58,552 nt of DNA, from positions 1 to 58,552 of the IMG/VR virus record IMGVR_UViG_3300012984_000019; one strand, written 5' to 3'. This DNA is from a virus. The stretch's first letter is position 1. Every line of letters begins with the position of its first letter. Of the stretch, positions 1 to 58,552 are shown piece by piece. Both the position numbers and the translations under genes were made by a program. Under the pieces are notes generated by a model that was given only the letters and a program-made list of their open reading frames with translations, searched no databases and was not told where the DNA came from.

Positions 1-342
1 GACCCGTTCGGTGGCGCTGAGGACCTTAAGAATAGGGTGCTCCGCTGTGTAGGCGTTGCTGAGGACAGAATTTCTGAGGACCCTCTCAGGGCTCTCAGGG
101 CTGTTCGCTTCATCGTCACCAAGAACCTCGTGTGGGACAAGGAACTCGTCGCTGTCCTCTGTGCTCGCTGGCTTCCCGAAGCCCTTGCGTCTGTCTCTGT
201 TGAGCGTAGGCGTGAGGAAATGGCGAAGGCTATGCACACGGACACGATGAGGACCCTCGCGCTTCTTTTCTCGCTTCCCATTGGTTTCAGGGAAGCGGTG
301 TTCGCTGATGGCATGTGGCTTAAGCCCACGATGGAAAAGTGA
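1..342 (+). CDS. CCA-adding enzyme (tRNA nucleotidyltransferase), 3' part of gene
   Basis: The frame is open from base 1, so the gene starts outside the window; the GTG at 37 is internal. The residues DPFGGAEDLKNRVLR and RISEDPLRALRAVRF match the end of the catalytic head and the neck helix of class II poly(A) polymerase / CCA-adding enzymes, which add or repair the 3' CCA of tRNAs. The product ends only about 80 residues after the motif, shorter than bacterial enzymes, which carry a longer body and tail. This suggests a compact phage form that may serve phage-encoded tRNAs elsewhere in the genome. The stop overlaps the next ATG (TGATG). Confidence 0.8.
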   Translation, partial: DPFGGAEDLKNRVLRCVGVAEDRISEDPLRALRAVRFIVTKNLVWDKELVAVLCARWLPEALASVSVERRREEMAKAMHTDTMRTLALLFSLPIGFREAVFADGMWLKPTMEK

Positions 343-518
343 TGTCCGAAGATGAATTCCGTGGCATAGTAAAGCGGTACACAATCGCCTCTATGTCCAC
401 GGAATTCATCCGGGCGAATGGAGTAGATCGTGGAGGCATGGCAGCCTCGGTGCTTGATTCACTAGACGATATGCCAGCACTAATAGAAGAACTTAGACGA
501 ATGAGGGAGACAGAGTGA
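342..518 (+). CDS. hypothetical protein, 58 aa
   Basis: Small acidic, probably helical protein (starts MSEDEFRGIVKRY, ends ELRRMRETE) with no recognised domain. Its ATG overlaps the stop of the CCA-adding enzyme gene and its own stop overlaps the next GTG, so it is translationally coupled on both sides. Reality is supported by this tight packing and by the lack of any competing frame. Confidence 0.6.
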   Translation: MSEDEFRGIVKRYTIASMSTEFIRANGVDRGGMAASVLDSLDDMPALIEELRRMRETE

Positions 519-1048
519 CACTGACACCAAACGTAGACTACGCGACGTTCACTCGCGCAGATGACGGCACAATTACAATGGAGTGGCACGGCGATGTCGG
601 CGTTGCTCTAATTACGCGTGACCTCATTGAGGCCACAGTTAGGGAGCACAATGAAAACGTTGAACTGCGTAATCGGCTGGACAACATTAGACGGCTGGTT
701 GCCACGTCCCAGATTGTCGATCCGGGCAACGGGTATCCGATCCAGGCTATTCCCAAGACCTATCTTCTCAGCGCGCTAGACGCGCCAATCATGGGGCAGA
801 GGTTTGAGGCCCCGGTAGCACCTAACGGTGCTATTCCCATGCCAGAGAAGGCAGACAATTGGGTGGCGGCGTTTGACGAGGACGGGAATGTTCTTCGCAA
901 GATCGTCTACCCCGCTGACTTCGATATCTCTGCACTAGAACTATCTGGCATCGGTTGGAGTATGCACTACACGCAGAAGGCTTATCGTGTAGTGACCAGC
1001 GACCAGCGTGTTCTAAAGGATCGTCGTGGCAACTACAACTTCCGGTAG
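515..1048 (+). CDS. hypothetical protein, 177 aa
   Basis: GTG start in a GTGA overlap with the previous stop. The N-terminal half has a short coiled-coil-like stretch (TVREHNENVELRNRLDNIRR); the C-terminal half is mixed alpha/beta (AAFDEDGNVLRKIVYPADF). No family recognised. It is the longest of the small genes in this left cluster. Confidence 0.7.
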   Translation: MTLTPNVDYATFTRADDGTITMEWHGDVGVALITRDLIEATVREHNENVELRNRLDNIRRLVATSQIVDPGNGYPIQAIPKTYLLSALDAPIMGQRFEAPVAPNGAIPMPEKADNWVAAFDEDGNVLRKIVYPADFDISALELSGIGWSMHYTQKAYRVVTSDQRVLKDRRGNYNFR

Positions 1049-1226
1049 GCTAAGGACGTGCTGGGACCGCTGCCCTTCATGTAGAGGCTCCGGGCTTTCC
1101 GCCACCAGCGCGGACATTCGTGAGTGCTATCACTGTAAGGGCGACACCGTAGTAAGAATGCGTGACAATAAAGGTCGCTTCATGAGCAAAGAGATATTCA
1201 TTGATGAGAGGAAACTTCGTGGCTAA
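1026..1226 (+). CDS. small zinc-binding protein, 66 aa
   Basis: GTG start inside the end of the previous gene. Two Cys pairs, CPSCRGSG and CYHCKGD, resemble half of a DnaJ-type CxxCxGxG zinc centre, so the protein probably binds one zinc ion. A basic C-terminus (NKGRFMSKEIF) could contact nucleic acid. Function unknown. Confidence 0.65.
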   Translation: MATTTSGRLRTCWDRCPSCRGSGLSATSADIRECYHCKGDTVVRMRDNKGRFMSKEIFIDERKLRG

Positions 1227-1407
1227 GAAAGCAGCAATTAAGGCCGGTGCGAAAGCACTAAAGGACAAGCGTCTATCGGGCAACTGGAAGTTGAACCGTG
1301 GTGACGAAGGTCTTGCGGCTGCTGCTATCATGGCTGCTTGGCCTATCATCGAGGCAGCGGTCATTGCAGAATACCAAAACACCTACATGGATGGAGAAGA
1401 CTCATGA
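1219..1407 (+). CDS. hypothetical protein, 62 aa
   Basis: Start placed at the GTG at 1219 because GAGAGGAAA lies at a good ribosome-binding distance; an in-frame ATG at 1204 has no such site. The Lys/Ala-rich N-terminus (MAKKAAIKAGAKALKDKR) is followed by one hydrophobic stretch (AAAAIMAAWPIIEAAVIAEY) long enough for a weak membrane helix or an amphipathic helix. Its stop overlaps the next ATG. Confidence 0.6.
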   Translation: MAKKAAIKAGAKALKDKRLSGNWKLNRGDEGLAAAAIMAAWPIIEAAVIAEYQNTYMDGEDS

Positions 1408-1586
1408 CGCCACAGGAGCACAAGAACGAGGCTGAGAAGTATCTTCGCACGGTCGATGAGCAATTGACCATCATTCAGAGCATGGGTAGAGTTCCTGTGC
1501 CGGAGGCCGAGGCTGCGCTAAAGATCGTGGCGATCACTACGGCTGTAGCACAGGCACACGCAACGCTCGCCACTGTGAGGCCGTAA
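1404..1586 (+). CDS. hypothetical protein, 60 aa
   Basis: ATGA overlap with the previous stop. Helical, hydrophilic protein (MTPQEHKNEAEKYLRTVDEQ, then an Ala-rich helix). No domain recognised. It is one of a run of start-stop-overlapping genes that are probably co-transcribed. Confidence 0.6.
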   Translation: MTPQEHKNEAEKYLRTVDEQLTIIQSMGRVPVPEAEAALKIVAITTAVAQAHATLATVRP

Positions 1587-1942
1587 TGCCTAGCACTCTA
1601 GTAGTTGACCGACAGGTTCGTGGTAATCCTCTGTACGTCGAAGCGCCGGTGTTCTGGATTGCCATTAACTATGGCTATGAGTTCCGTGCGTATCCTAACC
1701 TGCGAATGGCTAAGACCCGTTTGAAGCAGGATATGAACCAGTACCGTCAGACAAAGGATAAGCCTTGGTATAACTCCGAGCCTCCTGCTGTATTCCTTCT
1801 CGATGCTGAGTCGGGTCGTTACCTACAGGTTGGCGAATACGATATGCCAAAGTATAAGGTCGCGCTTTCGCACTGCTACACTGCCGAGCAGGTCTACATC
1901 CTCTGTCCTCGTGCTGTAATGCCTGCGGGAGTCGTAGACTAA
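1586..1942 (+). CDS. hypothetical protein, 118 aa
   Basis: TAATG overlap on both ends. Aromatic-rich alpha/beta protein (VFWIAINYGYEFRAYPNLRMA) with no recognised family. Two Cys residues near the C-terminus are not in a clear metal motif. Confidence 0.65.
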   Translation: MPSTLVVDRQVRGNPLYVEAPVFWIAINYGYEFRAYPNLRMAKTRLKQDMNQYRQTKDKPWYNSEPPAVFLLDAESGRYLQVGEYDMPKYKVALSHCYTAEQVYILCPRAVMPAGVVD

Positions 1943-2211
1943 TGACTCTGACTCAGTGGTCGTATTTCCTTACGGTCATCACAGCGTTCTCCATCTGGAT
2001 TTCCTTCAAGTGGTCGCCGTGGGGCTGGGGCATCGGGGTCCTTGCACAAATTCCCTGGGCCTGGTATGCTATTGTCACAGACCAAACCGGCTTCATCTGG
2101 GAGTGCATCATCATCGGCGCGGTCTATGCAAACAACTTCTGGAAGGCATACAATGGTACTGACAACAGACATAGTGAACAACCCGACAGACGAGAGCCCG
2201 CTACCCCTTGA
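1942..2211 (+). CDS. small membrane protein, 89 aa
   Basis: About three predicted transmembrane segments: residues 5-25 (SYFLTVITAFSIWISF), 28-45 (WGWGIGVLAQIPWAWYAI) and 50-66 (GFIWECIIIGAVYA), then a short charged tail. Function unknown; it may be a small inner-membrane effector. The last 59 bases overlap the next gene. Confidence 0.65.
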   Translation: MTLTQWSYFLTVITAFSIWISFKWSPWGWGIGVLAQIPWAWYAIVTDQTGFIWECIIIGAVYANNFWKAYNGTDNRHSEQPDRREPATP

Positions 2212-2380
2212 CAGGGCTATTAACCTACTGCTAGAGTGGGTTGAGTACGACGGAGGTCTCTACTACGATAAGTGGAGGGGCGACGTTCGTAAGTGCTGCG
2301 GCAATCTCCGTGAGCACGAGCACATGAAGGACTGCAAGGTTCTACGCACCCAGCAATTCCTGGGAGCCATAAATGGATGA
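2153..2380 (+). CDS. hypothetical protein, 75 aa
   Basis: Start placed at ATG 2153 because GGAAGG lies just upstream; the longer in-frame extension is the shadow of the membrane protein. The C-terminal half contains CCGNLREHEHMKDC, a possible Cys/His metal site. No family recognised. Confidence 0.55.
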   Translation: MVLTTDIVNNPTDESPLPLDRAINLLLEWVEYDGGLYYDKWRGDVRKCCGNLREHEHMKDCKVLRTQQFLGAING

Positions 2381-2591
2381 GGATGAGATTCGCCTAGCCG
2401 AAACACTCCACTCCGTTAAGTGCCATATGAGCCACGAAGATCAGTGTGGCTGGTTCTGGGAAAACACTAACGGTGAGCGTTGGAACGGATGGGCTCACAC
2501 TCGTTATCTAAAGTGGGCACAGAGAATTAGGAGCAGGCTCAGCGATCTACCCGATGAAAAGATCATCGAGGTCGTCAAGATTCTAGGTTAG
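2373..2591 (+). CDS. hypothetical protein, 72 aa
   Basis: Starts in a short overlap with the previous gene, preceded by TGGGAG. Acidic N-terminus, Trp-rich centre (CGWFWENTNGERWNGWAH) and a helical C-terminus. No domain recognised. Confidence 0.6.
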   Translation: MDEDEIRLAETLHSVKCHMSHEDQCGWFWENTNGERWNGWAHTRYLKWAQRIRSRLSDLPDEKIIEVVKILG

Positions 2592-2599
2592 GAGACGCT

Positions 2600-2758
2600 A
2601 TGGCACAGGAGACAGGCACTTGTGGTCGCTGTGGCCGTACGCGTTTCGTTAAGCACCTGTACATTGGATCGTACCGGGGTCGACCCGCATGGAGGTGCTC
2701 AGCACGTTCCGTTTGTCACAGTGTTCGTAAGCGACTACCAAAGGACAAGAGGCCATGA
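2600..2758 (+). CDS. small zinc-ribbon-like protein, 52 aa
   Basis: Too short for standard ORF listing but well supported: AGGAGA precedes the ATG and the stop overlaps the next ATG (ATGA). CGRCGRTRFV in the N-terminal half and CSARSVCHSVRKR in the C-terminal half give four cysteines in a basic background, as in small nucleic-acid-binding zinc ribbons. Target unknown. Confidence 0.6.
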   Translation: MAQETGTCGRCGRTRFVKHLYIGSYRGRPAWRCSARSVCHSVRKRLPKDKRP

Positions 2759-3030
2759 CGATGACAAAGACAGCACTAGGCGGTCCCGACCCGGACGAGC
2801 CTAAGCCGAGAAGCGCCCATATCTTTAGCAATGACAATGGGACGTTCTCATCGCCTGCTGCCATCCTTGCGATGAATCACAAGGACAATGGCGCTGGCTG
2901 GTGTATCGGTTGTACGGAGAACGGTGGATCGGTGCCGGTGCTTGAATGCCCGGTCATAGCGATCCTCGAAGAGAACTATAAGAACATGATTGCCCTAGAC
3001 GGTTACCGAACGAAGTATGGCGACCTATAG
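2755..3030 (+). CDS. hypothetical protein, 91 aa
   Basis: ATGA overlap with the previous gene. Contains GWCIGCTENG, a CxxC pair, and a further Cys in LECPVIAIL. No known domain. The C-terminus runs into the next gene. Confidence 0.55.
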   Translation: MTMTKTALGGPDPDEPKPRSAHIFSNDNGTFSSPAAILAMNHKDNGAGWCIGCTENGGSVPVLECPVIAILEENYKNMIALDGYRTKYGDL

Positions 3031-3274
3031 GCCAATGTCTCGTGAAGAGATAGTCTTTGCCTCCAACGAGGCAATACTACGGGTGGTACTATTACAGTCC
3101 ATCTGGCACAATTCCAAATTGACCTGGGACGATGAGATCGACACCCAGGCAATCCTTGACGATTTACGAGAGGCGGCAAACAGGCATGGGATCATGGTTA
3201 ACCAAACAGGTCCAGCCGAGCCACCTGTGCAGCCCTCCGATGAGGGAAGTGTGGGTCAGACCTCCGGCATTTAG
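3017..3274 (+). CDS. hypothetical protein, 85 aa
   Basis: ATG at 3017 inside the end of the previous gene. Mostly helical (REEIVFASNEAILRVVLLQS, then ILDDLREAANRHG), with a Pro/Ser-rich tail. No family recognised. Confidence 0.55.
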   Translation: MATYRPMSREEIVFASNEAILRVVLLQSIWHNSKLTWDDEIDTQAILDDLREAANRHGIMVNQTGPAEPPVQPSDEGSVGQTSGI

Positions 3275-3515
3275 GAAAGAGCCCGAGGCGAAGCGTCCGC
3301 TTCATCGTATGGGTGACGCACCTGACGGCACCTTCGGTGACCGCTGGGAGTGTGACTGTGGTAAGGTATGGCGCATCGGTCGCTCCTGCGACTTCTGTGA
3401 TCGCTGCAAGAATCCTCAGCCTCACCGGGGCTGTCATGTAGTTGGTCACGAGTGGCGCGAAACGCATCACACAATTCGAGAACTATTCACCAGACGTAAG
3501 GAGAAAAATGCCTAA
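3240..3515 (+). CDS. zinc-binding hypothetical protein, 91 aa
   Basis: Start taken at ATG 3240; the ATG at 3309 (MGDAPDGTF) is the alternative, and neither has a strong ribosome site. The core WECDCGKVW, then CDFCDRCKNPQPHRGCHVVGH, has five or six Cys plus His residues and looks like a compact zinc ribbon. The C-terminus is basic (RRKEKNA). Function unknown. Confidence 0.6.
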   Translation: MREVWVRPPAFRKEPEAKRPLHRMGDAPDGTFGDRWECDCGKVWRIGRSCDFCDRCKNPQPHRGCHVVGHEWRETHHTIRELFTRRKEKNA

Positions 3516-3969
3516 GGAACTGTGGTATGAGAGTGACAATCCCTCCAAGGTGGCTCGTGGAGCCGGTTGGCGTGTAGGGGTTGCGGTCCTCGCTACCATC
3601 GTGGTAGTATCTATCCTCGGCGCAATCGGGTGGGGCATCGGCGTTCTGTTGTCTGACCCGGCTGGTAAGGGTAACGCGATCAAGCAGAAGAATACGGCTA
3701 ACAACCGCATTCAGGCGCAGGAACTCTTTGAGCAGTCATACGCTGATATCAAGGCGGCAGACAAGAAGGTGAAGATCGCCAAGGAGGCGCTCGCCACTGA
3801 CCCTGCTGACCCGACCCTGAGGACGAACTACACTGGCGTCCTGCAATTCTGTGTCAGCGCGGTAGAGGATTACAACGCTGATGCCCGGAAGTATTCACTC
3901 GAAGACTTCCGCTCGTCTGATCTGCCTTATCAGATTGACGAATTTGACCCTGCAACCGACTGTAAGTAA
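3508..3969 (+). CDS. membrane-anchored hypothetical protein, 153 aa
   Basis: Strong ribosome site TAAGGAG before ATG 3508. One transmembrane helix at about residues 22-48 (VGVAVLATIVVVSILGAIGW), then an extended extracytoplasmic helical region rich in Lys/Ala/Asp. A single-pass, probably N-in protein. It sits directly before a lipoprotein gene, so the two may act together at the cell envelope, for example in superinfection exclusion. That role is a guess from position only. Confidence 0.65.
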   Translation: MPKELWYESDNPSKVARGAGWRVGVAVLATIVVVSILGAIGWGIGVLLSDPAGKGNAIKQKNTANNRIQAQELFEQSYADIKAADKKVKIAKEALATDPADPTLRTNYTGVLQFCVSAVEDYNADARKYSLEDFRSSDLPYQIDEFDPATDCK

Positions 3970-3980
3970 GGGAGATATAC

Positions 3981-4550
3981 ATGAAGTCCAAGCGTTTTAA
4001 GATTGTCACGGTGGCTATGGCTGCCGTCCTGAGCCTCTTGGCCCTGACCGCCTGTACGGGTGGCGCTGGTTCCAAGGCGCAGAATGAGGGTCAGAAGTTG
4101 ACCGAAGAGGCTTTCGATCAGCAGTCTAAGGCGGTTCCTTATCCCAAGGAGCAGTTGAAGGGCTCTGCCGAGCGCCAGAACATCCGTGAGAAGTTGCTTC
4201 GCACGGAGAACAAGACCCTCCTGGGTTACGTTTACATCATGAACTACGGCAAGATCGTTGGTTACTACTCTGTAAAGGGTAAGGTTTCTTCTAATGCTTC
4301 GCAGATGACGACTGACCAGTTGATCGTTCGTAAGTGTAATAACTCGGGTGACTGCACCTGGGGTACTGTAAATGCGCCCGGTGACGATGGCTCGTATGGT
4401 CCTAATGAGGACGGCATCTTCTTCTTCACCACCGAGGGAGCGTACGTTTCGACTAACCTCGATTACGTCTGGTCTGACCAGCCGCTTCCGATTGACGTTC
4501 CTCGTCTGAACGCCCCTGCTGGCGCGAAGGCTAAGCAACTCGCTGAGTAA
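3981..4550 (+). CDS. phage lipoprotein, 189 aa
   Basis: Classic lipoprotein signal: basic start (MKSKRFK), hydrophobic core, lipobox LTAC with the lipidated Cys at residue 25. The mature part (YVYIMNYGKIVGYYSVKGKV) is beta-rich, about 165 residues, and would face outward, anchored in the cytoplasmic membrane. Surface lipoproteins of phages often block superinfection, but nothing in the sequence proves that here. AGGGAGATAT precedes the start. A perfect hairpin follows, so this ends the first transcription unit. Confidence 0.75.
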   Translation: MKSKRFKIVTVAMAAVLSLLALTACTGGAGSKAQNEGQKLTEEAFDQQSKAVPYPKEQLKGSAERQNIREKLLRTENKTLLGYVYIMNYGKIVGYYSVKGKVSSNASQMTTDQLIVRKCNNSGDCTWGTVNAPGDDGSYGPNEDGIFFFTTEGAYVSTNLDYVWSDQPLPIDVPRLNAPAGAKAKQLAE

Positions 4551-4556
4551 TTAGCA

Positions 4557-4595
4557 CCTAGGACCGGCCCTTGAAGCATCAGGGCCGGTCCTAGG
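4557..4595 (+). terminator. intrinsic terminator hairpin
   Basis: Perfect 15-bp stem (4557-4571 with 4581-4595) with a 9-base loop, directly after the lipoprotein stop and directly before a strong promoter. No T-run, as is usual for actinobacterial terminators. Confidence 0.8.
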
Positions 4596-4598
4596 CTG

Positions 4599-4627
4599 TT
4601 GACAGGCATTGTATGATCCGCTAGACT
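4599..4627 (+). promoter_or_regulatory. sigma70-type promoter
   Basis: TTGACA (4599-4604), 17-base spacer, TAGACT (4622-4627), about 28 bases before ATG 4655. A near-consensus housekeeping promoter placed right behind the terminator, so it restarts transcription for the 4655-7215 gene run. Confidence 0.85.
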
Positions 4628-4654
4628 AGAACTACCAACTACGAGAGGACCAAC

Positions 4655-4963
4655 ATGGAACTGCACGGTGTAGACCCGGCCCTGGTTGAACGATTCATTC
4701 AGCGTATGGGCTACTCAGCCTTTGCTGTGATCGAGAACGGCGGCAACGGCTCTGACCTTCGCACGGATATCTCCGGTGCGATTGTAGAGTGTGGTCTGTG
4801 GGTCGCTGACAAGAACACTGAACTGCGTGGTCTGCGTGATGACGCGCACACCCAGGCACTTTACTGGCAGGAGCGTGACAATACCGCCCTGGCTAACCAC
4901 TATTGGGGTGCCCGCGAAGCATATGTCAAGGCTATCAATATCCTCGAAAGGGTGGGTAAGTGA
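4655..4963 (+). CDS. hypothetical protein, 102 aa
   Basis: First gene after a strong promoter, with GAGAGGA as ribosome site. Predominantly helical (ELRGLRDDAHTQALYWQERD, then ANHYWGAREAYVKAINILER). No family recognised. Being first in its unit it should be among the better expressed genes of this arm. Confidence 0.65.
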   Translation: MELHGVDPALVERFIQRMGYSAFAVIENGGNGSDLRTDISGAIVECGLWVADKNTELRGLRDDAHTQALYWQERDNTALANHYWGAREAYVKAINILERVGK

Positions 4964-5163
4964 TGGAAGACGCCAGAGATATCATCGTCAAGATTTACCA
5001 GTCCCCCACGATTGGGCGTGGCTGGTTCTACAGCGTAAAGCGTGAGGGCTCTCTGTTCCATTACCACGGCTACTGCTACACCCGGCGCGGTGCTAAGCGT
5101 AAGGCTCATCGTATTACTCAGAAAATGCTAGCACCTACCAATGAGAAGGTATGGCGCGTATAG
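4963..5163 (+). CDS. hypothetical protein, 66 aa
   Basis: TGATG overlap with the previous stop. Basic, aromatic-rich protein (GRGWFYSVKREGSLFHYHGY, then TRRGAKRKAHR) that could bind nucleic acid. No domain recognised. Confidence 0.6.
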   Translation: MEDARDIIVKIYQSPTIGRGWFYSVKREGSLFHYHGYCYTRRGAKRKAHRITQKMLAPTNEKVWRV

Positions 5164-5311
5164 CGCAGCCGCTCGAAAAATAGGTAGTGTATCCCATTCG
5201 CGGTGTTGTCCCCATAAAGACTGGATCGGTTGAGATCATATGCGGCCATTGAGGCCGAGTCAGCGGGACCTCATGCCAGGTCTGTGAAGCCTGGTCTATT
5301 TAGGAGGAAAA
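5164..5311 (+). other. noncoding leader, 148 bases
   Basis: No ORF with a plausible start. Contains two short inverted repeats (CGGCC/GGCCG near 5243 and CCAGG/CCTGG near 5277) before a strong AGGAGG ribosome site at 5303. It may be an untranslated leader; no clear promoter seen. Confidence 0.35.
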
Positions 5312-5458
5312 ATGCCGTGTTGTGAGGGTAGGTTGCAGACCTGTCAGGAAAAGGGGTGTATCGTGAAGCGTCTTGAACGTATCCGTGAGCCTGATGAGTG
5401 TGATTGTGATGGGTTGCAGCATAGGCTGGACTGTCCTCAGCATGAGGTTTGTTTCTGA
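5312..5458 (+). CDS. Cys-rich small protein, 48 aa
   Basis: ATG preceded by a full AGGAGGAAAA ribosome site; the stop overlaps the next ATG (TGATG). Eight cysteines in 48 residues (MPCCEGRLQTCQEKGC, CDCDG, CPQHEVCF) indicate metal binding. Too short for standard ORF listing. Function unknown. Confidence 0.65.
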   Translation: MPCCEGRLQTCQEKGCIVKRLERIREPDECDCDGLQHRLDCPQHEVCF

Positions 5459-5790
5459 TGGAGTCGGAGTTGTGGCATGAGCATCAGAAGGTTTGTCCTC
5501 ATAAGCCGTGTCCGTCGATGATCTATAACCTGTGGAGGGAGGGTCTGTTGAGTCGTACGTCTATCCCTTTCGGGAATGAATTGTTTGATCCTAAGGTGAA
5601 GGACCCTGCTGTGGATAAAGGTGTGTGTCTAGCGTGTGGCTCTGCTGTCCTTGACGGTGAGCATCTGCGTGATGATCTTGAACCTTGCTTTGGTAGGAAG
5701 GACTGCCCTTCCTGTCATGGCTGGGGGTGTAATTGGAATGGTGGTCAGGAAAATGAGTGTGGTACCTGTCACGGAGAGGGAATGGTATGA
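5458..5790 (+). CDS. zinc-finger protein with DnaJ-type Cys motifs, 110 aa
   Basis: Starts at ATG 5458, overlapping the previous stop. Cys pairs: CPHKPC near the N-terminus, CLACGSA in the middle, and CPSCHGWGCNWNGG followed by CGTCHGEG at the C-terminus. The last two match the CxxCxGxG repeats of the DnaJ zinc centre, but there is no J domain. Probably a structural zinc module; partner unknown. Confidence 0.65.
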   Translation: MESELWHEHQKVCPHKPCPSMIYNLWREGLLSRTSIPFGNELFDPKVKDPAVDKGVCLACGSAVLDGEHLRDDLEPCFGRKDCPSCHGWGCNWNGGQENECGTCHGEGMV

Positions 5791-6032
5791 ATGACACCAC
5801 TGGAAACGTTTGTGGATCTGCTGTGGAAACGCCAGCAGGCATTCTCCTGTGCGGCTCCTGGCCCCCCGAGGTCGGAGAGGAATACTTCAACGGTCGAGGC
5901 CAGAAGTTTATCTGGGACGGAGCCCAGGGAGTCCTACAGACGGACATTACCAAGGGACCTGGCCGTCTTTACAGGGCTGTCGACTCTGTGGTAGACTTCG
6001 TGTTCTTTGGTGGATGGATGAGAGGATTCTAA
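5787..6032 (+). CDS. hypothetical protein, 81 aa
   Basis: ATGA overlap with the previous gene. Gly-rich alpha/beta protein (FIWDGAQGVLQTDITKGPGR) with an aromatic hydrophobic C-terminus (VVDFVFFGGWMRGF). No family recognised. Confidence 0.6.
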   Translation: MNDTTGNVCGSAVETPAGILLCGSWPPEVGEEYFNGRGQKFIWDGAQGVLQTDITKGPGRLYRAVDSVVDFVFFGGWMRGF

Positions 6033-6316
6033 TGCCTAGCGCCCAGGAGAAGTATTTCCGTCACCTCGACACCTATATCACTCAGGCTAAAATGATCGGT
6101 TGGGATTATCAGGAGTTAGAGGACGCCTCTCAGGAGTTGGCTTACCTGTATGCCATGCTGGATTGCCCTTGGCGTAATAAGACTGGCATCTGTGGGTCTG
6201 GGTGTCAGACTGAACCTGCCTGTGAAACCGGATGGTCTGATGAGTTTGAGATTCGTAAGGAAATTGCCGAACAGTTGGCACACATTAAGACACTGATTGA
6301 GGGGTTGAGGCCATAA
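6032..6316 (+). CDS. hypothetical protein, 94 aa
   Basis: Start at ATG 6032 (TAATG overlap). Helical at both ends with a central Cys cluster (CPWRNKTGICGSGCQTEPAC) that may bind metal. No known family. Confidence 0.6.
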   Translation: MPSAQEKYFRHLDTYITQAKMIGWDYQELEDASQELAYLYAMLDCPWRNKTGICGSGCQTEPACETGWSDEFEIRKEIAEQLAHIKTLIEGLRP

Positions 6317-6702
6317 TGTTTAGAGGATTTAATCGACAGGCAGAAACGCCGGTAGAAACGCCGAAAACGCCGGAAAACGCCGGGGTTGAAGAAACGCCGG
6401 AATTGCCGGATCTAGTCGGCCCGGTCGCTGTGGTCTACTCTCTTGCATGGAGAGCCAATGACGATAGGCATGAGGAAGCATGGTGGCTCCCTGTAGTAGT
6501 GCATATTGATCAGGTGAGCGATCTCATTCATGATCATCTTCGTTACTTCAATAAGAAGGAAATGATCTTGGTTAGGGCTTCTACTGAGAAGGCTGCTCAT
6601 GCTGCTGTTGAGCGTGAGGTAACCAAGGCTAAGCAAAGCCTGAACGGGGCTCTGAATATTGTTCAGGGTAACCCCCACGTCTTCATGCTAGGAGGGAAAT
6701 AA
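6316..6702 (+). CDS. hypothetical protein, 128 aa
   Basis: TAATG overlap. The first 35 residues are a low-complexity Pro/Glu/Thr linker; the underlying DNA repeats a GAAACGCCGG-like unit several times (6346-6402). The rest is an alpha/beta domain (VAVVYSLAWRAN, then VRASTEKAAHAAVEREVTK). No domain recognised. Confidence 0.6.
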   Translation: MFRGFNRQAETPVETPKTPENAGVEETPELPDLVGPVAVVYSLAWRANDDRHEEAWWLPVVVHIDQVSDLIHDHLRYFNKKEMILVRASTEKAAHAAVEREVTKAKQSLNGALNIVQGNPHVFMLGGK

Positions 6703-6992
6703 TGAGCCTAGATGAGCACTCACATTACAAGACGATCTGCACCCGTCATTGGGACAGACGACGTAAGTCTTACCGCTGGCATGTGGCCTTGCAGGAGGCT
6801 ACAAAGGATGGCTGGCGTACTCGTCAGAACCTCCACGGTAGGTTCTGTTTCCCTCTGAGGGTGGAGACTTACTTCACCCGGAGGTCATTGGTGAGGGAGA
6901 AGAAACTTGCTGGTAAGGCTAGCACCAAGCAACGTGTCCGTTACTACAATGAGAAGGGTCACGAAGTCTCCTATGGAATTGGACCAGGCTAA
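6702..6992 (+). CDS. basic hypothetical protein, 96 aa
   Basis: Strongly basic (CTRHWDRRRKSYRWHVALQ, TRRSLVREKKLAGKASTKQR). TAATG overlap and a good AGGAGGG ribosome site. Probably nucleic-acid binding by charge alone; no family recognised. Confidence 0.6.
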   Translation: MSLDEHSHYKTICTRHWDRRRKSYRWHVALQEATKDGWRTRQNLHGRFCFPLRVETYFTRRSLVREKKLAGKASTKQRVRYYNEKGHEVSYGIGPG

Positions 6993-7215
6993 TCAAAACG
7001 GGCCGGTAGCCAAAGGCTTCCTCTCCGACATAGATAAGAGAGCCAACAGACTACAGGCAAGAATGAACCATACAGGATGGTTTGCTGACGGGTTCGTATG
7101 GACTGACTATCACGCCTTGATGGCTAAGCCTGAGCCCTTGGAGATACACTTCGAAACAGGAGAGTTATCCCCAGATGTTATCCACATACTGATGGGTAAG
7201 TCACCACATAACTGA
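6973..7215 (+). CDS. hypothetical protein, 80 aa
   Basis: ATG 6973 within the end of the previous gene. Contains SDIDKRANRLQARMNHTGWF. The 3' part of the gene carries a DnaA box and a near match (7165-7186), so the candidate origin begins inside it. Last plus-strand gene before the convergent region. Confidence 0.55.
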   Translation: MELDQANQNGPVAKGFLSDIDKRANRLQARMNHTGWFADGFVWTDYHALMAKPEPLEIHFETGELSPDVIHILMGKSPHN

Positions 7216-7516
7216 ATTATAAGGAAGTGATCACTCACAAATCTATTGGGGTGTTATAGAGCATATTAAAGATGCCATCGTAATGGCTAAAACTGACCTA
7301 AAACCTAGTCATTATGGGCTATATGATGGGAAAACCTCTCCATAACAGGGCTTATCCCCCCTATACTGCAAGAGGAACAGGTGAAATACCGCGCCAATCG
7401 TAAATAGAGCAACTTTGTGAGTGATGACTCACTTAAGTTATCCACAGGTTATCCACATCCTGGGTAAAAATGCCTTCCATCGTAATACCTGGGGAAAATG
7501 CGACCCTATCGTAATT
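7165..7516. other. candidate replication origin / control region
   Basis: Gene-free from 7216 to 7597 between convergent gene blocks, and AT-rich compared with its surroundings. Holds three perfect TTATCCACA DnaA boxes (7178-7186, 7438-7446, 7449-7457) and one near match (7165-7173). A 14-base inverted pair with one mismatch, TGATCACTCACAAA (7228-7241) and TTTGTGAGTGATGA (7414-7427), brackets the middle. Four TTACGA boxes on the minus strand lie at 7278, 7398, 7480 and 7509. Clustered DnaA boxes in AT-rich DNA are typical of origins; the assignment is an inference. Confidence 0.5.
7459..7516. repeat. two tandem copies of a CCTGGG-N15-TCGTAAT element
   Basis: Copies begin at 7459 and 7488; a third stands alone at 8616. 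In all three CCTGGG and TCGTAA are exactly 21 bases apart, with an A-rich stretch ending in ATG between them. Read on the minus strand each is a TTACGAT box followed by CATTTT and CCCAGG, so they belong to the phage's TTACGA promoter-box family. Confidence 0.65.
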
Positions 7517-7551
7517 AGGGCCAAATTTGCCACGCATCGCACATGCGAAAA

Positions 7552-7577
7552 GCCCCACCCCCCGAAGGGGGTGGGGC
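7552..7577 (-). terminator. intrinsic terminator of the minus-strand arm
   Basis: 11-bp perfect GC stem (7552-7562 with 7567-7577) with a 4-base loop (CGAA as read on the plus strand). On the minus strand it is followed by TTTT, the canonical form. It ends the 8557-7598 gene run and shields the candidate origin. Confidence 0.85.
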
Positions 7578-7597
7578 CGATCCAGGGGATCGGTCTC

Positions 7598-7873
7598 CTA
7601 CAGTCGAGGCTCATCCTCGTACAGATTGGAGATGCGATCCCAGATGATCCGAGCGTCAGATGCAACGTCATCCGGCCAAACGTGATACTGCTGACCGTTC
7701 CGGCTGTCCTCTGCGATCACACGGACCCAGGAGACAAACAGACCGAAAATCTCACGAATGACATAGGCTGGCATTTCACTGACACGGATGAAAAAGGCGT
7801 GCCTATTCCATCCACGGTTGGAAACAGCCTTAGCGAGTGCGTCGGCTGCCTTGCTCTCATCACGGTTCATCAT
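7598..7873 (-). CDS. hypothetical protein, 91 aa
   Basis: ATG at 7873, with another ATG one codon later (7870). Helical protein with an aromatic centre (IFGLFVSWVRVIAEDSRNGQ) and acidic C-terminus (ISNLYEDEPRL). No family recognised. Last gene before the strong terminator. Confidence 0.6.
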   Translation of the reverse strand: MMNRDESKAADALAKAVSNRGWNRHAFFIRVSEMPAYVIREIFGLFVSWVRVIAEDSRNGQQYHVWPDDVASDARIIWDRISNLYEDEPRL

Positions 7874-7887
7874 GGGATCATCCTACT

Positions 7888-8346
7888 CTAGTCGAGGGCG
7901 TCGGTCAAGATGGTGGACTCGGTAATTTCAACTACGATGGAGGGAGGCTTAGGGCCACCAGGACAGGCACAGTAGGTGCTGTACTGAGTGCATCGACTGC
8001 AAGAACTCCACCCCACGGTATATCCCTCAACCGTCTTGCCCTTGTAGGAGGTAGGGAGGCGAATCTCTGTGCTCGAAGGCTTCCGCGCGTACCTGAAACC
8101 GTCACGCATGGCGTCAGTGATCACGACCTCAGGCACACCGGTCCTGGTACTCTTCACTGCAACGTTCTCACCACGAGGCTTCGAAGGCTCCGGCGGATTG
8201 GTCTCGTTGTCGAAGGTGACACCAGAGGTTCGAGCCTCAGCGATCAGGGCCATTGCAGGCTTACCCATGCGGCCTCGGGTGAATTGCGCCAGACCAGCAG
8301 CAACTGCCAGATGGCGCGGGGTCTCGTAGGTCTTCTCGAACTTCAC
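7888..8346 (-). CDS. two-domain protein sharing its N-terminal module with the 14321-14545 product, 152 aa
   Basis: GTG start with GAGGTGAT upstream. Residues 2-45 (KFEKTYETPRHLAVAAGLAQ, then GRMGKPAMALIAEARTSGV) align with nearly the whole small protein at 14321-14545. The shared shape, two helices around a GR-turn, recalls small DNA-binding modules such as the Lsr2 C-terminal domain, but that is only a resemblance. The C-terminal half carries a Cys cluster (CSRCTQYSTYCACPGG), probably a metal site. Function unknown. Confidence 0.65.
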   Translation of the reverse strand: MKFEKTYETPRHLAVAAGLAQFTRGRMGKPAMALIAEARTSGVTFDNETNPPEPSKPRGENVAVKSTRTGVPEVVITDAMRDGFRYARKPSSTEIRLPTSYKGKTVEGYTVGWSSCSRCTQYSTYCACPGGPKPPSIVVEITESTILTDALD

Positions 8347-8350
8347 TTCA

Positions 8351-8557
8351 TCACCTCATGATCTCGCCGGTATGGAGAGCGTAGTCTACCAGATCAGTAA
8401 CACTACCGTCAACCCCTACAGCCTTCATCGTCTTATCGAAATTACCTACTGCCTCAATGGTATCTCCCTTGATTTCAAAATCAATTCCATTCATCATCAA
8501 TCGAACGGCAATACGGGAGGCAGCGCCTTGGTTATGGGGGGTAATTGTAGTGACCAC
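8351..8557 (-). CDS. hypothetical protein, 68 aa
   Basis: GTG start with AGGAAAGGA upstream. Small alpha/beta protein (AVRLMMNGIDFEIKGDTIEAV, cut here to its core) resembling a compact ferredoxin-like fold, without cysteines. First gene of a three-gene run ending at the 7552 terminator. Confidence 0.6.
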   Translation of the reverse strand: MVTTITPHNQGAASRIAVRLMMNGIDFEIKGDTIEAVGNFDKTMKAVGVDGSVTDLVDYALHTGEIMR

Positions 8558-8599
8558 TGGAAGTCCTTTCCTCTAGGTGGAACAAGTATCTCATGGGCA

Positions 8600-8642
8600 A
8601 TTACACATGTAAATACCTGGGTAAAATGAATGTCTATCGTAA
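8600..8642 (-). promoter_or_regulatory. weak TTACGA-type promoter
   Basis: Minus strand: TTACGA (8637-8642), 7 bases, TCATTT, 18 bases, TGTAAT (8600-8605), then about 40 bases to the GTG at 8557. Fits the phage's upstream-box layout with one extra spacer base and a poor -35. Confidence 0.4.
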
Positions 8643-8672
8643 TTGGATTGTTATGCGCGGGTCGCCCGTTTT

Positions 8673-8702
8673 GGGGAGGGTGGCCCCGCAGCCACCCTCC
8701 CC
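8673..8702 (-). terminator. terminator hairpin after the rIIB-like gene
   Basis: 12-bp stem (8673-8684 with 8691-8702) and 6-base loop, 14 bases after the rIIB-like stop. No T-run on the minus strand. Confidence 0.7.
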
Positions 8703-8715
8703 CACCAACGGAGAG

Positions 8716-9549
8716 TTACAGTCCAGCGACCTCGTGAATGTCAGACGGGCCGTAAACGTCCTCGTCGTCGTCATCCACGAAAGCCCGAGCAATCGCAGTC
8801 TCGGTGACCTCGATCACCGTGTAGCGGCAGGTGCGAATCTTCTGCCAGCCGCAGTCCGTCGGAACGGAAACCACGTCGCGGGGGTTGATCTTCACCGTGA
8901 GCGTGGCACCCTGAGCGAAGCCCGAGGCGTAGTCCCACGTTCCAGCGTGCAGACCCGAGGCGCAACCAGTGGCCGGGTCGTGAACCACCCGCGAGCGGGC
9001 AATCTCGACAACGCTGCCGGGGTTGTTCGGAACCGCACCGTTGACGGGGATACCGTCAACAACCGCCGGTCCACGGCTGATCGACTCAAAGCCGTCAGCA
9101 GTCTTGCGAACACCCTTGTAGGCGATGAAGTCACCATCGGGGGTAATGGCGAAGTCGAAGCGACCGAGCCAATCGAACAACTGGTCCCGGCTGTGCTCGT
9201 TCGGGTTGGCGCTCGCCTTCTCAAAGAAGTTGACGAGCGGCTGCCAATCCTCCACGCCCTCATCGAGGAAGCGAAGCACCTGGCGCGTCAGAGCGTTGTC
9301 CACGGCGTCACCGTCGAAGAACAGGTTACCGCCACCGACAGTCACGCGGTCGGTCAGGCGCTCAAAGCGAGCAGCAACCGCCTTCGTGGCGTCGAAGTCG
9401 TTGGAAACGGACTCGTCACCGTCGCGCAACTTCTGCACGATGGTCGAGTAACCGGGGTGAGTGTCGTGAGCGGTGAACAGGTCACCGTCGATGATAGCAG
9501 CCGCGAACTCGCCGTTCTCGGTGCTGGTAATGCTGTATCGCATGGTCAT
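8716..9549 (-). CDS. rIIB: rIIB-like protein, 277 aa
   Basis: Matches the rIIB-like family of large phages: a central DNA-independent alpha region (VLRFLDEGVEDWQPLVNFFE) followed by the hallmark beta domain with DFAITPDGDFIAYKGVRK and, near the end, SGLHAGTWDYASGFAQG and VKINPRDVVSVP. In T4 the rIIA and rIIB proteins are membrane-associated and let the phage overcome the RexAB exclusion system of a lambda prophage; here the biochemical role is unknown. The start overlaps the rIIA-like stop (ATGA), so the pair is translationally coupled. The long open frames on the opposite strand are shadows caused by high GC. Confidence 0.85.
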   Translation of the reverse strand: MTMRYSITSTENGEFAAAIIDGDLFTAHDTHPGYSTIVQKLRDGDESVSNDFDATKAVAARFERLTDRVTVGGGNLFFDGDAVDNALTRQVLRFLDEGVEDWQPLVNFFEKASANPNEHSRDQLFDWLGRFDFAITPDGDFIAYKGVRKTADGFESISRGPAVVDGIPVNGAVPNNPGSVVEIARSRVVHDPATGCASGLHAGTWDYASGFAQGATLTVKINPRDVVSVPTDCGWQKIRTCRYTVIEVTETAIARAFVDDDDEDVYGPSDIHEVAGL

Positions 9550-11540
9550 GAAATCTCCTTGTTGGTGGCCGCGTGAACGGCGTTGATGTAAAGGGCGAAG
9601 TGTGTTGCGTCTGACCTGCTATCTCCACGGTAGCAGAGTCCGTAGCCCTTGTAAACGGTTGCGGCAGACGTACTGAGCGTGGTGGTCAGGCTCGTCATGT
9701 GGACGAGTGACCCCGAGCGCCAGCCTCGGTGAGAGAGGCCGATGTTCTGCGCTCCCTGCACGATCTTGTTCAGCGCCTTTACCTCGGCAATAGCCGTGGC
9801 ATCGGTGACGTGGTTAGCGAACGTCACCAGGGCGGGATCGTTCAGGACGATGCCAGTCTTAGCAACAGCCCGAGCAATCTCAACGTCGGTGTCGGAAGCC
9901 TTAGCAAGCACCAGGCCCGACTCCGAAAGGGTGTCCCGAGCCGTGTCGTATGCGTTCTGCAAGAAACGGTCGATGCGGACAGCGGTGGGGAAGTCACGCT
10001 CAAACTTCTCCCAGCGGTTCTTTGCGATCACCACAACGTCGTAGCCGATGCCGTGGAAGTAGGTGTAAAGGTTCTTCATGTAAAGGCGAGAGTTGTCGCC
10101 CTTCCAGTCAGACGGCGAACCGTAAACAACCTTGTTCTTGATCGCGCTCGTCTCCACCGTGGAGCCGTGCTCGTTCAGGAGGTCGTACGGGTGCGTCCGC
10201 GTCGATCCAGGCGTGCCCACCTTCGGGCTCGACGGAATCTTGACGGCCTTGATCGTGTCGAGAGGAACGACGTTGATCTGGACCCACTGGTTCGTCATGG
10301 TCGAAGCCTTGACGAAAACGAGCCGGTCGAGGTCGAGAGCGTTATCCTCGATGTAAAGGTCAGCCTTCTTCCGCTGCGTGGGGGTAGGCTTGTCAGCGGT
10401 GAAGTCCGTGATGATGAGGCTCGACGCCAGTTCCTCGGCGGAAAGCGAACGGGTCTTGTGCGTGCCACGACGCCCGTATCCGTAGCGAGCAGAGACGACG
10501 GTAAACTCGCCGTCGAAACGCTCAGGAATCGCCACACCCTTGTAGGAAAACGCCCAGGCCGACGAGTTCCAGCCGAGAGCCTTCTTCCAACGCTGCGCCT
10601 CCGAAAAGGCTTCGGCGTGAGTCTGGCAAGCAGCGATATCCGCGTTCGCCTTCTTCTCGACCTTGCCCTTTAGACCCTTCTTCACCGACTCGATGTAGGC
10701 CCGAGTCTTATTGGTGAAGTGCAGTTCCTCACGCGCAGGCGTGAAGTTGACCGAGCCAATCGGCGCGGTGACGAGAAACTTGCCGGTCGTGTTCAGACCC
10801 AGCGGGCGCTCGTAGCGGTAGGCATTCTTCTCACGGACAGGGTAAGCGACTCCACCCATGAGCAGCGTGTCCTCGTCGAGGTCGTTAGAGAGCAGGATAC
10901 CCGGCTCAATCTCGATACCCTCAATGTGCTTCGGCTCCTTGCCGTTGACGAGCACCGTGCCCTTCTCCCAAAAGCGGAAGAAGTCGTTTGCCTTCTCGGC
11001 AAGGTTGTTGCCGTGCTTCGTGGGAATGCGAATCTCCACGCCATTGTGCTCGTCGGTGGAAACAGTGTCCACGACCTCCATGACGCCGATGCCCTGAGCG
11101 TTCTTCGCCACCAGCACCGTGACCTTCACGCCATGCTTGACAGCGGTGACGGTAAAGGTCGGCGCGTAGGTGAGAGCGGACTTGCAGCCGAGGCCGAGCA
11201 TTCCGGTCTGCTCGTCAGTACCGCGCTTCGTGCTCGCGCCATACTTGGAGTAAATCTCGGTAATCTCGTCCACGGAAAGACCGATGCCGAAGTCACGGAC
11301 AATGAAGTCCTGCGAAAACGTGCCGGGGGTCTGGACCTCGATGGGACGGGTCTGACCAGCCTCGGTGTGAGAGTCGCGGGCATTGACCGAATACTCACGG
11401 ATGACCGCAGCCTCCGGGTCAGAGTAAAGGTCCGTGAGGACAGACATGAGGTGAGCCGTGGCGTTCTCGTCCAGGCTCATAGCGATCTTGTTGCCGTCGA
11501 GGTTTCCCTCAACCGTGACCTCGGGGTGTGCGGGGATCAT
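9546..11540 (-). CDS. rIIA: rIIA-like GHKL-ATPase protein, 664 aa
   Basis: N-terminal GHKL (Hsp90/gyrase/histidine-kinase) ATP-binding fold: the N-box IREYSVNARDSH has Glu49, Asn53 and Asp56; VRDFGIGLS is the G1 box with Asp83, Gly85 and Gly87; GMLGLGCKSAL (113-123) is the ATP-lid G2 box. The rest is typical of long rIIA proteins of about 650-750 residues. Works with rIIB, probably at the membrane, in protection against host exclusion or abortive systems. It is led by a promoter matching the DNA-damage RecA-NDp motif. RBS AAAGGAACTCAGG before ATG 11540. Confidence 0.88.
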   Translation of the reverse strand: MIPAHPEVTVEGNLDGNKIAMSLDENATAHLMSVLTDLYSDPEAAVIREYSVNARDSHTEAGQTRPIEVQTPGTFSQDFIVRDFGIGLSVDEITEIYSKYGASTKRGTDEQTGMLGLGCKSALTYAPTFTVTAVKHGVKVTVLVAKNAQGIGVMEVVDTVSTDEHNGVEIRIPTKHGNNLAEKANDFFRFWEKGTVLVNGKEPKHIEGIEIEPGILLSNDLDEDTLLMGGVAYPVREKNAYRYERPLGLNTTGKFLVTAPIGSVNFTPAREELHFTNKTRAYIESVKKGLKGKVEKKANADIAACQTHAEAFSEAQRWKKALGWNSSAWAFSYKGVAIPERFDGEFTVVSARYGYGRRGTHKTRSLSAEELASSLIITDFTADKPTPTQRKKADLYIEDNALDLDRLVFVKASTMTNQWVQINVVPLDTIKAVKIPSSPKVGTPGSTRTHPYDLLNEHGSTVETSAIKNKVVYGSPSDWKGDNSRLYMKNLYTYFHGIGYDVVVIAKNRWEKFERDFPTAVRIDRFLQNAYDTARDTLSESGLVLAKASDTDVEIARAVAKTGIVLNDPALVTFANHVTDATAIAEVKALNKIVQGAQNIGLSHRGWRSGSLVHMTSLTTTLSTSAATVYKGYGLCYRGDSRSDATHFALYINAVHAATNKEIS

Positions 11541-11579
11541 CCTGAGTTCCTTTCGTCGTGCTCCGTTGTGTGTAGTAGA

Positions 11580-11602
11580 AGTGTAGCAGGACCCACTGAC
11601 AG
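11580..11602 (-). promoter_or_regulatory. RecA-NDp (PafBC-type) promoter for the rIIA-rIIB pair
   Basis: Minus strand: CTGTCAGTG (11602-11594), 8 bases, TACACT (11585-11580), about 40 bases before the rIIA start. It fits the actinobacterial DNA-damage motif TTGTCRGTG-N8-TAnnnT at all but the first base. A TTACGA box lies further upstream at 11632-11637. Confidence 0.7.
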
Positions 11603-11705
11603 TTTACAAGCCCATGAAAGTGTTGACTTCATCGTAATTATGTGGTACGGCGCGGGTCGATGACGAATCGCGCGTGCCTTCGTAATTAGATCCAATGGCG
11701 CGGGG

Positions 11706-11727
11706 CGCAGGCCCCGAAGGGCCTGCG
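11706..11727 (-). terminator. terminator hairpin
   Basis: Nine-bp stem (11706-11714 with 11719-11727), 4-base loop, directly after the stop of the 11731-11997 gene on the minus strand. Followed by the GCGCGGGGCG-like and TTACGA elements seen in other intergenic gaps of this arm. Confidence 0.75.
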
Positions 11728-11730
11728 GGG

Positions 11731-11997
11731 CTACTCCATAGCCCGAACGATGACGCTCGAAGGCTCGTAGGCCGGTCGCCCCTGGTCGATGTGTGCCTGC
11801 TTGATAGCGGCAACCACATCCCTAAGAGCGCCCTTCTTCGTGCGCTTGCTGGTGATGCCGTCACGCTGGGCAACTGCCAGCGGGGAGAGGCCACGCGACA
11901 TCTTCATGCCGGTGTTGATCTCAAGTGCGAGAGAATGCGCGATGGCAAGAAGCCGAACCATGCCCACACCCTCGGGTCCTTCGATCATGACGGACAT
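11731..11997 (-). CDS. hypothetical protein, 88 aa
   Basis: ATG 11997 with GGAAGAAGG upstream. Helical protein (RLLAIAHSLALEINTGMKMS, then DVVAAIKQAHIDQGRPAY). No family recognised. It has its own promoter (TTGACA/TACACT) and terminator. Confidence 0.65.
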   Translation of the reverse strand: MSVMIEGPEGVGMVRLLAIAHSLALEINTGMKMSRGLSPLAVAQRDGITSKRTKKGALRDVVAAIKQAHIDQGRPAYEPSSVIVRAME

Positions 11998-12111
11998 TCG
12001 CCGTACCTTCTTCCTGTAGTAGAGGCGTCAGGCTATCTCTAACGTGTCTTCCCTGACGATTTGACGGATGGAGCCGGAGCCGAGAGTCCACCCGGTTGAC
12101 TTATCCAGTGT

Positions 12112-12137
12112 AGCCTACCTACACCGGGTCTGTCAAG
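12112..12137 (-). promoter_or_regulatory. sigma70-type promoter
   Basis: Minus strand TTGACA, 18-base spacer, TACACT, about 115 bases before ATG 11997. The -35 overlaps the last codons of the 39-residue gene at 12133-12252. Confidence 0.6.
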
Positions 12138-12252
12138 CCCCTGTGACCTTCCCCTGTCCGTGGAGAACGTCATCGTTAAAATCTCGTGCGTCCTGTCGGG
12201 ATGCGAAAGGTCCAAAGACCTCACCATCACACTTAACCTGCCAGAGCCTCAC
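12133..12252 (-). CDS. small hypothetical protein, 39 aa
   Basis: GTG start overlapping the previous stop (GTGA). Sequence MRLWQVKCDGEVFGPFASRQ continues with a helix (DARDFNDDVLHG). The look, a short beta pair then a helix with aromatic core, and the coupled start favour a real gene though it is below usual length cut-offs. Function unknown. Confidence 0.5.
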   Translation of the reverse strand: MRLWQVKCDGEVFGPFASRQDARDFNDDVLHGQGKVTGA

Positions 12253-12446
12253 TTGACTACCACCTCATCGTCGGGTCCGTAGAGACGACGGAAATCGTCA
12301 CCGTCATCATCATAGTATCCCACGACGTAAGTGCTCTCGTCAACATCCGAATCAGCATCAAGGGGGTTCACCTCCTCGATCATGACCTCGCGTGAGTCGA
12401 CCAGGAGCACATCATCCTCGGTCAGTTCATACGCGAACTTACGCAT
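12249..12446 (-). CDS. acidic hypothetical protein, 65 aa
   Basis: Start at ATG 12446 (MRKFAYELTEDDVLLVDSRE). Highly acidic: about a third of residues are Asp or Glu, including YYDDDGDDF. Acidic small phage proteins can mimic DNA, but no such family is recognised here. Its start overlaps the stop of the basic gene upstream, so an acidic/basic pair is co-translated. Confidence 0.6.
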   Translation of the reverse strand: MRKFAYELTEDDVLLVDSREVMIEEVNPLDADSDVDESTYVVGYYDDDGDDFRRLYGPDDEVVVK

Positions 12447-12597
12447 CCTCCCACCCGCGTCCCTTGTGCTTCGGGCTACGCTTGTAGTCGGTGGCAAGGG
12501 CGTGAGGCTGAGCGGTCGAACCCCTGCGGAGGTCCTGCACACGCTGTACCTTGTCCTTCTGCTTCTGCGGGCGCGCTCGGCGCTTGTTCTTCGTCAT
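12439..12597 (-). CDS. very basic small protein, 52 aa
   Basis: ATGA overlap with the upstream gene and overlap with the downstream one. Sequence begins MTKNKRRARPQKQKDKVQRV and ends YKRSPKHKGRGWEDA; about a third Lys/Arg, suggesting nucleic-acid or ribosome binding. Missed by standard length cut-offs. Confidence 0.6.
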   Translation of the reverse strand: MTKNKRRARPQKQKDKVQRVQDLRRGSTAQPHALATDYKRSPKHKGRGWEDA

Positions 12598-13055
12598 GCT
12601 GCGACCTTACCAGTCAGGGGGAGGGTTGTCAACCTCTCACCGTTGCGGAAAACAATCTGAGTGTCACCGACTCGGATATCACACTCGTCAACCTCAAAGA
12701 CGGAAATGCGGTACCCAACCTCGGCCAATGTGTCCTGAAAGCCTGCGAACCACTCGTGGAGGTCTGCGAGGTCGAGGAAGGCGCACACCTCGTCAGGTGC
12801 GATATCGAACAGGTTGTCACGCTGCGGCGGCGGGTGTGCGATATCGCAGTGCTCGCTGAGCATTGCCTCAGTGACCGAACGCAACTGCATCAAGAAACAG
12901 TCGTCATCGTGCCAGGGGAACTCACGGTTCATGTCCTCGTTCCACTTCTCCATCGCGGGGAAGTAGCCACAGTCGCAAATGGACTTGCTGTCCCAATGCG
13001 CCGTGTTGTAGGGACCGTGGAGGTATTGGCCGTGTTCGATGCGGAAGATTTCCAT
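12594..13055 (-). CDS. hypothetical protein, 153 aa
   Basis: ATG 13055, first gene of a five-gene run. Contains SICDCGYF, FPWHDDDCFLMQL and an acidic middle, then a beta-rich C-terminus (GYRISVFEVDECDIRVGDTQ). No family recognised. Its promoter is a clean TTACGA-type unit. Confidence 0.65.
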   Translation of the reverse strand: MEIFRIEHGQYLHGPYNTAHWDSKSICDCGYFPAMEKWNEDMNREFPWHDDDCFLMQLRSVTEAMLSEHCDIAHPPPQRDNLFDIAPDEVCAFLDLADLHEWFAGFQDTLAEVGYRISVFEVDECDIRVGDTQIVFRNGERLTTLPLTGKVAA

Positions 13056-13061
13056 GCAGAG

Positions 13062-13115
13062 AACCTATCAGCAGAGCCCCACGAAATCAAGCACCTTTCG
13101 TAACGAAAGGGTAAC
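13062..13115 (-). promoter_or_regulatory. TTACGA-type promoter with 11-bp direct repeat
   Basis: Minus strand: GTTACC (13115-13110), GTTACG 11 bases later, TTACGA (13103-13098), 7 bases, TTGATT (13090-13085), 17 bases, TAGGTT (13067-13062). Near-consensus -35 and exact phasing of the upstream box. Confidence 0.7.
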
Positions 13116-13129
13116 GCGCGCCCCGCGCT

Positions 13130-13149
13130 CGGGCGTGTTGCCACGCCCG
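13130..13149 (-). terminator. terminator hairpin
   Basis: Eight-bp stem (13130-13137 with 13142-13149), 4-base loop, shortly after the stop of the 13158-13331 gene. Confidence 0.6.
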
Positions 13150-13157
13150 CGCACGGG

Positions 13158-13331
13158 TTAGATAACCGAACCGGGAGACCGGAGCAGACAGCGACCGGTG
13201 TTAGCGTGAAGGCTAACCGTGTTCGCATTCTTGAGCCGGTTGGTACGGGTAACAGCCGAGGAATAATCCCCGGAATGCACCTTGATATCCGCGCGGCCGG
13301 TCTTACGGTTACGAGTCTTGATGATATACAA
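13158..13331 (-). CDS. basic hypothetical protein, 57 aa
   Basis: TTG start at 13331, two bases after the GP88-like stop, with AGGGGA at a good distance; the longer frame upstream runs inside the GP88-like gene. Basic beta-rich protein (YIIKTRNRKTGRADIKVHSG). Co-transcribed with the GP88-like gene. Function unknown. Confidence 0.55.
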   Translation of the reverse strand: MYIIKTRNRKTGRADIKVHSGDYSSAVTRTNRLKNANTVSLHANTGRCLLRSPGSVI

Positions 13332-13332
13332 G

Positions 13333-14079
13333 TCACTTCCCCTTTGCTGCGAATCGGATATCGGCCTTGCCATTAGGGCAAAGTCCGCAGGAAATGCACG
13401 CGCCACCGTTTACGGTAATGAGAGGAATTCGGCCCATAACCTCGGGACACGCCGCACCCGGACGGTTTCGCCATTCGCCCATCATTGCCGCACCTTCGGC
13501 GGCAGTATCGGTAAGCGTTGCGATAAGGATATCCGGGTGCTCACTGATAATCTCGTCCACCCATTCCGCATTCCCCTCGTCCACCGAAAGGTAAAGGGTG
13601 AGATTCGGAATACCGGCGAGGATATCGACGACATTGTTTCCCGGCGTGAAACTCCGAGTGTATGCCCAGAAATTCACGTCAGGGTTGGAGAGGATAACCG
13701 CAGACCATGCGCGAGCGTACGCGCGAGAAAAGAAATCCCCGTCATGGTGAATGCGGAAATCGAGCGAGGCCCCACGCTTATTAGCAGCGATACGGAATTC
13801 ACCGATAAGGTGGTTAAGCGACCGCGCGATATCATTAGCGGACGCATCCTTAACGGCGTTCCAATTCGACTCCATAACCGCGCGGAATCCCTTAAAGATG
13901 TTCTCCAATTTGCCAGCGTAGCAAACAGCCTCGCACGCGGCAGTCTGACCGGGGCACGAAAACTCCCGCCCGGAAAGCAAGCCGAAAGCGTTGCTCACGT
14001 TTGCCTGCGTTCCCGCCTTGTTTGCGGAAGGGGTCGTCTTACGGTCGGTGGACAGTCGAAGCGCGAGGGTGTTTGTCAT
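13333..14079 (-). CDS. GP88-family-like phage protein, 248 aa
   Basis: Resembles the phage family named after mycobacteriophage gene 88. Diagnostic parts: a Cys block SCPGQTAACEAVCYAGK near residue 41, the core FRIHHDGDFFSRAYARAW (about 109-126), NPDVNFWAYTRSF, and a C-terminal Cys block CISCGLCPNGK. About seven cysteines in two clusters suggest an Fe-S or zinc centre, with the HxxGDFF core as possible active site. The biochemical role of the family is not known to me. Its promoter carries the DNA-damage motif. Confidence 0.65.
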   Translation of the reverse strand: MTNTLALRLSTDRKTTPSANKAGTQANVSNAFGLLSGREFSCPGQTAACEAVCYAGKLENIFKGFRAVMESNWNAVKDASANDIARSLNHLIGEFRIAANKRGASLDFRIHHDGDFFSRAYARAWSAVILSNPDVNFWAYTRSFTPGNNVVDILAGIPNLTLYLSVDEGNAEWVDEIISEHPDILIATLTDTAAEGAAMMGEWRNRPGAACPEVMGRIPLITVNGGACISCGLCPNGKADIRFAAKGK

Positions 14080-14086
14080 GGCTCAA

Positions 14087-14110
14087 ACTATACACTAGGG
14101 GACCGACACC
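14087..14110 (-). promoter_or_regulatory. RecA-NDp-like promoter for the GP88-like gene
   Basis: Minus strand: GTGTCGGTC, 8 bases, TATAGT (14092-14087), which is 8 bases from ATG 14079. Matches TTGTCRGTG-N8-TAnnnT at the key TGTCRGT positions. A TTACGA box lies at 14145-14150. The short gap implies a leaderless or nearly leaderless mRNA. Confidence 0.6.
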
Positions 14111-14245
14111 GCGCAACCGTATCACCGGGGAAATTGTCACGGCTTCGTAACGACACGCCCGAGCGCGGCCCGCCCTGATGATCGTTGTCAATAGGGCGGG
14201 GGCAAAGATTCCTTTACCAAGAAAGGTTGGACAAAGGGTTCCAAT

Positions 14246-14267
14246 CGTCGGTGTATCCGTGTATAGT
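14246..14267 (+). promoter_or_regulatory. RecA-NDp-like promoter on the plus strand
   Basis: CGTCGGTG (14246-14253), 8 bases, TATAGT (14262-14267), 53 bases before ATG 14321. One base off the TGTCRGTG core. Drives the only plus-strand gene in this arm. Confidence 0.55.
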
Positions 14268-14320
14268 TAGTCCTGTGAGTGAGGGACACGCCCTCACCGA
14301 AAGTGAAGGGAGGGCCTGTC

Positions 14321-14545
14321 ATGGCCCGCAAGTTCCGCACCAAGTACGAGAGCCCCCGCGCTCTGCTGATCGAGAAGGGCCTGGCGAAGCCGGGTTCCGT
14401 CAAGGGTCGTTTCTCGAACGAGGGCCGTGCTCTCGTGGCCGAGGCTCGCGCCAAGGGCGTGAAGTTCGAGGCTGACAACCCCGTCGCCGCTCCGAAGGTG
14501 GAGACTCCGAAGGTCGATCTGACCAAGGCTCCCACCGAGTCCTGA
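14321..14545 (+). CDS. small protein with repeated KF-YESPR module, 74 aa
   Basis: Start at ATG 14321 with GGGAGGG upstream. MARKFRTKYESPRALLIEKG, then VKGRFSNEGRALVAEARAKG, is a single module that also forms the N-terminus of the 7888-8346 product. A Pro/Lys/Val tail follows. Alone, reversed against its neighbours, with its own promoter and terminator, and GC-rich, it could be a regulator; DNA binding is a guess from the fold-like pattern. Confidence 0.7.
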   Translation: MARKFRTKYESPRALLIEKGLAKPGSVKGRFSNEGRALVAEARAKGVKFEADNPVAAPKVETPKVDLTKAPTES

Positions 14546-14551
14546 CCACAA

Positions 14552-14580
14552 GGGGGCCAGCCTATCATGGGCTGGCCCCC
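14552..14580 (+). terminator. terminator hairpin
   Basis: Perfect 11-bp stem (14552-14562 with 14570-14580), 7-base loop, just after the stop at 14545. Confidence 0.8.
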
Positions 14581-14581
14581 T

Positions 14582-14934
14582 AGGTCCAGGGAAATCGAGC
14601 GCCGGTCGTAAACTGTTGGCGCTGCGCGCCCCGCATGAATATGCCCCTAATGGTTGCTTATGCCATTAGGGGCTACTCATGACCATATTCACTTATGCGC
14701 CATCCACAGAACGTCTCGCCTAGGTAGGTGTTCGATTACGGTGGGATATGGTAGCAGGGGCGGGACACTACTCCTCGTGTGCTACGAAACGACCGCTTCC
14801 ATCCTCGGGTAAGTGTGTTCCGATTCGTCTAGTCCCTACCTAGGAGACACGCGCTGTGAAGTTGTGGGCCCGTTTCTGAGTTGAGGTGGGCCAAGCCTCG
14901 TTCCAAGCGCAGGGGTCCACATCCCCCGCGCGCC
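14582..14934. other. structured noncoding region, about 350 bases
   Basis: No credible gene on either strand. Contains: an orphan TTACGA-N7-TCGATT on the minus strand (14593-14611) with no -10 at the expected place; a 10-bp perfect hairpin CCCCTAATGG/CCATTAGGGG (14644-14653, 14663-14672); and an imperfect inverted repeat built on CCTAGGTAGG (14719-14728) and CCTACCTAGG (14835-14844) enclosing about 106 bases with a GTAGC/GCTAC inner pair. The last looks like a folded RNA or a recombination-type site. Confidence 0.45.
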
Positions 14935-15054
14935 TCAGGACTTGGGCAGCCCCGGTGAAGCAGCAGCCACGCGAGCCATTGCTTCCCGTGCGCGCTGGGC
15001 CTTGACGGCCTTCTGGTTCGCCACGGCGGCGGCAATCTTCTCGCTGGTGTTCAT
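14935..15054 (-). CDS. small basic helical protein, 39 aa
   Basis: ATG 15054 with GAAGGAG upstream. MNTSEKIAAAVANQKAVKAQ, then RAREAMARVAAA: a single long basic helix. It has its own promoter and a downstream hairpin, so it is expressed as a single-gene unit. Below usual length cut-offs; the longer frames here are shadows. Confidence 0.6.
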   Translation of the reverse strand: MNTSEKIAAAVANQKAVKAQRAREAMARVAAASPGLPKS

Positions 15055-15086
15055 GTGACCACTCCTTCATCGGGGCTGATAGGTAA

Positions 15087-15139
15087 ACCATACACGCTGA
15101 GACCAGGGAAGTCAACAGGTGTTCGTAAAGAGAAGGTAA
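15087..15139 (-). promoter_or_regulatory. TTACGA-type promoter with 11-bp direct repeat
   Basis: Minus strand: TTACCT (15139-15134), TTACGA 11 bases on (15128-15123), 7 bases, TTGACT (15115-15110), 17 bases, TATGGT (15092-15087). Confidence 0.7.
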
Positions 15140-15156
15140 AGGTGCGCCCCGCGCCT

Positions 15157-15181
15157 CCAAGCCCTTTTGTCAAGGGCTTGG
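15157..15181 (-). terminator. terminator hairpin
   Basis: Ten-bp stem (15157-15166 with 15172-15181), 5-base loop, 17 bases after the stop of the 15198-15587 gene. Confidence 0.75.
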
Positions 15182-15197
15182 GGCGGGCTGAAATCGC

Positions 15198-15587
15198 CTA
15201 GTACGAGTTGCCGGTCAGGCGCTCACGCAGTTGGGCGAGGTCCGCATTGGTCACGCACTCGTCCACACGGTCCTTCGCCTCCTTAAGCGAGAGACCAAAC
15301 GCAGCCTTCACGTCCTTGATCATCATGATCTTACGGTACGAGGTACCGTCCTCGGTGCGGTACTCGTCCAGGTGACGGATACACCACTCCTTGACCCGGT
15401 ACTGCGGGTCCAGCAACTCCTTCTCCCAATCGGCAAGGGGGGAGCCGCTAGCCTGCGGGACATTGGACATGTCCTTTGCGCCGAGGGCCATGATCGAAGT
15501 TGCCGCACGCTCCAAGGAACGCCCGCCGAGGCCGTTGTCTGCCAGGATGCGACAGACCAGGATCGAATTCTCCACGTTGTTGATCAC
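15198..15587 (-). CDS. hypothetical protein with L7/L12-like C-terminal motif, 129 aa
   Basis: GTG start, GTGA overlap with the upstream gene. The N-terminal half is helical; the C-terminal part IMMIKDVKAAFGLSLKEAKD resembles the helix-turn core of ribosomal protein L7/L12 C-terminal domains, which recruits translation factors. Several phage and actinobacterial small proteins borrow this fold. Function here unknown. Confidence 0.6.
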   Translation of the reverse strand: MINNVENSILVCRILADNGLGGRSLERAATSIMALGAKDMSNVPQASGSPLADWEKELLDPQYRVKEWCIRHLDEYRTEDGTSYRKIMMIKDVKAAFGLSLKEAKDRVDECVTNADLAQLRERLTGNSY

Positions 15588-15772
15588 GCGTCAACCTCCA
15601 CGATGCGAACGATGCGACCGGAAACGTCGTGACGCCAGACGGTGCCCGACGGGTGGTGAATCTCGCTCCAACCGTTGACGATCAGAGTGGACAGCACCTC
15701 ACTCTCGGTCTCAAACTGCTTCGGAACGAAGCACTCGGGGGCCGGAGGCGAAACGGGCTTGATCTGGAACAC
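15584..15772 (-). CDS. hypothetical protein, 62 aa
   Basis: GTG start at 15772 with AAGGAGAG upstream. Beta-rich C-terminus (HHPSGTVWRHDVSGRIVRIV). No family recognised. First of a two-gene unit with the L7/L12-like gene. Confidence 0.6.
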   Translation of the reverse strand: MFQIKPVSPPAPECFVPKQFETESEVLSTLIVNGWSEIHHPSGTVWRHDVSGRIVRIVEVDA

Positions 15773-15799
15773 TTGACTCTCCTTGTCGTTGGTAGGTAC

Positions 15800-15852
15800 A
15801 CCGTATCAGGTATCACCCACGAAATCAAACGTCTTTCGTAACAAACAGGTAA
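15800..15852 (-). promoter_or_regulatory. TTACGA-type promoter with 11-bp direct repeat
   Basis: Minus strand: TTACCT (15852-15847), TTACGA (15841-15836), 7 bases, TTGATT (15828-15823), 17 bases, TACGGT (15805-15800). Confidence 0.75.
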
Positions 15853-15876
15853 CGAGCGCCCCGCGCTCGGGCGTGT

Positions 15877-16197
15877 CTAGTAACACGCATTCGCGGTACA
15901 GTGAGTCTTTGAGTGACCCGTACGGTTTCCGCCGTAGAGGCAAGAGTTGTGAGGCACATACACGTTGGTACGGCACTCCACGCACTCGGCAGGACGAGCG
16001 TTACGAAGGGTGTCACCCATCGTGCGAACACCGACCTGCTTCGAGACGTAGTGACCATCGGGAGAGACAGCCTTAAGGTGAACGTACTCACCGTTGGCGT
16101 CAGTGGTAATCTCAACCACCTGGAAGTCAGAACGACCGGACGGGTCGAACGAAGGGAGGGAGATAACGTCCCACTGGCTAACGGACTTGATGATCAT
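15877..16197 (-). CDS. zinc-binding hypothetical protein, 106 aa
   Basis: Start at ATG 16197 (MIIKSVSQWDVISLP). N-terminal beta domain (VVEITTDANGEYVHLKAVSP) and a C-terminal Cys/His cluster CVECRTNVYVPHNSC, then HCTANACY, fitting one zinc site. No family recognised. The single-gene unit's promoter carries a DNA-damage type motif. Confidence 0.6.
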   Translation of the reverse strand: MIIKSVSQWDVISLPSFDPSGRSDFQVVEITTDANGEYVHLKAVSPDGHYVSKQVGVRTMGDTLRNARPAECVECRTNVYVPHNSCLYGGNRTGHSKTHCTANACY

Positions 16198-16244
16198 GAC
16201 TTGCCTTTCCTGGGAGAACCGTTCTCCCTCTTGCCTGTATCCAG

Positions 16245-16308
16245 ATTCTAGCGTAGGGGTCTGACAGTTTCCCCACGAAATCAGACTCATTTCGTAACAG
16301 AAAGGTAA
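16245..16308 (-). promoter_or_regulatory. RecA-NDp-like promoter with upstream TTACGA repeats
   Basis: Minus strand: TTACCT and TTACGA 11 bp apart (16308-16292), 7 bases, CTGATT, but no -10 at 17 bases. Instead CTGTCAG (16267-16261), 10 bases, TAGAAT (16250-16245). It looks like the TTACGA design with the start point moved to a damage-type core. Confidence 0.6.
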
Positions 16309-16334
16309 CGGTCGCCCCGCCCGAAGGCGAGTGC

Positions 16335-16571
16335 TCAGTAGTCATCGTCCCATCGCTCGCCCGCGTAGGTGGGGTCGAACCAGGACGGCGGGGTGGAGGA
16401 GTCGGGGTACCGCTCACGGATCGAGTCCATCTGGGGCTGCACGCGCTCGACGTACTCGGCGTAACCCTTCTCGCAGCGGGGGTAGGACTCACCCGAGCCG
16501 GAAAGGGCCTGGTAGAACATGACCTCGCCCTCGCAGTCAGCGGGGATGGTGTGCTCGATGCAGTCGTTCAT
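16335..16571 (-). CDS. hypothetical protein, 78 aa
   Basis: Start at ATG 16571 with a full AGGAGG site. MNDCIEHTIPADCEGEVMFY, then an acidic helical part and WFDPTYAGERWDDDY. No domain recognised. Single-gene unit between a promoter and a small hairpin. Confidence 0.65.
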   Translation of the reverse strand: MNDCIEHTIPADCEGEVMFYQALSGSGESYPRCEKGYAEYVERVQPQMDSIRERYPDSSTPPSWFDPTYAGERWDDDY

Positions 16572-16595
16572 GTTTCCTCCTGGTTGGTTGAGCCA

Positions 16596-16637
16596 ACAGT
16601 AACACACGGCACCGACAAAATCAAACAGGCTTCGTAA
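16596..16637 (-). promoter_or_regulatory. promoter matching both TTACGA and RecA-NDp designs
   Basis: Minus strand: TTACGA (16637-16632), 7 bases, TTGATT (16624-16619), 17 bases, TACTGT (16601-16596). The spacer holds TTGTCGGTG, exactly 8 bases before TACTGT: a perfect TTGTCRGTG-N8-TAnnnT. Confidence 0.8.
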
Positions 16638-16664
16638 TGACACGCCCGACCGCGCCCCGCGCAC

Positions 16665-16686
16665 CCTGCCCTTTGTCAAGGGCAGG
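16665..16686 (-). terminator. terminator hairpin
   Basis: Nine-bp stem (16665-16673 with 16678-16686), 4-base loop, just after the stop of the 16698-16952 gene. Confidence 0.75.
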
Positions 16687-16697
16687 AGCGAGGTTTC

Positions 16698-16952
16698 TCA
16701 GAAGTCGTAGGGGTTGTCTGCCGGGTAGTGCATGGGGCCGTCGCAGAGTTCGCGCGACAGGCCGTGCTCGCAGGTTGCCATTTCAGCCCAGAAGTCGATG
16801 GTGTCGTTGATCGTGGGGATGGCCTCGCCCTGCAGAACGTCGACCTCGAAGTCACCCAGCAGGTGCTCCGGCACGAAGCGGGAGAACTCAGCGGACTCAG
16901 CATCGACCGGGGGAGTGTCGACGTGGGCGGGGATGACGCGGACGTTGCTCAT
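16698..16952 (-). CDS. acidic hypothetical protein, 84 aa
   Basis: Start at ATG 16952 with AGGAGG upstream. Acidic (HVDTPPVDAESAEFSRFVPE) with a C-terminal Cys pair (ATCEHGLSRELCDGPMHYP). No family recognised. Single-gene unit. Confidence 0.6.
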   Translation of the reverse strand: MSNVRVIPAHVDTPPVDAESAEFSRFVPEHLLGDFEVDVLQGEAIPTINDTIDFWAEMATCEHGLSRELCDGPMHYPADNPYDF

Positions 16953-16978
16953 GATGTGCCTCCTGGTTGGGTAGGTAG

Positions 16979-17009
16979 AGTCTAACACAGAATCGCCGTC
17001 CCGTGTCAA
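16979..17009 (-). promoter_or_regulatory. sigma70-type promoter
   Basis: Minus strand TTGACA (17009-17004), 19-base spacer, TAGACT (16984-16979), then 26 bases to ATG 16952. A TTACGA box is present at 17038-17043 but not in the 7-base register. Confidence 0.6.
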
Positions 17010-17083
17010 CAGAAACGCCGGGGAAATTCGCCGTCATTCGTAATCGCCGGAAACGCCGCGCCCCGCCCCGAAGGGCTAGCCTC

Positions 17084-17233
17084 TCAGTAGTCGTCGCAGG
17101 CGTAGTCACCGTTGGCGTGGTCACAGAACGCGTGGGGGTTCTTGCGGGGGTCGAAAGCGTCGGGCTCGTCGTACCACTCGCGCGTGCAGGGGTCAGACGG
17201 GGTGTGGCCGCAGCAGGGGTAGTCTTCACACAT
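17084..17233 (-). CDS. Cys-rich small protein, 49 aa
   Basis: ATG 17233 with AAGGAGAG upstream. MCEDYPCCGHTPSDPCTREW, then HAFCDHANGDYACDDY: six Cys and two His, a likely small zinc site. Not in standard ORF lists because it is short. Single-gene unit with a good promoter and a small hairpin after the stop. Confidence 0.6.
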   Translation of the reverse strand: MCEDYPCCGHTPSDPCTREWYDEPDAFDPRKNPHAFCDHANGDYACDDY

Positions 17234-17263
17234 GGCGCTCTCCTTGGTTGAGGTGATGCTCGA

Positions 17264-17305
17264 ACTCTACCACACGACTCTGACAAAACTTCGGCGCGGT
17301 CGTAA
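17264..17305 (-). promoter_or_regulatory. promoter matching both TTACGA and RecA-NDp designs
   Basis: Minus strand: TTACGA (17305-17300), 7 bases, GAAGTT (17292-17287), 17 bases, TAGAGT (17269-17264). The spacer starts TTGTCAGAG with TGTCAG exactly 10 bases before the -10. Confidence 0.7.
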
Positions 17306-17334
17306 TGAGGTTCAAGAGCGCGCCCCGCCCCTTT

Positions 17335-17550
17335 CTAAGGGAGAGTCTGGATGAGGTCGAACAGGTTCAGGAACTTGTCCGGGTTGGGACGAAGGGTTCG
17401 AGTGATGATCCACCTGTACCCGAAGTGACCTTCCCTGACAGCCGCGATCCTGGTAACGGGACCGTAGTCACTCACGGCCTCGAAGATGTTGGGATTGGCG
17501 GTCTCGAAGATGGAGTAGTTGCCGATGCGGGCAAGCGGTGTGTTCTGCAT
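17335..17550 (-). CDS. hypothetical protein, 71 aa
   Basis: ATG 17550. Beta-rich start (RIGNYSIFETANPNIFEAVS), central GHFGYRWIITR and a helical C-terminus. No family recognised. Lies 14 bases after the phosphatase gene and is probably co-transcribed with it. Confidence 0.6.
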   Translation of the reverse strand: MQNTPLARIGNYSIFETANPNIFEAVSDYGPVTRIAAVREGHFGYRWIITRTLRPNPDKFLNLFDLIQTLP

Positions 17551-17564
17551 GACTCGAACCTACC

Positions 17565-18050
17565 CTAGACGTGGTCGGGTGTCAAGATACCGGCGAGTTC
17601 TTCGAGAGGTGTCGCGTCCCAACCAGGAACAACCTCCACGTCGATTCCATGCTCTTTCCACATGGCGATCACATGGGGGTTGTCATCGTAGGCAAGTACG
17701 GGGTTGAGGTTCGAGGCTCTGATCTCTTCGAGAATCTCGATCTTTACGTCTCGATCCTTGCGCCGGTCTCCCCAGGGCCTCATGTACATAACGTCATAGG
17801 GGACCTTGTACTTGTCAAGCCAATCCTCTGTGACATCACGGTACTTCTCATCCCTTGCGGTGACGATGGTGATGTGGTATCCGTCAGAGGCATGACCCTG
17901 TGCTGCTTCGAGCACATCGTAGTTGGGTGGGCACCAGAGGGAGGCCTTGTGGAATGCGTCGAAGTTCTGATTGTCCCCACGCACATAATGACGGATTGCC
18001 TGTACGTCGCACAGGGTACCGTCCATATCGAAGATAATGGTGTTTCTCAT
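17565..18050 (-). CDS. HAD-family phosphatase, polynucleotide kinase 3'-phosphatase-like, 161 aa
   Basis: Haloacid-dehalogenase fold: motif I FDMDGTL with nucleophile Asp8 and Asp10; motif II in ITIVTARDEKYRDVTEDWL; motif III AYDDNPHVIAMW. The TARxxxxxxxTExWL segment is typical of the phosphatase half of T4 polynucleotide kinase and relatives, which remove 3' phosphates from nucleic acid ends. No kinase domain (P-loop) is fused here, so this is a stand-alone phosphatase; a partner kinase or ligase may lie elsewhere. An mRNA- or tRNA-repair role is an inference. Confidence 0.8.
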   Translation of the reverse strand: MRNTIIFDMDGTLCDVQAIRHYVRGDNQNFDAFHKASLWCPPNYDVLEAAQGHASDGYHITIVTARDEKYRDVTEDWLDKYKVPYDVMYMRPWGDRRKDRDVKIEILEEIRASNLNPVLAYDDNPHVIAMWKEHGIDVEVVPGWDATPLEELAGILTPDHV

Positions 18051-18056
18051 CTACCC

Positions 18057-18098
18057 ATCCTAGCATGTAGACCCTGACGAATCAAGGGGCGATCATAA
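18057..18098 (-). promoter_or_regulatory. TTACGA-type promoter (TTATGA variant)
   Basis: Minus strand: TTATGA (18098-18093), 7 bases, TTGATT (18085-18080), 17 bases, TAGGAT (18062-18057), then 6 bases to ATG 18050: predicted leaderless. Confidence 0.65.
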
Positions 18099-18185
18099 TA
18101 TAAGGGAACGTAGCGCCTCGCTAGTCCCAGGAAACTTAACCCTTGTCGTAACATAAACGTCTTGGGTCGCTTGCGACACAACTAC

Positions 18186-18246
18186 TTGCACGGGCAAAGG
18201 TTGCACCTGCAAAGGTTCTGTCGGAAACACTTGCAGGTGCAACCTT
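18186..18246. repeat. triple GTTGCAC-type repeat forming a 16-bp hairpin
   Basis: TTGCACGGGCAAAGG (18186-18200) is followed directly by TTGCACCTGCAAAGG, and the second unit is inverted at 18231-18246. AAGGTTGCACCTGCAA (18197-18212) pairs perfectly with 18231-18246 across an 18-base loop. It lies just after the last gene of the 19079-18258 run, so it may be a terminator, but the extra direct copy suggests protein binding. Confidence 0.6.
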
Positions 18247-18257
18247 CCCCTATGCAA

Positions 18258-18350
18258 CTACCCTCCGATCCAATAGGTTATCGGAATGAGATATCCGATA
18301 GCGAAACCGATGAATGCGATAACCGCATATCCGCGAAAGGTGATTCGCAT
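18258..18350 (-). CDS. tiny membrane protein, 30 aa
   Basis: TAATG overlap with the upstream gene. MRITFRGYAVIAFIGFAIGY continues LIPITYWIGG: almost entirely one transmembrane helix with a basic start. Far below usual length cut-offs; the coupled start and clean hydrophobic pattern support it. Confidence 0.5.
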   Translation of the reverse strand: MRITFRGYAVIAFIGFAIGYLIPITYWIGG

Positions 18351-18571
18351 TAGATCCCCTCAGGGTAGAGAATGACACGCGCATTACGGCGAATGGACCG
18401 GGTGCGAATACCCTTTCCTGTGTTGATATCCGCATATGTCACGCGGATATCCCGAATGTCACTAACCGCATATTCGACATTCACAATGCGAACATAGCGG
18501 GTAGCCTTAGGCAGCAATACCCTATCCCCTACCCTCACCCATGCGGCGGGTGAGGTCGGAAGGGTAATCAC
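18350..18571 (-). CDS. hypothetical protein, 73 aa
   Basis: GTG start overlapping the upstream stop. Beta-strand-rich (VRVGDRVLLPKATRYVRIVN), basic (RTRSIRRNARVILY); an SH3- or OB-like barrel is plausible. No family recognised. Confidence 0.6.
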   Translation of the reverse strand: MITLPTSPAAWVRVGDRVLLPKATRYVRIVNVEYAVSDIRDIRVTYADINTGKGIRTRSIRRNARVILYPEGI

Positions 18572-18861
18572 GCGTCACCCATGACACAGTCAAGGGTCAT
18601 GCAACGCATGTTCTGGTTCATCATCCCGTAGGCACCGCATACGGGGCAGCGGTCATCCTCGCGCATGGCTTTCATGTTGGCATAGGCAGCGTACCCTGCC
18701 GCCATAGCGTCCGACTCCCACCCGTCACAGTCGGGGCAGATATCGGAGTCATCATCCATGACTAGGACAGGGGTTCCGCATTCGTGACCCCTACAGGGGA
18801 GCGTGTAGACAATCTCAGGCTCCCAATTGTGGGCAGCGTAGGTATCGGTGAGGATGAACAT
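18568..18861 (-). CDS. double zinc-ribbon-like protein, 97 aa
   Basis: Two Cys sets: CRGHECG with ICPDCDGW, and RCPVCGAYG with MRCMTLDCV. Each set resembles a four-Cys zinc ribbon. Part of a four-gene coupled run (19079 to 18258). Function unknown. Confidence 0.65.
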   Translation of the reverse strand: MFILTDTYAAHNWEPEIVYTLPCRGHECGTPVLVMDDDSDICPDCDGWESDAMAAGYAAYANMKAMREDDRCPVCGAYGMMNQNMRCMTLDCVMGDA

Positions 18862-19079
18862 TAGATCCCCTTCACAGAGTCGAGAGTGACGTGTGCGATA
18901 ACGTCATCCTCACGGCCACGGTAGGTCATGCGTCCGTCAATGCGAACGCGCACGGTAGCCACGGTGGACACGCTAGGCATCCACGGGCAGGGGACGGACG
19001 GGAAGGTTTCGAGGATAGTACCCTCTCGACCCTGCCATGCGAACGTGTGAACGGTGACCCGCTCTCCGATGTTGACCAT
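18861..19079 (-). CDS. hypothetical protein, 72 aa
   Basis: ATG 19079 with GAGAGGAAA upstream; first gene of a four-gene unit. Beta-rich with KOW/SH3-like pattern (GERVTVHTFAWQGREGTILE, then ATVRVRIDGRM). Resembles small barrel proteins often found in phage genomes. Confidence 0.6.
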   Translation of the reverse strand: MVNIGERVTVHTFAWQGREGTILETFPSVPCPWMPSVSTVATVRVRIDGRMTYRGREDDVIAHVTLDSVKGI

Positions 19080-19114
19080 TTCGTTTCCTCTCGCTCTGTG
19101 TTTCCGACTCCGTC

Positions 19115-19167
19115 AGACTATCATCGGACACTGACAGAATCGGGCAGATTAGGTAACGGGAAGGTAA
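19115..19167 (-). promoter_or_regulatory. promoter matching both designs
   Basis: Minus strand: TTACCT twice, 11 bases apart (19167-19151), 7 bases, CCGATT (19143-19138), 17 bases, TAGTCT (19120-19115). The spacer contains CTGTCAGTG exactly 8 bases before the -10, a RecA-NDp match. Confidence 0.7.
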
Positions 19168-19249
19168 AGAATATGGGCGCACTATCAAGATCAACAATTC
19201 GCAGGGATGGCTGGATCATACATCTAACCGAAAGTTTGCAAAATGTCAA

Positions 19250-19498
19250 TTATGAAAGATGATCTTGGTATGTTCCTTTGATGATGACGTGGGGATCGGG
19301 TGGGAGCCAGTATGGGTAGTCTTTGAGTATGACGTGACTGACGACATCGGAGCGTACACGTCCTTCGGGGATGTTAAAGTCGATTTTCGGTGAGTACCAC
19401 CAATCAACAACAAGATCATCTTCTACAACGATGATTCTGTACATCAAATTGTCGTTGAGATCACCACAACTGATGATTCTACGAGATTTTACGCTCAT
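19250..19498 (-). CDS. hypothetical protein, 82 aa
   Basis: Last gene of the long 22924-19250 minus-strand run; starts inside the previous gene. Beta-rich (YRIIVVEDDLVVDWWYSPKI). No family recognised. Confidence 0.55.
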   Translation of the reverse strand: MSVKSRRIISCGDLNDNLMYRIIVVEDDLVVDWWYSPKIDFNIPEGRVRSDVVSHVILKDYPYWLPPDPHVIIKGTYQDHLS

Positions 19499-19682
19499 GG
19501 CCCGGTAGTCCTAGTCCTGGGAAGCCTATAATCTCGTCTGATTCCAATACTAGAGTCTCATACGCCTTATGTGATGCTTCTGCTCTTGCGATTTCCTCTG
19601 GATTACCTCGTAGACGTGCTTGTCCTAGTTCTCTGGCAAGACGGAAGAGAGTTTCCATTGAGGTGATGATCTTGATAGGCAT
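19479..19682 (-). CDS. hypothetical protein, 67 aa
   Basis: ATG 19682 with AGGAGA upstream. Helical (TLFRLARELGQARLRGNPEE, then IARAEASHKAYETLV). No family recognised. Confidence 0.6.
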   Translation of the reverse strand: MPIKIITSMETLFRLARELGQARLRGNPEEIARAEASHKAYETLVLESDEIIGFPGLGLPGHERKIS

Positions 19683-19689
19683 ATTTCTC

Positions 19690-19866
19690 CTAGAAATCCG
19701 TTACAGCGTGTGACGTGAAGTCACAGAACGTGTTCATACAACGCAATGTGTAACCATTACCGTTGCCCGGTGTGAAGAAGTATTTGATCTGCCCTCCGCA
19801 GGAGGGACAGCGGACAGAATGTCCGTCCTTAAACAGGTAATCCTTCTCACTTATCGTGTAAGGCAT
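19690..19866 (-). CDS. zinc-ribbon protein, 58 aa
   Basis: Start at ATG 19866, with GGAGAG upstream inside the end of the previous gene. SVRCPSCGGQIKYFFTP, then LRCMNTFCDF gives a CxxC...CxxxxC ribbon. Function unknown. Confidence 0.6.
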   Translation of the reverse strand: MPYTISEKDYLFKDGHSVRCPSCGGQIKYFFTPGNGNGYTLRCMNTFCDFTSHAVTDF

Positions 19867-20113
19867 CAATCTCTCCATATACATCGTATGGTCTGTCGGA
19901 AACCTCATCAAGGTGGCTAACGACGTAGGGTGTGTGATACCTTAACAACTCTTGAGCCCAAGACTGAGCCCTTTTCAGCATAGCATCGGCGCTCTCATTA
20001 GGTCGGAGTCTCTCGATAACCATGTCTAGACGTTCTTCTAGGTCATATACTTCCCACCATACCTGGCCCTCTTTATCACCGGGCCGGATTCTGAACGTAA
20101 ATCTAGGACCCAT
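19847..20113 (-). CDS. hypothetical protein, 88 aa
   Basis: Start at ATG 20113 with GGAAGCAG upstream. Beta-hairpin N-terminus (FTFRIRPGDKEGQVWWEVYD) and helical remainder. No family recognised. Confidence 0.6.
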   Translation of the reverse strand: MGPRFTFRIRPGDKEGQVWWEVYDLEERLDMVIERLRPNESADAMLKRAQSWAQELLRYHTPYVVSHLDEVSDRPYDVYGEIDALHDK

Positions 20114-20360
20114 CTGCTTCCTCCAATGCTGGTTCAGGAGCAAAAACCTTACCCGCTTCATGCTGCTCGTACATAGCACTCACAGCGTCCGCAGACTGCC
20201 CTGTAGCAATTGCGAACAGCAAGTCGTAGTTACGCTGCTGGTCGATGTGATTTATTAGCAGAAGGTCATGGATGCGTTCCAGCAACTCGATACCAGCAGC
20301 CTGCGCTGGCGTCAAATGATTCTCAGACTTCTTCGGCTCATCCTCGTTAATGTCAAACAT
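20103..20360 (-). CDS. hypothetical protein, 85 aa
   Basis: TAATG-type overlap with the upstream gene. Acidic helical protein (QAAGIELLERIHDLLLINHI) with charged ends. No family recognised. Confidence 0.6.
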   Translation of the reverse strand: MFDINEDEPKKSENHLTPAQAAGIELLERIHDLLLINHIDQQRNYDLLFAIATGQSADAVSAMYEQHEAGKVFAPEPALEEADGS

Positions 20361-20818
20361 TAGTGTCCTCTCGCGGAGCCGAGACGAATGTGATCCTCGA
20401 CAACCTTAGCAATATCAGTGTCATCCGTCTTAGGGACAAACACATTGGCGATAAACGTATCACCACTACCTACTTTTTCAGGGTTGTCCACCCCGCTAGT
20501 CAGATTCATGATGTGCGTATCGGGAGAGATACCACCACGAACACCAGGACCATACGGGTGAGGGTGATATGGAGGGGCTGCAATCGCTTCCGGCTCGATG
20601 TAGAACTCCACCTCAAAACCGGCGTTCAAAAGCGCACTGAGGTCCTTTACGATCTCAGCCAGCGTCTTACCACTCGTTGTATACTTCACCTTACTCAATG
20701 TAGGCTTCACCTCATCCAAATCTTCAAGTGCTATATCTACCATATTGAATCTCAATTTCTGCAGGCGGTCCCGCAACTGATTCTGTGCGTCGACCTCATC
20801 CATCTGCTCAGTCGTCAC
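20360..20818 (-). CDS. hypothetical protein, 152 aa
   Basis: Helical N-terminus (QNQLRDRLQKLRFNMVDIAL), a central region with PPYHPHPYGPG, and acidic C-terminus. No family recognised. An equally long open frame on the opposite strand is a shadow. Confidence 0.6.
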   Translation of the reverse strand: MTTEQMDEVDAQNQLRDRLQKLRFNMVDIALEDLDEVKPTLSKVKYTTSGKTLAEIVKDLSALLNAGFEVEFYIEPEAIAAPPYHPHPYGPGVRGGISPDTHIMNLTSGVDNPEKVGSGDTFIANVFVPKTDDTDIAKVVEDHIRLGSARGH

Positions 20819-21062
20819 TAGACTTCCACCCCTTTAAGTCTGCGGCAATATAGCCAACCATACGATTGACCTCTGCCTTTACGTCAACCATCTGACCCTT
20901 ATCAATCTCGTAGTCAAGGCGCAACTTCTCACCACGATGGGTAAAGAACACCTGGAACTCTATGGCAGACTTAGCCTCACGGTACTGAAAGAAAGCACTA
21001 GAGCCCGAGACTCGGCGCTCAATCTCTCTACAGACCTGATACCCATAAGTGTGCTCGTCCAT
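20808..21062 (-). CDS. hypothetical protein, 84 aa, paralogue of the 21062-21310 product
   Basis: MDEHTYGYQVCREIERRVSG then SSAFFQYRE. It shares the start MD--xYxYxVxRxxE, the GSSAF turn, a beta-rich middle and the ending VxYxxAD with the upstream gene, so the two are a tandem duplication. Function unknown. Confidence 0.65.
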   Translation of the reverse strand: MDEHTYGYQVCREIERRVSGSSAFFQYREAKSAIEFQVFFTHRGEKLRLDYEIDKGQMVDVKAEVNRMVGYIAADLKGWKSSDD

Positions 21063-21310
21063 TACGACTCATAATCCGCAACGACATAATCGACCGTAGC
21101 CGTTACATCACTCGTGTCATAATCAATCTTACCGGGCTCCACGTCGAACGTCAACTGTAAGCGCGACTTCCCCGAAGTGTCATCAGGGGCCAGGTCCACC
21201 GTCACAGTAAACTCCTCGTCACGCGCACGCACAGGGGCGAAGGCGCTAGAGCCTGTGATCGCAGCCTCGACAGCGCGCTCCACAGCATAAGCATATTCAT
21301 TTACATCCAT
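21062..21310 (-). CDS. hypothetical protein, 82 aa, paralogue of the 20808-21062 product
   Basis: MDVNEYAYAVERAVEAAITG then SSAFAPVRA, acidic, beta-rich. TAATG overlaps on both sides. Tandem copy of the next gene with diverged sequence, suggesting they form a heteromer or have specialised. Confidence 0.65.
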   Translation of the reverse strand: MDVNEYAYAVERAVEAAITGSSAFAPVRARDEEFTVTVDLAPDDTSGKSRLQLTFDVEPGKIDYDTSDVTATVDYVVADYES

Positions 21311-22023
21311 TACTCTACCTCATCTTTTTCGTATTTTTGAAAGGCCCGGTAGGTAAGCGGGAACGCGCCCTCCACGAAACCTTCGATAGCACCAGCATAC
21401 TGCTGAATCTCATATTGTGCATGTGAGTCCGTACGCTGAGACAGGAAGTTCAATGTAGCGGCAAGGCTGGTAGTCCAGCGGAACCGAACGTATAGGCCAT
21501 TGGCTAGTAGGAACAGTCTTGCCTGCTCCGGCGCGATTCCGGCTTCCATTGCACGCTTGTACAGTTTCTCACCTTCGGCCTGGAATGACTCTAGGTAGTT
21601 CGTCCAGTGGAATCCGACCTCAGGATCAAGGTTCTCACCGCTACCCTGCTTAGAGTTTTCAGGCTTACTACGCCAATCTCCCGGCCCAGGTAGATAGAAC
21701 TCTTCGTTCTCCGTAATGTACCGCCTAGAGGACTCATTCCATCCATTCTGGTCGTCAATGTATGTCGCTGCGATGGTGTGCTTGTACCACTGCCGCGCGA
21801 CTAGTAGGGGCGCGTAGCCCTCAAATGTAAGTGCCTGGTGTCGGAGGACAGACGTGTGTCCTTCACGAATGAGGAAGTCGAGGAGCCTCTCGTCATTATC
21901 TGAGAAACTCCCCGACTCCTTGTCATACGACACGCGGGCAGCGTTAACTACCGAGAGATCATCGCCCATGACGTTGACCAAACGGACATATCCTTTATCA
22001 AGGACGTTAACCCTGTCGCTCAA
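21310..22023 (-). CDS. thyX: FAD-dependent thymidylate synthase ThyX, 237 aa
   Basis: Makes dTMP from dUMP using methylene-tetrahydrofolate and FAD/NADPH. Recognised by EGHTSVLRHQALTFEGYAP, ARQWYKHT and NESSRRYI, and by the C-terminal LNFLSQRTDSHAQYEIQQYA, which is the ThyX substrate and FAD site. The canonical RHRxxSxNExSxR motif is modified: KHT replaces RHR, and extra residues (AATYIDDQNGW) separate it from NESSRR. Length fits the family (220-250). With ribonucleotide reductase it supplies dNTPs. Confidence 0.88.
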   Translation of the reverse strand: MSDRVNVLDKGYVRLVNVMGDDLSVVNAARVSYDKESGSFSDNDERLLDFLIREGHTSVLRHQALTFEGYAPLLVARQWYKHTIAATYIDDQNGWNESSRRYITENEEFYLPGPGDWRSKPENSKQGSGENLDPEVGFHWTNYLESFQAEGEKLYKRAMEAGIAPEQARLFLLANGLYVRFRWTTSLAATLNFLSQRTDSHAQYEIQQYAGAIEGFVEGAFPLTYRAFQKYEKDEVE

Positions 22024-22638
22024 TTAGTACCAACCCTTCGAGTGTTTAGTGGAGAGCGCACTACAAGGGGTGCCGTAGCGCCCGCTGATGTACTTCAATC
22101 CCCACTTAATTTGAACGGTAGCGTTCGTGCGCCACCCTCTACCCATCTTACTCCCCGGAAGCGCCTGCGGAATTCCGTAAGCGTCGGAGTTTGGGTTATC
22201 CGAGGTGGTCGACCAGCCAGATTCCTCTGTCCACAACTTCTCTAGACAATACCACTGACGGCCAGAGCCCCAGCCGCGCGCCGAGGCGAGCCGCTTTCCC
22301 AGAGCACGGTTCCCCGCGCTGCTGACCTTGTAGACCTTGACCTTCTTTGCCTTCTTCTTGGCGGCGGGCGCGCGATGCACCACTACCGTCTTAGAATTCT
22401 TGTGTGCCTTCCTGACCGAATGATCGGTCGACTTGGGTGTCCGAGCCTGGCTGCGGCTCGCGCGTAATTCTGCTGCTGCCCTCCGTGCGTTAAGCACGTC
22501 GAGTGGAATCAGTTTGGTGGACGCGACCACCTTGGGTGTGACCTCTATCGCGGGTTCGACGGCGGGTTGCGGTGCTGGCACGCCTGTTACGGCGATGATT
22601 CCTACCAACAAAGAACCGGCGATCCTCTGAATGAGCAT
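22024..22638 (-). CDS. secreted transglycosylase-like (SLT/Rpf-type) protein, 204 aa
   Basis: Signal peptide (MLIQRIAGSLLVGIIAVTGV), a basic Ala/Lys/Ser linker to about residue 105, then a Streptomyces-type lysozyme-like domain: WYCLEKLWTEESGW with the catalytic Glu, DAYGIPQALPGSKMG, and IKWGLKYISGRYGTPC. Such enzymes cut the glycan strand of peptidoglycan. Placement in the dNTP/early operon rather than with the endolysin suggests cell-wall remodelling, biofilm or entry/exit support rather than final lysis. Confidence 0.8.
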   Translation of the reverse strand: MLIQRIAGSLLVGIIAVTGVPAPQPAVEPAIEVTPKVVASTKLIPLDVLNARRAAAELRASRSQARTPKSTDHSVRKAHKNSKTVVVHRAPAAKKKAKKVKVYKVSSAGNRALGKRLASARGWGSGRQWYCLEKLWTEESGWSTTSDNPNSDAYGIPQALPGSKMGRGWRTNATVQIKWGLKYISGRYGTPCSALSTKHSKGWY

Positions 22639-22684
22639 CCGACTACCCTACCATAGTCTGGATTCGGGGGCAACCCCACTACTC

Positions 22685-22924
22685 TCAAGGAGAGGGTACG
22701 TTAAAGACTTCATGCTCTAGTCGGACGAGTGTGTAATACCCAGGCTTGACGGTCCAACCGCAGGCTAGGCAGTAAAGTTCAATGTCGTCATTTGCGTCCA
22801 GACGAGGGAAGAGTGGGGTGTGATCCGAGTCGTTTGGACAGGATAAAAAGTGTGTGGTATCCTGCCGTTCTTCTCTATAGGTATTAACTACTCTTAACCA
22901 GTAACGGTTATCTTCTTCCTTAAT
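22685..22924 (-). CDS. zinc-binding hypothetical protein with apparent ATT start, 79 aa
   Basis: The frame is open from a TAG at 22946 to the TGA at 22685, with no ATG, GTG or TTG. The best start is ATT at 22924, 8 bases after AAGGAAG. Product from there: KEEDNRYWLRVVNTYREERQ, then FLSCPNDSDHTPLFPRLDAN and ELYCLACGWTVKPGY. The layout CP...TPLFPRLD...LxCLACxxxxxPG looks like a small phage zinc protein, so this is a real gene. A sequencing error or a CTG start are alternatives. Confidence 0.6.
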   Translation of the reverse strand: MKEEDNRYWLRVVNTYREERQDTTHFLSCPNDSDHTPLFPRLDANDDIELYCLACGWTVKPGYYTLVRLEHEVFNVPSP

Positions 22925-23084
22925 GGTATTTACTTCCTTATCCTAAGTTATTGGTTTATCTAAGTAATGTGTTTATCTAGTTATCACCACCACCACTTCT
23001 CTATGAGACCACTGATTCGACCCTGTGTCAAGTTGGGAGAAATTTCTCGTAACCAGTCCGTGACCATCGTGGTACGATGGAGTC
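22925..23084. promoter_or_regulatory. divergent control region
   Basis: Separates the minus arm from the plus-strand late arm; AT-rich. Contains two GTTTATCTA copies 17 bases apart (22954, 22971), TTGACA on the minus strand (23031-23026) without a clear -10, and on the plus strand TACGAT (23073-23078) 6 bases before ATG 23085. CCATCGT-GGT-ACGATGG (23064-23080) is an inverted repeat covering that -10: a likely operator. Confidence 0.55.
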
Positions 23085-24146
23085 ATGCGAGTCTCACTTC
23101 ATACCGATTACGGTATTTTCACAGAACGTCAAGGCTTTTGGTATGCCGCAAAGCACATCACAGAGACCTTGAACGAACTTGGAATCCCGGTGTCGTTTAA
23201 CGATCCCACCGCTGACGTGATGTTCAACTTCTGTCAGCCACAGGACTACGTTCACTACGATGGTCAATACACTATTGGCTATACACCGTGGGAGTCAACA
23301 GGCATGACCGGCCCGAGTTTTGCACAGAAGGCCCCGAACGGAATCGCTGGCATGAGCATCGGCTACCAGGATGAGTCTAAGCCCCTTGAACTGTGGCCTC
23401 AGATGATCAACGAGACCTGCGACGAGTTTTGGACTACAAACCATCTCGGTATGCGATGGTTCCGCGAAGGAGGCGTTGACCTTCCTGGTCTAGTCTACCC
23501 TCATGGAATAGATCACGCATGGGCTCCGGTCAAGCGTGGGATGAAGGGTCCGATCACCTTCCTGCACATTGGAGAGCCAGCCCCACGAAAGGGTGGGCAA
23601 ATGGTCTTCGAAGCGTTCAAGGAACTATTTGCTGATGATCCCAACTACAGGCTGATCATCAAGGGTCACGGATCGTCACTGGTGCGAGACTACGATCAGG
23701 CAAAGATGGTGCGCCGCCCGGATGATCTGATCAACAACGTTCATGTCATCACGCGTGATATGGAACTCTCTGAATTGCAGGGTCTATATGCGAGCGCGCA
23801 CTGCCTGGTGTACCCATCATGGGGAGAGGGCTTCGGGTTCATCCCCTTGCAGGCTCTCGGTACCGGGCTCCCCACGATCATGACAACCGACTGGTGTGAC
23901 TACGCGCTACCGGGCACACTGAGAGTAAAGACCAACCTCGTAGAGTCACCGTGGCAGGACATTCACCCAGGAAAGATGTTCGAACCAGACTACGAGTCCT
24001 TGAAGCACCAGATGCGAGAGTTTGCTGAAAACAGAGTTTACTACACGCACCTGACACACACGATGGCACCCTATATTCATGAAGAAAACGACTGGAAGAC
24101 ATTGACGCAAACTGCGTTCAAGAATCTTCTCGAAAGATTCTCGTAA
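23085..24146 (+). CDS. glycosyltransferase, GT4-like (GT-B fold), 353 aa
   Basis: C-terminal Rossmann half carries the donor-sugar site: FLHIGEPAPRKGGQMVFEAF, LIIKGHG, and YPSWGEGFGFIPLQALGTG with the conserved Glu pair EGFGxxxxxA of GT4 enzymes. The N-terminal half holds the acceptor domain. Probably adds a sugar to a phage DNA base, a capsid/tail protein or the host surface; the target cannot be told. First gene of the plus arm, predicted leaderless, under a palindrome-covered promoter. Confidence 0.8.
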   Translation: MRVSLHTDYGIFTERQGFWYAAKHITETLNELGIPVSFNDPTADVMFNFCQPQDYVHYDGQYTIGYTPWESTGMTGPSFAQKAPNGIAGMSIGYQDESKPLELWPQMINETCDEFWTTNHLGMRWFREGGVDLPGLVYPHGIDHAWAPVKRGMKGPITFLHIGEPAPRKGGQMVFEAFKELFADDPNYRLIIKGHGSSLVRDYDQAKMVRRPDDLINNVHVITRDMELSELQGLYASAHCLVYPSWGEGFGFIPLQALGTGLPTIMTTDWCDYALPGTLRVKTNLVESPWQDIHPGKMFEPDYESLKHQMREFAENRVYYTHLTHTMAPYIHEENDWKTLTQTAFKNLLERFS

Positions 24147-24238
24147 CTTTCTGAACCGTAAGTTGCCGATGGTAAGATGGAAGTATACATCGAAAACGTC
24201 AGTCCTCTGAGGAGGACTTTGGAGGAGTTTATACATAT
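24147..24238 (+). promoter_or_regulatory. leader of the ribonucleotide reductase gene with hairpin
   Basis: Possible -10 elements TAAGAT (24173) or TATACA (24184) without a clear -35. A perfect 7-bp hairpin AGTCCTC/GAGGACT (24201-24218) precedes GGAGGAG (24221-24227) and ATG 24239. It could modulate translation. Too short for a known cobalamin riboswitch. Confidence 0.4.
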
Positions 24239-26320
24239 ATGAGTGAATTGCAACTATCCTTCCGCCTGCCGGAAGGTTTCATCGAGCCCTATGTCACCCG
24301 CGAGGTAGACTGGGGTTTCACAGACGGAGCAGGAAACAGTTTTAGCGAGATCATCTTCATGCGTACCTATTCAAGGGTCAAGGATGATGGAACCAAGGAG
24401 CAGTGGTACGAAGTCTGCCGCCGCGTCATCGAGGGCATGTACTCGATCCAAAAGGATTGGGCCAAGGAGAATAGACTTCCGTGGAACGACCGTAAGGCAC
24501 AGGCCTCAGCGCAGGAAGCGTTCGAGCGCCTTTACACATTCAAGTGGACGCCACCCGGTCGAGGACTTTGGGTCATGGGCACCCCGCTCGTAAACGAGCA
24601 GAAGAACTCTGCAGCATTGCAGAACTGTGCCTTTAAGAGCACGAATGACATGACACGTTATGACCCAGGAGCCCCGTTCGCGTGGGTAATGGAAGCGTCC
24701 ATGCTCGGTGTCGGATGTGGATTTGACGATAAGGGTGCCGATAAGGGCTTCCTCGTCCACAAGCCAGACCCAAGTGATACCTTCGTTTACAAGATCGCAG
24801 ATACTCGTGAGGATTGGGCCGAGTCAACTCGTATCCTGATCAACACGTACCTAGTCGCCGGTAAGGGGCTCATGAAGATGGACTACTCCGACATTAGGAA
24901 GAAGGGTGAGCCGATCAAGACGTTCGGTGGCACCGCTTCCGGTCCAGAGTCGCTAATGCTACTCCACGACCAGATTCGTCTAGTCCTTGACGCACTAGTT
25001 GGCATGAACCTAACACGTCGAGCAATTGCTGACATCATGAACCAGATTGGGTTCTGTGTTGTCGCTGGCAACGTTCGTCGTAGTGCTGAAATGTACGTTG
25101 GACATATTGACGACGAGGACTTCCTAGACGCAAAGCAGTTTGGCAAGCAGGACCCTAAGACCTGGGAGTACATCACTCAGGGACCGGCGTATTACCGTCG
25201 TGAATGGGGTGGGCTTTCCAACAACTCTGTCGAGGCCAAGGTTGGTTCGGACTACAGCCATCTAGTTGACCGTATTCGCACAAATGGCGAGCCCGGTATC
25301 CTCTGGATGGACGTAACCCGCCAGTACGGTCGTATCAAGGATGGAATCACAAACGCTGACTGGCGTGCAGTCGGGTACAACCCTTGCGCCGAGCAGCCAC
25401 TAGAGTCTGGTGAAATGTGTACTCTCGTAGAGACGTTCATCAGCCGCCATGACTCTGTAGAGGACTACATTCGTACCCTAAAGTTCGCGTACCTGTACGC
25501 AAAGACGGTCACCCTTCTGCCTACCCACTGGCCTGAGACCAATGCAATCATGCAGAGGAACAGGCGTATTGGTACTGGTATGAGTGGTATTGCTGACTTC
25601 GCTGACACCCGTGGACTACCGGCCCTCCGTGACTGGATGGACGCTGGGTACGACGCAATTCAGAAGTACGACGAGGTTTACTCGGAATGGCTATGTGTTC
25701 GCCAGTCAATCAAGACGACGACCGTAAAGCCATCAGGCACCGTCTCCAAGTTGGCCGGTGTCTCTCCTGGTGCTCATTGGAGCCCCGGCGGTGAATACTT
25801 CCTACAGACCGTGCGCTTCCGCTCAGACGAGCCGATGGTGCAGGGCTTTAGGGATCACGGTTACCGTGTAGAACCAGCCGAGAATGACCCAGTAGGTACC
25901 GCAGTCGTTTACTTCCCGATTCACTCAAAGGCACGTCGTAGTGACACGGAGGTCAGTCTATTCGAAAAGGCTAACCTCGCTGCAACGGCTCAGAGATACT
26001 GGTCGGACAACGCTGTTTCCGTCACGCTATCGTTTGACGATGATGTCGATGGGGACAACGTAGAGAGCGTAATTCATATGTTCGAGGGTCAGTTGAAGAC
26101 CGTTTCATTCTTGAAGCAGTCAAACGACCAGTACGCTCAGATGCCATACACAAGGTCGGACAAGGCTGAATACGAAAAGGAATCTGCACAGATTGCAAAG
26201 TTGAGCCTCGTACCGTTCTACCTAAATGGTCCACAGGAAGACGCGGTCGGAGAGAAGTTCTGCACAACCGATTACTGCGAGATTCCTCTAGAGACCGAGA
26301 AGGAAGCCGTGTTACAATGA
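24239..26320 (+). CDS. nrdJ: adenosylcobalamin-dependent (class II) ribonucleotide reductase, 693 aa
   Basis: Reduces ribonucleoside triphosphates to deoxy forms with vitamin B12 coenzyme, giving dNTPs without oxygen dependence. Diagnostic parts: LQNCAFKS with active-site Cys near 130; NPCAEQPLESGEMC (381-394) carrying the radical Cys, the catalytic Glu and the second redox Cys; VKPSGTVSKLAGVSPGAH, the phosphate-binding loop; and a C-terminal FCTTDYC pair that re-reduces the site. Single-chain length fits monomeric class II enzymes. Pairs functionally with ThyX. Confidence 0.9.
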   Translation: MSELQLSFRLPEGFIEPYVTREVDWGFTDGAGNSFSEIIFMRTYSRVKDDGTKEQWYEVCRRVIEGMYSIQKDWAKENRLPWNDRKAQASAQEAFERLYTFKWTPPGRGLWVMGTPLVNEQKNSAALQNCAFKSTNDMTRYDPGAPFAWVMEASMLGVGCGFDDKGADKGFLVHKPDPSDTFVYKIADTREDWAESTRILINTYLVAGKGLMKMDYSDIRKKGEPIKTFGGTASGPESLMLLHDQIRLVLDALVGMNLTRRAIADIMNQIGFCVVAGNVRRSAEMYVGHIDDEDFLDAKQFGKQDPKTWEYITQGPAYYRREWGGLSNNSVEAKVGSDYSHLVDRIRTNGEPGILWMDVTRQYGRIKDGITNADWRAVGYNPCAEQPLESGEMCTLVETFISRHDSVEDYIRTLKFAYLYAKTVTLLPTHWPETNAIMQRNRRIGTGMSGIADFADTRGLPALRDWMDAGYDAIQKYDEVYSEWLCVRQSIKTTTVKPSGTVSKLAGVSPGAHWSPGGEYFLQTVRFRSDEPMVQGFRDHGYRVEPAENDPVGTAVVYFPIHSKARRSDTEVSLFEKANLAATAQRYWSDNAVSVTLSFDDDVDGDNVESVIHMFEGQLKTVSFLKQSNDQYAQMPYTRSDKAEYEKESAQIAKLSLVPFYLNGPQEDAVGEKFCTTDYCEIPLETEKEAVLQ

Positions 26321-26347
26321 AAAGAGAACTAAAGGAGGTTTTCAGAA

Positions 26348-26734
26348 GTGTCAATAATTGACAGAATCATCGCTTTCATTAGCGCGCTATTGGGCCGTGG
26401 CCCTGTTCCATTGGAGCAGGAAGACGAGGGCTCTGTAGTAGTGGAAACCCCGGTTGTTGATACTCCAGTGGAAACTCCTGTAGAGGAGCCGGTAGAAGTA
26501 CCGGAGGAAGTTGTTGAACCATCCCCTGAGGACCCAGCCGAGGTTCCAGAAGAAGTACCAGTAGAAGAGACGACTGAGGTCGTAGACCCAGCAGAGCCCG
26601 GTGACGTTTCGGCACCAGGCGAGGCTCCAATCGCAGATGTAGATATTGACCTAGACGAGGAAGTCATCGAAGACCTCGATGACACCACCGTCCTTGACGG
26701 TCTAGACATCGGCGGATCAGGGAGTGAAGCGTAA
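26348..26734 (+). CDS. acidic Pro/Val/Glu repeat protein, 128 aa
   Basis: GTG start with AAAGGAGG upstream. An amphipathic or membrane-seeking N-terminus (MSIIDRIIAFISALLGRG) is followed by about 100 residues of PVE/VETP/EVP low complexity and an acidic C-terminus. No fold is likely. Its stop overlaps the endolysin ATG, so it may aid or delay lysis, for example as a membrane-tethered inhibitor; that is a guess. A long open frame on the other strand is a mirror of the repeat. Confidence 0.6.
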   Translation: MSIIDRIIAFISALLGRGPVPLEQEDEGSVVVETPVVDTPVETPVEEPVEVPEEVVEPSPEDPAEVPEEVPVEETTEVVDPAEPGDVSAPGEAPIADVDIDLDEEVIEDLDDTTVLDGLDIGGSGSEA

Positions 26735-27540
26735 TGGGTGTGCATACAGCAGTCACATACGCACGCGCGCAGGTAGGCCGCACAGAGAGTCCTCGTGGCT
26801 CGAACCGCTGCTTTGCCTGGGAGCACGTTAAGAGCCATTGGGGTGTAAACCTACAGGGCAACCCTTGGTGTGGAGCATTCGTCATTGACGCTGCTTACCA
26901 CGGAGGTCTAAAGTTGCCTTGGCAGATGGTATCCGTATCTTATATCGAGCAGTGGGGTCGTCAGCGTGGTCGTTGGCACAGCGGCATCAAGGGTCTAAAG
27001 AAGGGTGACCTAGTTGTCCTCTTCGCCCACGGTCGCCATGTCGAAATGGCAGCCGCAGACGCAACCTCACGAGGCTACTACTCTGTAGGCGGAAATACTT
27101 CGGCTGCAAATCAGTGGAATGGTGGAACTGTAGCGTACCAGTGGAGAAGGGCTGCTAACGTTGTTGGATATGTCCGAATTCACGACAAGTACCCAACAAC
27201 TCCTCCATTCAAGCCAAGTAAGTTCCCTCTAAAGGTGGGGCAGTATTTCGGCAAGAAGTTGAAGTTCAAGGCCAGCATCAGGAAGAACATTCACAATGGA
27301 AATGCTACCTTCGCTGACCAGTCGAACGTATTGAGGATTCAGAAGTGGTTGAAGTACCTTGGATACTACAAGGGACCTCTGACCGGTACAGCCAACGACG
27401 GCCTGCATAAGGCAATCGTTTCGTACCAGAAGAAGCACAACTACAGGAATCCTAATGGCGCAGTTGGCGGTGGCCCTACGGGTCGCGGCGGTACATGGAA
27501 GGCTTTGCAGCAGTCCGTTTACAACAAGCGTTACAAGTAG
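26734..27540 (+). CDS. endolysin: CHAP amidase/peptidase plus peptidoglycan-binding domain, 268 aa
   Basis: N-terminal CHAP domain (about 5-150) with the catalytic Cys in NPWCGAFVIDAA and His in HGRHVEMAAADA; C-terminal PG_binding_1 domain (about 170-265: NVLRIQKWLKYLGYYKGPLT, then IVSYQKKHNYRNPNG). Cuts host peptidoglycan at the end of infection. No signal peptide, so it needs a holin; a holin-like gene lies 30 kb downstream at 58023. Confidence 0.88.
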   Translation: MGVHTAVTYARAQVGRTESPRGSNRCFAWEHVKSHWGVNLQGNPWCGAFVIDAAYHGGLKLPWQMVSVSYIEQWGRQRGRWHSGIKGLKKGDLVVLFAHGRHVEMAAADATSRGYYSVGGNTSAANQWNGGTVAYQWRRAANVVGYVRIHDKYPTTPPFKPSKFPLKVGQYFGKKLKFKASIRKNIHNGNATFADQSNVLRIQKWLKYLGYYKGPLTGTANDGLHKAIVSYQKKHNYRNPNGAVGGGPTGRGGTWKALQQSVYNKRYK

Positions 27541-27543
27541 TGG

Positions 27544-27680
27544 TATACTAGAACTACGGCGTGGCTTGCTGGTAATACAGCGGGGTAAGTCGTCTACCGG
27601 CCTTCGTGCAGAAGGACCTTAGGTATGGTAATAGTTACGATTAAGCAACCCGGTCCCTAGGTGGGGCCGGGTTTGCTTTA
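27544..27680 (+). ncRNA. candidate small RNA or attenuator between endolysin and tail gene
   Basis: Extended -10 TGGTATACT (27541-27549) starts the interval and a strong terminator (27647-27657 with 27663-27673, then GCTTT) ends it. In between are hairpins GCTG/CAGC and CCTTC/GAAGG. An 11-codon mini-ORF (ATG 27625 to TAG 27660) ends inside the terminator loop, as in attenuators. No -35 is clear. Could be a stable RNA or a regulated read-through site. Confidence 0.4.
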
Positions 27681-27701
27681 TCCCCAGCCAGACGATATAA
27701 T
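27673..27701 (+). promoter_or_regulatory. late promoter overlapping terminator
   Basis: TTGCTT (27673-27678), 17 bases, TATAAT (27696-27701), then 7 bases to ATG 27709. The -35 is made by the end of the terminator stem and its T-rich tail. Predicts leaderless mRNA. Confidence 0.8.
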
Positions 27702-27708
27702 CGAACGT

Positions 27709-30700
27709 ATGGCCTACATTGAAGAAGTCCTTAAGTCCAACCCCGTAACCCACCACCGGCTAGACGACACCGCGCTTCCAGCAGCGGACTCTACTGGTGG
27801 TGGACGCACAATCACATCTGGCGGCGGCGCTTACTCGACATATCAGTTCCGAAACTTCCCAATGACAGCCGGTTCCGACGGGTGTATGAGGTTCCAGCAA
27901 AACTCGGCCTCAGACCTCGCCCGGTCAAATATGGCAAATGGATACACCACTCCGCTTAATGGTGAAGACCACCCGTTTAGCGTCGAGTTCTGGTTCCACC
28001 TTGACAACATTACATGGACTGACTCAAACAGCCTCTTTTACAGCGACTTCGCTATCAACTTCTGCTACCGCTCTGGATTCAGGATTAGCAATGGAATGCT
28101 CGTATGGGGTGTCTCCGGCGAAGGCTGGAACTACGGTCGAGGATACGACAAGTATTTCCCACTAGCAGAGGTCTACTACGGACTTCCTGACCTCGCCCGC
28201 GCGTACCATGTTGTGGGCGTATGGACCGGTGCCGGTGCTGCGCTGTATGTAAACGGTGAGCCGGTAGGCTCAATGCCAATGAATAGTCCTTGGATCAGAG
28301 GTCTAAACAACGCATCAAAGGCGTTCCAGATTCCAACCACAGGCTCAGCCGGTGGAGCGATGTGGGTTGAAAACCATGCAGTCTACAACCGTGTACTTTC
28401 CGATAAGGAGATAAAGGACCACTACGCTGCCGGTATTGACTTCCCAGATTACGTTAGCGCATTCGAGGCTGACGGTGGTGAGATTTACAACATCAACGAT
28501 GGTGCCAACGGCGTCCTCTTCGACAAGTCATTTGACGTTGACACATGGACAGCCCCGGAGGCATACAGGAACGTCTCAATTCAGGCAGATGGAGTTAGCC
28601 TTTACAACATTGAACCTGCTGTAGCATATCTCGGTGGTGAAAAGCCGTATGAGAGTATCATTGGTGACCAGGATGCAAACATCAGGACCTACGGCACCGG
28701 CGGCTGGGTTGCAGAGAACTGTGTCATTTATGGCGACGGTGGTGGATCAACCGTTCCTAATAGCACATACTTCATCAACGCCAATCACTCTATCTATTTC
28801 CGCAAGACCTCTGGTGGCCCTGAAAAGATGCGTGGCTACCTCGCATACCTTGTCACGCCTAATCAGACGTACCGAGTACACGCAAATGTGTACCACTCAA
28901 AGCAGGCTCGTCTTAGGGTTTCCTGGTATAACAACGTCGGAGGCCTGATCTCTACTGACTACGGAACCACCCAGGCTGCATCTGTAAGCCTAAACGGACC
29001 TATTCTTCACGAGGTAAACGTCAAGGCACCGTCAAACGCATATTACGCTGAATTTGGCGCTGAGAATGCAGCAACTGATGCTGTCTCTGGTGATGAAATG
29101 TGGATTGACCGTCTGTACGTCTGGAGAGACCTTCTGTACAGCGCGACGGTGAACGATGGTGTCTATGTCTACACCAACCAGGGAATTGTTTACAATGACG
29201 TTGGTACATACATGGGGCAGAACTTCTCATCAATCCAGGGGTCATACTACGTTGACACAGCGGTACACAACACATCAGTAGAGGCCGTGCTATGGCAATT
29301 GAGGAGCGGTGACTCAAAGAAGGTCGTCACGCTTCGCATCAAGTCGAACAATAAGTTGGCTATTACATACGAGTACCTCGACCCATACACATTGGCGTGG
29401 ACTACCCAAGAGACCGAGGGTGCGCTTTCAACAGCCATCGGTACCGGATGGCACTCGTTCTACACAGTAATCGAGAATGACAAGGTGGTAGTTTACACGG
29501 ATACTGGTGGAACCTCTATCACATTGACAAATACCAGTGCAGCCTCTATTGCATTCGACAACACCGCTGATATCGTAATTGGAAACAACTTCGAGTACAC
29601 CAAGCCGTGGAACTCTAAGTTGAAGGTTATCAATATCAGAAACAAGCCGGAAGCATCATTGACCTTCTCAGACACCGTAGCCGACTTCACCTTGAAGTTG
29701 TCGAGGACTCCTCAGTTTGCTAATGGAAATCTAGAGGTGTCTCAGTACGGATACGCTACCTATAAGATTCCACTGCCAGATGGAACTATTGCCTCGTCCA
29801 GAATGAACTACGGCCCACAGACTCGTGCCGTAGCGGGCATCACTGCAACTGACGGATACCACGCAATCGTCAGGACCGGCCCGGATGGTACCAACTGGTC
29901 TAACATCAGAGTGGACAACGACAACTCCATTCCGTTCTTCGCTACAAACGGCCAGGTACTGAGTAACTCTACACTCTGGGTGCGTGTAGAGTTGCAGACC
30001 GATGATTCCAGCCACGCAAAGGTCAATATTGACAGGCTGAGGTTCAAGATTTTCAACAGCCACTCGGTCGTGGGCGCAAACCACGGCAGGGCTCTGACCG
30101 TCTCCGGTACCGTACCAATCTTCGGTGAACTGGACCTCCACCCATCATCATATAGCGTTTACAATGGCTTCTATGCCAATACCGTCTCCGGTCTACACCT
30201 TGACTTCCAGAGCAATAGCACCGACGCGTCCGTTGACGCCTCTGGAACGCTCCTGGGTTCAGCAAAGACCTATAAGTCAATTGAAATGCTGTTCAGGATC
30301 AGGTCCAGGGCTACCAACCAGTATTTGTTCTACCATGACAACGGAACCACGGTTTACTCTCTGTACTACGACGGAACGGTGTACCAGTACACCGGATTTA
30401 CCAGCGTAACCATTTATGGTGGTCAGGCAACGATGGGCTCTGCCATGCCAGCGTCCCCAACTGGGTATTACTTCCCTAGCCAGCAGTGGCACTATGTCGT
30501 CATGAGTACGAACACTGCAATTGCCCCAATCGCAAACGATGTGGGTAAGTTCAACTTCATGGCTAAGTCAATTGCCAACGTCGCAACCAGTTCCATCGGT
30601 GGTACGGTCAAGATGATCGGACTCTACGACTATGTATTGAGCGCAGCAGATATGGCCGAGCACTACGACGTTTTGCGTGGAAGGAATAGCGGTAAACTAA

Positions 30701-30816
30701 CTGATACCGTCGCTGCGACGCTAAGTGAGCCAAACTCGCCAGATAGGTTCGTCAACGTGTCAGGAACCTGGGGTTACAAGCAGATTTCGGTCGACCAGCA
30801 GCCAGATTCTGCATAA
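27709..30816 (+). CDS. LamG-domain minor tail / receptor-binding protein, 1035 aa
   Basis: Start at ATG 27709; the open frame before it lies in the terminator. Three concanavalin/LamG-like beta-sandwich modules: about 60-255 (HPFSVEFWFHLDN, HVVGVWTGAGAALYVNGEPV), about 520-660 (VEAVLWQLRSGDSKKVV, GWHSFYTVIENDKVVVYTDT) and about 855-1015 (KSIEMLFRIRSRATNQYLF, HYVVMSTNTA, MIGLYDYVLSAADMAEHYDV). Such folds bind surface sugars, so this is probably an adsorption or decoration protein. Odd position: before the portal gene rather than with the other tail fibres. Confidence 0.75.
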   Translation: MAYIEEVLKSNPVTHHRLDDTALPAADSTGGGRTITSGGGAYSTYQFRNFPMTAGSDGCMRFQQNSASDLARSNMANGYTTPLNGEDHPFSVEFWFHLDNITWTDSNSLFYSDFAINFCYRSGFRISNGMLVWGVSGEGWNYGRGYDKYFPLAEVYYGLPDLARAYHVVGVWTGAGAALYVNGEPVGSMPMNSPWIRGLNNASKAFQIPTTGSAGGAMWVENHAVYNRVLSDKEIKDHYAAGIDFPDYVSAFEADGGEIYNINDGANGVLFDKSFDVDTWTAPEAYRNVSIQADGVSLYNIEPAVAYLGGEKPYESIIGDQDANIRTYGTGGWVAENCVIYGDGGGSTVPNSTYFINANHSIYFRKTSGGPEKMRGYLAYLVTPNQTYRVHANVYHSKQARLRVSWYNNVGGLISTDYGTTQAASVSLNGPILHEVNVKAPSNAYYAEFGAENAATDAVSGDEMWIDRLYVWRDLLYSATVNDGVYVYTNQGIVYNDVGTYMGQNFSSIQGSYYVDTAVHNTSVEAVLWQLRSGDSKKVVTLRIKSNNKLAITYEYLDPYTLAWTTQETEGALSTAIGTGWHSFYTVIENDKVVVYTDTGGTSITLTNTSAASIAFDNTADIVIGNNFEYTKPWNSKLKVINIRNKPEASLTFSDTVADFTLKLSRTPQFANGNLEVSQYGYATYKIPLPDGTIASSRMNYGPQTRAVAGITATDGYHAIVRTGPDGTNWSNIRVDNDNSIPFFATNGQVLSNSTLWVRVELQTDDSSHAKVNIDRLRFKIFNSHSVVGANHGRALTVSGTVPIFGELDLHPSSYSVYNGFYANTVSGLHLDFQSNSTDASVDASGTLLGSAKTYKSIEMLFRIRSRATNQYLFYHDNGTTVYSLYYDGTVYQYTGFTSVTIYGGQATMGSAMPASPTGYYFPSQQWHYVVMSTNTAIAPIANDVGKFNFMAKSIANVATSSIGGTVKMIGLYDYVLSAADMAEHYDVLRGRNSGKLTDTVAATLSEPNSPDRFVNVSGTWGYKQISVDQQPDSA

Positions 30817-30831
30817 TAAGTCCATTGGGTG

Positions 30832-30837
30832 TACAAT
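30832..30837 (+). promoter_or_regulatory. -10 element of predicted leaderless promoter
   Basis: TACAAT, 7 bases before ATG 30845, directly after the LamG gene. No good -35 at 17 bases (CTGCAT); TTCTGC is at 19. Position matches the other late leaderless starts. Confidence 0.45.
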
Positions 30838-30844
30838 CGGTGTT

Positions 30845-31213
30845 ATGGATGATGAAGAACTACTAAAGAAGGTCGTCAAGAACGCTCGCGTTTCGGCGGT
30901 CGAAGAGGCAGATTACGGTCTTTACTACTGGAAGATGCCTGATGGTACATATATCGGTGACGACGAAGGAAACTTCCTAGTCGTACCAAGTATGCGTGGC
31001 GATCTTACAAAGATGGCTAAGATGGCAGATGCCGCTAGGTCTCTCGGTGTTAACGAGGGCCAGCCTGTATTCATGGCCGGTCAGCGCAAGGTTACAGATG
31101 AGGAATACCAGGAGCAGTTGGAGCGTCTAGCCGCAGGCGAGCAGCCTGACGAATGGGATGTCCCAGCACTTATTGACACAATGAAGGCTCAGGAGGCCGG
31201 TCTGCGTGACTAG
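30845..31213 (+). CDS. hypothetical head-region protein, 122 aa
   Basis: Start at ATG 30845; the upstream open frame is a shadow. Acidic helical protein (LLKKVVKNARVSAVEEADYG, then YYWKMPDGTYIGDDEGNFLV). Directly precedes and overlaps the portal gene, a usual place for a small packaging or portal-associated protein, but no terminase feature is visible. Confidence 0.65.
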   Translation: MDDEELLKKVVKNARVSAVEEADYGLYYWKMPDGTYIGDDEGNFLVVPSMRGDLTKMAKMADAARSLGVNEGQPVFMAGQRKVTDEEYQEQLERLAAGEQPDEWDVPALIDTMKAQEAGLRD

Positions 31214-32759
31214 TTCAGTTTCAGCAGTAGAAGACGATACCGAGGAGTTTGAACTGTCGGTAAATTACCCAGATATCAGCGAAGCCGCTGGTGTCGTAAA
31301 GGTATTTGAAGACGAGTTCGCCCTTGACCTAGAAGAGACAGCGACCCTAAAGGGCCTTTCACCTGTTTTCAAGAGGAAGTTGGCTCGCCGCAAGGCTGGA
31401 AGCAAGCGAATTGAAACGGACACAGAAACCGGGTACAACGCATTTGAAGTTGTAGCCCCACCATACAACATGGATTACCTGGCTGCCCTATATGAGATGT
31501 CAGGGTACCACCGTGGAGCGGTCGATGCTCGATGCACTAATACAGTAGGTCTAGGTTATGACCTAATCGAATCCGACCGGGCGCTGCAGGCTATGGAGGC
31601 TCTAGAGAACGAGGAGTCAATCAAGCGTGCCCGTAGGAAGAAGGCTCGACTAAAGAGCGACGTGAAGGACTGGCTTGACGACATTTCCCAGGACGAAGAC
31701 CTAACTGTAGTCCTAAAGAACATGTACACGGATTATCTGACTACAGGTAATGGATATCTAGAGATTGGAAGAACTGTAGGTGGCGAGATCAGTTACATTG
31801 GACACATCCCCGCCAGCACCGTACGAGTACGAACTAAGCGTGACGGGTTTGTCCAGATTGTGGGCCGACGCGCAGTATTCTTTGCGAACTTCCAGAGCGG
31901 AAACCCAGATCCAATTGGTGGAGACACCAACCCTAATGAGGTTATTCACTTCAAGAACTACTCACCTACAGGCAACTATTACGGAGTGCCTGAGATTGTT
32001 TCTGCTAAGACAGCAGTAGCAGGAAACGAGTTCTCTTCAAGGTACAACCTGGACTACTTCGAGCACAAGGCTGCTCCTCGATACGTCATCGTCACCAAGA
32101 ACGCTAAGTGGTCTGACGGTGCTCTAAAGGAACTAATGGAGTTCCTAGAGGGAAACGTAAAGGGTAAGAACCACCGCACAGTCGTTATCCCATTGTCTTC
32201 CGAGGCAATTGACAAGAAGATCGACTTCGAAATGAAGCCGGTCGAGACTGGTGTACAGGAAGGCTCTTTCAAGTCCTACCGTGCAGACAACCGCGACGAG
32301 ATTCTAATGACTCAGCGTACGCCTATCAACAAGTTGGGTCTGCCAAACGGCATCGCCCTAGCAGCCGCTCGTGACGCTGACAAGATGTTCAAGGAGCAGG
32401 TCTGCGGACCTGAGCAGAACATTGTCCAGAAGAAGATTTCGAAGATCATTGGAGAGCGCACCGACGTATTCAAGTTCAAGTTGGTCGAGTTGACGCTGAC
32501 CGATGAGAAGACTCAGGCTGACATCGACAAGATTTACGCGACGATTCAGGAGAGCACTCCAAACGAAATTCGTAACCGTAAGGGTAAGACCCCTATCGAG
32601 GGCGGCGACAAGGTTTTGCCTCTAACAGGGCAGATTCAGGCTGAAAACGCTGCACAAGTAGGACAAACTCGTGAAAGAGACAGCCAAAGGGCTACAAGAG
32701 CGACTGATTCATCAGGCGAGGGTCGTAACGCGAAGGGCGACGGAAGGACCACACCTTGA
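31206..32759 (+). CDS. portal protein, 517 aa
   Basis: Phage portal of the PBSX/lambda-B-like type: dodecameric ring at the capsid vertex through which DNA enters and leaves. Seen: YLAALYEMSGYHRGAVDARC near 90-110, LTTGNGYLEIGR, YIGHIPASTVRVR, ISYSP-like NEVIHFKNYSPTGNYYGVPE, and the C-terminal DEILMTQRTPINKLGLPNGI. Length typical (450-550). The next ORF starts within its stop. Confidence 0.88.
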   Translation: MTSSVSAVEDDTEEFELSVNYPDISEAAGVVKVFEDEFALDLEETATLKGLSPVFKRKLARRKAGSKRIETDTETGYNAFEVVAPPYNMDYLAALYEMSGYHRGAVDARCTNTVGLGYDLIESDRALQAMEALENEESIKRARRKKARLKSDVKDWLDDISQDEDLTVVLKNMYTDYLTTGNGYLEIGRTVGGEISYIGHIPASTVRVRTKRDGFVQIVGRRAVFFANFQSGNPDPIGGDTNPNEVIHFKNYSPTGNYYGVPEIVSAKTAVAGNEFSSRYNLDYFEHKAAPRYVIVTKNAKWSDGALKELMEFLEGNVKGKNHRTVVIPLSSEAIDKKIDFEMKPVETGVQEGSFKSYRADNRDEILMTQRTPINKLGLPNGIALAAARDADKMFKEQVCGPEQNIVQKKISKIIGERTDVFKFKLVELTLTDEKTQADIDKIYATIQESTPNEIRNRKGKTPIEGGDKVLPLTGQIQAENAAQVGQTRERDSQRATRATDSSGEGRNAKGDGRTTP

Positions 32760-33160
32760 GTCTAATCCAGACGCTTAAAGAAGAGGCGCACAGATTCCCT
32801 AACCCCATCATTCCGTTCGTGGCCGGTGTCTGGACAGTTCTCATTGGGCTCTGGATTATGCTTCCCTGGGACGTATTCCTTGGACGTACCACAAACACAC
32901 CGCTCGGTACAAACCCTGAGTGGATCACAGGACTCATCTTTGTACTAATCGGCCTGCCCACCATGTACGCGGGATGGAAGAACTACTACAACGCATTGAG
33001 GATTTGCGTGATGAATACGTTCATCCTCTGGCTGACAATGTGGTTCATCTTTGTCTTCACAGCATGGCAGGCTTTGCTGACTCTAATCACGGCTTTGATC
33101 TGGGTGACCTGCGGTTATCTATACATCATGCTGAAATTGCAACACCAGAATTTGCGTTAG
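32756..33160 (+). CDS. membrane protein with four helices, 134 aa
   Basis: TTG start in a TTGA overlap with the portal stop. Helices at about 18-40 (IIPFVAGVWTVLIGLWIMLP), 56-75 (WITGLIFVLIGLPTMYAG), 83-100 and 101-125. Holin-like by size and topology, but inside the head gene block; a membrane role during assembly or lysis is possible. Confidence 0.65.
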   Translation: MSLIQTLKEEAHRFPNPIIPFVAGVWTVLIGLWIMLPWDVFLGRTTNTPLGTNPEWITGLIFVLIGLPTMYAGWKNYYNALRICVMNTFILWLTMWFIFVFTAWQALLTLITALIWVTCGYLYIMLKLQHQNLR

Positions 33161-33180
33161 AACTAATAGGTTGGTATTAT
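33152..33180 (+). promoter_or_regulatory. late promoter, predicted leaderless
   Basis: TTGCGT (33152-33157), 17 bases, TATTAT (33175-33180), then 9 bases to ATG 33190. The gene has no ribosome-binding site, which fits a leaderless start. Confidence 0.65.
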
Positions 33181-33189
33181 TACACCACA

Positions 33190-34461
33190 ATGATTGAAAA
33201 GACCGTATTTACGTCAAATGGCGACTCGTTCAGAATCTCTGTTCCGCTCGCCAAGATTGATAAGGAGCGCAGGATCGTATCCGGCTTCGCATCTCTCGAC
33301 AACATTGACCAGCACGATGACATCGTGCCTATCGACGCTGCCACCAAGGCTTTCGGTACGTTCCGTGGTAATCTCCGCGAAATGCACCAGCCTGTTGCAG
33401 TTGGAAAGGTAGTTTCATTCAGTCAGGAGCCGTACTACGATGCGGAGTCTGACAAGACTTATCAGGGAGTATTCGTAAAGTCTTACATTTCACTTGGAGC
33501 AGAAGATACCTGGCAGAAGGTCCTTGATGGCACTCTGACAGGTTTTTCTATTGGTGGAGTGATCAAGGACTCTGACACAGAGTTCAACCCGGACGTTCAG
33601 AAGTCGATTCGTACAATCAAGGACTTGGAACTCCACGAGTTGTCTCTAGTAGACAACCCCGCTAATCAGTTCGCCAACGTACTTTCCATCCAGAAGGGAG
33701 CCGATGGTCTAGAACTTACCGGCTCCGCTGTAGACATCAAGTTGGACAACGTTTTCTGGTGCCCCGAGGACCGCGCAGCGGTAATGACCTCGGACGAGAC
33801 CAGGAAGTGCGCCATCTGTGAGTCTGACATGGAGAACATCGGTTGGATCGAGCACAACGACCCCAATACCACAATTGGCGATGTCGTAAACAAGTTTCTG
33901 GGCTCTCGTGGCACAGAGGAAGTAACTAAGCCGGATTCAGAAGAGGTGGCAACACCATCTGAAACGGACGGAAGAGGAGGTGTAGAAAAGTTGGCAACAG
34001 AAGAGACAGTAGAGCCGGTCGAAGAGACCGTTGAAACAGTTGAGACCGTAGAAGAGGTCGCTGAGGTTGTAGAAACCCCTGCCGCAGACGAAACGGTAGA
34101 AGAGGTCTCTGAGGTCGAGACGAAGGACGAGTTCGACCTTGCCAAGGCATTCGAATCTTTCTCAACGGCAGTCACAGAGACCCTAACCGGTTTTAGCAAG
34201 AAGATCGACGCACTAGAGACAGCAGTCGCTGGTGTAGAAGACCTTGCAAAGACAACCAAGGAGATTTCCGAGTCGCTCGAAGGTGTGAAGGAGTCTGTCA
34301 CCAAGGAAATTGGTGAGGTAAAGGCAAGCACTGACCGCCTAGAGAAGGCTACGGCAGTAAAGAAGTCCGGTGACCTCGAAGGAGGATCAACGGAGGAAAC
34401 AATTAAGAAGAGCGAGTGGAACGGAACCTTCGTCAGTACCGAATCACTAGTATCAAACTAA
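33190..34461 (+). CDS. prohead protease fused to scaffold-like tail, 423 aa
   Basis: Residues about 10-170 match the XkdF/HK97-type prohead serine protease: FASLDNIDQHDDIVPIDA, GTLTGFSIGGVIKDSD, and ELHELSLVDNPANQFANV. Next comes a four-Cys zinc ribbon (FWCPEDRAAV, KCAICESDM), then an acidic Val/Glu/Thr repeat (about 255-320) and a long coiled coil with a charged tail (about 325-423), as in scaffolding proteins. So one chain likely guides capsid assembly and then cuts itself out. Start at ATG 33190; frames before it are shadow. Confidence 0.8.
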   Translation: MIEKTVFTSNGDSFRISVPLAKIDKERRIVSGFASLDNIDQHDDIVPIDAATKAFGTFRGNLREMHQPVAVGKVVSFSQEPYYDAESDKTYQGVFVKSYISLGAEDTWQKVLDGTLTGFSIGGVIKDSDTEFNPDVQKSIRTIKDLELHELSLVDNPANQFANVLSIQKGADGLELTGSAVDIKLDNVFWCPEDRAAVMTSDETRKCAICESDMENIGWIEHNDPNTTIGDVVNKFLGSRGTEEVTKPDSEEVATPSETDGRGGVEKLATEETVEPVEETVETVETVEEVAEVVETPAADETVEEVSEVETKDEFDLAKAFESFSTAVTETLTGFSKKIDALETAVAGVEDLAKTTKEISESLEGVKESVTKEIGEVKASTDRLEKATAVKKSGDLEGGSTEETIKKSEWNGTFVSTESLVSN

Positions 34462-34492
34462 ACCAAAACGAAAGGTAGGTGAAAAACATATA

Positions 34493-35503
34493 ATGAGTAA
34501 CAACGAACTTCTAGAAAAGGTAGTAACCACTACCGGTACTGATGGAGTTAATCAGGGTGGCGGTGGTCTTCTAACCAAGGACCAGGCTAACAAGTTCATT
34601 GACTACATGTGGGACCAGACTGTAATTCTACAGGATGCTCGTACAGTCCGAATGAGGGCTGACACAATGGACATTGACAAGGTGGCCGTAGGCGCTAAGT
34701 TGGCTCGTCTCGCAACTGAGGCCGTCGACACTGGTGTCAACGCCAACCCAACCTTCTCCAAGGTCTCGCTGACCACGAAGAAGTTGCGTCTAGACTTCGA
34801 ACTTTCAACCGAGTCCCTAGAGGACAACATTGAGGGTTCAGGACTGGAAGATCACGTCGTACGTCTGATGGCTACGGCTTTCGGAAACGACATCGAGGAC
34901 CTTTGCATCAACGGTTCGACTGCATTGACAGGCGACCCGCTGTACAAGTCATTCGACGGTTTCAGGGTTCAGTCCCTAGCCGGTGGTCGTGTTTCTTCCG
35001 AGTCTGGAAGCACAATCTCTAAGGGTACCTTCAACAAGGCCCTTAAGGCGCTTCCACGAGTCTACAAGCAGCGTCGTGCCGGTCTACGTTTCTACACGGG
35101 TTCAGGACTTGTACAGGACTACCTATACAACCTGACCACGATTGGAACTGGTGGTACCCCAGAAGACATTGCCGCAAGCATTCTTCGTGGTACGCCAGCA
35201 GCACCTCAGGGCGCTGGTGGTAGCACCGTAATTCCATTCGCCTTCGGAATCCCTATCATTGAGGTCCCTCTGTACACAGAGTCGGCTTCAGGTACATACA
35301 CCGGAGCAACTGGAAACCACGGATACGTCGAGTTGACCTTCCCACAGAACCGCATCGTCGGTATCAAGCGTGAAGTCACGGTTCACCGTGAGTTCAAGCC
35401 AAAGAAGGACACAACCGAGTACACCGTATACGTCCGAGTTGGAGTTGCAATCGAGAACCTAGACGCGTACGTCGTCGTCAAGGATGTCAAGGTCGCACCG
35501 TAA
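34493..35503 (+). CDS. major capsid protein, HK97 fold, 336 aa
   Basis: Follows protease-scaffold as usual. N-terminal region short (no long delta domain, as scaffold is separate). Typical pieces: GGLLTKDQANKFIDYMWDQT, LTTKKLRLDFELSTESLEDN, a spine helix followed by EDLCINGSTALTGD, and the C-terminal VELTFPQNRIVGIKREVTVH with FKPKKDTTEYTVYVRVGVAI. Ribosome site AAAGGTAGG. Ends with a strong terminator. Confidence 0.88.
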   Translation: MSNNELLEKVVTTTGTDGVNQGGGGLLTKDQANKFIDYMWDQTVILQDARTVRMRADTMDIDKVAVGAKLARLATEAVDTGVNANPTFSKVSLTTKKLRLDFELSTESLEDNIEGSGLEDHVVRLMATAFGNDIEDLCINGSTALTGDPLYKSFDGFRVQSLAGGRVSSESGSTISKGTFNKALKALPRVYKQRRAGLRFYTGSGLVQDYLYNLTTIGTGGTPEDIAASILRGTPAAPQGAGGSTVIPFAFGIPIIEVPLYTESASGTYTGATGNHGYVELTFPQNRIVGIKREVTVHREFKPKKDTTEYTVYVRVGVAIENLDAYVVVKDVKVAP

Positions 35504-35527
35504 TTCGAGCGATGTCATAACTGAATA

Positions 35528-35553
35528 GGGAGGAGGGCTTCGGCCCTCCTCCC
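35528..35553 (+). terminator. intrinsic terminator after capsid gene
   Basis: Perfect 11-bp GC stem (35528-35538 with 35543-35553), TTCG tetraloop, then GTTCGGTTT. Confidence 0.88.
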
Positions 35554-35594
35554 GTTCGGTTTATGATACACTTAGAGGAAGGAAAGGAAGGTAC

Positions 35595-36050
35595 ATGAGT
35601 TTCGAAACTACTAAGGTAGCCGCTCTGAGGCAAGTCGCTGAAGGGTATGGATTGGACGAGGCTGAGGCCAAGACCAAGACAAAGAAGGAAATCCTCGCAT
35701 GGCTGGAAGAAGAGGGTATTTCCTCTGAGTACCACGAGGCAGCAGAAGCAGCCCAGAAGGCAGCAAACGAGGACAATGATGACGAGGAGGACAAGGCCAC
35801 CCCGTCTGACAACAATGACAATGACGGTAGCGCAGCGCCTGCCCCAACAAAGCCAACCAAGGGTGAAGACCTACTGCTACTAAAGATGACCCGAAGCAAT
35901 TACTCGTACGAGGCACTAGGCAAGTACCAGTTTAGCAAGGACCATCCGTTCGCCGCAGTTCCAAGGAATGACGCAAATGAAATCTTCCGATTGGAAGACG
36001 GTTTCGTTCTAGCAACTGACGCCGAAGTCAAGGAATTCTACGACAGGTAA
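35595..36050 (+). CDS. capsid-associated protein with HeH/SAP-like N-terminus, 151 aa
   Basis: N-terminal helix-extended loop-helix (KVAALRQVAEGYGLDEAEAK, then KKEILAWLEEEG) resembling HeH/SAP modules that bind nucleic acid, an acidic Asp/Asn-rich linker, and a C-terminal domain (YEALGKYQFSKDHPFAAVPR) that in many phage head proteins docks on the shell. Own ribosome site GGAAGG. Probably a head decoration or completion protein. Confidence 0.65.
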   Translation: MSFETTKVAALRQVAEGYGLDEAEAKTKTKKEILAWLEEEGISSEYHEAAEAAQKAANEDNDDEEDKATPSDNNDNDGSAAPAPTKPTKGEDLLLLKMTRSNYSYEALGKYQFSKDHPFAAVPRNDANEIFRLEDGFVLATDAEVKEFYDR

Positions 36051-36054
36051 AGTA

Positions 36055-36105
36055 AAAGGAGGCCTTCGGGCCTCCTTTGCTTTATACCCAACCCCCTGAT
36101 ACAAT
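36055..36105 (+). promoter_or_regulatory. fused terminator-promoter
   Basis: Terminator stem of 10 bp (36055-36064 with 36069-36078, TTCG loop) whose T-run forms TTGCTT (36077-36082); 17 bases; TACAAT (36100-36105); ATG at 36121 with GGAAG before it. Confidence 0.85.
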
Positions 36106-36120
36106 TATGGAAGATTGAAT

Positions 36121-37023
36121 ATGGGTGGTGTTATGTCGATTATCTATAAGAACGAAGTGGAATCAGTCACGCTGAGACTTTACGTCTCGGGCGTACTGAC
36201 TGACGCCTCTAGCGATCCGACGCTGACGGTTAAGACCCGCGCCGGTGATTTTGTTGCATCACCTGACGTCTTGCAGGACTCCGAAGGTGTGTACTCAGCC
36301 ATTATTGGACCGTCCATTACTGATGTCTCAACAGACCTAGTATTGACGTGGGAGTACGACCTAGCAGGAGAGACTGTCGTCAGGAACGAGCGCATGACTG
36401 TCGTCCAGCCGTACCTATCGGTATCTGAACTGACATCCCTTGCGCCAACCGAAACTGAGTATGACATGCTAAAGGCTGCCGAGGCGTACGCACGCCACCA
36501 GATTGATTCCTTCTGCGGGCAGCACTTCTACCCATACAACGACACTGTATTTGCGAGGGGCCAGGGTGACAATATCCTCACGCTGACCCAGAGGGTCGTT
36601 CGTGTGGACAGGATCAACGTAAATGATGTTGTGGTGTACGACGCCACCGACGTTAATGTAAATGACTTTGGCGCGGCAGTAAATATCTCGCCTACAAGCA
36701 AGGCTTTGATAATTGCTTCCGAGCAGTACCTCACCTACGACCCTATCCACTGGTCAGCAGGCAAGTTCGCATCCGGCACTCGTTACGACGTAACTGGAGT
36801 CTACGGATGGGACTATATTCCAGACGCAGTTAACCAGGCAGCAATGCTTTTGGTAAACGACTTCTTCTGCAAGGAGTCCAACTGGAGGAATAGGTTTGTC
36901 GAGTCAATCTCGGCATCTGACTGGAGGATCGTCTTCAACGACGGAGCATTCAATGGCACTGGCAATTCCAGCGCCGACAGCATCCTGCAGCCATTCATCG
37001 CTGTCAATTGGGCTGTTGTTTAA
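36121..37023 (+). CDS. head-tail connector protein, 300 aa
   Basis: Start at ATG 36121 by GGAAG spacing; ATG 36133 is an alternative. Residues 1-95 form a beta-sandwich (VESVTLRLYVSGVLTDASSD); residues about 100-180 match gp6-like head-tail connectors: ELTSLAPTETEYDMLKAAEA, YARHQIDSFCGQHFYPYND. It would form the ring under the portal. An extra C-terminal domain follows. Confidence 0.75.
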   Translation: MGGVMSIIYKNEVESVTLRLYVSGVLTDASSDPTLTVKTRAGDFVASPDVLQDSEGVYSAIIGPSITDVSTDLVLTWEYDLAGETVVRNERMTVVQPYLSVSELTSLAPTETEYDMLKAAEAYARHQIDSFCGQHFYPYNDTVFARGQGDNILTLTQRVVRVDRINVNDVVVYDATDVNVNDFGAAVNISPTSKALIIASEQYLTYDPIHWSAGKFASGTRYDVTGVYGWDYIPDAVNQAAMLLVNDFFCKESNWRNRFVESISASDWRIVFNDGAFNGTGNSSADSILQPFIAVNWAVV

Positions 37024-37457
37024 TGTTCGGGTGCATTGTTGGCTCAATGTACAACATGAAGGCCGATGTCTTTAAGCAGGAAAAGCGTCAGGACCCTGAG
37101 ACGGGCTCTATCGAGCGCGTCTGGATGCTCGTAGAGACGATTGACGTAATGGCCCGTGGCCTAGGAAACCTGCGCGGTAAGGACTTCGGAACCACCGACA
37201 AGTGGCGCGACATTTACCGCAAGGAAGACTACCTGCGTATCAAGACCATGTACAAGATTGACGACACCATGCGTGTGACAAACGTGCGTGGCTCCGACGG
37301 TGAAATCATCTGGCTCGAAGAGGGTGCGTCTGAGGACCCTACCATTTTCGATGTAATCGGTGTGACGCCGGTAGTCGAGCCTTTCGGTACACAGATCGAG
37401 TACGACGTATTCCTTGACCGAGCCGAGGTGCAGTCCCTTGATGGGTGGAGTGCATAG
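37023..37457 (+). CDS. head completion / head-tail joining protein, 144 aa
   Basis: Start at ATG 37023 (TAATG). Small beta-barrel type pattern: DVFKQEKRQDPETGSIERVW, IKTMYKIDDTMRVTNVRGSD, VEPFGTQIEYDVFLDRAEVQ. The pattern and place match stopper/neck proteins (SPP1 gp16-like). Confidence 0.7.
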   Translation: MFGCIVGSMYNMKADVFKQEKRQDPETGSIERVWMLVETIDVMARGLGNLRGKDFGTTDKWRDIYRKEDYLRIKTMYKIDDTMRVTNVRGSDGEIIWLEEGASEDPTIFDVIGVTPVVEPFGTQIEYDVFLDRAEVQSLDGWSA

Positions 37458-38184
37458 TGAGTTCAATAAGTTCGTGGAGGTACCGGCTGCTGTGAAGTAC
37501 GCCCTACAGTACGCGACAGAGGACGTGAAGAACATGGAGAGACTCCGTGCTGAGACGCACAGGCAGTTGAACCGTTCATTTCTTTCATACGTTAACGCTC
37601 AGGCTGCTGCTAACCCAAAGGCCTTCCATCACCTATATGAGACCAATGGAATCGGCCAGAGCGCCAAGCGTCTGTTCGACCTTAACCAGATGAAGTCCGG
37701 TACTGCTAAGACGCAGATTGCTTTCCAGATTGGATTCAGGCCGTCCAAGTCACGAGTCCCATTGACCGAGGCCCAGCAGACACCCGGTCCATCAGGCCTT
37801 GTCGTCAAGAAGCGTTACATCTTCATCAATAAGGCAATGACAATGGAGTACGGCCTACCAGTGAGAATCCGCCCACGGGGTAAGGGTTTCATGGCTATTG
37901 ACGACCCGACGAAGAAGTCCGGTCTAAGGTTTACCCGTAAGCAGGTCAACGTCGCACGCGCGGGAGGCCCGCTAGTACATGGCTCAATGCGTCGTGCAAC
38001 AAAGGACTATTTCAAGTCATACGGAAGTAAGAAGGTGTCGGACATTACCACAACATACCTTACAAACGTTGGACAGAGGGCTGCTGCAAGAATGGGCCGT
38101 AGTGGAAAGATCACAATCGGTGTACCTAACTTCGCTCAGGCCCGTGCGGTTGGTAAGGCTATTGCTGCCGAGGTGAACCCATAA
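37441..38184 (+). CDS. neck / tail completion protein, 247 aa
   Basis: Start taken at ATG 37441 in the end of the previous gene; GTG 37450 is possible. Helical N-terminus (DVKNMERLRAETHRQLNRSF), basic middle (KKRYIFINKAMTMEYGLPVR, KKSGLRFTRKQVNVAR), C-terminus with tail-end alpha/beta pattern. Likely an HK97 gp10-type tail completion protein by position and size; similarity is weak. Confidence 0.6.
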   Translation: MGGVHSEFNKFVEVPAAVKYALQYATEDVKNMERLRAETHRQLNRSFLSYVNAQAAANPKAFHHLYETNGIGQSAKRLFDLNQMKSGTAKTQIAFQIGFRPSKSRVPLTEAQQTPGPSGLVVKKRYIFINKAMTMEYGLPVRIRPRGKGFMAIDDPTKKSGLRFTRKQVNVARAGGPLVHGSMRRATKDYFKSYGSKKVSDITTTYLTNVGQRAAARMGRSGKITIGVPNFAQARAVGKAIAAEVNP

Positions 38185-38675
38185 TGGATTACAAGAAGTC
38201 AGCCGTTTACACGTTCAGAAACTACCTGTCAGACGTTCTATTCGAGACAGAGGTCTTTAACGACCAGGACTACTACCTAAACGGGTTCTCTGATCCGATC
38301 AGTCCAATCCTGCCAATTCAGGACCTACCCGAGTTCTCGGATGAACTCTCGGACAAGCCGCATATCGTATACGACCTAGTGACCTCAACGGACCCGGTAG
38401 AATACTGGATGCTAAGGGACGAGGTTACCCTGGCTATCGTAACTGGGAGCATGTCAAAGACCCTGGAAATCCTTGAACTCCTAAAGGACAAGTTCGGTAA
38501 GGCAGATGTGTCCGCAGATCAGGTAAACAAGTTCGCAACCACCAATAACGGGCACTTCCTATTCTTCAACTTCTCAATTAGCGAGGCCGTCATTTCCGCC
38601 CCGGCAATTGAAGAGGCTGGACGCCAGGTCTCCCCTGTCGTAATCAGTTACTCGTACAAAAGAGTTGCTTCATAA
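38184..38675 (+). CDS. tail terminator protein, 163 aa
   Basis: TAATG overlap. Alpha/beta protein (AVYTFRNYLSDVLFETEVFN, EDEVTLAIV-like DEVTLAIVTGSMSKTLEILE, then FNFSISEAVISAPAIEEAG). Order portal - connector - stopper - completion - terminator - tube is standard, and size fits terminators that cap the tail tube. Confidence 0.65.
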   Translation: MDYKKSAVYTFRNYLSDVLFETEVFNDQDYYLNGFSDPISPILPIQDLPEFSDELSDKPHIVYDLVTSTDPVEYWMLRDEVTLAIVTGSMSKTLEILELLKDKFGKADVSADQVNKFATTNNGHFLFFNFSISEAVISAPAIEEAGRQVSPVVISYSYKRVAS

Positions 38676-38693
38676 GTCGTTTTCGGCTACTAT
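38665..38693 (+). promoter_or_regulatory. late promoter for the tail tube gene
   Basis: TTGCTT (38665-38670), 17 bases, TACTAT (38688-38693), then 6 bases to an ATG at 38700 that opens a leader peptide. The -35 lies in the last codons of the terminator gene. Confidence 0.8.
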
Positions 38694-38699
38694 AAAGCC

Positions 38700-38756
38700 A
38701 TGACGAAGGTAAGTTTTCACGAACTCTCACTACAGGGAGGTGAAAATCAAATATGA
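38700..38756 (+). CDS. leader peptide coupled to the tail tube gene, 18 aa
   Basis: ATG 6 bases after the -10, so leaderless. Peptide MTKVSFHELSLQGGENQI; its TGA overlaps the tail tube ATG (ATGA at 38753-38756), and GGGAGGTGA inside it is the ribosome site of the tube gene. The layout suggests leaderless entry followed by translational coupling for high output of the tube protein. Confidence 0.5.
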   Translation: MTKVSFHELSLQGGENQI

Positions 38757-39460
38757 GTACAACTTCAAGTAACATCATTGTCGGTGCTGCGTCCCTAGCA
38801 ATTGGATCAATTGCAACAGGTGCTGCTCCTACAACTGGTTACACTGACTCAATCTGGAACAACATTAAGGCTTCCGCTTCCGGTTCTCCTAAGGACTACC
38901 GTGGTTGGATTGCAGGTCTTGCTGGTACTGCCGGTGGTGGTACCACCGTCAACGTTTCAGGTGGAACCCTAAAGTTCCGTGACGCCGGTCTAACCCAGGA
39001 AGGTGTTGAGGTAACCTACTCGCCAGAGTACGGTGAGGTAGAGGTAGACCAGATTCTTGACGCTGCAAAGTTGTTCAAGCAGAAGATGACCGTTACGGTC
39101 AAGACCACTTTTGCTGAGCCAACTCTAGACAACCTGCTATATGTCTGGGACCTTGCTGCATCAAACTACACCCCTACCAACTATGACGGTTCTGCCACTC
39201 AGGCTGGTCTGATCATGAACCCAGGAACCCTAGGTGACTCTCCTCAGGAGCGCGTCCTATTCTTCGTAGGAGGCAAGCCAAGCGGTACCTCTGGTACCGC
39301 CAACCAGCGTGCCTACCTTGCAAGCCGTGCCATTTCTGTTGAGTCTTCAACCCAGGGTCTAAAGCGTACGGAGGCTACAGTATTCCCTGTATCTTTCCGT
39401 CTTCTTCCTGACCTCGGAGCATCTACCCAGCAGTACGGTCGCGTCGTTGACGTTGCCTAA
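38753..39460 (+). CDS. major tail tube protein, 235 aa
   Basis: Beta-rich tube subunit: IVGAASLAIGSIATGAAPTT, then GVEVTYSPEYGEVEVDQILD, a loop, and RTEATVFPVSFRLLPDLGAS. The N-terminal IG-x-D-x-G-x(V/L)-like opening and position before the tail chaperones are typical of siphophage tube proteins, about 220-260 residues. Strong own promoter and terminator, as expected for an abundant protein. Confidence 0.85.
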   Translation: MSTTSSNIIVGAASLAIGSIATGAAPTTGYTDSIWNNIKASASGSPKDYRGWIAGLAGTAGGGTTVNVSGGTLKFRDAGLTQEGVEVTYSPEYGEVEVDQILDAAKLFKQKMTVTVKTTFAEPTLDNLLYVWDLAASNYTPTNYDGSATQAGLIMNPGTLGDSPQERVLFFVGGKPSGTSGTANQRAYLASRAISVESSTQGLKRTEATVFPVSFRLLPDLGASTQQYGRVVDVA

Positions 39461-39475
39461 ATCAGGCTTAAGCAT

Positions 39476-39531
39476 CCCCGGTGTCCTCATGGGCACCGGG
39501 GTTTGCTTTTATACCACCCTAACGGTACAAT
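39476..39531 (+). promoter_or_regulatory. fused terminator-promoter
   Basis: Terminator stem CCCCGGTG/CACCGGGG (39476-39483 with 39494-39501), then TTGCTT (39503-39508), 17 bases, TACAAT (39526-39531), and AGGAGG before the TTG start at 39558. Confidence 0.85.
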
Positions 39532-39557
39532 TGTCAAGATAACCATAGGAGGTTGTT

Positions 39558-39872
39558 TTGGCTACATCAGTTTATGACATTGTAGAATTCGAATTGCAGG
39601 ACGGTCAGGTAGTAGAGATCCGTCCACTCAACATTAAGAGGCTGCGTAAGTTCATGGAGGTCGTCGGCAAGATTTCAGACGTAAAGCCTGATGACCAGGA
39701 CGGGCAGTTGGATGCCATGCTTGAGGCTTGCTCAATCATTCTAGAGGGCAAGGTTAGTGGCGCTGACAACGTGGATGTTCTAGCAGATTTGCTAGACCTC
39801 CCAACAATGAATAGAATCATGGAAGTTGCGGGCGGGGTGAGTGTAAACTCCCCAAATCCGACAGTGGGCTAA
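39558..39872 (+). CDS. tail assembly chaperone, short form, 104 aa
   Basis: TTG start with AGGAGG. Helical lambda-gpG-like protein (VVEIRPLNIKRLRKFMEVVG, MLEACSIILEGKVSGADNVD). Coats the tape measure during tail assembly and is not in the virion. The frame ends with TAA shortly after a slippery site. A -1 shift makes the long form. Confidence 0.85.
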   Translation: MATSVYDIVEFELQDGQVVEIRPLNIKRLRKFMEVVGKISDVKPDDQDGQLDAMLEACSIILEGKVSGADNVDVLADLLDLPTMNRIMEVAGGVSVNSPNPTVG

Positions 39873-40213
39873 GTTGGTCGGAAGTCGACTTAGCCAAATA
39901 CGAAAGGGAGGTGTTTCTTCTAGGGCATTGGCGAAATTACGCCGATCTAGAGGAGAATTTGTCTATGCCTGAACTACTAGAGACACTTAACGCTATGCGA
40001 GAGAAGGACCTGGAGGACAAGATGTTCCAGGTCCGTCTTGCTGGTGGAGACCCTGATGAAGGCGGTAAGTCGGACTTTGACCGCGCCAAGGACCGTGCGA
40101 AACTACGCGCGGATAAGGAACTGCTCGGCCTAGACATTGACGTAGATAACATCGGAGACGAGATTATCGACGCAATGCAAATGGGGCAGGCCTACATGGT
40201 GGATACTGACTAA
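39558..40213 (+). CDS. tail assembly chaperone, long form by -1 frameshift, 218 aa
   Basis: At 39851-39857 the zero frame reads C-CCA-AAT, a perfect X-XXY-YYZ slippery heptamer (CCCAAAT). A -1 slip reads on as SDSGLSWSEVDLAKYEREVF, then MREKDLEDKMFQVRLAGG to the stop at 40213. The second ORF has no good start or ribosome site of its own, which supports the frameshift. The C-terminal part is the gpT-like domain that binds tube protein. The stop overlaps the tape measure ATG. Confidence 0.88.
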
Positions 40214-43200
40214 TGACTGACACGATGATTGATGTCCGGTTCAATGTACTAACCAATATGGGTTCTCTGAACGCCCAGATTGATACATTGAACGCTAAGA
40301 TGGCTGCCCATCTTAAGTTGATTCAGGGTATTACTGCTCAGCAGGCTGCCCTGAACTCGGCATCTTCAAAGTGGACCAGCATTATGAAGGGCAGCGGCCA
40401 GTTCGATGTCGGACTGGTCAATGTTGGCAAGCAGGTTGATGAATTCGGAAAGAGGCTCGCAAAGAACCAGTTGAGCCTGGGCGAATACCGACGTGCCATT
40501 AGAGAGTACCGCCGTGGAGTTGCCGGTGAAGTAAGGCAACTCGCTGAATACCAGCAGCGTATGATGAACTCCGTCACCTTCAATAGAGGTGGCGGTGAAA
40601 TGCTCGTCGCTACTCCAAACGGAATAAACAAGACGACCGACGCTGCGAAGTTGTTCAACCAGGAGCAGGCTGTCATGAACACCCTGCTAAAGAAGTCCAA
40701 CGAGAGCCTGATTAACTGGGGTAAGAATACCCAGTGGGCCGGTCGTCAGTTGACCGTTGGTCTTACCCTTCCTGTAGTAATCTTCGGTGCCACAGCAGCC
40801 AAGGTATTCCTTGACGCTGACAAGCGCCTGACCAACCTGGCTAAGGTTTACGGTTCCGGCGTCACCGGTACCACAACCGAGGGAATTAAGCAGATCAAGG
40901 CTCAGGTCATGGACCTGACCCAGGGACTTTCTGAATCGACTGGTACGTCACTGAACGACCTACTAGACCTTTCAGCAGACATTGCTGCTACGGGTAAGGA
41001 GGGCTCCGATCTTCTAAAGACCATCACTTCAACTAACCGTCTGATGGTACTTGGTGACATTGAGCGCCAGGACGCTATGAAGACCACCCTTTCCCTACAG
41101 ACAGCATTCAAGCAGAACAACGAGGAACTAGCAAACAGTATTAACTTCCTGAACGCTGCTGAAAACGCAACCAGCCTAAGCATGAGTGACATGACCGAGG
41201 CAATCCCTCGCGCCGGTACTGTTGTCGAGGCTCTGGGTGGAGACGTACAAGACCTAGCCCTATACATGACCGCTATGCGTGAAGGTGGTATCTCAGCAGC
41301 AGAAGGTGCTAATGCTCTAAAGGCTGGTCTGGCTTCCATCATCAATCCTTCTACGAAGGCAAAGAAGATTCTTGCTGGATACGGCATTGACATCGAGTCT
41401 ATCGTAGAGACAAACAAGGGCCAGTTGACCCCAACCATTCTAGCCCTGCAAAAGGAACTGTCAGGACTAGACGGACTGGCTCGTTCTCAGTCCATCGCAG
41501 CCTTGTTCGGTAAGTACCAGTTTGCTCGTATGAGCGCCCTGTTCGAGAACATTGGCGCGGAGGGTTCACAGACCCTAGAGATTATGAAGTTGATGGGTAT
41601 GTCTGCCGGTCAGTTGGGCGTCATTGCCGACAAGGAAATGAAGCAGAAGACCGAATCCCTAAGCAATAGGTGGCAGCGTGCCATTAACTCAATCAAGAAC
41701 GATATGATCTCTGTTGGTCAGGACTTCGTACAGATCGCCCTGCCAATCATGGGATTCATCGACAAGATTCTAAAGATGTTCAACGCCCTACCTGACTCGG
41801 TCAAGACAATTGTTGAGGTCGTGACGGCCCTTGGAGCAATTCTAGGACCTGCTGTTATGACCCTGGGTATCATGGCTAACTTCGTCGGTCAGATCAAGAA
41901 GGGCTGGAACCTTCTTGGAGGCTTTGGCGCACGCATGATGGGTCGTCCACGTCCAGAGTTCGAGCAGCCTCTAGACCCACAGACAATCGCACACATGGCG
42001 TCCCTAGACAAGGACACCCAGGCTGTATTCGACCACGCGGCTGCAATTAAGACGGCAACGGATGCTATGAGAGCCTCTGTCGCTGCGCTTAACCTAGGCG
42101 GCGAGCATCGTCGTGCTGCTGGCGTAGTTTCATCGCCGGTCTCGTACGGATCACAGAACCCATTCTTGATTACAGGCTCCGGTCTACCAGCAGCAACCTC
42201 TGGTGGTAAGGGTGGAGGTTCTGTAAAGTCTAACCACATGCTTATGGCAATGGCCGCACAGATGCTTGGAGAATCCTTCTCTGGTCGTCCATTCGTTGGT
42301 GCTACCATTCAGAACCCAACCATCGGAGACTCCACCCCTCTATTCCAGGCAAGCGTAGACAAGATGAAGTCTATCTCGTCCACACTAAACCGTGTCGCTG
42401 CAAACCTTCAGGATGCCGACCCAGTATTTGCTGCAGCCCTGAGGGAAACCGCAACAATGCTGCAGAACCCGAACCGTCCCGGTACAGAGTACAGCCACTT
42501 CATTTCATCTGAGGACCCTGTACACGGTGCGAAGTACGGTGGAAAGAGTTTCAACCCATTCTACGGATTCATGGAGAGCGTGACCGGAAACCAGGGACGT
42601 GCCGCACGAGGCAAGTCCGGTGGAAACCCATCCGTAATGCCAGGAGAGTTCGACCCAACGTTCATTGCTGGACAGCAGGAGGGTATGTTCAGGCTTTACA
42701 ACGAGGGCGGTGCCGCTCTTTGGGCCGAGGCAACTAGAAACCCTGAACTGATGAACAGCCTTAAGTTCCACATCGCGGCAGCAACGAGCAAGAGCGCCGA
42801 GGAAATGGGACAGATGCTTACTCGTCTCGGCAATGGTGTCGATGAAGAGTTTAAGCAGCAGGTCGTCGGAGTAGGTGACTCGTGGAGGGAGTACGCTCGT
42901 AAGTCTGTCGCTCGTGAGGGTCTAAACCCAGACGAGTTCACGTTCGACACCCCCCTATCCTCTGAGCGTCCAGCGCCGAACCCTAAGCCACTAGTACCGC
43001 TTCCTGCGCCTGAGACAAAGACTGCACGCACCATTCCTCAAATGTCTGCCAGCATGGCTCTTGCCGGTGACGCAGTTTCGTACCAGATGACCACGATGAA
43101 GGACGCTGCCGGAGAGAGCGTCAGGGTCTTTAGGCTTCTAGACCAGACTGGCCTGGAACTTGCTTTGGCAATGGAGAACGCCGAGGGTGAACTTGTAGAC

Positions 43201-46200
43201 TTTAATGTTAACAACATGGAGGCAGCCGGTCTAAACCCAGGCGAGGGTGGTGCTGCTGCTGCAAGGGCTAAGCGTAACAAGGTACACCCAGTAATGGGCG
43301 ATACGGTTGACGCCGAGGCTGTCGCTGGAAACCAGGCTGCTCGTGAGCGTTACCAGGCCGAGTACGCCGAGTGGGAGAAGGTTGAAAAGAAGAAGGAGCG
43401 CGCTGCAAAGAATAACGCTCCTGCATCGAACTGGGGTCAGGCATTCAATAACTCTGCTCAGGAAAGTGCTGAGGGAACTGCCAGGGCGACCCGTGAGGTA
43501 GCGGACAACGCCGAGGAGACTGTCGTACACACCAAGAACATTGCCGGTAACGTAGCAAACGTCGCCGGTGGATTCGGTCTGCTCCTATCAATGTCTACAC
43601 TGTTCCTAGGAAACATGGACAGCGCATTCGGTAAGTTCGCAATGATCGGCGGAACCGCAATGTCAATGCTTCCAATGCTAGAGCAGATGACCAACCTCGG
43701 AGGCGAGGGAGGTCTAATCACCAAGTTCAGCCAGAACTTCTCTAACCAGATGGGCAACATGGGTGACGGTGCTATCGGAAGGCTGAGCAGCAGGGTTACT
43801 GCTGGTGCTGGAAGAATGGCTATGGCTGGAAAGGCTCTTGCCGGTGCTATGTTCGGACCTTGGGGTCTAGCAATCGGTATTGCCGCAGCCGGTATCGGAA
43901 TCCTGATCGCTAACAACAAGAAGAAGTGGGAGAAGTACGTTCAGGACGCAAAGGACGCTGCTGACAACATGAAGAAGACGTTTACAAACGTCGCGGCTGA
44001 CAATGCCGATATCTTCAAGTTGAAGCCCGCTGCTGATGCGTGGAACGGCTACACCGTAAACGCAACCGGTGCCGCTGCTGCCTCTAAGACAATGGTCGAT
44101 CAGGTAAAGAGCAACAACGCTGACATGATTGACGGTCTAAAGAAGTTGGACGACGAAGACCTAGCCAGAAGGCTGAAGGAAATCTACAGCGGCCTTATCA
44201 TCAAGGGCGTTTCACCTCAGCAGGCCGACCAGTTCCTAAACGCTCTCGGCCAGGCCCTAGACAAGACAACGCTTACCGTAAAGGTCGTCGCTGAACTTTC
44301 AGGATGGGCGAAGGGCAAGGATAAGGAGGAAATGTTCAACGCTGCAAAGGCTAATGCCTCTAAGGCTAGCCCTGACGTTGACCTTTCTCATCAGGTCTCG
44401 GCTTACTACGACGCTAATGGAATTGAGATTCCTCACGACGGCGAAAGGATGTTCCTTACCGACGAGTTCAAGGCTGGCAAGGAGGCTGCTAGCGCGTACG
44501 GTACAGAACTTGGTACCATCATTTCTGACGGTATCCAGGCCGGTCTGATCACACCTGAAAACGGTAAGTTGACCGAGAACCTACAGCAGATGTACGAAAC
44601 AATCAAGGCTGACCTAGTCGCACAGACGAACGGCGAGGGCGTCCTAGATTCAATGCTTACAGACACTCTTAACGGTCCTAAGATTCAGTCTCTATTCGCA
44701 TCCGTCGGCGTACCAATCGAGCAGGGTGTAGACGGCTTGGTCGACAAGTTCATGCTTCTAGACCAGGCCGGTAGGGACAACCTGCTAAAGACCCTAGAGT
44801 CTATGGGAGCACCTGGCCGATCTCTTGCCAATACTCTGAACCTTGTTCAGGGTTCAACAGACGCAATGACTGCCTCAACGGTGGCACTAAATCCTGACCT
44901 AGCAAAGGTCGTCGGACTCGCTCAGGCTGCCGGTGGTGGTTTGACCATGTACGCAGGAGGTCTTGACGCCGCAGCCGCTTCTAGTGCTGCATTTGGTGTC
45001 GCTGTCGGAGAAATGACCACTGGAATCGAGAAGGCAACTTCTGACTTCGCCGGTGCATTCAGTTCAGCCGTAGACGACTACGTTAAGAACTACGTCGAGA
45101 ACACCCGTGAGGCTAACGCTGCGATGGTAAAGGACACGCGCGAGGCTGAGCAGGCCAAGATGAAGGCCCTAAAGGATGGCTTTGACAAGAAGGAAAAGGC
45201 TGCCCAGGATAACATCGACAAGATCAAGAAGAATGCTGACAAGGAAATCGACGCAATCAAGCGTACCGAGGACAAGCGTAAGGCAGCATTCGAGGCAGAG
45301 CAGGAGCGTATCCGTCGACTAACCGCATTGAAGAACTACAATGTAGACTACAATGAGGCCGTCGCTGGTGGAGACCTGTTCGCCGCAGCCCGTATCCGTA
45401 ACGAGCGTGACGCCTTCAACCAGAACAACAAGTTGGAGGACAAGAACGCTGCCGCTGGAAATGCTGCTGACAAGAAGATCGCTGCAATTGAAAACGAGCG
45501 TGACAAGAAGGTCGAGGCAGCAGAAACAGCATTGGCTAAGATGAAGGCTGCTGACGAGGCTTCTGTCGAGTCTGCACAAAAGGCTTCTGACAAGAGGATT
45601 GAGGCAACCGAGGCTGCTGCCACGGCATCCAACAAGGCTGCTGAAAAGTGGAAGGAGAACCAGGAAAAGATCGTCAAGGCAATGAAGGCAGAGTTTGCTG
45701 AGGCCAAGGGCGACGTTGCTGCTACCTGGAAGGTCGCTGAGAAGTACGCTCCTAAGTTCGGCGTCTCTGCAAAGACCGCTGCTACCCTGTGGACCGACGC
45801 ATGGGACGGACTAGGAAAGCGCACTGGTTCTAAGATCAACAAGGAAAGCAAGGACCCTAAGTTGGCCGAGGCTGCTCGCCAGTTCACCATTAAGACCATT
45901 GCTGACGCTCTGGGAATCAAGGTCTCTGCTCGCGGCCAGGCCTTGATGGCCGGTGCCTCTCCAAAGATGTCCGTCGCTGAATACTTCGCTGCTCGTGCAA
46001 ACGGTCAGAGCGACACCACGTTGGCAATCGGAGCCGGTCTGGCTGGATTCGCTGATGGAGGTTCTGTAAGCGGCCCTGGTGGTCCAAAGGATGACAAGAT
46101 TCCAGCATGGCTGTCTCATGGAGAGTTTGTACACACTGCCGAGGCTGTAAACCACTACGGTCCAGAGTTCATGGAGTCTGTCAATAAGCGCAAGTTCCCT

Positions 46201-47055
46201 AGGTTCGCTAAGGGTGGAATGGTCGGTCAGGATTACGGCGGCATCCTTGGTTCAGCAATGTCTAGGATGCTTCTTCCTACTATCGGAAGAATGGCTGTAA
46301 ATACAGCAATGTCTCAGATCGCCACCGCGCAGGATGCGACCGCAAGCGCAAACGCATCAACAGGCGGCGGCGCAGGCGCTAACGTACCTGTACTTAGCGG
46401 AATGAAGAGCGCCGAGGCCCGAAACGCAATGCTTAGGGCAGCATACGCTCAGTTGGGCCTACCGTACGTCTGGGGTGGAGAGAATCCTAAGATCGGATTC
46501 GACTGTTCTGGACTTATCCAGTACGCAGCCCGCCAGGCAGGACTGTCGATTCCTCGTGTTGCTGACGCGCAGAAGAACTACTCTAAGTCGATTGACGGTG
46601 CAGATGCCGTCCCAGCCGACCTAGTATTCTTTACCCACAAGGGGGAGCAGGTTGCCCATCACGTCGGAATGTACGTCGGAAACGGACAGATGATTGACGC
46701 TCCTCACACTGGCGCACAGGTCCGGGTCGAGGGAATTGGTCATGGCTATGACAAGGTTGATTATGGTCGTCTTCCTCAGTTGAAGATTCCGCAGTTGGCT
46801 AGTGGCGCAAAGATCAATTACGACAACACCCTGGCTAACCTTCACAAGGGCGAGGCCGTCCTTACATCACCTATTACCAGCAAGTTTGAGGCTCTGGCTA
46901 ACCAGTTGAGCGCAAACGGCAATGTCATCGCTGGCGAGAAGGTCGAGGTCAACTTCTACGGCCCTGTAAACAGCGAGGTTGACGTTGAGGCCGGTGTCAC
47001 TGCGGCTTTGAGGAAGAGGGATGTTAAACTAGGTAGAGAAAGGGTGATTAAGTAA
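40213..47055 (+). CDS. tape measure protein with C-terminal NlpC/P60 peptidase, 2280 aa
   Basis: Sets tail length and leads DNA entry. Long helical regions, hydrophobic segments (about 1115-1150 and 1205-1235: GPWGLAIGIAAAGIGILIAN), a charged coiled coil (about 1635-1830), and a DDKIPAWLSHGEFVHTAEAV hinge before the end. Residues about 2065-2190 are an NlpC/P60 domain: LGLPYVWGG, IGFDCSGL with catalytic Cys2098, VAHHVGMYVG with His2149/2150, and APHTGAQ with His2165. The enzyme would open the host wall during injection. TAATG start. Confidence 0.92.
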   Translation: MTDTMIDVRFNVLTNMGSLNAQIDTLNAKMAAHLKLIQGITAQQAALNSASSKWTSIMKGSGQFDVGLVNVGKQVDEFGKRLAKNQLSLGEYRRAIREYRRGVAGEVRQLAEYQQRMMNSVTFNRGGGEMLVATPNGINKTTDAAKLFNQEQAVMNTLLKKSNESLINWGKNTQWAGRQLTVGLTLPVVIFGATAAKVFLDADKRLTNLAKVYGSGVTGTTTEGIKQIKAQVMDLTQGLSESTGTSLNDLLDLSADIAATGKEGSDLLKTITSTNRLMVLGDIERQDAMKTTLSLQTAFKQNNEELANSINFLNAAENATSLSMSDMTEAIPRAGTVVEALGGDVQDLALYMTAMREGGISAAEGANALKAGLASIINPSTKAKKILAGYGIDIESIVETNKGQLTPTILALQKELSGLDGLARSQSIAALFGKYQFARMSALFENIGAEGSQTLEIMKLMGMSAGQLGVIADKEMKQKTESLSNRWQRAINSIKNDMISVGQDFVQIALPIMGFIDKILKMFNALPDSVKTIVEVVTALGAILGPAVMTLGIMANFVGQIKKGWNLLGGFGARMMGRPRPEFEQPLDPQTIAHMASLDKDTQAVFDHAAAIKTATDAMRASVAALNLGGEHRRAAGVVSSPVSYGSQNPFLITGSGLPAATSGGKGGGSVKSNHMLMAMAAQMLGESFSGRPFVGATIQNPTIGDSTPLFQASVDKMKSISSTLNRVAANLQDADPVFAAALRETATMLQNPNRPGTEYSHFISSEDPVHGAKYGGKSFNPFYGFMESVTGNQGRAARGKSGGNPSVMPGEFDPTFIAGQQEGMFRLYNEGGAALWAEATRNPELMNSLKFHIAAATSKSAEEMGQMLTRLGNGVDEEFKQQVVGVGDSWREYARKSVAREGLNPDEFTFDTPLSSERPAPNPKPLVPLPAPETKTARTIPQMSASMALAGDAVSYQMTTMKDAAGESVRVFRLLDQTGLELALAMENAEGELVDFNVNNMEAAGLNPGEGGAAAARAKRNKVHPVMGDTVDAEAVAGNQAARERYQAEYAEWEKVEKKKERAAKNNAPASNWGQAFNNSAQESAEGTARATREVADNAEETVVHTKNIAGNVANVAGGFGLLLSMSTLFLGNMDSAFGKFAMIGGTAMSMLPMLEQMTNLGGEGGLITKFSQNFSNQMGNMGDGAIGRLSSRVTAGAGRMAMAGKALAGAMFGPWGLAIGIAAAGIGILIANNKKKWEKYVQDAKDAADNMKKTFTNVAADNADIFKLKPAADAWNGYTVNATGAAAASKTMVDQVKSNNADMIDGLKKLDDEDLARRLKEIYSGLIIKGVSPQQADQFLNALGQALDKTTLTVKVVAELSGWAKGKDKEEMFNAAKANASKASPDVDLSHQVSAYYDANGIEIPHDGERMFLTDEFKAGKEAASAYGTELGTIISDGIQAGLITPENGKLTENLQQMYETIKADLVAQTNGEGVLDSMLTDTLNGPKIQSLFASVGVPIEQGVDGLVDKFMLLDQAGRDNLLKTLESMGAPGRSLANTLNLVQGSTDAMTASTVALNPDLAKVVGLAQAAGGGLTMYAGGLDAAAASSAAFGVAVGEMTTGIEKATSDFAGAFSSAVDDYVKNYVENTREANAAMVKDTREAEQAKMKALKDGFDKKEKAAQDNIDKIKKNADKEIDAIKRTEDKRKAAFEAEQERIRRLTALKNYNVDYNEAVAGGDLFAAARIRNERDAFNQNNKLEDKNAAAGNAADKKIAAIENERDKKVEAAETALAKMKAADEASVESAQKASDKRIEATEAAATASNKAAEKWKENQEKIVKAMKAEFAEAKGDVAATWKVAEKYAPKFGVSAKTAATLWTDAWDGLGKRTGSKINKESKDPKLAEAARQFTIKTIADALGIKVSARGQALMAGASPKMSVAEYFAARANGQSDTTLAIGAGLAGFADGGSVSGPGGPKDDKIPAWLSHGEFVHTAEAVNHYGPEFMESVNKRKFPRFAKGGMVGQDYGGILGSAMSRMLLPTIGRMAVNTAMSQIATAQDATASANASTGGGAGANVPVLSGMKSAEARNAMLRAAYAQLGLPYVWGGENPKIGFDCSGLIQYAARQAGLSIPRVADAQKNYSKSIDGADAVPADLVFFTHKGEQVAHHVGMYVGNGQMIDAPHTGAQVRVEGIGHGYDKVDYGRLPQLKIPQLASGAKINYDNTLANLHKGEAVLTSPITSKFEALANQLSANGNVIAGEKVEVNFYGPVNSEVDVEAGVTAALRKRDVKLGRERVIK

Positions 47056-47480
47056 TGCCACTGCCTCTACTGGCACAAGTCCGCTTTGAAGGCGCGACCT
47101 CAGGATATGTGACTGACCACAACCGTAAGGCCACTCAGGTATCCAGGGAAGACGTGAAGAATGCTAAGCGCATGGCCGATGGAACCATGCGTGAGCGTTT
47201 TATTGCCACAAAGCGAAAGTTCTCTTTCTCATTCGACAACGTGCCTTCTAGGGCGCAGTACACAGTCGACGGCTATTGGACTGGAGAGGAAATTGTCAAC
47301 TTCTTCAACGCCAACCGCTCCTTCACCCTTAAGTTGTTCTATAGCGGCAACGTCTCATCCCTTGCCTCCCCTGAGGAGACAATCACGGTAATGTGGGACA
47401 CCCCACCAGACTTTTCAATCAGAAAGCGAAATCCAAACTTCGACTTCTGGGACCTGTCGTTCACCCTAATCGAGGTATAA
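47055..47480 (+). CDS. distal tail protein (Dit-like), 141 aa
   Basis: TAATG overlap with the tape measure. Beta-rich (ERFIATKRKFSFSFDNVPSR, YWTGEEIVNFFNANRSFTLK, ending FDFWDLSFTLIEV). Next after tape measure is the usual place of the distal tail ring; sequence similarity is not diagnostic. Confidence 0.65.
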   Translation: MPLPLLAQVRFEGATSGYVTDHNRKATQVSREDVKNAKRMADGTMRERFIATKRKFSFSFDNVPSRAQYTVDGYWTGEEIVNFFNANRSFTLKLFYSGNVSSLASPEETITVMWDTPPDFSIRKRNPNFDFWDLSFTLIEV

Positions 47481-50400
47481 ATGAAGAATTTCCCAACGGT
47501 TAACACTGCCATCAGGAACAACACCTCCGTCATTGGAGAGAAGCCTGTATGTACAATTGAGTGGAACATGAACCGATACCACACTCCAGTCGTGGACAAC
47601 CCAGCCACAACTCCTGCCATTGACAAGGCATGGAACGAGAATGGTGCAGGTAACATGCTTCCACTAAAGTCAATTGCCGACCTCGACAAGTATGGTTCAG
47701 GTATTGCCTATGTAATCAACGACCCTGCAGCAAAGGACTTCTACAAGTTCTACTCCTACGCGCGCATGACCGAGGCAAGCAGGCAGTCTAATGCCTCACG
47801 CTTCTACTACATTGGCCCTGACTCTAGGTATAAGTATTGGGCAGCGCCGGTAATCTCTAGCGGTACGATCTCTTCTGGAAGTTACCCTCTATCTAACGTA
47901 ACCCCAACCATTACCTACCCATCTGCCCTTAACGCAAACAAGATCAGCATCAAGTTCAACACCCACGTCACCAAGCCTGTAAAGTGGACCGTACAGATTT
48001 CTGCAGACGGTACAACATTCACCACAGTCGCTACAGACGTTGTTGTTCCAAGTAGCGGCGTGGTCGACCTATGGGCACCGGTACACAGCGGATACTGGTC
48101 AACCTCCCCAAACTACTACTATGTCGACGGCACCAACAACAACCTAAAGACTGTAAAGGCTGTCCGTGTAAACGTCACCTCTCTAAGCCGTGGCTCATGC
48201 CGCCTCGAACTGCTAGAGATTGCAGCCAAGATCGAGGCATATGCCGGTTCGTATCTTGACACGTTCAACGTAGAGAACACTCTGTCTGAGAACGATGAGA
48301 TCGCTCCTGTCGGAGTCATTAGCGCAAACACTGGTTCTGTGAATATGGCTAACTACACGGGGTTCTTCAACAAGAAGGCTCTGACCAGTCCTATTTCTCC
48401 GTACCTCGACGAGCACGCGCTAATCAGGCTGTACGTTGACTACAACAATGTCACCGGAGGAAAGAACAATCTTCTTCCAAACACTCAGGCCAAGTTCGGA
48501 CTTGATACATCAACGACCAATCCGTACTTCGCCGCAACCGTGGTCGCTGACCCAACCGTCAATCGAAGTGGAAATGCTAGTTACAAGGTGACCACTGACT
48601 CAATCGTAAACCCTCAGGGTCTTATGCACTTCATTCCAGACAAGCAGTTCTTCACAGCAGCCACGCCTGTAGTGCTCTCTGCCTGGATTAAGGGGCCGGT
48701 TGGCTATAAGATCGGTATTGGCCCGCGTATCTACGACACGAGCAATGGATATTTGACAGAGGCAAGTCCTGGCGCACTCGACTATGTAATGGACGGAACC
48801 TGGCAGAGGATTTCATATGCCTATTCTGGATATACTGGTGTCAACCACAGGATGGGACTACAGGTGGTTCTAAGGACCGCTGGAGGCCTTCCACCAGCGG
48901 GCTCCTCTTTCTGGGTTACAGACATGCAGATGGACCCAGGGACCACTCTAAATGACTACTCGCCAAGGCTAAACGAGAGCGCCGGTCTAGTACCACTAGG
49001 AACTATGCTTTCCGACTCATGGGATGTAAACGCTGACGAGAACTGCACCGTCTCCCTTGTAGACTACGCCCGAGTGCTACAGGAAGCCTCTTGCGCCGAC
49101 GTACTCCTAAAGAAGTACCACGCAGCCCAGATCGTATGGGCTCTGTGCGACAGTGTTGGATTCAAGGATGTTAGGGTCTTTGAGTCGGTCGCTGGAGAGT
49201 CTCCTGTAATTGACCACTTCTGGTGCTCGAAGGACGACAAGGTCTGGGAGGTTCTGACCAAGTTGGCAAAGGACTGCCAGATGGCAATGGTCTTCGGTGA
49301 GGACGGTGTTCTTAACGTTTACACGAAGGAGTACCTATACAACACCCGTGCCGCTAACTGGACTGCTCGTCACCACGCAAACGGTGCCGAGAAGCCTGAC
49401 ATCATCAGCCTGAACAACAAGCCAGCGCAGGGTAGCAATAAGGTCTCCGTAAACTACCGTGCTACAAACGACTTCAACATCTCGGGCTCTACAAACCAAA
49501 TCTTCTGGCAGGCACCTGATGACTACGGTATTGGCGCGTGTGAACTAAACGCAGACCTTCTGATCGGTGACCAGTACGCTGTCATTAGGTCAACTTCGTC
49601 TGACCAGATGCCACGATTCAAGAGTAGGATCATCGTTGACGGTGAGCACCTGGAGTACACGGCTAAGGAATACAAGGTTGGCTCTACGCTTTATCTATGC
49701 GACGATGCCACTGACTACTGGGCTGCCGTCGAGGCGAATAACGGAAGGCCACCACTGTTTACTGGTAGGCTAAAGTTGAAGAAGGCTCCGGTCAAGAACC
49801 ACCGTAGCGCCAAGTACAAGTTGCTAAACGAGTTCAAGGTTCGTAACCACATCGACGGAAACCTTGCGGCGTCTGCAAACTGCCCTCAGAACATCTGGCT
49901 GGACGGAGCCGGTGGAGTCCTCCTAAACAACCCATCACTGACCAATAGGAAGAACAACCGCGTAACTGCATTCAAGAACACGGGTGGCTCATTCAACCGC
50001 GTCGGAATGAAGTTCAAGATCGAGTCCAAGCCATACGGCTCGGTCGGTCTAATGCTATTCCCACAGGGAGCCAAGGACCACAAGGGGTACGTCTTCCAGG
50101 TCACTGAAATCGGAGACCCAAGTGTCTCCGGCGACGCTACTGTTCGTGGAGAGACAAAGGCTTACCGTATTGAAAATGACGGCACCCCTACGGCTATGAA
50201 GGTTGCTGCTCCAAAGACGACGGTACAGGAGGAGCAGACTGACTTCTTCGAGAAGCACCACACCAATGTCAAGTACAACACCTGGCATTACATGGAGGTC
50301 ATCCGAATGACCACTAAGGACGACAAGAGCGCATTTGCTGTCTACATTGACAACCGCTGCGTAAAGGTTTTCCTAGAGCCAGCGGGCTCGGTCGTGGCTA

Positions 50401-51248
50401 GGAACAACTGGGCTGGTTTCTTTGTTACCGGTGGAAGCAAGATGCGAGTAGACAAGTTCTACTCAATTGACTTCCCATCTGGCAAGGAGTACAAGAAGTT
50501 GCCAGCAGAGACTAAACTGTTCTACCCGGACAATGACTACATTTTGGAAATGACCGACGCGGCAGACGCTAAGGCAGCCCACAAGAGCCTCCTTGACTAC
50601 AGGTTCGGACTGTACCTTGCAGCCTTCAACCAGACGAAGTCAATTGACATCGAGGTTGATGATTTTACTGGAAACAACTACCCGTTCGCCCGTGAACTGC
50701 TGACGGAGAGTTACAGGTACACGGCTGTACCGGCCCTCCACAGCAAGATTTACATGTCGAACCCTAACGTCGGTCTTTACTTCTTCAACCCTGGACCTAT
50801 GGGTGCTAACGTGCGAATCGTAAATACGACGAATCAGTACCAGTTCCTATCCAAGCCAGAGGGCGAGTTCGCCAATGTCCCACGTTCAGGCGAGAAGTCT
50901 GCTTTCTATATCTGGGGAAAGACTGTATTCCAGGCCGAACCTCAGAAGATCGAAAAGAAGGATGACGCTTCAATCCGCAGGCGCGGAGAGCAGGAGTTGT
51001 CATTCGACGCCACCTGGATTCAGACAGCCGACGCTGCAAATAAGTTGGCTGAATGGATTTTCAATAACTTCGGAAAGCAGAAGGATAGGTACGAAATTGA
51101 ACTGTTCGGCAATCCGTTGCTGCAACTGTCTGACTCTCTAGCCATCGTCCACGACGCTGCGGACCCAGGAACGTTCGTCCTTAACAGGATCAGCAATACC
51201 TGGAATGCGGGTCTGGAAACGAAGGTCACGGCGGTCAGGACCAGTTGA
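47481..51248 (+). CDS. large tail tip / tail-associated protein, 1255 aa
   Basis: Starts directly after the Dit-like stop. Seen in order: a discoidin/F5-8-type beta module (about 135-255, KISIKFNTHVTKPVKWTVQI, AVRVNVTSLSRGSCRLELLE), a carbohydrate-binding-module-like region (about 395-500, PVVLSAWIKGPVGYKIGIG), a tail-hub-like part (about 510-640, EASCADVLLKKYHAAQIVWA) and a LamG-like part (about 835-990). Probably the tail hub and baseplate adhesin. No peptidase motif seen. Confidence 0.75.
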   Translation: MKNFPTVNTAIRNNTSVIGEKPVCTIEWNMNRYHTPVVDNPATTPAIDKAWNENGAGNMLPLKSIADLDKYGSGIAYVINDPAAKDFYKFYSYARMTEASRQSNASRFYYIGPDSRYKYWAAPVISSGTISSGSYPLSNVTPTITYPSALNANKISIKFNTHVTKPVKWTVQISADGTTFTTVATDVVVPSSGVVDLWAPVHSGYWSTSPNYYYVDGTNNNLKTVKAVRVNVTSLSRGSCRLELLEIAAKIEAYAGSYLDTFNVENTLSENDEIAPVGVISANTGSVNMANYTGFFNKKALTSPISPYLDEHALIRLYVDYNNVTGGKNNLLPNTQAKFGLDTSTTNPYFAATVVADPTVNRSGNASYKVTTDSIVNPQGLMHFIPDKQFFTAATPVVLSAWIKGPVGYKIGIGPRIYDTSNGYLTEASPGALDYVMDGTWQRISYAYSGYTGVNHRMGLQVVLRTAGGLPPAGSSFWVTDMQMDPGTTLNDYSPRLNESAGLVPLGTMLSDSWDVNADENCTVSLVDYARVLQEASCADVLLKKYHAAQIVWALCDSVGFKDVRVFESVAGESPVIDHFWCSKDDKVWEVLTKLAKDCQMAMVFGEDGVLNVYTKEYLYNTRAANWTARHHANGAEKPDIISLNNKPAQGSNKVSVNYRATNDFNISGSTNQIFWQAPDDYGIGACELNADLLIGDQYAVIRSTSSDQMPRFKSRIIVDGEHLEYTAKEYKVGSTLYLCDDATDYWAAVEANNGRPPLFTGRLKLKKAPVKNHRSAKYKLLNEFKVRNHIDGNLAASANCPQNIWLDGAGGVLLNNPSLTNRKNNRVTAFKNTGGSFNRVGMKFKIESKPYGSVGLMLFPQGAKDHKGYVFQVTEIGDPSVSGDATVRGETKAYRIENDGTPTAMKVAAPKTTVQEEQTDFFEKHHTNVKYNTWHYMEVIRMTTKDDKSAFAVYIDNRCVKVFLEPAGSVVARNNWAGFFVTGGSKMRVDKFYSIDFPSGKEYKKLPAETKLFYPDNDYILEMTDAADAKAAHKSLLDYRFGLYLAAFNQTKSIDIEVDDFTGNNYPFARELLTESYRYTAVPALHSKIYMSNPNVGLYFFNPGPMGANVRIVNTTNQYQFLSKPEGEFANVPRSGEKSAFYIWGKTVFQAEPQKIEKKDDASIRRRGEQELSFDATWIQTADAANKLAEWIFNNFGKQKDRYEIELFGNPLLQLSDSLAIVHDAADPGTFVLNRISNTWNAGLETKVTAVRTS

Positions 51249-51273
51249 CTTTAACCTGGGACGAGGATATAAT
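51245..51273 (+). promoter_or_regulatory. strong late promoter, predicted leaderless
   Basis: TTGACT (51245-51250), 17 bases, TATAAT (51268-51273), then 6 bases to ATG 51280. The best promoter of the tail-fibre block; the -35 overlaps the tail tip stop. Confidence 0.85.
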
Positions 51274-51279
51274 CAGTAA

Positions 51280-51573
51280 ATGACAACTACTACGCAAATC
51301 ACCTCTAATCAAATTGTCCAGCAGCCAGCGACCTTCCAAGAACCAGGCGCTGGCCCTGCTGTAACTCCGTATGAGGTAATTGATGAGGATACCGACGAGT
51401 TTGATGAGGACCCGAATGCGGCTGGTGTCAGCATCCAGATCGAGGCCCCAGAGAGTATCTCTATTGAATCGCAGCAGACAAGGGCTCTCTCTGACGGTCA
51501 GATTGTTGTCGACGTAGTTTTGAACGTACAGGAAGTCCTCGGGGCAACTAACTATGAAATCAGGTTCGTCTAA
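51280..51573 (+). CDS. minor tail-region protein, 97 aa
   Basis: Leaderless start behind TATAAT. Thr/Gln-rich start, acidic middle (YEVIDEDTDEFDEDPNAAGV) and a beta-strand end (SDGQIVVDVVLNVQEVLGAT). No family recognised. Stop overlaps the next ATG. Confidence 0.65.
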   Translation: MTTTTQITSNQIVQQPATFQEPGAGPAVTPYEVIDEDTDEFDEDPNAAGVSIQIEAPESISIESQQTRALSDGQIVVDVVLNVQEVLGATNYEIRFV

Positions 51574-52499
51574 TGATTGAGGGAATTTACCGCTTTTACG
51601 CGAACGGTGAGTGTGTCGGAGAGGGTAAGAACCTAATCACCACCACCGGCAAGAAGGCTATCATTAGGTACCTGGCTGGACAGATTCCAGAGTTCGGCGG
51701 CGGTCTCGTTGTTGGCACCGTAAACACCGCAGCCGGTGTGGGTGACGCTAATCTGTACTTCGAGGTAGCCCGTGTACCAGTCGACCTAAAGGCAGTAAAG
51801 GACTATTCAACGTTCGATATCGTATTCAGAGGCTCCCTGCCCAAGGGGCTAGCCGCTAAGATTACCGAGTGCGGACTGGTTGTTGATTCAGCCAACACCG
51901 CTAACCGTGGTGTGTCAAATAGGGTCTTCGCCTTGATGGAGTCGACGGGAGAGGGTTGGGCGGTAGCAAACGGTCCAGCCATTGCAGCGGACGCAACAAA
52001 CGTCAGGCTCGGCGCGGACGCAATTAAGATCAACTCCATTCCAGCCAACAACACTTCAATCCTCACACTAAATGGTGTATGGGACCTGAGCAAGTACGTC
52101 GCCACTGACAAGTTCGCGCTACAGTTCGGAACCTTCGACACAAACTGCGCTAGTGTAAAGTTGGAGTTTATTAACTCAGCGGGGTACTCGTTGTATTACA
52201 CCTACACCCCAGCCACCCATACTGCCGGTGCTGGTGTATTCCAGGCGCAGTTGCTAAACCAGAACATGAGCGTATTTACCAACTGGGTAAACGACTGGAC
52301 TAACGTGACGCAGATTAAGATCACCACCACCGCCGGTGCTGGTGGTACATGTTCCGTAGCCCTTGACGGTATCTCAGTAATGGACGCAAATATCTCTGAT
52401 GAACTGTCAGCCCTTGTTTCACGCGCAGTCGTGACAGCAATCCCAAAGGTTGCAAACATTGACATGGACATTGAGTACACGATGAGGTTCAGCCTATAA
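51573..52499 (+). CDS. minor tail / fibre protein, 308 aa
   Basis: TAATG overlaps at both ends. First 115 residues (IYRFYANGECVGEGKNLITT, TGKKAIIRYLAGQIPEFGGG) resemble base-plate-proximal fibre attachment domains; a beta-sandwich follows (WDLSKYVATDKFALQFGTFD, VTQIKITTTAGAGGTCSVAL) that looks sugar-binding. Part of the adsorption set. Confidence 0.65.
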   Translation: MIEGIYRFYANGECVGEGKNLITTTGKKAIIRYLAGQIPEFGGGLVVGTVNTAAGVGDANLYFEVARVPVDLKAVKDYSTFDIVFRGSLPKGLAAKITECGLVVDSANTANRGVSNRVFALMESTGEGWAVANGPAIAADATNVRLGADAIKINSIPANNTSILTLNGVWDLSKYVATDKFALQFGTFDTNCASVKLEFINSAGYSLYYTYTPATHTAGAGVFQAQLLNQNMSVFTNWVNDWTNVTQIKITTTAGAGGTCSVALDGISVMDANISDELSALVSRAVVTAIPKVANIDMDIEYTMRFSL

Positions 52500-55400
52500 T
52501 GCTGTTGTACCTCGAATCGCTACAGCCAGGAAAGACCTACGCCGTTCAGGTAAGGGCAGATAACGGAGAGGCTTTCTCTGAATGGAGTCATACATTCACC
52601 CTGCCCGTTACCTCTGACACTGGCGCTCTTCCGGCTGTTGGAACTCCAACGTGTGTGCCTGTTGGAGACACGTTTGTTTCACAGTGGTCATACGCTTCAA
52701 AGCCAACCGACTTCTCTCACTACGAGGTTCGCTGGACCTATGACGGCAGCAACTATTCACCAACGTTCAAGACCGCTGGTGAGACTGTCACTCTTAACTT
52801 CTCTGACAACGTGGCCTTCTTTACCACTCCACGCCCACACATCCGTATTGAAATCCGTCCTGTAGACAGGACTGGAAATAAGCCTGTCACATGGACTCCG
52901 TCCGTATACGCTGACAACCCTGCCCCTACACAGGCCACAAACGTTGTCGGTACAGCCGGTCCAGACAAGATCAGCCTCGCGTGGGACAAGGCTGCATTCG
53001 ATGACTACCAGTACGCTGAGGTATGGGTCGGTACAACCAACGCTGCAAACACCACTGGTGCCAGTCGTATTTTCTCTGGTGACGTAAACAGTTGGACGTA
53101 CGTCACGCTTTCATATGCTTCTGTTATGTACTTTAAGGTTGCATTCTACGACAAGTTCAACCAGCCTGGACCGTACTCGGTAACTGCTGCCATGACGCCT
53201 ACAAACCCAGGTCTCGTCGACGTTACACCGCCAGCAACGCCTAATGCAGCGACGGTAACAACAACATCCAACCTTGGCGACCCAACGGGGTACACGGCCA
53301 ACCTAACGGCAACCTGGACATCAAAAACTGGTGACACGGACCTTTCTGGTCATAAGTTGAGGTTCTCGACTGGAAGCACTGGACCCTGGACAATAGTCGA
53401 CGTTCCTCTAATGGACGGCTCTACACCGTCTGGACCCGGCAGCGCAACGGTCGCAACGAGTCAGACCGTGACCCTTGCCGACCTTATTGCAAATACAAAC
53501 TACTATGTCCAGACTGCCTCGTATGACAAGTTCAATAACATGTCTGCATGGGTAAGTGCTAGCACATATCCTCTGCTTACCGCTAAGGACCTTATTGGAC
53601 CTTCCACGCCAGCGGCACCTACGGTTTCATCTAACCAGACCATGATTCAGGTCTCGCACAGCGGCCTGCAGTCTGACAATACAACGCCTATGAATCCAGA
53701 CCTCTCATATTACGAGGTCTACCTTTCCACGACCACGCCGGTACCAGCAACCCTTGGAGTCACAAAGCCAAATGGAATCATGGGGGCCGGTCCAGCCCCA
53801 AGCGGGCTGTTCTCAATCCCTTCAACAGATGGTGGAACCTCCACCAACACAGCGCAGACTTGGTACGCTGCTGTTGTTGGCGTAGACAAGGCTGGAAACC
53901 GTGGCTCCGTTCTCTCTGCAACATCATCTGGGCAGTCGGTTCCACTTATCAGTGCTGCTAATATTGCGTACGCAACCATTACAGATGCAAAGATTACGAA
54001 CCTAAATGCCAATAAGATCACCTCAGGAACTGTATTCACAAACGACCTGAGGGTGGGAGACCTGCTAAACAACCCTGGAACCATTGTTGTTCAGGGCCAG
54101 CGCGGATTTATTCAGTCTGGTAACTATACGCCCGGTGTCTCTGGATGGAGGCTTGGCAGGGACGGTCTAGAGATTAACCAGGGTAGTATTTCAGCACAGT
54201 CGTTCACTACTGGTGTCACCAACTACATCCCAGCCGTTTACTCCATGTTCGATTGGGGTCCATACCTATATGACTCGACCGTACCTAATGCCATCACCTG
54301 GCTTACCGATGGAGTCTATGTCGGTTCCGGTATCGGGTCTAACTACCTGGCTTCTAGCATCGACAACAAGTCTGTCCTCGTTTGGAATGCAAACAATGCA
54401 ACCCCGGCCAATACAAACAACGGATTCTGGCTAGGTAAGAGTTCGACTGACTACAACATCTTTGTAACACCAAGTACCACCTACACGTTCAGTTTCTACC
54501 CAACAATGTACGGTTCAGGTACCTTCTTTGTAAGGTACAAGGATCAGAACGGTACTATTGTCGACTCTGGATCGCAGACGGTCAGTTCGGCGCAGACCAG
54601 AAAAACCTGGACGTTCACCACTAGTGCCACGACAACCGCAATCGTTCTTGGATTCCACAGTTTCAGCCAGGGGTACCATGAAATGTCTGCCCTACAGTTC
54701 GAGCAGGGCGGCTCGGCAACCACATACAAGTACCCTGATAATACGGTAATTGATGGTGCCTCGATTCGTACTGGACAAATCACCTCGACCGCAACCGTGA
54801 GTATCAACGGTGTCGTACAGCCGGTTTGGAGTATCAACACGAATGGATACGCAAACTTTGCAAACGTACTGATCCGTGGAAATGCTGTTGTCGGTGCCGG
54901 TGCTGGCAACCCAACAGATGGCGCTGCATCCCTTATGCAGTCTGCCAACTTCGTAACCGGAACAAGCGGTTGGCAGGTAACCTCAGATGGAAATGCTGAG
55001 TACAATGCTCTAATTGCGCGTAACTCGTTCACCATTCAGTCAGCAGCCTCGGGCGCACGCGTACAGTTGACAAACTCCGAGTTGGCAGCATACAACTCTG
55101 GTGGAACAAAGACCGTCTCCCTGACAAACGCTGGTGCCTTTACGCTTCAGAGCGCAACCTCTGCCGCCAGAATCCTGCTAAGTAACTCTGGTCTTTTTGG
55201 GTACAACTCCAGCGGAGTACAGTCGTTCAACCTGTCAGCATCTAGCGGTGCCCTGACAATTACTGGATCGTTCAGCCTGGACTCTGACCCTGGCTCTACC
55301 ACCCGTGGAATTCTTATCTCTAGTACAGGCGTCGTCTACCTTTACCCTAACAATGGATCACCGCCAGCCGGTCTTTCACCTGGACTGCTTTACTCTGACA

Positions 55401-55912
55401 CCATTTCAACGCTGATCACCTCGCCTTCGTACACCTCGTACTCGGTCAGGGCTACGCTTCAGTTGACGCCTGGAAACCTGTCTGGTGATCAGATGGCAAC
55501 CTTTGCCGGTGACTGTGGCCTCACCGCCCGTGGCCCATACTCAACACCGCTTGCATCTACTAGGGATTTGGTACTAAACTCTTCCGGTCTTATTGGATAC
55601 CCTTCCTCGTCTATTAGGTACAAGACAGATGTCAGGACTGAGACATACGATGACTACGACATCCTCGCCCTACGTCCAGTTGTGTACAAGGCAATTGCAG
55701 ATGTCGAAGAGTTTGGCGACGAAGCACCGGACCAGGCTGGATTCATCGCTGAGGAAATGGCAGACGACCCTAATTGGGACCTGTTCGTCCAGCGCGATCC
55801 AGACGGTACTATCCAGACTATTGACTATAAGCGCCTGGTGGTACCAGCCATCGCCAAGATTCAGGACCTGACCAGACGTCTTGCTGAACTCGAAGCCATC
55901 GTCAATTCATAG
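52499..55912 (+). CDS. tail fibre with FN3 repeats and S74 self-cleaving chaperone, 1137 aa
   Basis: Several fibronectin type III repeats in the first 480 residues (HYEVRWTYDGSNYSPTFKTA, YAEVWVGTTNAANTTGASRI, YYVQTASYDKFNNMSAWVSA), then the linker ATITDAKITNLNANKITSGT, a sugar-binding-like module (about 580-745), short beta-helix-like repeats (QSAASGARVQLTNSELAAYN), and a C-terminal Peptidase S74 intramolecular chaperone: SSIRYKTDVRTETYDDYDIL with the Ser/Lys pair, then AGFIAEEMAD and VPAIAKIQDLTRRLAELEAI. The chaperone folds the trimer and is cut off. Confidence 0.85.
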   Translation: MLLYLESLQPGKTYAVQVRADNGEAFSEWSHTFTLPVTSDTGALPAVGTPTCVPVGDTFVSQWSYASKPTDFSHYEVRWTYDGSNYSPTFKTAGETVTLNFSDNVAFFTTPRPHIRIEIRPVDRTGNKPVTWTPSVYADNPAPTQATNVVGTAGPDKISLAWDKAAFDDYQYAEVWVGTTNAANTTGASRIFSGDVNSWTYVTLSYASVMYFKVAFYDKFNQPGPYSVTAAMTPTNPGLVDVTPPATPNAATVTTTSNLGDPTGYTANLTATWTSKTGDTDLSGHKLRFSTGSTGPWTIVDVPLMDGSTPSGPGSATVATSQTVTLADLIANTNYYVQTASYDKFNNMSAWVSASTYPLLTAKDLIGPSTPAAPTVSSNQTMIQVSHSGLQSDNTTPMNPDLSYYEVYLSTTTPVPATLGVTKPNGIMGAGPAPSGLFSIPSTDGGTSTNTAQTWYAAVVGVDKAGNRGSVLSATSSGQSVPLISAANIAYATITDAKITNLNANKITSGTVFTNDLRVGDLLNNPGTIVVQGQRGFIQSGNYTPGVSGWRLGRDGLEINQGSISAQSFTTGVTNYIPAVYSMFDWGPYLYDSTVPNAITWLTDGVYVGSGIGSNYLASSIDNKSVLVWNANNATPANTNNGFWLGKSSTDYNIFVTPSTTYTFSFYPTMYGSGTFFVRYKDQNGTIVDSGSQTVSSAQTRKTWTFTTSATTTAIVLGFHSFSQGYHEMSALQFEQGGSATTYKYPDNTVIDGASIRTGQITSTATVSINGVVQPVWSINTNGYANFANVLIRGNAVVGAGAGNPTDGAASLMQSANFVTGTSGWQVTSDGNAEYNALIARNSFTIQSAASGARVQLTNSELAAYNSGGTKTVSLTNAGAFTLQSATSAARILLSNSGLFGYNSSGVQSFNLSASSGALTITGSFSLDSDPGSTTRGILISSTGVVYLYPNNGSPPAGLSPGLLYSDTISTLITSPSYTSYSVRATLQLTPGNLSGDQMATFAGDCGLTARGPYSTPLASTRDLVLNSSGLIGYPSSSIRYKTDVRTETYDDYDILALRPVVYKAIADVEEFGDEAPDQAGFIAEEMADDPNWDLFVQRDPDGTIQTIDYKRLVVPAIAKIQDLTRRLAELEAIVNS

Positions 55913-55947
55913 TCTGGTATGATAAGTAGAGACGAAAGGAGCCATAA

Positions 55948-56148
55948 GTGGCAGACGTACAGGTAATCATTGACGACCTAAAGGGAGTCATTGGAAATCT
56001 AACAGTAGACAACGCGATTCTACGAGCAGAACTTCGAGACCGCGATGAAGTTATTCAGGGCTATCAGGAAAGGGATCTATCAAATGTGGCAGCGGCAGAA
56101 GCAACCAGCCCAGACCCCGGCACCGGTCCTAGCACCTCCGACGCCTAA
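55948..56148 (+). CDS. coiled-coil protein, 66 aa
   Basis: GTG start with AAAGGAG; -10 TATGAT at 55918. VIIDDLKGVIGNLTVDNAIL, then RAELRDRDEVIQGYQER is a clear coiled coil with a Pro/Ser tail. Possibly a trimeric adaptor for the fibre. The 3' part overlaps the next gene. Confidence 0.6.
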   Translation: MADVQVIIDDLKGVIGNLTVDNAILRAELRDRDEVIQGYQERDLSNVAAAEATSPDPGTGPSTSDA

Positions 56149-56515
56149 GATTCCACTAAAGCCGTACAAGTACCCATCAGGTATTGCGGTTCAGGTTGAC
56201 GGAGACTTCTACTATGTGAAGAAGGACTCTCTCTTTAGGTTTGTATCTGAGAGGGCGTTCCAGTCATGGCAGATTCCGGTGGCCCAGGCCCGCCAGGTGA
56301 CTATTTCTGAGTACAAGATCAGCGGCTCCATTGGATTCCGCGACGGAACTTTGATTCAGAGTATAGCCGATGGTAAAATGTATTTAGTGTCAGACAGCAA
56401 GAAGCGGTGGATAACCGACCCGGACTCTTTGGAGTACATTGGGGTTAAGGGTAGCCAGGCGCTCATTGTCTCTGACAGCGAGATAAATTCACATCAGGAT
56501 GGGGAAGATTTGTAA
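56084..56515 (+). CDS. hypothetical tail-region protein, 143 aa
   Basis: Start at ATG 56084, 9 bases after GGAAAGG; ATG 56045 would overlap the previous gene more. Pro/Gln-rich start, then KYPSGIAVQVDGDFYYVKKD and MYLVSDSKKRWITDPDSLEY: a repeated FYYVKK/MYLVSDSKKR unit typical of small beta-repeat surface proteins that bind cell-wall or host structures. Confidence 0.6.
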   Translation: MWQRQKQPAQTPAPVLAPPTPKIPLKPYKYPSGIAVQVDGDFYYVKKDSLFRFVSERAFQSWQIPVAQARQVTISEYKISGSIGFRDGTLIQSIADGKMYLVSDSKKRWITDPDSLEYIGVKGSQALIVSDSEINSHQDGEDL

Positions 56516-56949
56516 TGGGTTCAGATACACAGTGGCGAGACGATATTGAGATTCCTGCTGGTCAGCCAGCGGACCTTGAAACATTGGTCAATATCATCAA
56601 CAACCTCTACGCGCTAAAGGAAGAGCAGCCGCTCGTCCTAGGACACCTTGCGCGCGACAAGAGGAATTTCTCTAATGCCAAGACCCAGGTACAGATCGAG
56701 GCGTCTTACAAGAACAACGGAAATGTCGGTCTAAATAAGAGCGGCGTTTCCTCGGCGTATAACGTCACGTTCACCAAGGCGTTCGGAGGCCCCCCAATTG
56801 TAGTGGCAACCTCATACACGGCTCACTATGTAGCCGGTACCGTGCAGATCAAGAATGTCAGTTCCTCAGGATTCTCATACAATTACTGGGGACAGAACAG
56901 CGGTATTGCTAGAGGCGTTCACTACATTGCGATTGGAATCAAGGGCTAA
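56515..56949 (+). CDS. H-type-lectin-like tail protein, 144 aa
   Basis: Helical N-terminus (LETLVNIINNLYALKEEQP) for trimer contact, and a C-terminal H-lectin-like beta-sandwich: YNVTFTKAFGGPPIVVATSY, IKNVSSSGFSYNYWG, HYIAIGIKG. This fold binds N-acetylgalactosamine-type sugars, so it is likely a receptor-recognition part. Overlaps the previous stop (TAATG). Confidence 0.7.
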   Translation: MGSDTQWRDDIEIPAGQPADLETLVNIINNLYALKEEQPLVLGHLARDKRNFSNAKTQVQIEASYKNNGNVGLNKSGVSSAYNVTFTKAFGGPPIVVATSYTAHYVAGTVQIKNVSSSGFSYNYWGQNSGIARGVHYIAIGIKG

Positions 56950-56950
56950 A

Positions 56951-57217
56951 GTGGCCTACGTTCCGATCCGCAATTGGGCGGGCCGGGAGCAAAAGATAGC
57001 ATATAACGGTTACGTCCTGATCAAGGTGCCTGAGCACCCCAAGTCTTTCCGAGGGTGGTACTATGAACATAGGCTCGCTCTTGAAGCACTGTATGGGCGC
57101 GTACTAGAAACCTGGGAAGAGGTACATCATATCTCTGAGGACAAGACGGATAACAATCCTGAGTTCAATCTCTTCCCGTGCGTTAGATGTCAGCATGACC
57201 GCGCACGCGTTTCGTAA
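56951..57217 (+). CDS. small HNH endonuclease, 88 aa
   Basis: GTG start one base after the previous stop. HNH beta-beta-alpha-metal motif: EEVHHISEDKTDNNPEFNLF then CVRCQHDR, preceded by FRGWYYEHRLALEALYGRVL. Short like stand-alone homing or packaging HNH proteins. It sits between structural and phosphoesterase genes, so homing-type mobility is possible. Confidence 0.8.
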   Translation: MAYVPIRNWAGREQKIAYNGYVLIKVPEHPKSFRGWYYEHRLALEALYGRVLETWEEVHHISEDKTDNNPEFNLFPCVRCQHDRARVS

Positions 57218-57232
57218 ACAGAAAGGTATTTA

Positions 57233-57988
57233 ATGGGTAACGACTTAAAGTGGATCGTAGTGTCGGATATTCACTTCCCTCGCCACGACCCTAGGAAAGT
57301 CGAGTTGTTCATGAAGGTCATGAAGTACGTCAAGCCTGACGCTATTGACCTCGCCGGTGACATTGACGATGCAGACTCCACCAGCCGTTGGGCTGAGGGA
57401 ACTCCTGCATCCGTTGTCTCAATTGAAGATGGCGGTGTACGAGGTACCCGCGACTTCTTGGGAGAACTGAGAAACGGAAACCCGGACGCGGATATTCACT
57501 TCCACGACGGTAACCACGGATGGACCCGTCATGAGTCGTACTTGGAAAAGAGGGCACCAGCAATGCTGGACCTCATCACTCCTGACACTTTGTATCAGTA
57601 CAAGGACAAGGGTATTGAGTGGCATCGTTACAACGAGCCGCCGGTACGAAGGTTCGGTGACATGTTTGTTCACCACGGAGAGTCTATCTCCAAGCACGCT
57701 GCAGAAAGCGTGAGGAATGACTGCTTGAACTTTGGGGTATCACTCATCAGAGGACACTCCCACAGGCAGGGCATTTACAACAAGACCTACGACCTGACAG
57801 GGAAAATCCTAGAGGGTTACGAGATTGGTCACCTAACAGACGAGAGCCAGATGGATTACACCACCTCTCACGACTGGCAGGCAGGCTTCCTCGTTGCGAA
57901 CGTGGAGAATGGGGTTCGCCCATTCTGCCAACTAATTAGAATCCACGATTACACATGCTATGTGAACGGCAAAAAGTTCCAGGCGTAA
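57233..57988 (+). CDS. calcineurin-like metallophosphoesterase, 251 aa
   Basis: Metal-site motifs in order: VVSDIHFPRHD (DxH), DLAGDIDD (GD), HDGNHGW (GNH), HHGE and RGHSHRQG (GHxH). Hydrolyses phosphoesters in nucleotides or nucleic acids; phage examples act on DNA ends or signalling nucleotides. Substrate unknown. Ribosome site GAAAGG before ATG 57233. Confidence 0.85.
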   Translation: MGNDLKWIVVSDIHFPRHDPRKVELFMKVMKYVKPDAIDLAGDIDDADSTSRWAEGTPASVVSIEDGGVRGTRDFLGELRNGNPDADIHFHDGNHGWTRHESYLEKRAPAMLDLITPDTLYQYKDKGIEWHRYNEPPVRRFGDMFVHHGESISKHAAESVRNDCLNFGVSLIRGHSHRQGIYNKTYDLTGKILEGYEIGHLTDESQMDYTTSHDWQAGFLVANVENGVRPFCQLIRIHDYTCYVNGKKFQA

Positions 57989-58022
57989 TTGTGCTAGAAT
58001 TAAGTGAGGAGGTAATACACGA

Positions 58023-58340
58023 ATGGATATTCTGACTACAGGTTCGGCGGCTGTTCTAGTAACATCAGTCGTTGTAACATTTGCAGTTTCAACAATCAAG
58101 CAGTCCCATTGGAGCAACAGGATTAAGACCCTGGTTGCTATCGGACTGAGCCTTGTCGGTGGTGCAGCCGTCGTCGGTGTCAGTGGAGAGTACGCTCTCG
58201 ATACCCATGACCTAGCCGGTCTTGGTACCGCCGTTTACGCATCATCATCAATTATCTACAACCTGATCATTAAGAATACAGGTCTAAACGCCAAGTTGGA
58301 AGCAGTTAACCTTTTTGGACCCAATAAGGGCGAAGAGTAA
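58023..58340 (+). CDS. holin-like membrane protein, 105 aa
   Basis: GAGGAGG before ATG 58023. Helices at about 8-25 (SAAVLVTSVVVTFAVSTI), 34-54 (IKTLVAIGLSLVGGAAVVGV) and a weaker third at 64-85, then a charged tail (LFGPNKGEE). Size, topology and tail fit a holin, which would release the endolysin encoded at 26734. -10 TAGAAT at 57995. Confidence 0.6.
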   Translation: MDILTTGSAAVLVTSVVVTFAVSTIKQSHWSNRIKTLVAIGLSLVGGAAVVGVSGEYALDTHDLAGLGTAVYASSSIIYNLIIKNTGLNAKLEAVNLFGPNKGEE

Positions 58341-58349
58341 GGCTCTACC

Positions 58350-58532
58350 ATGCTTTGGTGTAGAAAGTGTCACGGCAGGGTGTTTGTCGACAGAACGTTC
58401 ACGGAGAATCAGAAGTTTGAACTGACCTGTTCGAGGTGCGGCAAGCGATGGTTCGTGGACAAAGAGACAAACGCCTTCGGGCGCTTCCTCGTTAGGAGTG
58501 AAAGAGAATTACGGCACCTACTGGGTTTGTAG
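58350..58532 (+). CDS. zinc-ribbon protein, 60 aa
   Basis: WCRKCHGRVFVDR, then LTCSRCGKRWFVDK: two CxxC pairs in a basic protein, a classic small zinc ribbon. Last complete gene; the remaining 20 bases hold nothing recognisable. Confidence 0.7.
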   Translation: MLWCRKCHGRVFVDRTFTENQKFELTCSRCGKRWFVDKETNAFGRFLVRSERELRHLLGL

Positions 58533-58552
58533 GGAAGTGGCCGAACGACATC

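Follow-up and report, generated by a model that had tools for sequence, protein, structure and literature searches.

The window, that is, the whole 58,552-nt stretch of virus DNA that was analysed (IMG/VR record IMGVR_UViG_3300012984_000019), contains an rIIA/rIIB pair, a GP88-family gene and a set of small genes. The genes under or near the promoters described below are as follows.

8716..9549, minus strand: rIIB-like gene, overlapping the end of rIIA (PHROG 609, E 5e-57)
9546..11540, minus strand: rIIA-like gene (tblastn to Streptomyces phage rIIA, 37% over full length)
13333..14079, minus strand: GP88-family gene (Pfam PF17338, E 2e-40)
14321..14545, plus strand: small gene, no Pfam match
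15877..16197, minus strand: small gene without Pfam match, 16245 promoter upstream
16335..16571, minus strand: small gene without Pfam match, 16596 promoter upstream
17084..17233, minus strand: small gene under the 17264 promoter
18861..19079, minus strand: small gene to which Pfam gave only a weak match, 19115 promoter upstream

The searched window genes included no repressor or integrase, and 89 proteins encoded under promoters of the kind described below gave no PADLOC defence family. The predicted promoters, seven of them of the RecA-NDp type, and a second repeated element are located as follows.

11580..11602, minus strand: rIIA promoter, RecA-NDp/PafBC-type, CTGTCAGTG-N8-TACACT
14087..14109, minus strand: GP88 gene promoter, RecA-NDp-type, GTGTCGGTC-N8-TATAGT
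14245..14267, plus strand: RecA-NDp-type promoter of the gene at 14321, TCGTCGGTG-N8-TATAGT, one mismatch
15800..15822, minus strand: further promoter, gene at 15772; its -35 is TTGATT, and TCGTGGGTG at -26 nearly matches (7/9)
16245..16267, minus strand: RecA-NDp-type promoter, ACC variant, gene at 16197, CTGTCAGAC-N8-TAGAAT
16596..16618, minus strand: perfect RecA-NDp promoter, gene at 16571, TTGTCGGTG-N8-TACTGT
17264..17286, minus strand: RecA-NDp-type promoter, gene at 17233, TTGTCAGAG-N8-TAGAGT
19115..19137, minus strand: RecA-NDp-type promoter, gene at 19079, CTGTCAGTG-N8-TAGTCT
7378..18151, minus strand: region of TTACGA-N11-TTTCCCNGG, about 15 copies, with 5′ ends at 18151, 17305, 17043, 16637, 16297, 15841, 15128, 14611, 14150, 13103, 11637, 8642, 7514, 7485 and 7403

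The seven sites had been listed in the initial annotation, and both their coordinates and their sequences proved to be as given there. Some had been called partial; these do carry motif variants, but the same variants occur in host genomes. All seven lie directly upstream of genes, and the TGTCRG core is exact in six and carries one mismatch in the seventh, the plus-strand site at 14245. A -35 box is weak or absent in most of them, the 16596 promoter having a fair one as well (TTGATT at 17-bp spacing). At two of the six minus-strand sites, 16596 and 17264, the -26 region moreover coincides with the right half of the TTACGA element, and part of the promoters may therefore be hybrids that can work without PafBC. 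At the GP88 gene, the -10 of the 14087 promoter lies only 7 nt before the ATG, so that the mRNA may be leaderless.

We counted the motif against shuffled sequence, as the initial annotation had proposed. TGTCRG-N10-TANNNT occurred 6 times in the early intergenic DNA (2,709 bp, bounded by our own gene calls), whereas 5,000 dinucleotide shuffles of this DNA gave a mean of 0.024 and a maximum of 2, which places the motif far above chance in intergenic DNA. In the window plus its extension (76.4 kb, both strands) there were 9 matches, 6 of them early intergenic, and any other TGTCRG-TANNNT spacing from 0 to 25 gave 0–3 matches each. Six of the 7 intergenic TGTCRG words were followed by TANNNT at exactly 10 nt (binomial 4e-11). 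The strict 23-mer occurred once (0.01 expected), and allowing up to three mismatches yielded 113 matches in the whole window versus 75 ± 8.7, many of them in coding regions.

The initial annotation had assigned these sites to the DNA-damage promoter class read by PafBC. Judged by sequence, the assignment is well supported: consensus and spacing agree with the published RecA-NDp motif, tTGTCRgtg-8 nt-TannnT (PMC5656591), with the pattern of host repair genes and with the sites of relatives. In actinobacterial genomes, the same pattern was found upstream of recA, uvrA, uvrB, uvrD-like, dnaX, AP-endonuclease and DUF222 genes. Among the genome loci listed with the pattern, 57 of 80 bore actinobacterial names, and HTH_PafC scored above cut-off in all 10 sampled genomes having at least 3 sites. 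The TGTCAGACC variant was found 31 times in host genomes versus 0 in the control, and the variant beginning with C or G 69 times versus 2; phage sites and host repair promoters also agree in the A/G alternative, in the TGG/ACC alternative and in the N10 spacing. The recA upstream regions of 28 small-genome species (phylum of G042, taxonomy not given) contained no strict site, a result of little weight.

Compared with promoters of the PafBC regulon in mycobacteria (recA P1 among them), the phage sites share tTGTCRgtg, the 8-nt spacer and TANNNT, a -26 element that would take the place of the -35, the variants TGTCAGTGG and TGTCAGACC, and an actinobacterial setting, here that of actinophages. 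They differ in preceding viral early genes of unknown function instead of repair genes, in a -10 closer to TATAAT, in being packed at 10–20 copies into roughly 12 kb in relatives, and in the CRP-type site that often lies upstream in helical phase in these relatives.

Across related phages, the motif recurred in actinophage contigs that form 22 DNA clusters or more. Such promoters, 4–19 per locus and mostly on one strand, were present in at least 35 loci of uncultured phages from 22 clusters, amounting to 303 distinct sites; 38 contigs had 3–22 sites each, again mostly on one strand, versus 0–3 in controls, and many relatives had 10–20 per contig. In the fetched IMG/VR loci, the N10 spacing gave 272 matches, against 2–12 for the other spacings from 6 to 14. 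An ORF lay directly downstream of 252 of 269 relatives' sites, and 12 of 15 GP88 homologues in uncultured relatives had a site directly upstream, as in the window. The 303 sites also have conserved bases that the search pattern did not demand, with an AT-rich triplet on the upstream side, TGG or ACC on the downstream side, and an extended -10, of which the TGn is present in 55% of the relatives' sites. A -35 (TTGA, 17–18-bp spacing) accompanied about 12% of the sites, 88% being without TTGA at that position, and CRP/GlxR-type palindromes lay 34, 44, 54 or 64 bp upstream of many sites, in helical phase. All nine contigs of at least 80 kb encode WhiB, which indirectly marks them as actinophages. 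The terminase of one promoter-bearing relative is 53–54% identical to that of Stanwilliamsviridae, and GP88 homologues occur almost only in actinophages, an indirect pointer, like WhiB in the large relatives, to a putative actinobacterial host of the window virus.

In 17 other phage records (16 actinobacterial; one further record, of a Vibrio phage, was excluded from the counts), which include distant relatives having GP88 and rIIA, TGTCRG-N10-TANNNT was not enriched (12 versus 13 in the control). Loci found through RNR and portal, whose early region was mostly not covered, showed no enrichment of the strict motif (10 versus 11) or of TGTCRG-N10 (20 versus 19 expected). The early regions of Stanwilliamsviridae (Streptomyces phages Yaboi and Enygma) resemble the window in that GP88 belongs to a run of small minus-strand genes near thymidylate synthase, but TGTCRG-N10-TANNNT is not enriched there and the GP88 promoter is without the motif.

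We consider it quite likely that an actinophage here uses host-type RecA-NDp (PafBC) promoters for part of its early takeover block, comprising rIIA/rIIB, GP88 and small genes. In 2025, single-stranded DNA was shown to activate PafBC (PMC11804915), and the same paper describes PafB as sitting on the -26 motif in the solved initiation complex. Infection would produce single-stranded DNA through replication, recombination or host DNA breakdown; this DNA would load the WYL domains of host PafBC, and the activated PafBC would join RNA polymerase-sigma A at the phage promoter, where its PafB domain would recognise the -26 TGTCRG instead of a -35 box. The phage gene would then be transcribed from TANNNT, and its expression would depend on damage. 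A WYL domain protein was found in none of the 14 phage records screened, which may be fragments, so the reader would be PafBC of the host. With seven sites in the window and 10–20 in each of many uncultured relatives, a large share of the takeover programme of these viruses is probably set off by the damage-sensing activator of the host.

An alternative that we regard as unlikely is that a phage-encoded non-WYL activator, or a factor binding TTACGA-N11-TTTCCC, reads the -26 word, the likeness to host promoters being convergent or a relic. The TTACGA element is repeated (14 copies at up to two mismatches versus 1 expected) and recurs, conserved, in relatives; in five window promoters its distance to the -10 is constant at 36 nt, and its right half coincides with the -26 region at 16596 and 17264. 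However, the sites at 11580, 14087, 14245 and 16245, four of the seven, have -26 words that are separate from the element, which rules it out as an explanation of all sites, and the alternatives and spacing shared with host repair promoters also argue against such a factor. Helical phasing of the element to the -10 was considered too, and the offsets (36, 47, 52, 58 and 59) were too irregular to claim it.

That another host regulator, ClgR or a PafBC paralogue, reads the promoter appears improbable. Several HTH_PafC-like proteins exist in large actinobacterial genomes, and ClgR is reported to recognise P1, the same host promoter, in work cited in PMC5656591; yet P1 induction in M. smegmatis is lost without pafBC (PMC5656591), and the described position of PafB in the initiation complex also favours PafBC. 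About as improbable, in our estimate, are ordinary constitutive sigma A promoters to which TGTCRG adds little, with genes on from entry. Good -10s, often extended, and the minority of sites with a -35 would suit them, but TGTCRG is kept at its exact spacing across divergent phages and most sites are without TTGA. Chance matches in promoter-rich intergenic DNA, for which the many coding-region matches at three mismatches might speak, are refuted by the shuffle and spacing controls and the hundreds of relatives' sites, and deserve practically no credence.

Returning to PafBC, we advance tentatively, as somewhat doubtful, the extension that promoters of a group of uncultured actinophages are composite, with host PafBC at -26 (responding to single-stranded DNA) and a host CRP/GlxR-type protein, bound upstream in helical phase, together running the takeover genes. 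If so, host damage and nutrient signals would serve as infection sensor and timer, and no phage activator would be needed. A counterpoint to PafBC as reader is timing: should these genes come on before all others, PafBC might still be inactive at that stage.

In known LexA-linked phage cases, a repressor (LexA) is removed, and most serve prophage induction. Phage transcription is likewise tied to the host DNA-damage response there, whereas a host activator would be used here. T4 encodes its own factors (MotA/AsiA, altered sigma recognition); there, as is proposed for the present promoters, the -35 contact gives way to an activator that recognises an element around -26 to -30, but a host factor would serve here, the 14 screened records lacking a WYL factor. 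No PafBC promoters of phages were described in the literature searched. If phages place 10–20 takeover genes under PafBC, infection itself would register as DNA damage, to the phage's advantage, and PafBC would count among the factors that decide phage success. The motif can moreover serve as a marker by which phages of this group are recognised and their early genes annotated.

All seven candidate promoters of the RecA-NDp/PafBC type that the initial annotation had named were found at the positions it gave in the window sequence:

11580, minus strand: rIIA
14087, minus strand: GP88-family gene
16245, 16596, 17264 and 19115, minus strand: small genes, called by eye and with a rough model
14245-14267, plus strand: seventh site, with one mismatch (TCGTCGGTG)

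The 58.5-kb window shares a 17.5-kb stretch (4043-21540) at 100% identity with IMGVR_UViG_3300012985_000010, a record that lengthens the virus by 17.9 kb past the window end, to 76.4 kb. On both strands of these 76.4 kb, TGTCRG-N10-TANNNT occurs nine times, and six of the nine fall within the early intergenic DNA (2,709 bp), where 5,000 dinucleotide shuffles gave a mean of 0.024 and a maximum of 2. Of seven intergenic TGTCRG words, six are followed by TANNNT after exactly 10 nt (P ~4e-11), and the 17.9-kb extension holds no further site at ≤1 mismatch. Any comparison of -35 elements among window promoters is skewed by the way they were identified: those lacking TGTCRG were picked out through their -35. 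In the GP88 promoter (14079-14109), only 7 nt separate the -10 from the ATG, hinting at a leaderless mRNA.

The motif recurs in related phages. A scan of IMG/VR at the correct spacing returned at least 120 stretches, and a complete control scan at 5-nt spacing returned 116; the contrast is in the contents of the loci. Among the matches listed, 80 loci contain 272 TGTCRG-N10-TANNNT sites, compared with 21 in the control loci; in the same 80 loci, other spacings gave 2-12 matches each (6-14 nt) or 24-28 (15-16 nt). A secondary peak, 57 matches of TGTCRG-N5-TANNNT, was seen in the relative loci L139-L218. Each of 38 whole contigs carries 3-22 sites, the bulk of them on a single strand within a single block (control, 0-3). 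Since the loci were retrieved by the motif itself, these counts are no survey of its frequency. Loci with at least four sites number 35, represent 22 DNA clusters and provide 303 distinct sites, which share conserved bases that were not part of the search: an AT-rich triplet directly upstream of the motif, TGG (39%) or ACC (25%) after TGTCRG, and TGn ahead of the -10 in 55%. An ORF begins within 110 nt downstream of 252 of 269 representative sites. The products include GP88, DUF932 and DUF1281_C, the majority having no Pfam family. GP88 homologues about 45% identical to that of the window occur in 15 loci, and in 12 of these the promoter immediately precedes the gene, just as it does at 14087. 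No motif enrichment was seen in 17 other phage records, 16 of them from phages of actinobacteria (12 sites vs 13 control), and GP88 of Yaboi, Enygma, Wakanda and D29 has no upstream promoter of the TGTCRG-N10-TANNNT type, which indicates that the trait is lineage-specific.

The phage group very probably infects actinobacteria, judging from three features: 372 of 373 phage records matching GP88 are mycobacterial or Streptomyces phages; WhiB, described as exclusive to Actinobacteriota (PMC10202952), was found in every one of the nine contigs that reach 80 kb or more; and Streptomyces phages have terminases 53-54% identical to the one encoded by a promoter-bearing contig. The published host consensus, as quoted in PMC5656591 (citing Gamulin 2004), is tTGTCRgtg-8 nt-TannnT. 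When the motif plus a Shine-Dalgarno word was scanned across GTDB contigs, 57 of 80 loci among the matches listed bore actinobacterial names. In six actinobacterial genomes from this set, Bifidobacterium being left aside, the strict pattern occurs at 2-11 sites per genome, against one control match in all six together. Immediately downstream lie, among others, recA (two genomes), uvrA, uvrB, a uvrD-type helicase, dnaX, an AP endonuclease and a DUF222 protein. A 150-genome sample, selected as members of the phylum to which an Arthrobacter belongs and weighed as supporting only, gave about 170 strict sites vs 14 control, and HTH_PafC scored above cut-off in all 10 genomes with at least three strict sites. 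Several window sites had been labelled partial; their departures from the full motif are variants that host genomes share. The form at 16245, TTGTCAGACC-N7-TANNNT, has 31 matches in 15 of the 150 genomes (17 from one genome) and none in the control; a first base of C, G or A, as at 11580, 14087 and 19115, was found at 69 sites in seven genomes, vs 2 control matches.

PafBC is a host activator that enables sigma A polymerase at promoters with a -26 element; the PafB domain contacts this element, PafBC occupies the place of the sigma domain 4 contact with the -35, and activation follows when ssDNA binds the WYL domains (PMC11804915). No WYL domain was detected in 14 phage records screened, window included, some of which are fragments, and host PafBC would thus be the simplest reader of the motif. 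Under standard conditions, recA P1 is lower in a pafBC deletion, pointing to some PafBC activity without added damage (PMC5656591). The results show the sequence, spacing, position and conservation of the sites and the motif's identity as a host one; from these we infer PafBC dependence, activation by infection and timing, most likely as follows: the phage early genes would be transcribed by host sigma A polymerase, assisted by PafBC on the -26 element, at some level without added damage and more strongly with ssDNA; infection would supply that ssDNA, and expression would therefore climb with replication and host DNA breakdown. In T4, rIIA/rIIB are thought to counter exclusion systems; speculatively, a rise during infection would suit these genes.

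Two further elements accompany the promoters. In L144, L150, L142 and other relative loci, CRP/GlxR-type TGTGA-N6-TCACA palindromes lie in helical phase upstream of -26 promoters. The relatives contain 88 of them vs 0-2 at other spacings; the window contains none. Across 51 non-redundant pairs, the distance from the upstream palindrome to TGTCRG peaks at 34, 44, 54 and 64 bp (Rayleigh p ~1e-10 near a 10-bp period), the pattern expected if a CRP-type activator bound one helix face. The second element is found in the window itself:

7378-18151 (7.4-18.2 kb), minus strand: TTACGA-N11-TTTCCCNGG, about 15 copies in a single orientation

At ≤2 mismatches the window has 14 copies vs 1 expected, and in relatives gaps of 11 and 12 give 22 and 24 matches vs 0-3 for other gaps; in L212 and L223, also relative loci, tandem copies with a distance of about 33 bp are sometimes seen. 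In five window promoters the start of the element is exactly 36 nt upstream of the -10, and hence the element overlaps the promoter; in two of the five, the TGTCRG word lies inside its right half. The element could be an operator, a stoperator-like site or a replication iteron. At about 7160-7520, an intergenic stretch between convergent gene blocks, three TGTGGATAA (DnaA-box-like) words adjoin three TTACGA elements, and this stretch may be a replication origin. The early block also encodes a polynucleotide-kinase-type HAD phosphatase (PF25109; 17565-18050), and positions 15198-15587 a 129-aa protein with a partial match (27 residues) to the ribosomal L7/L12 C-terminal domain (PF00542).
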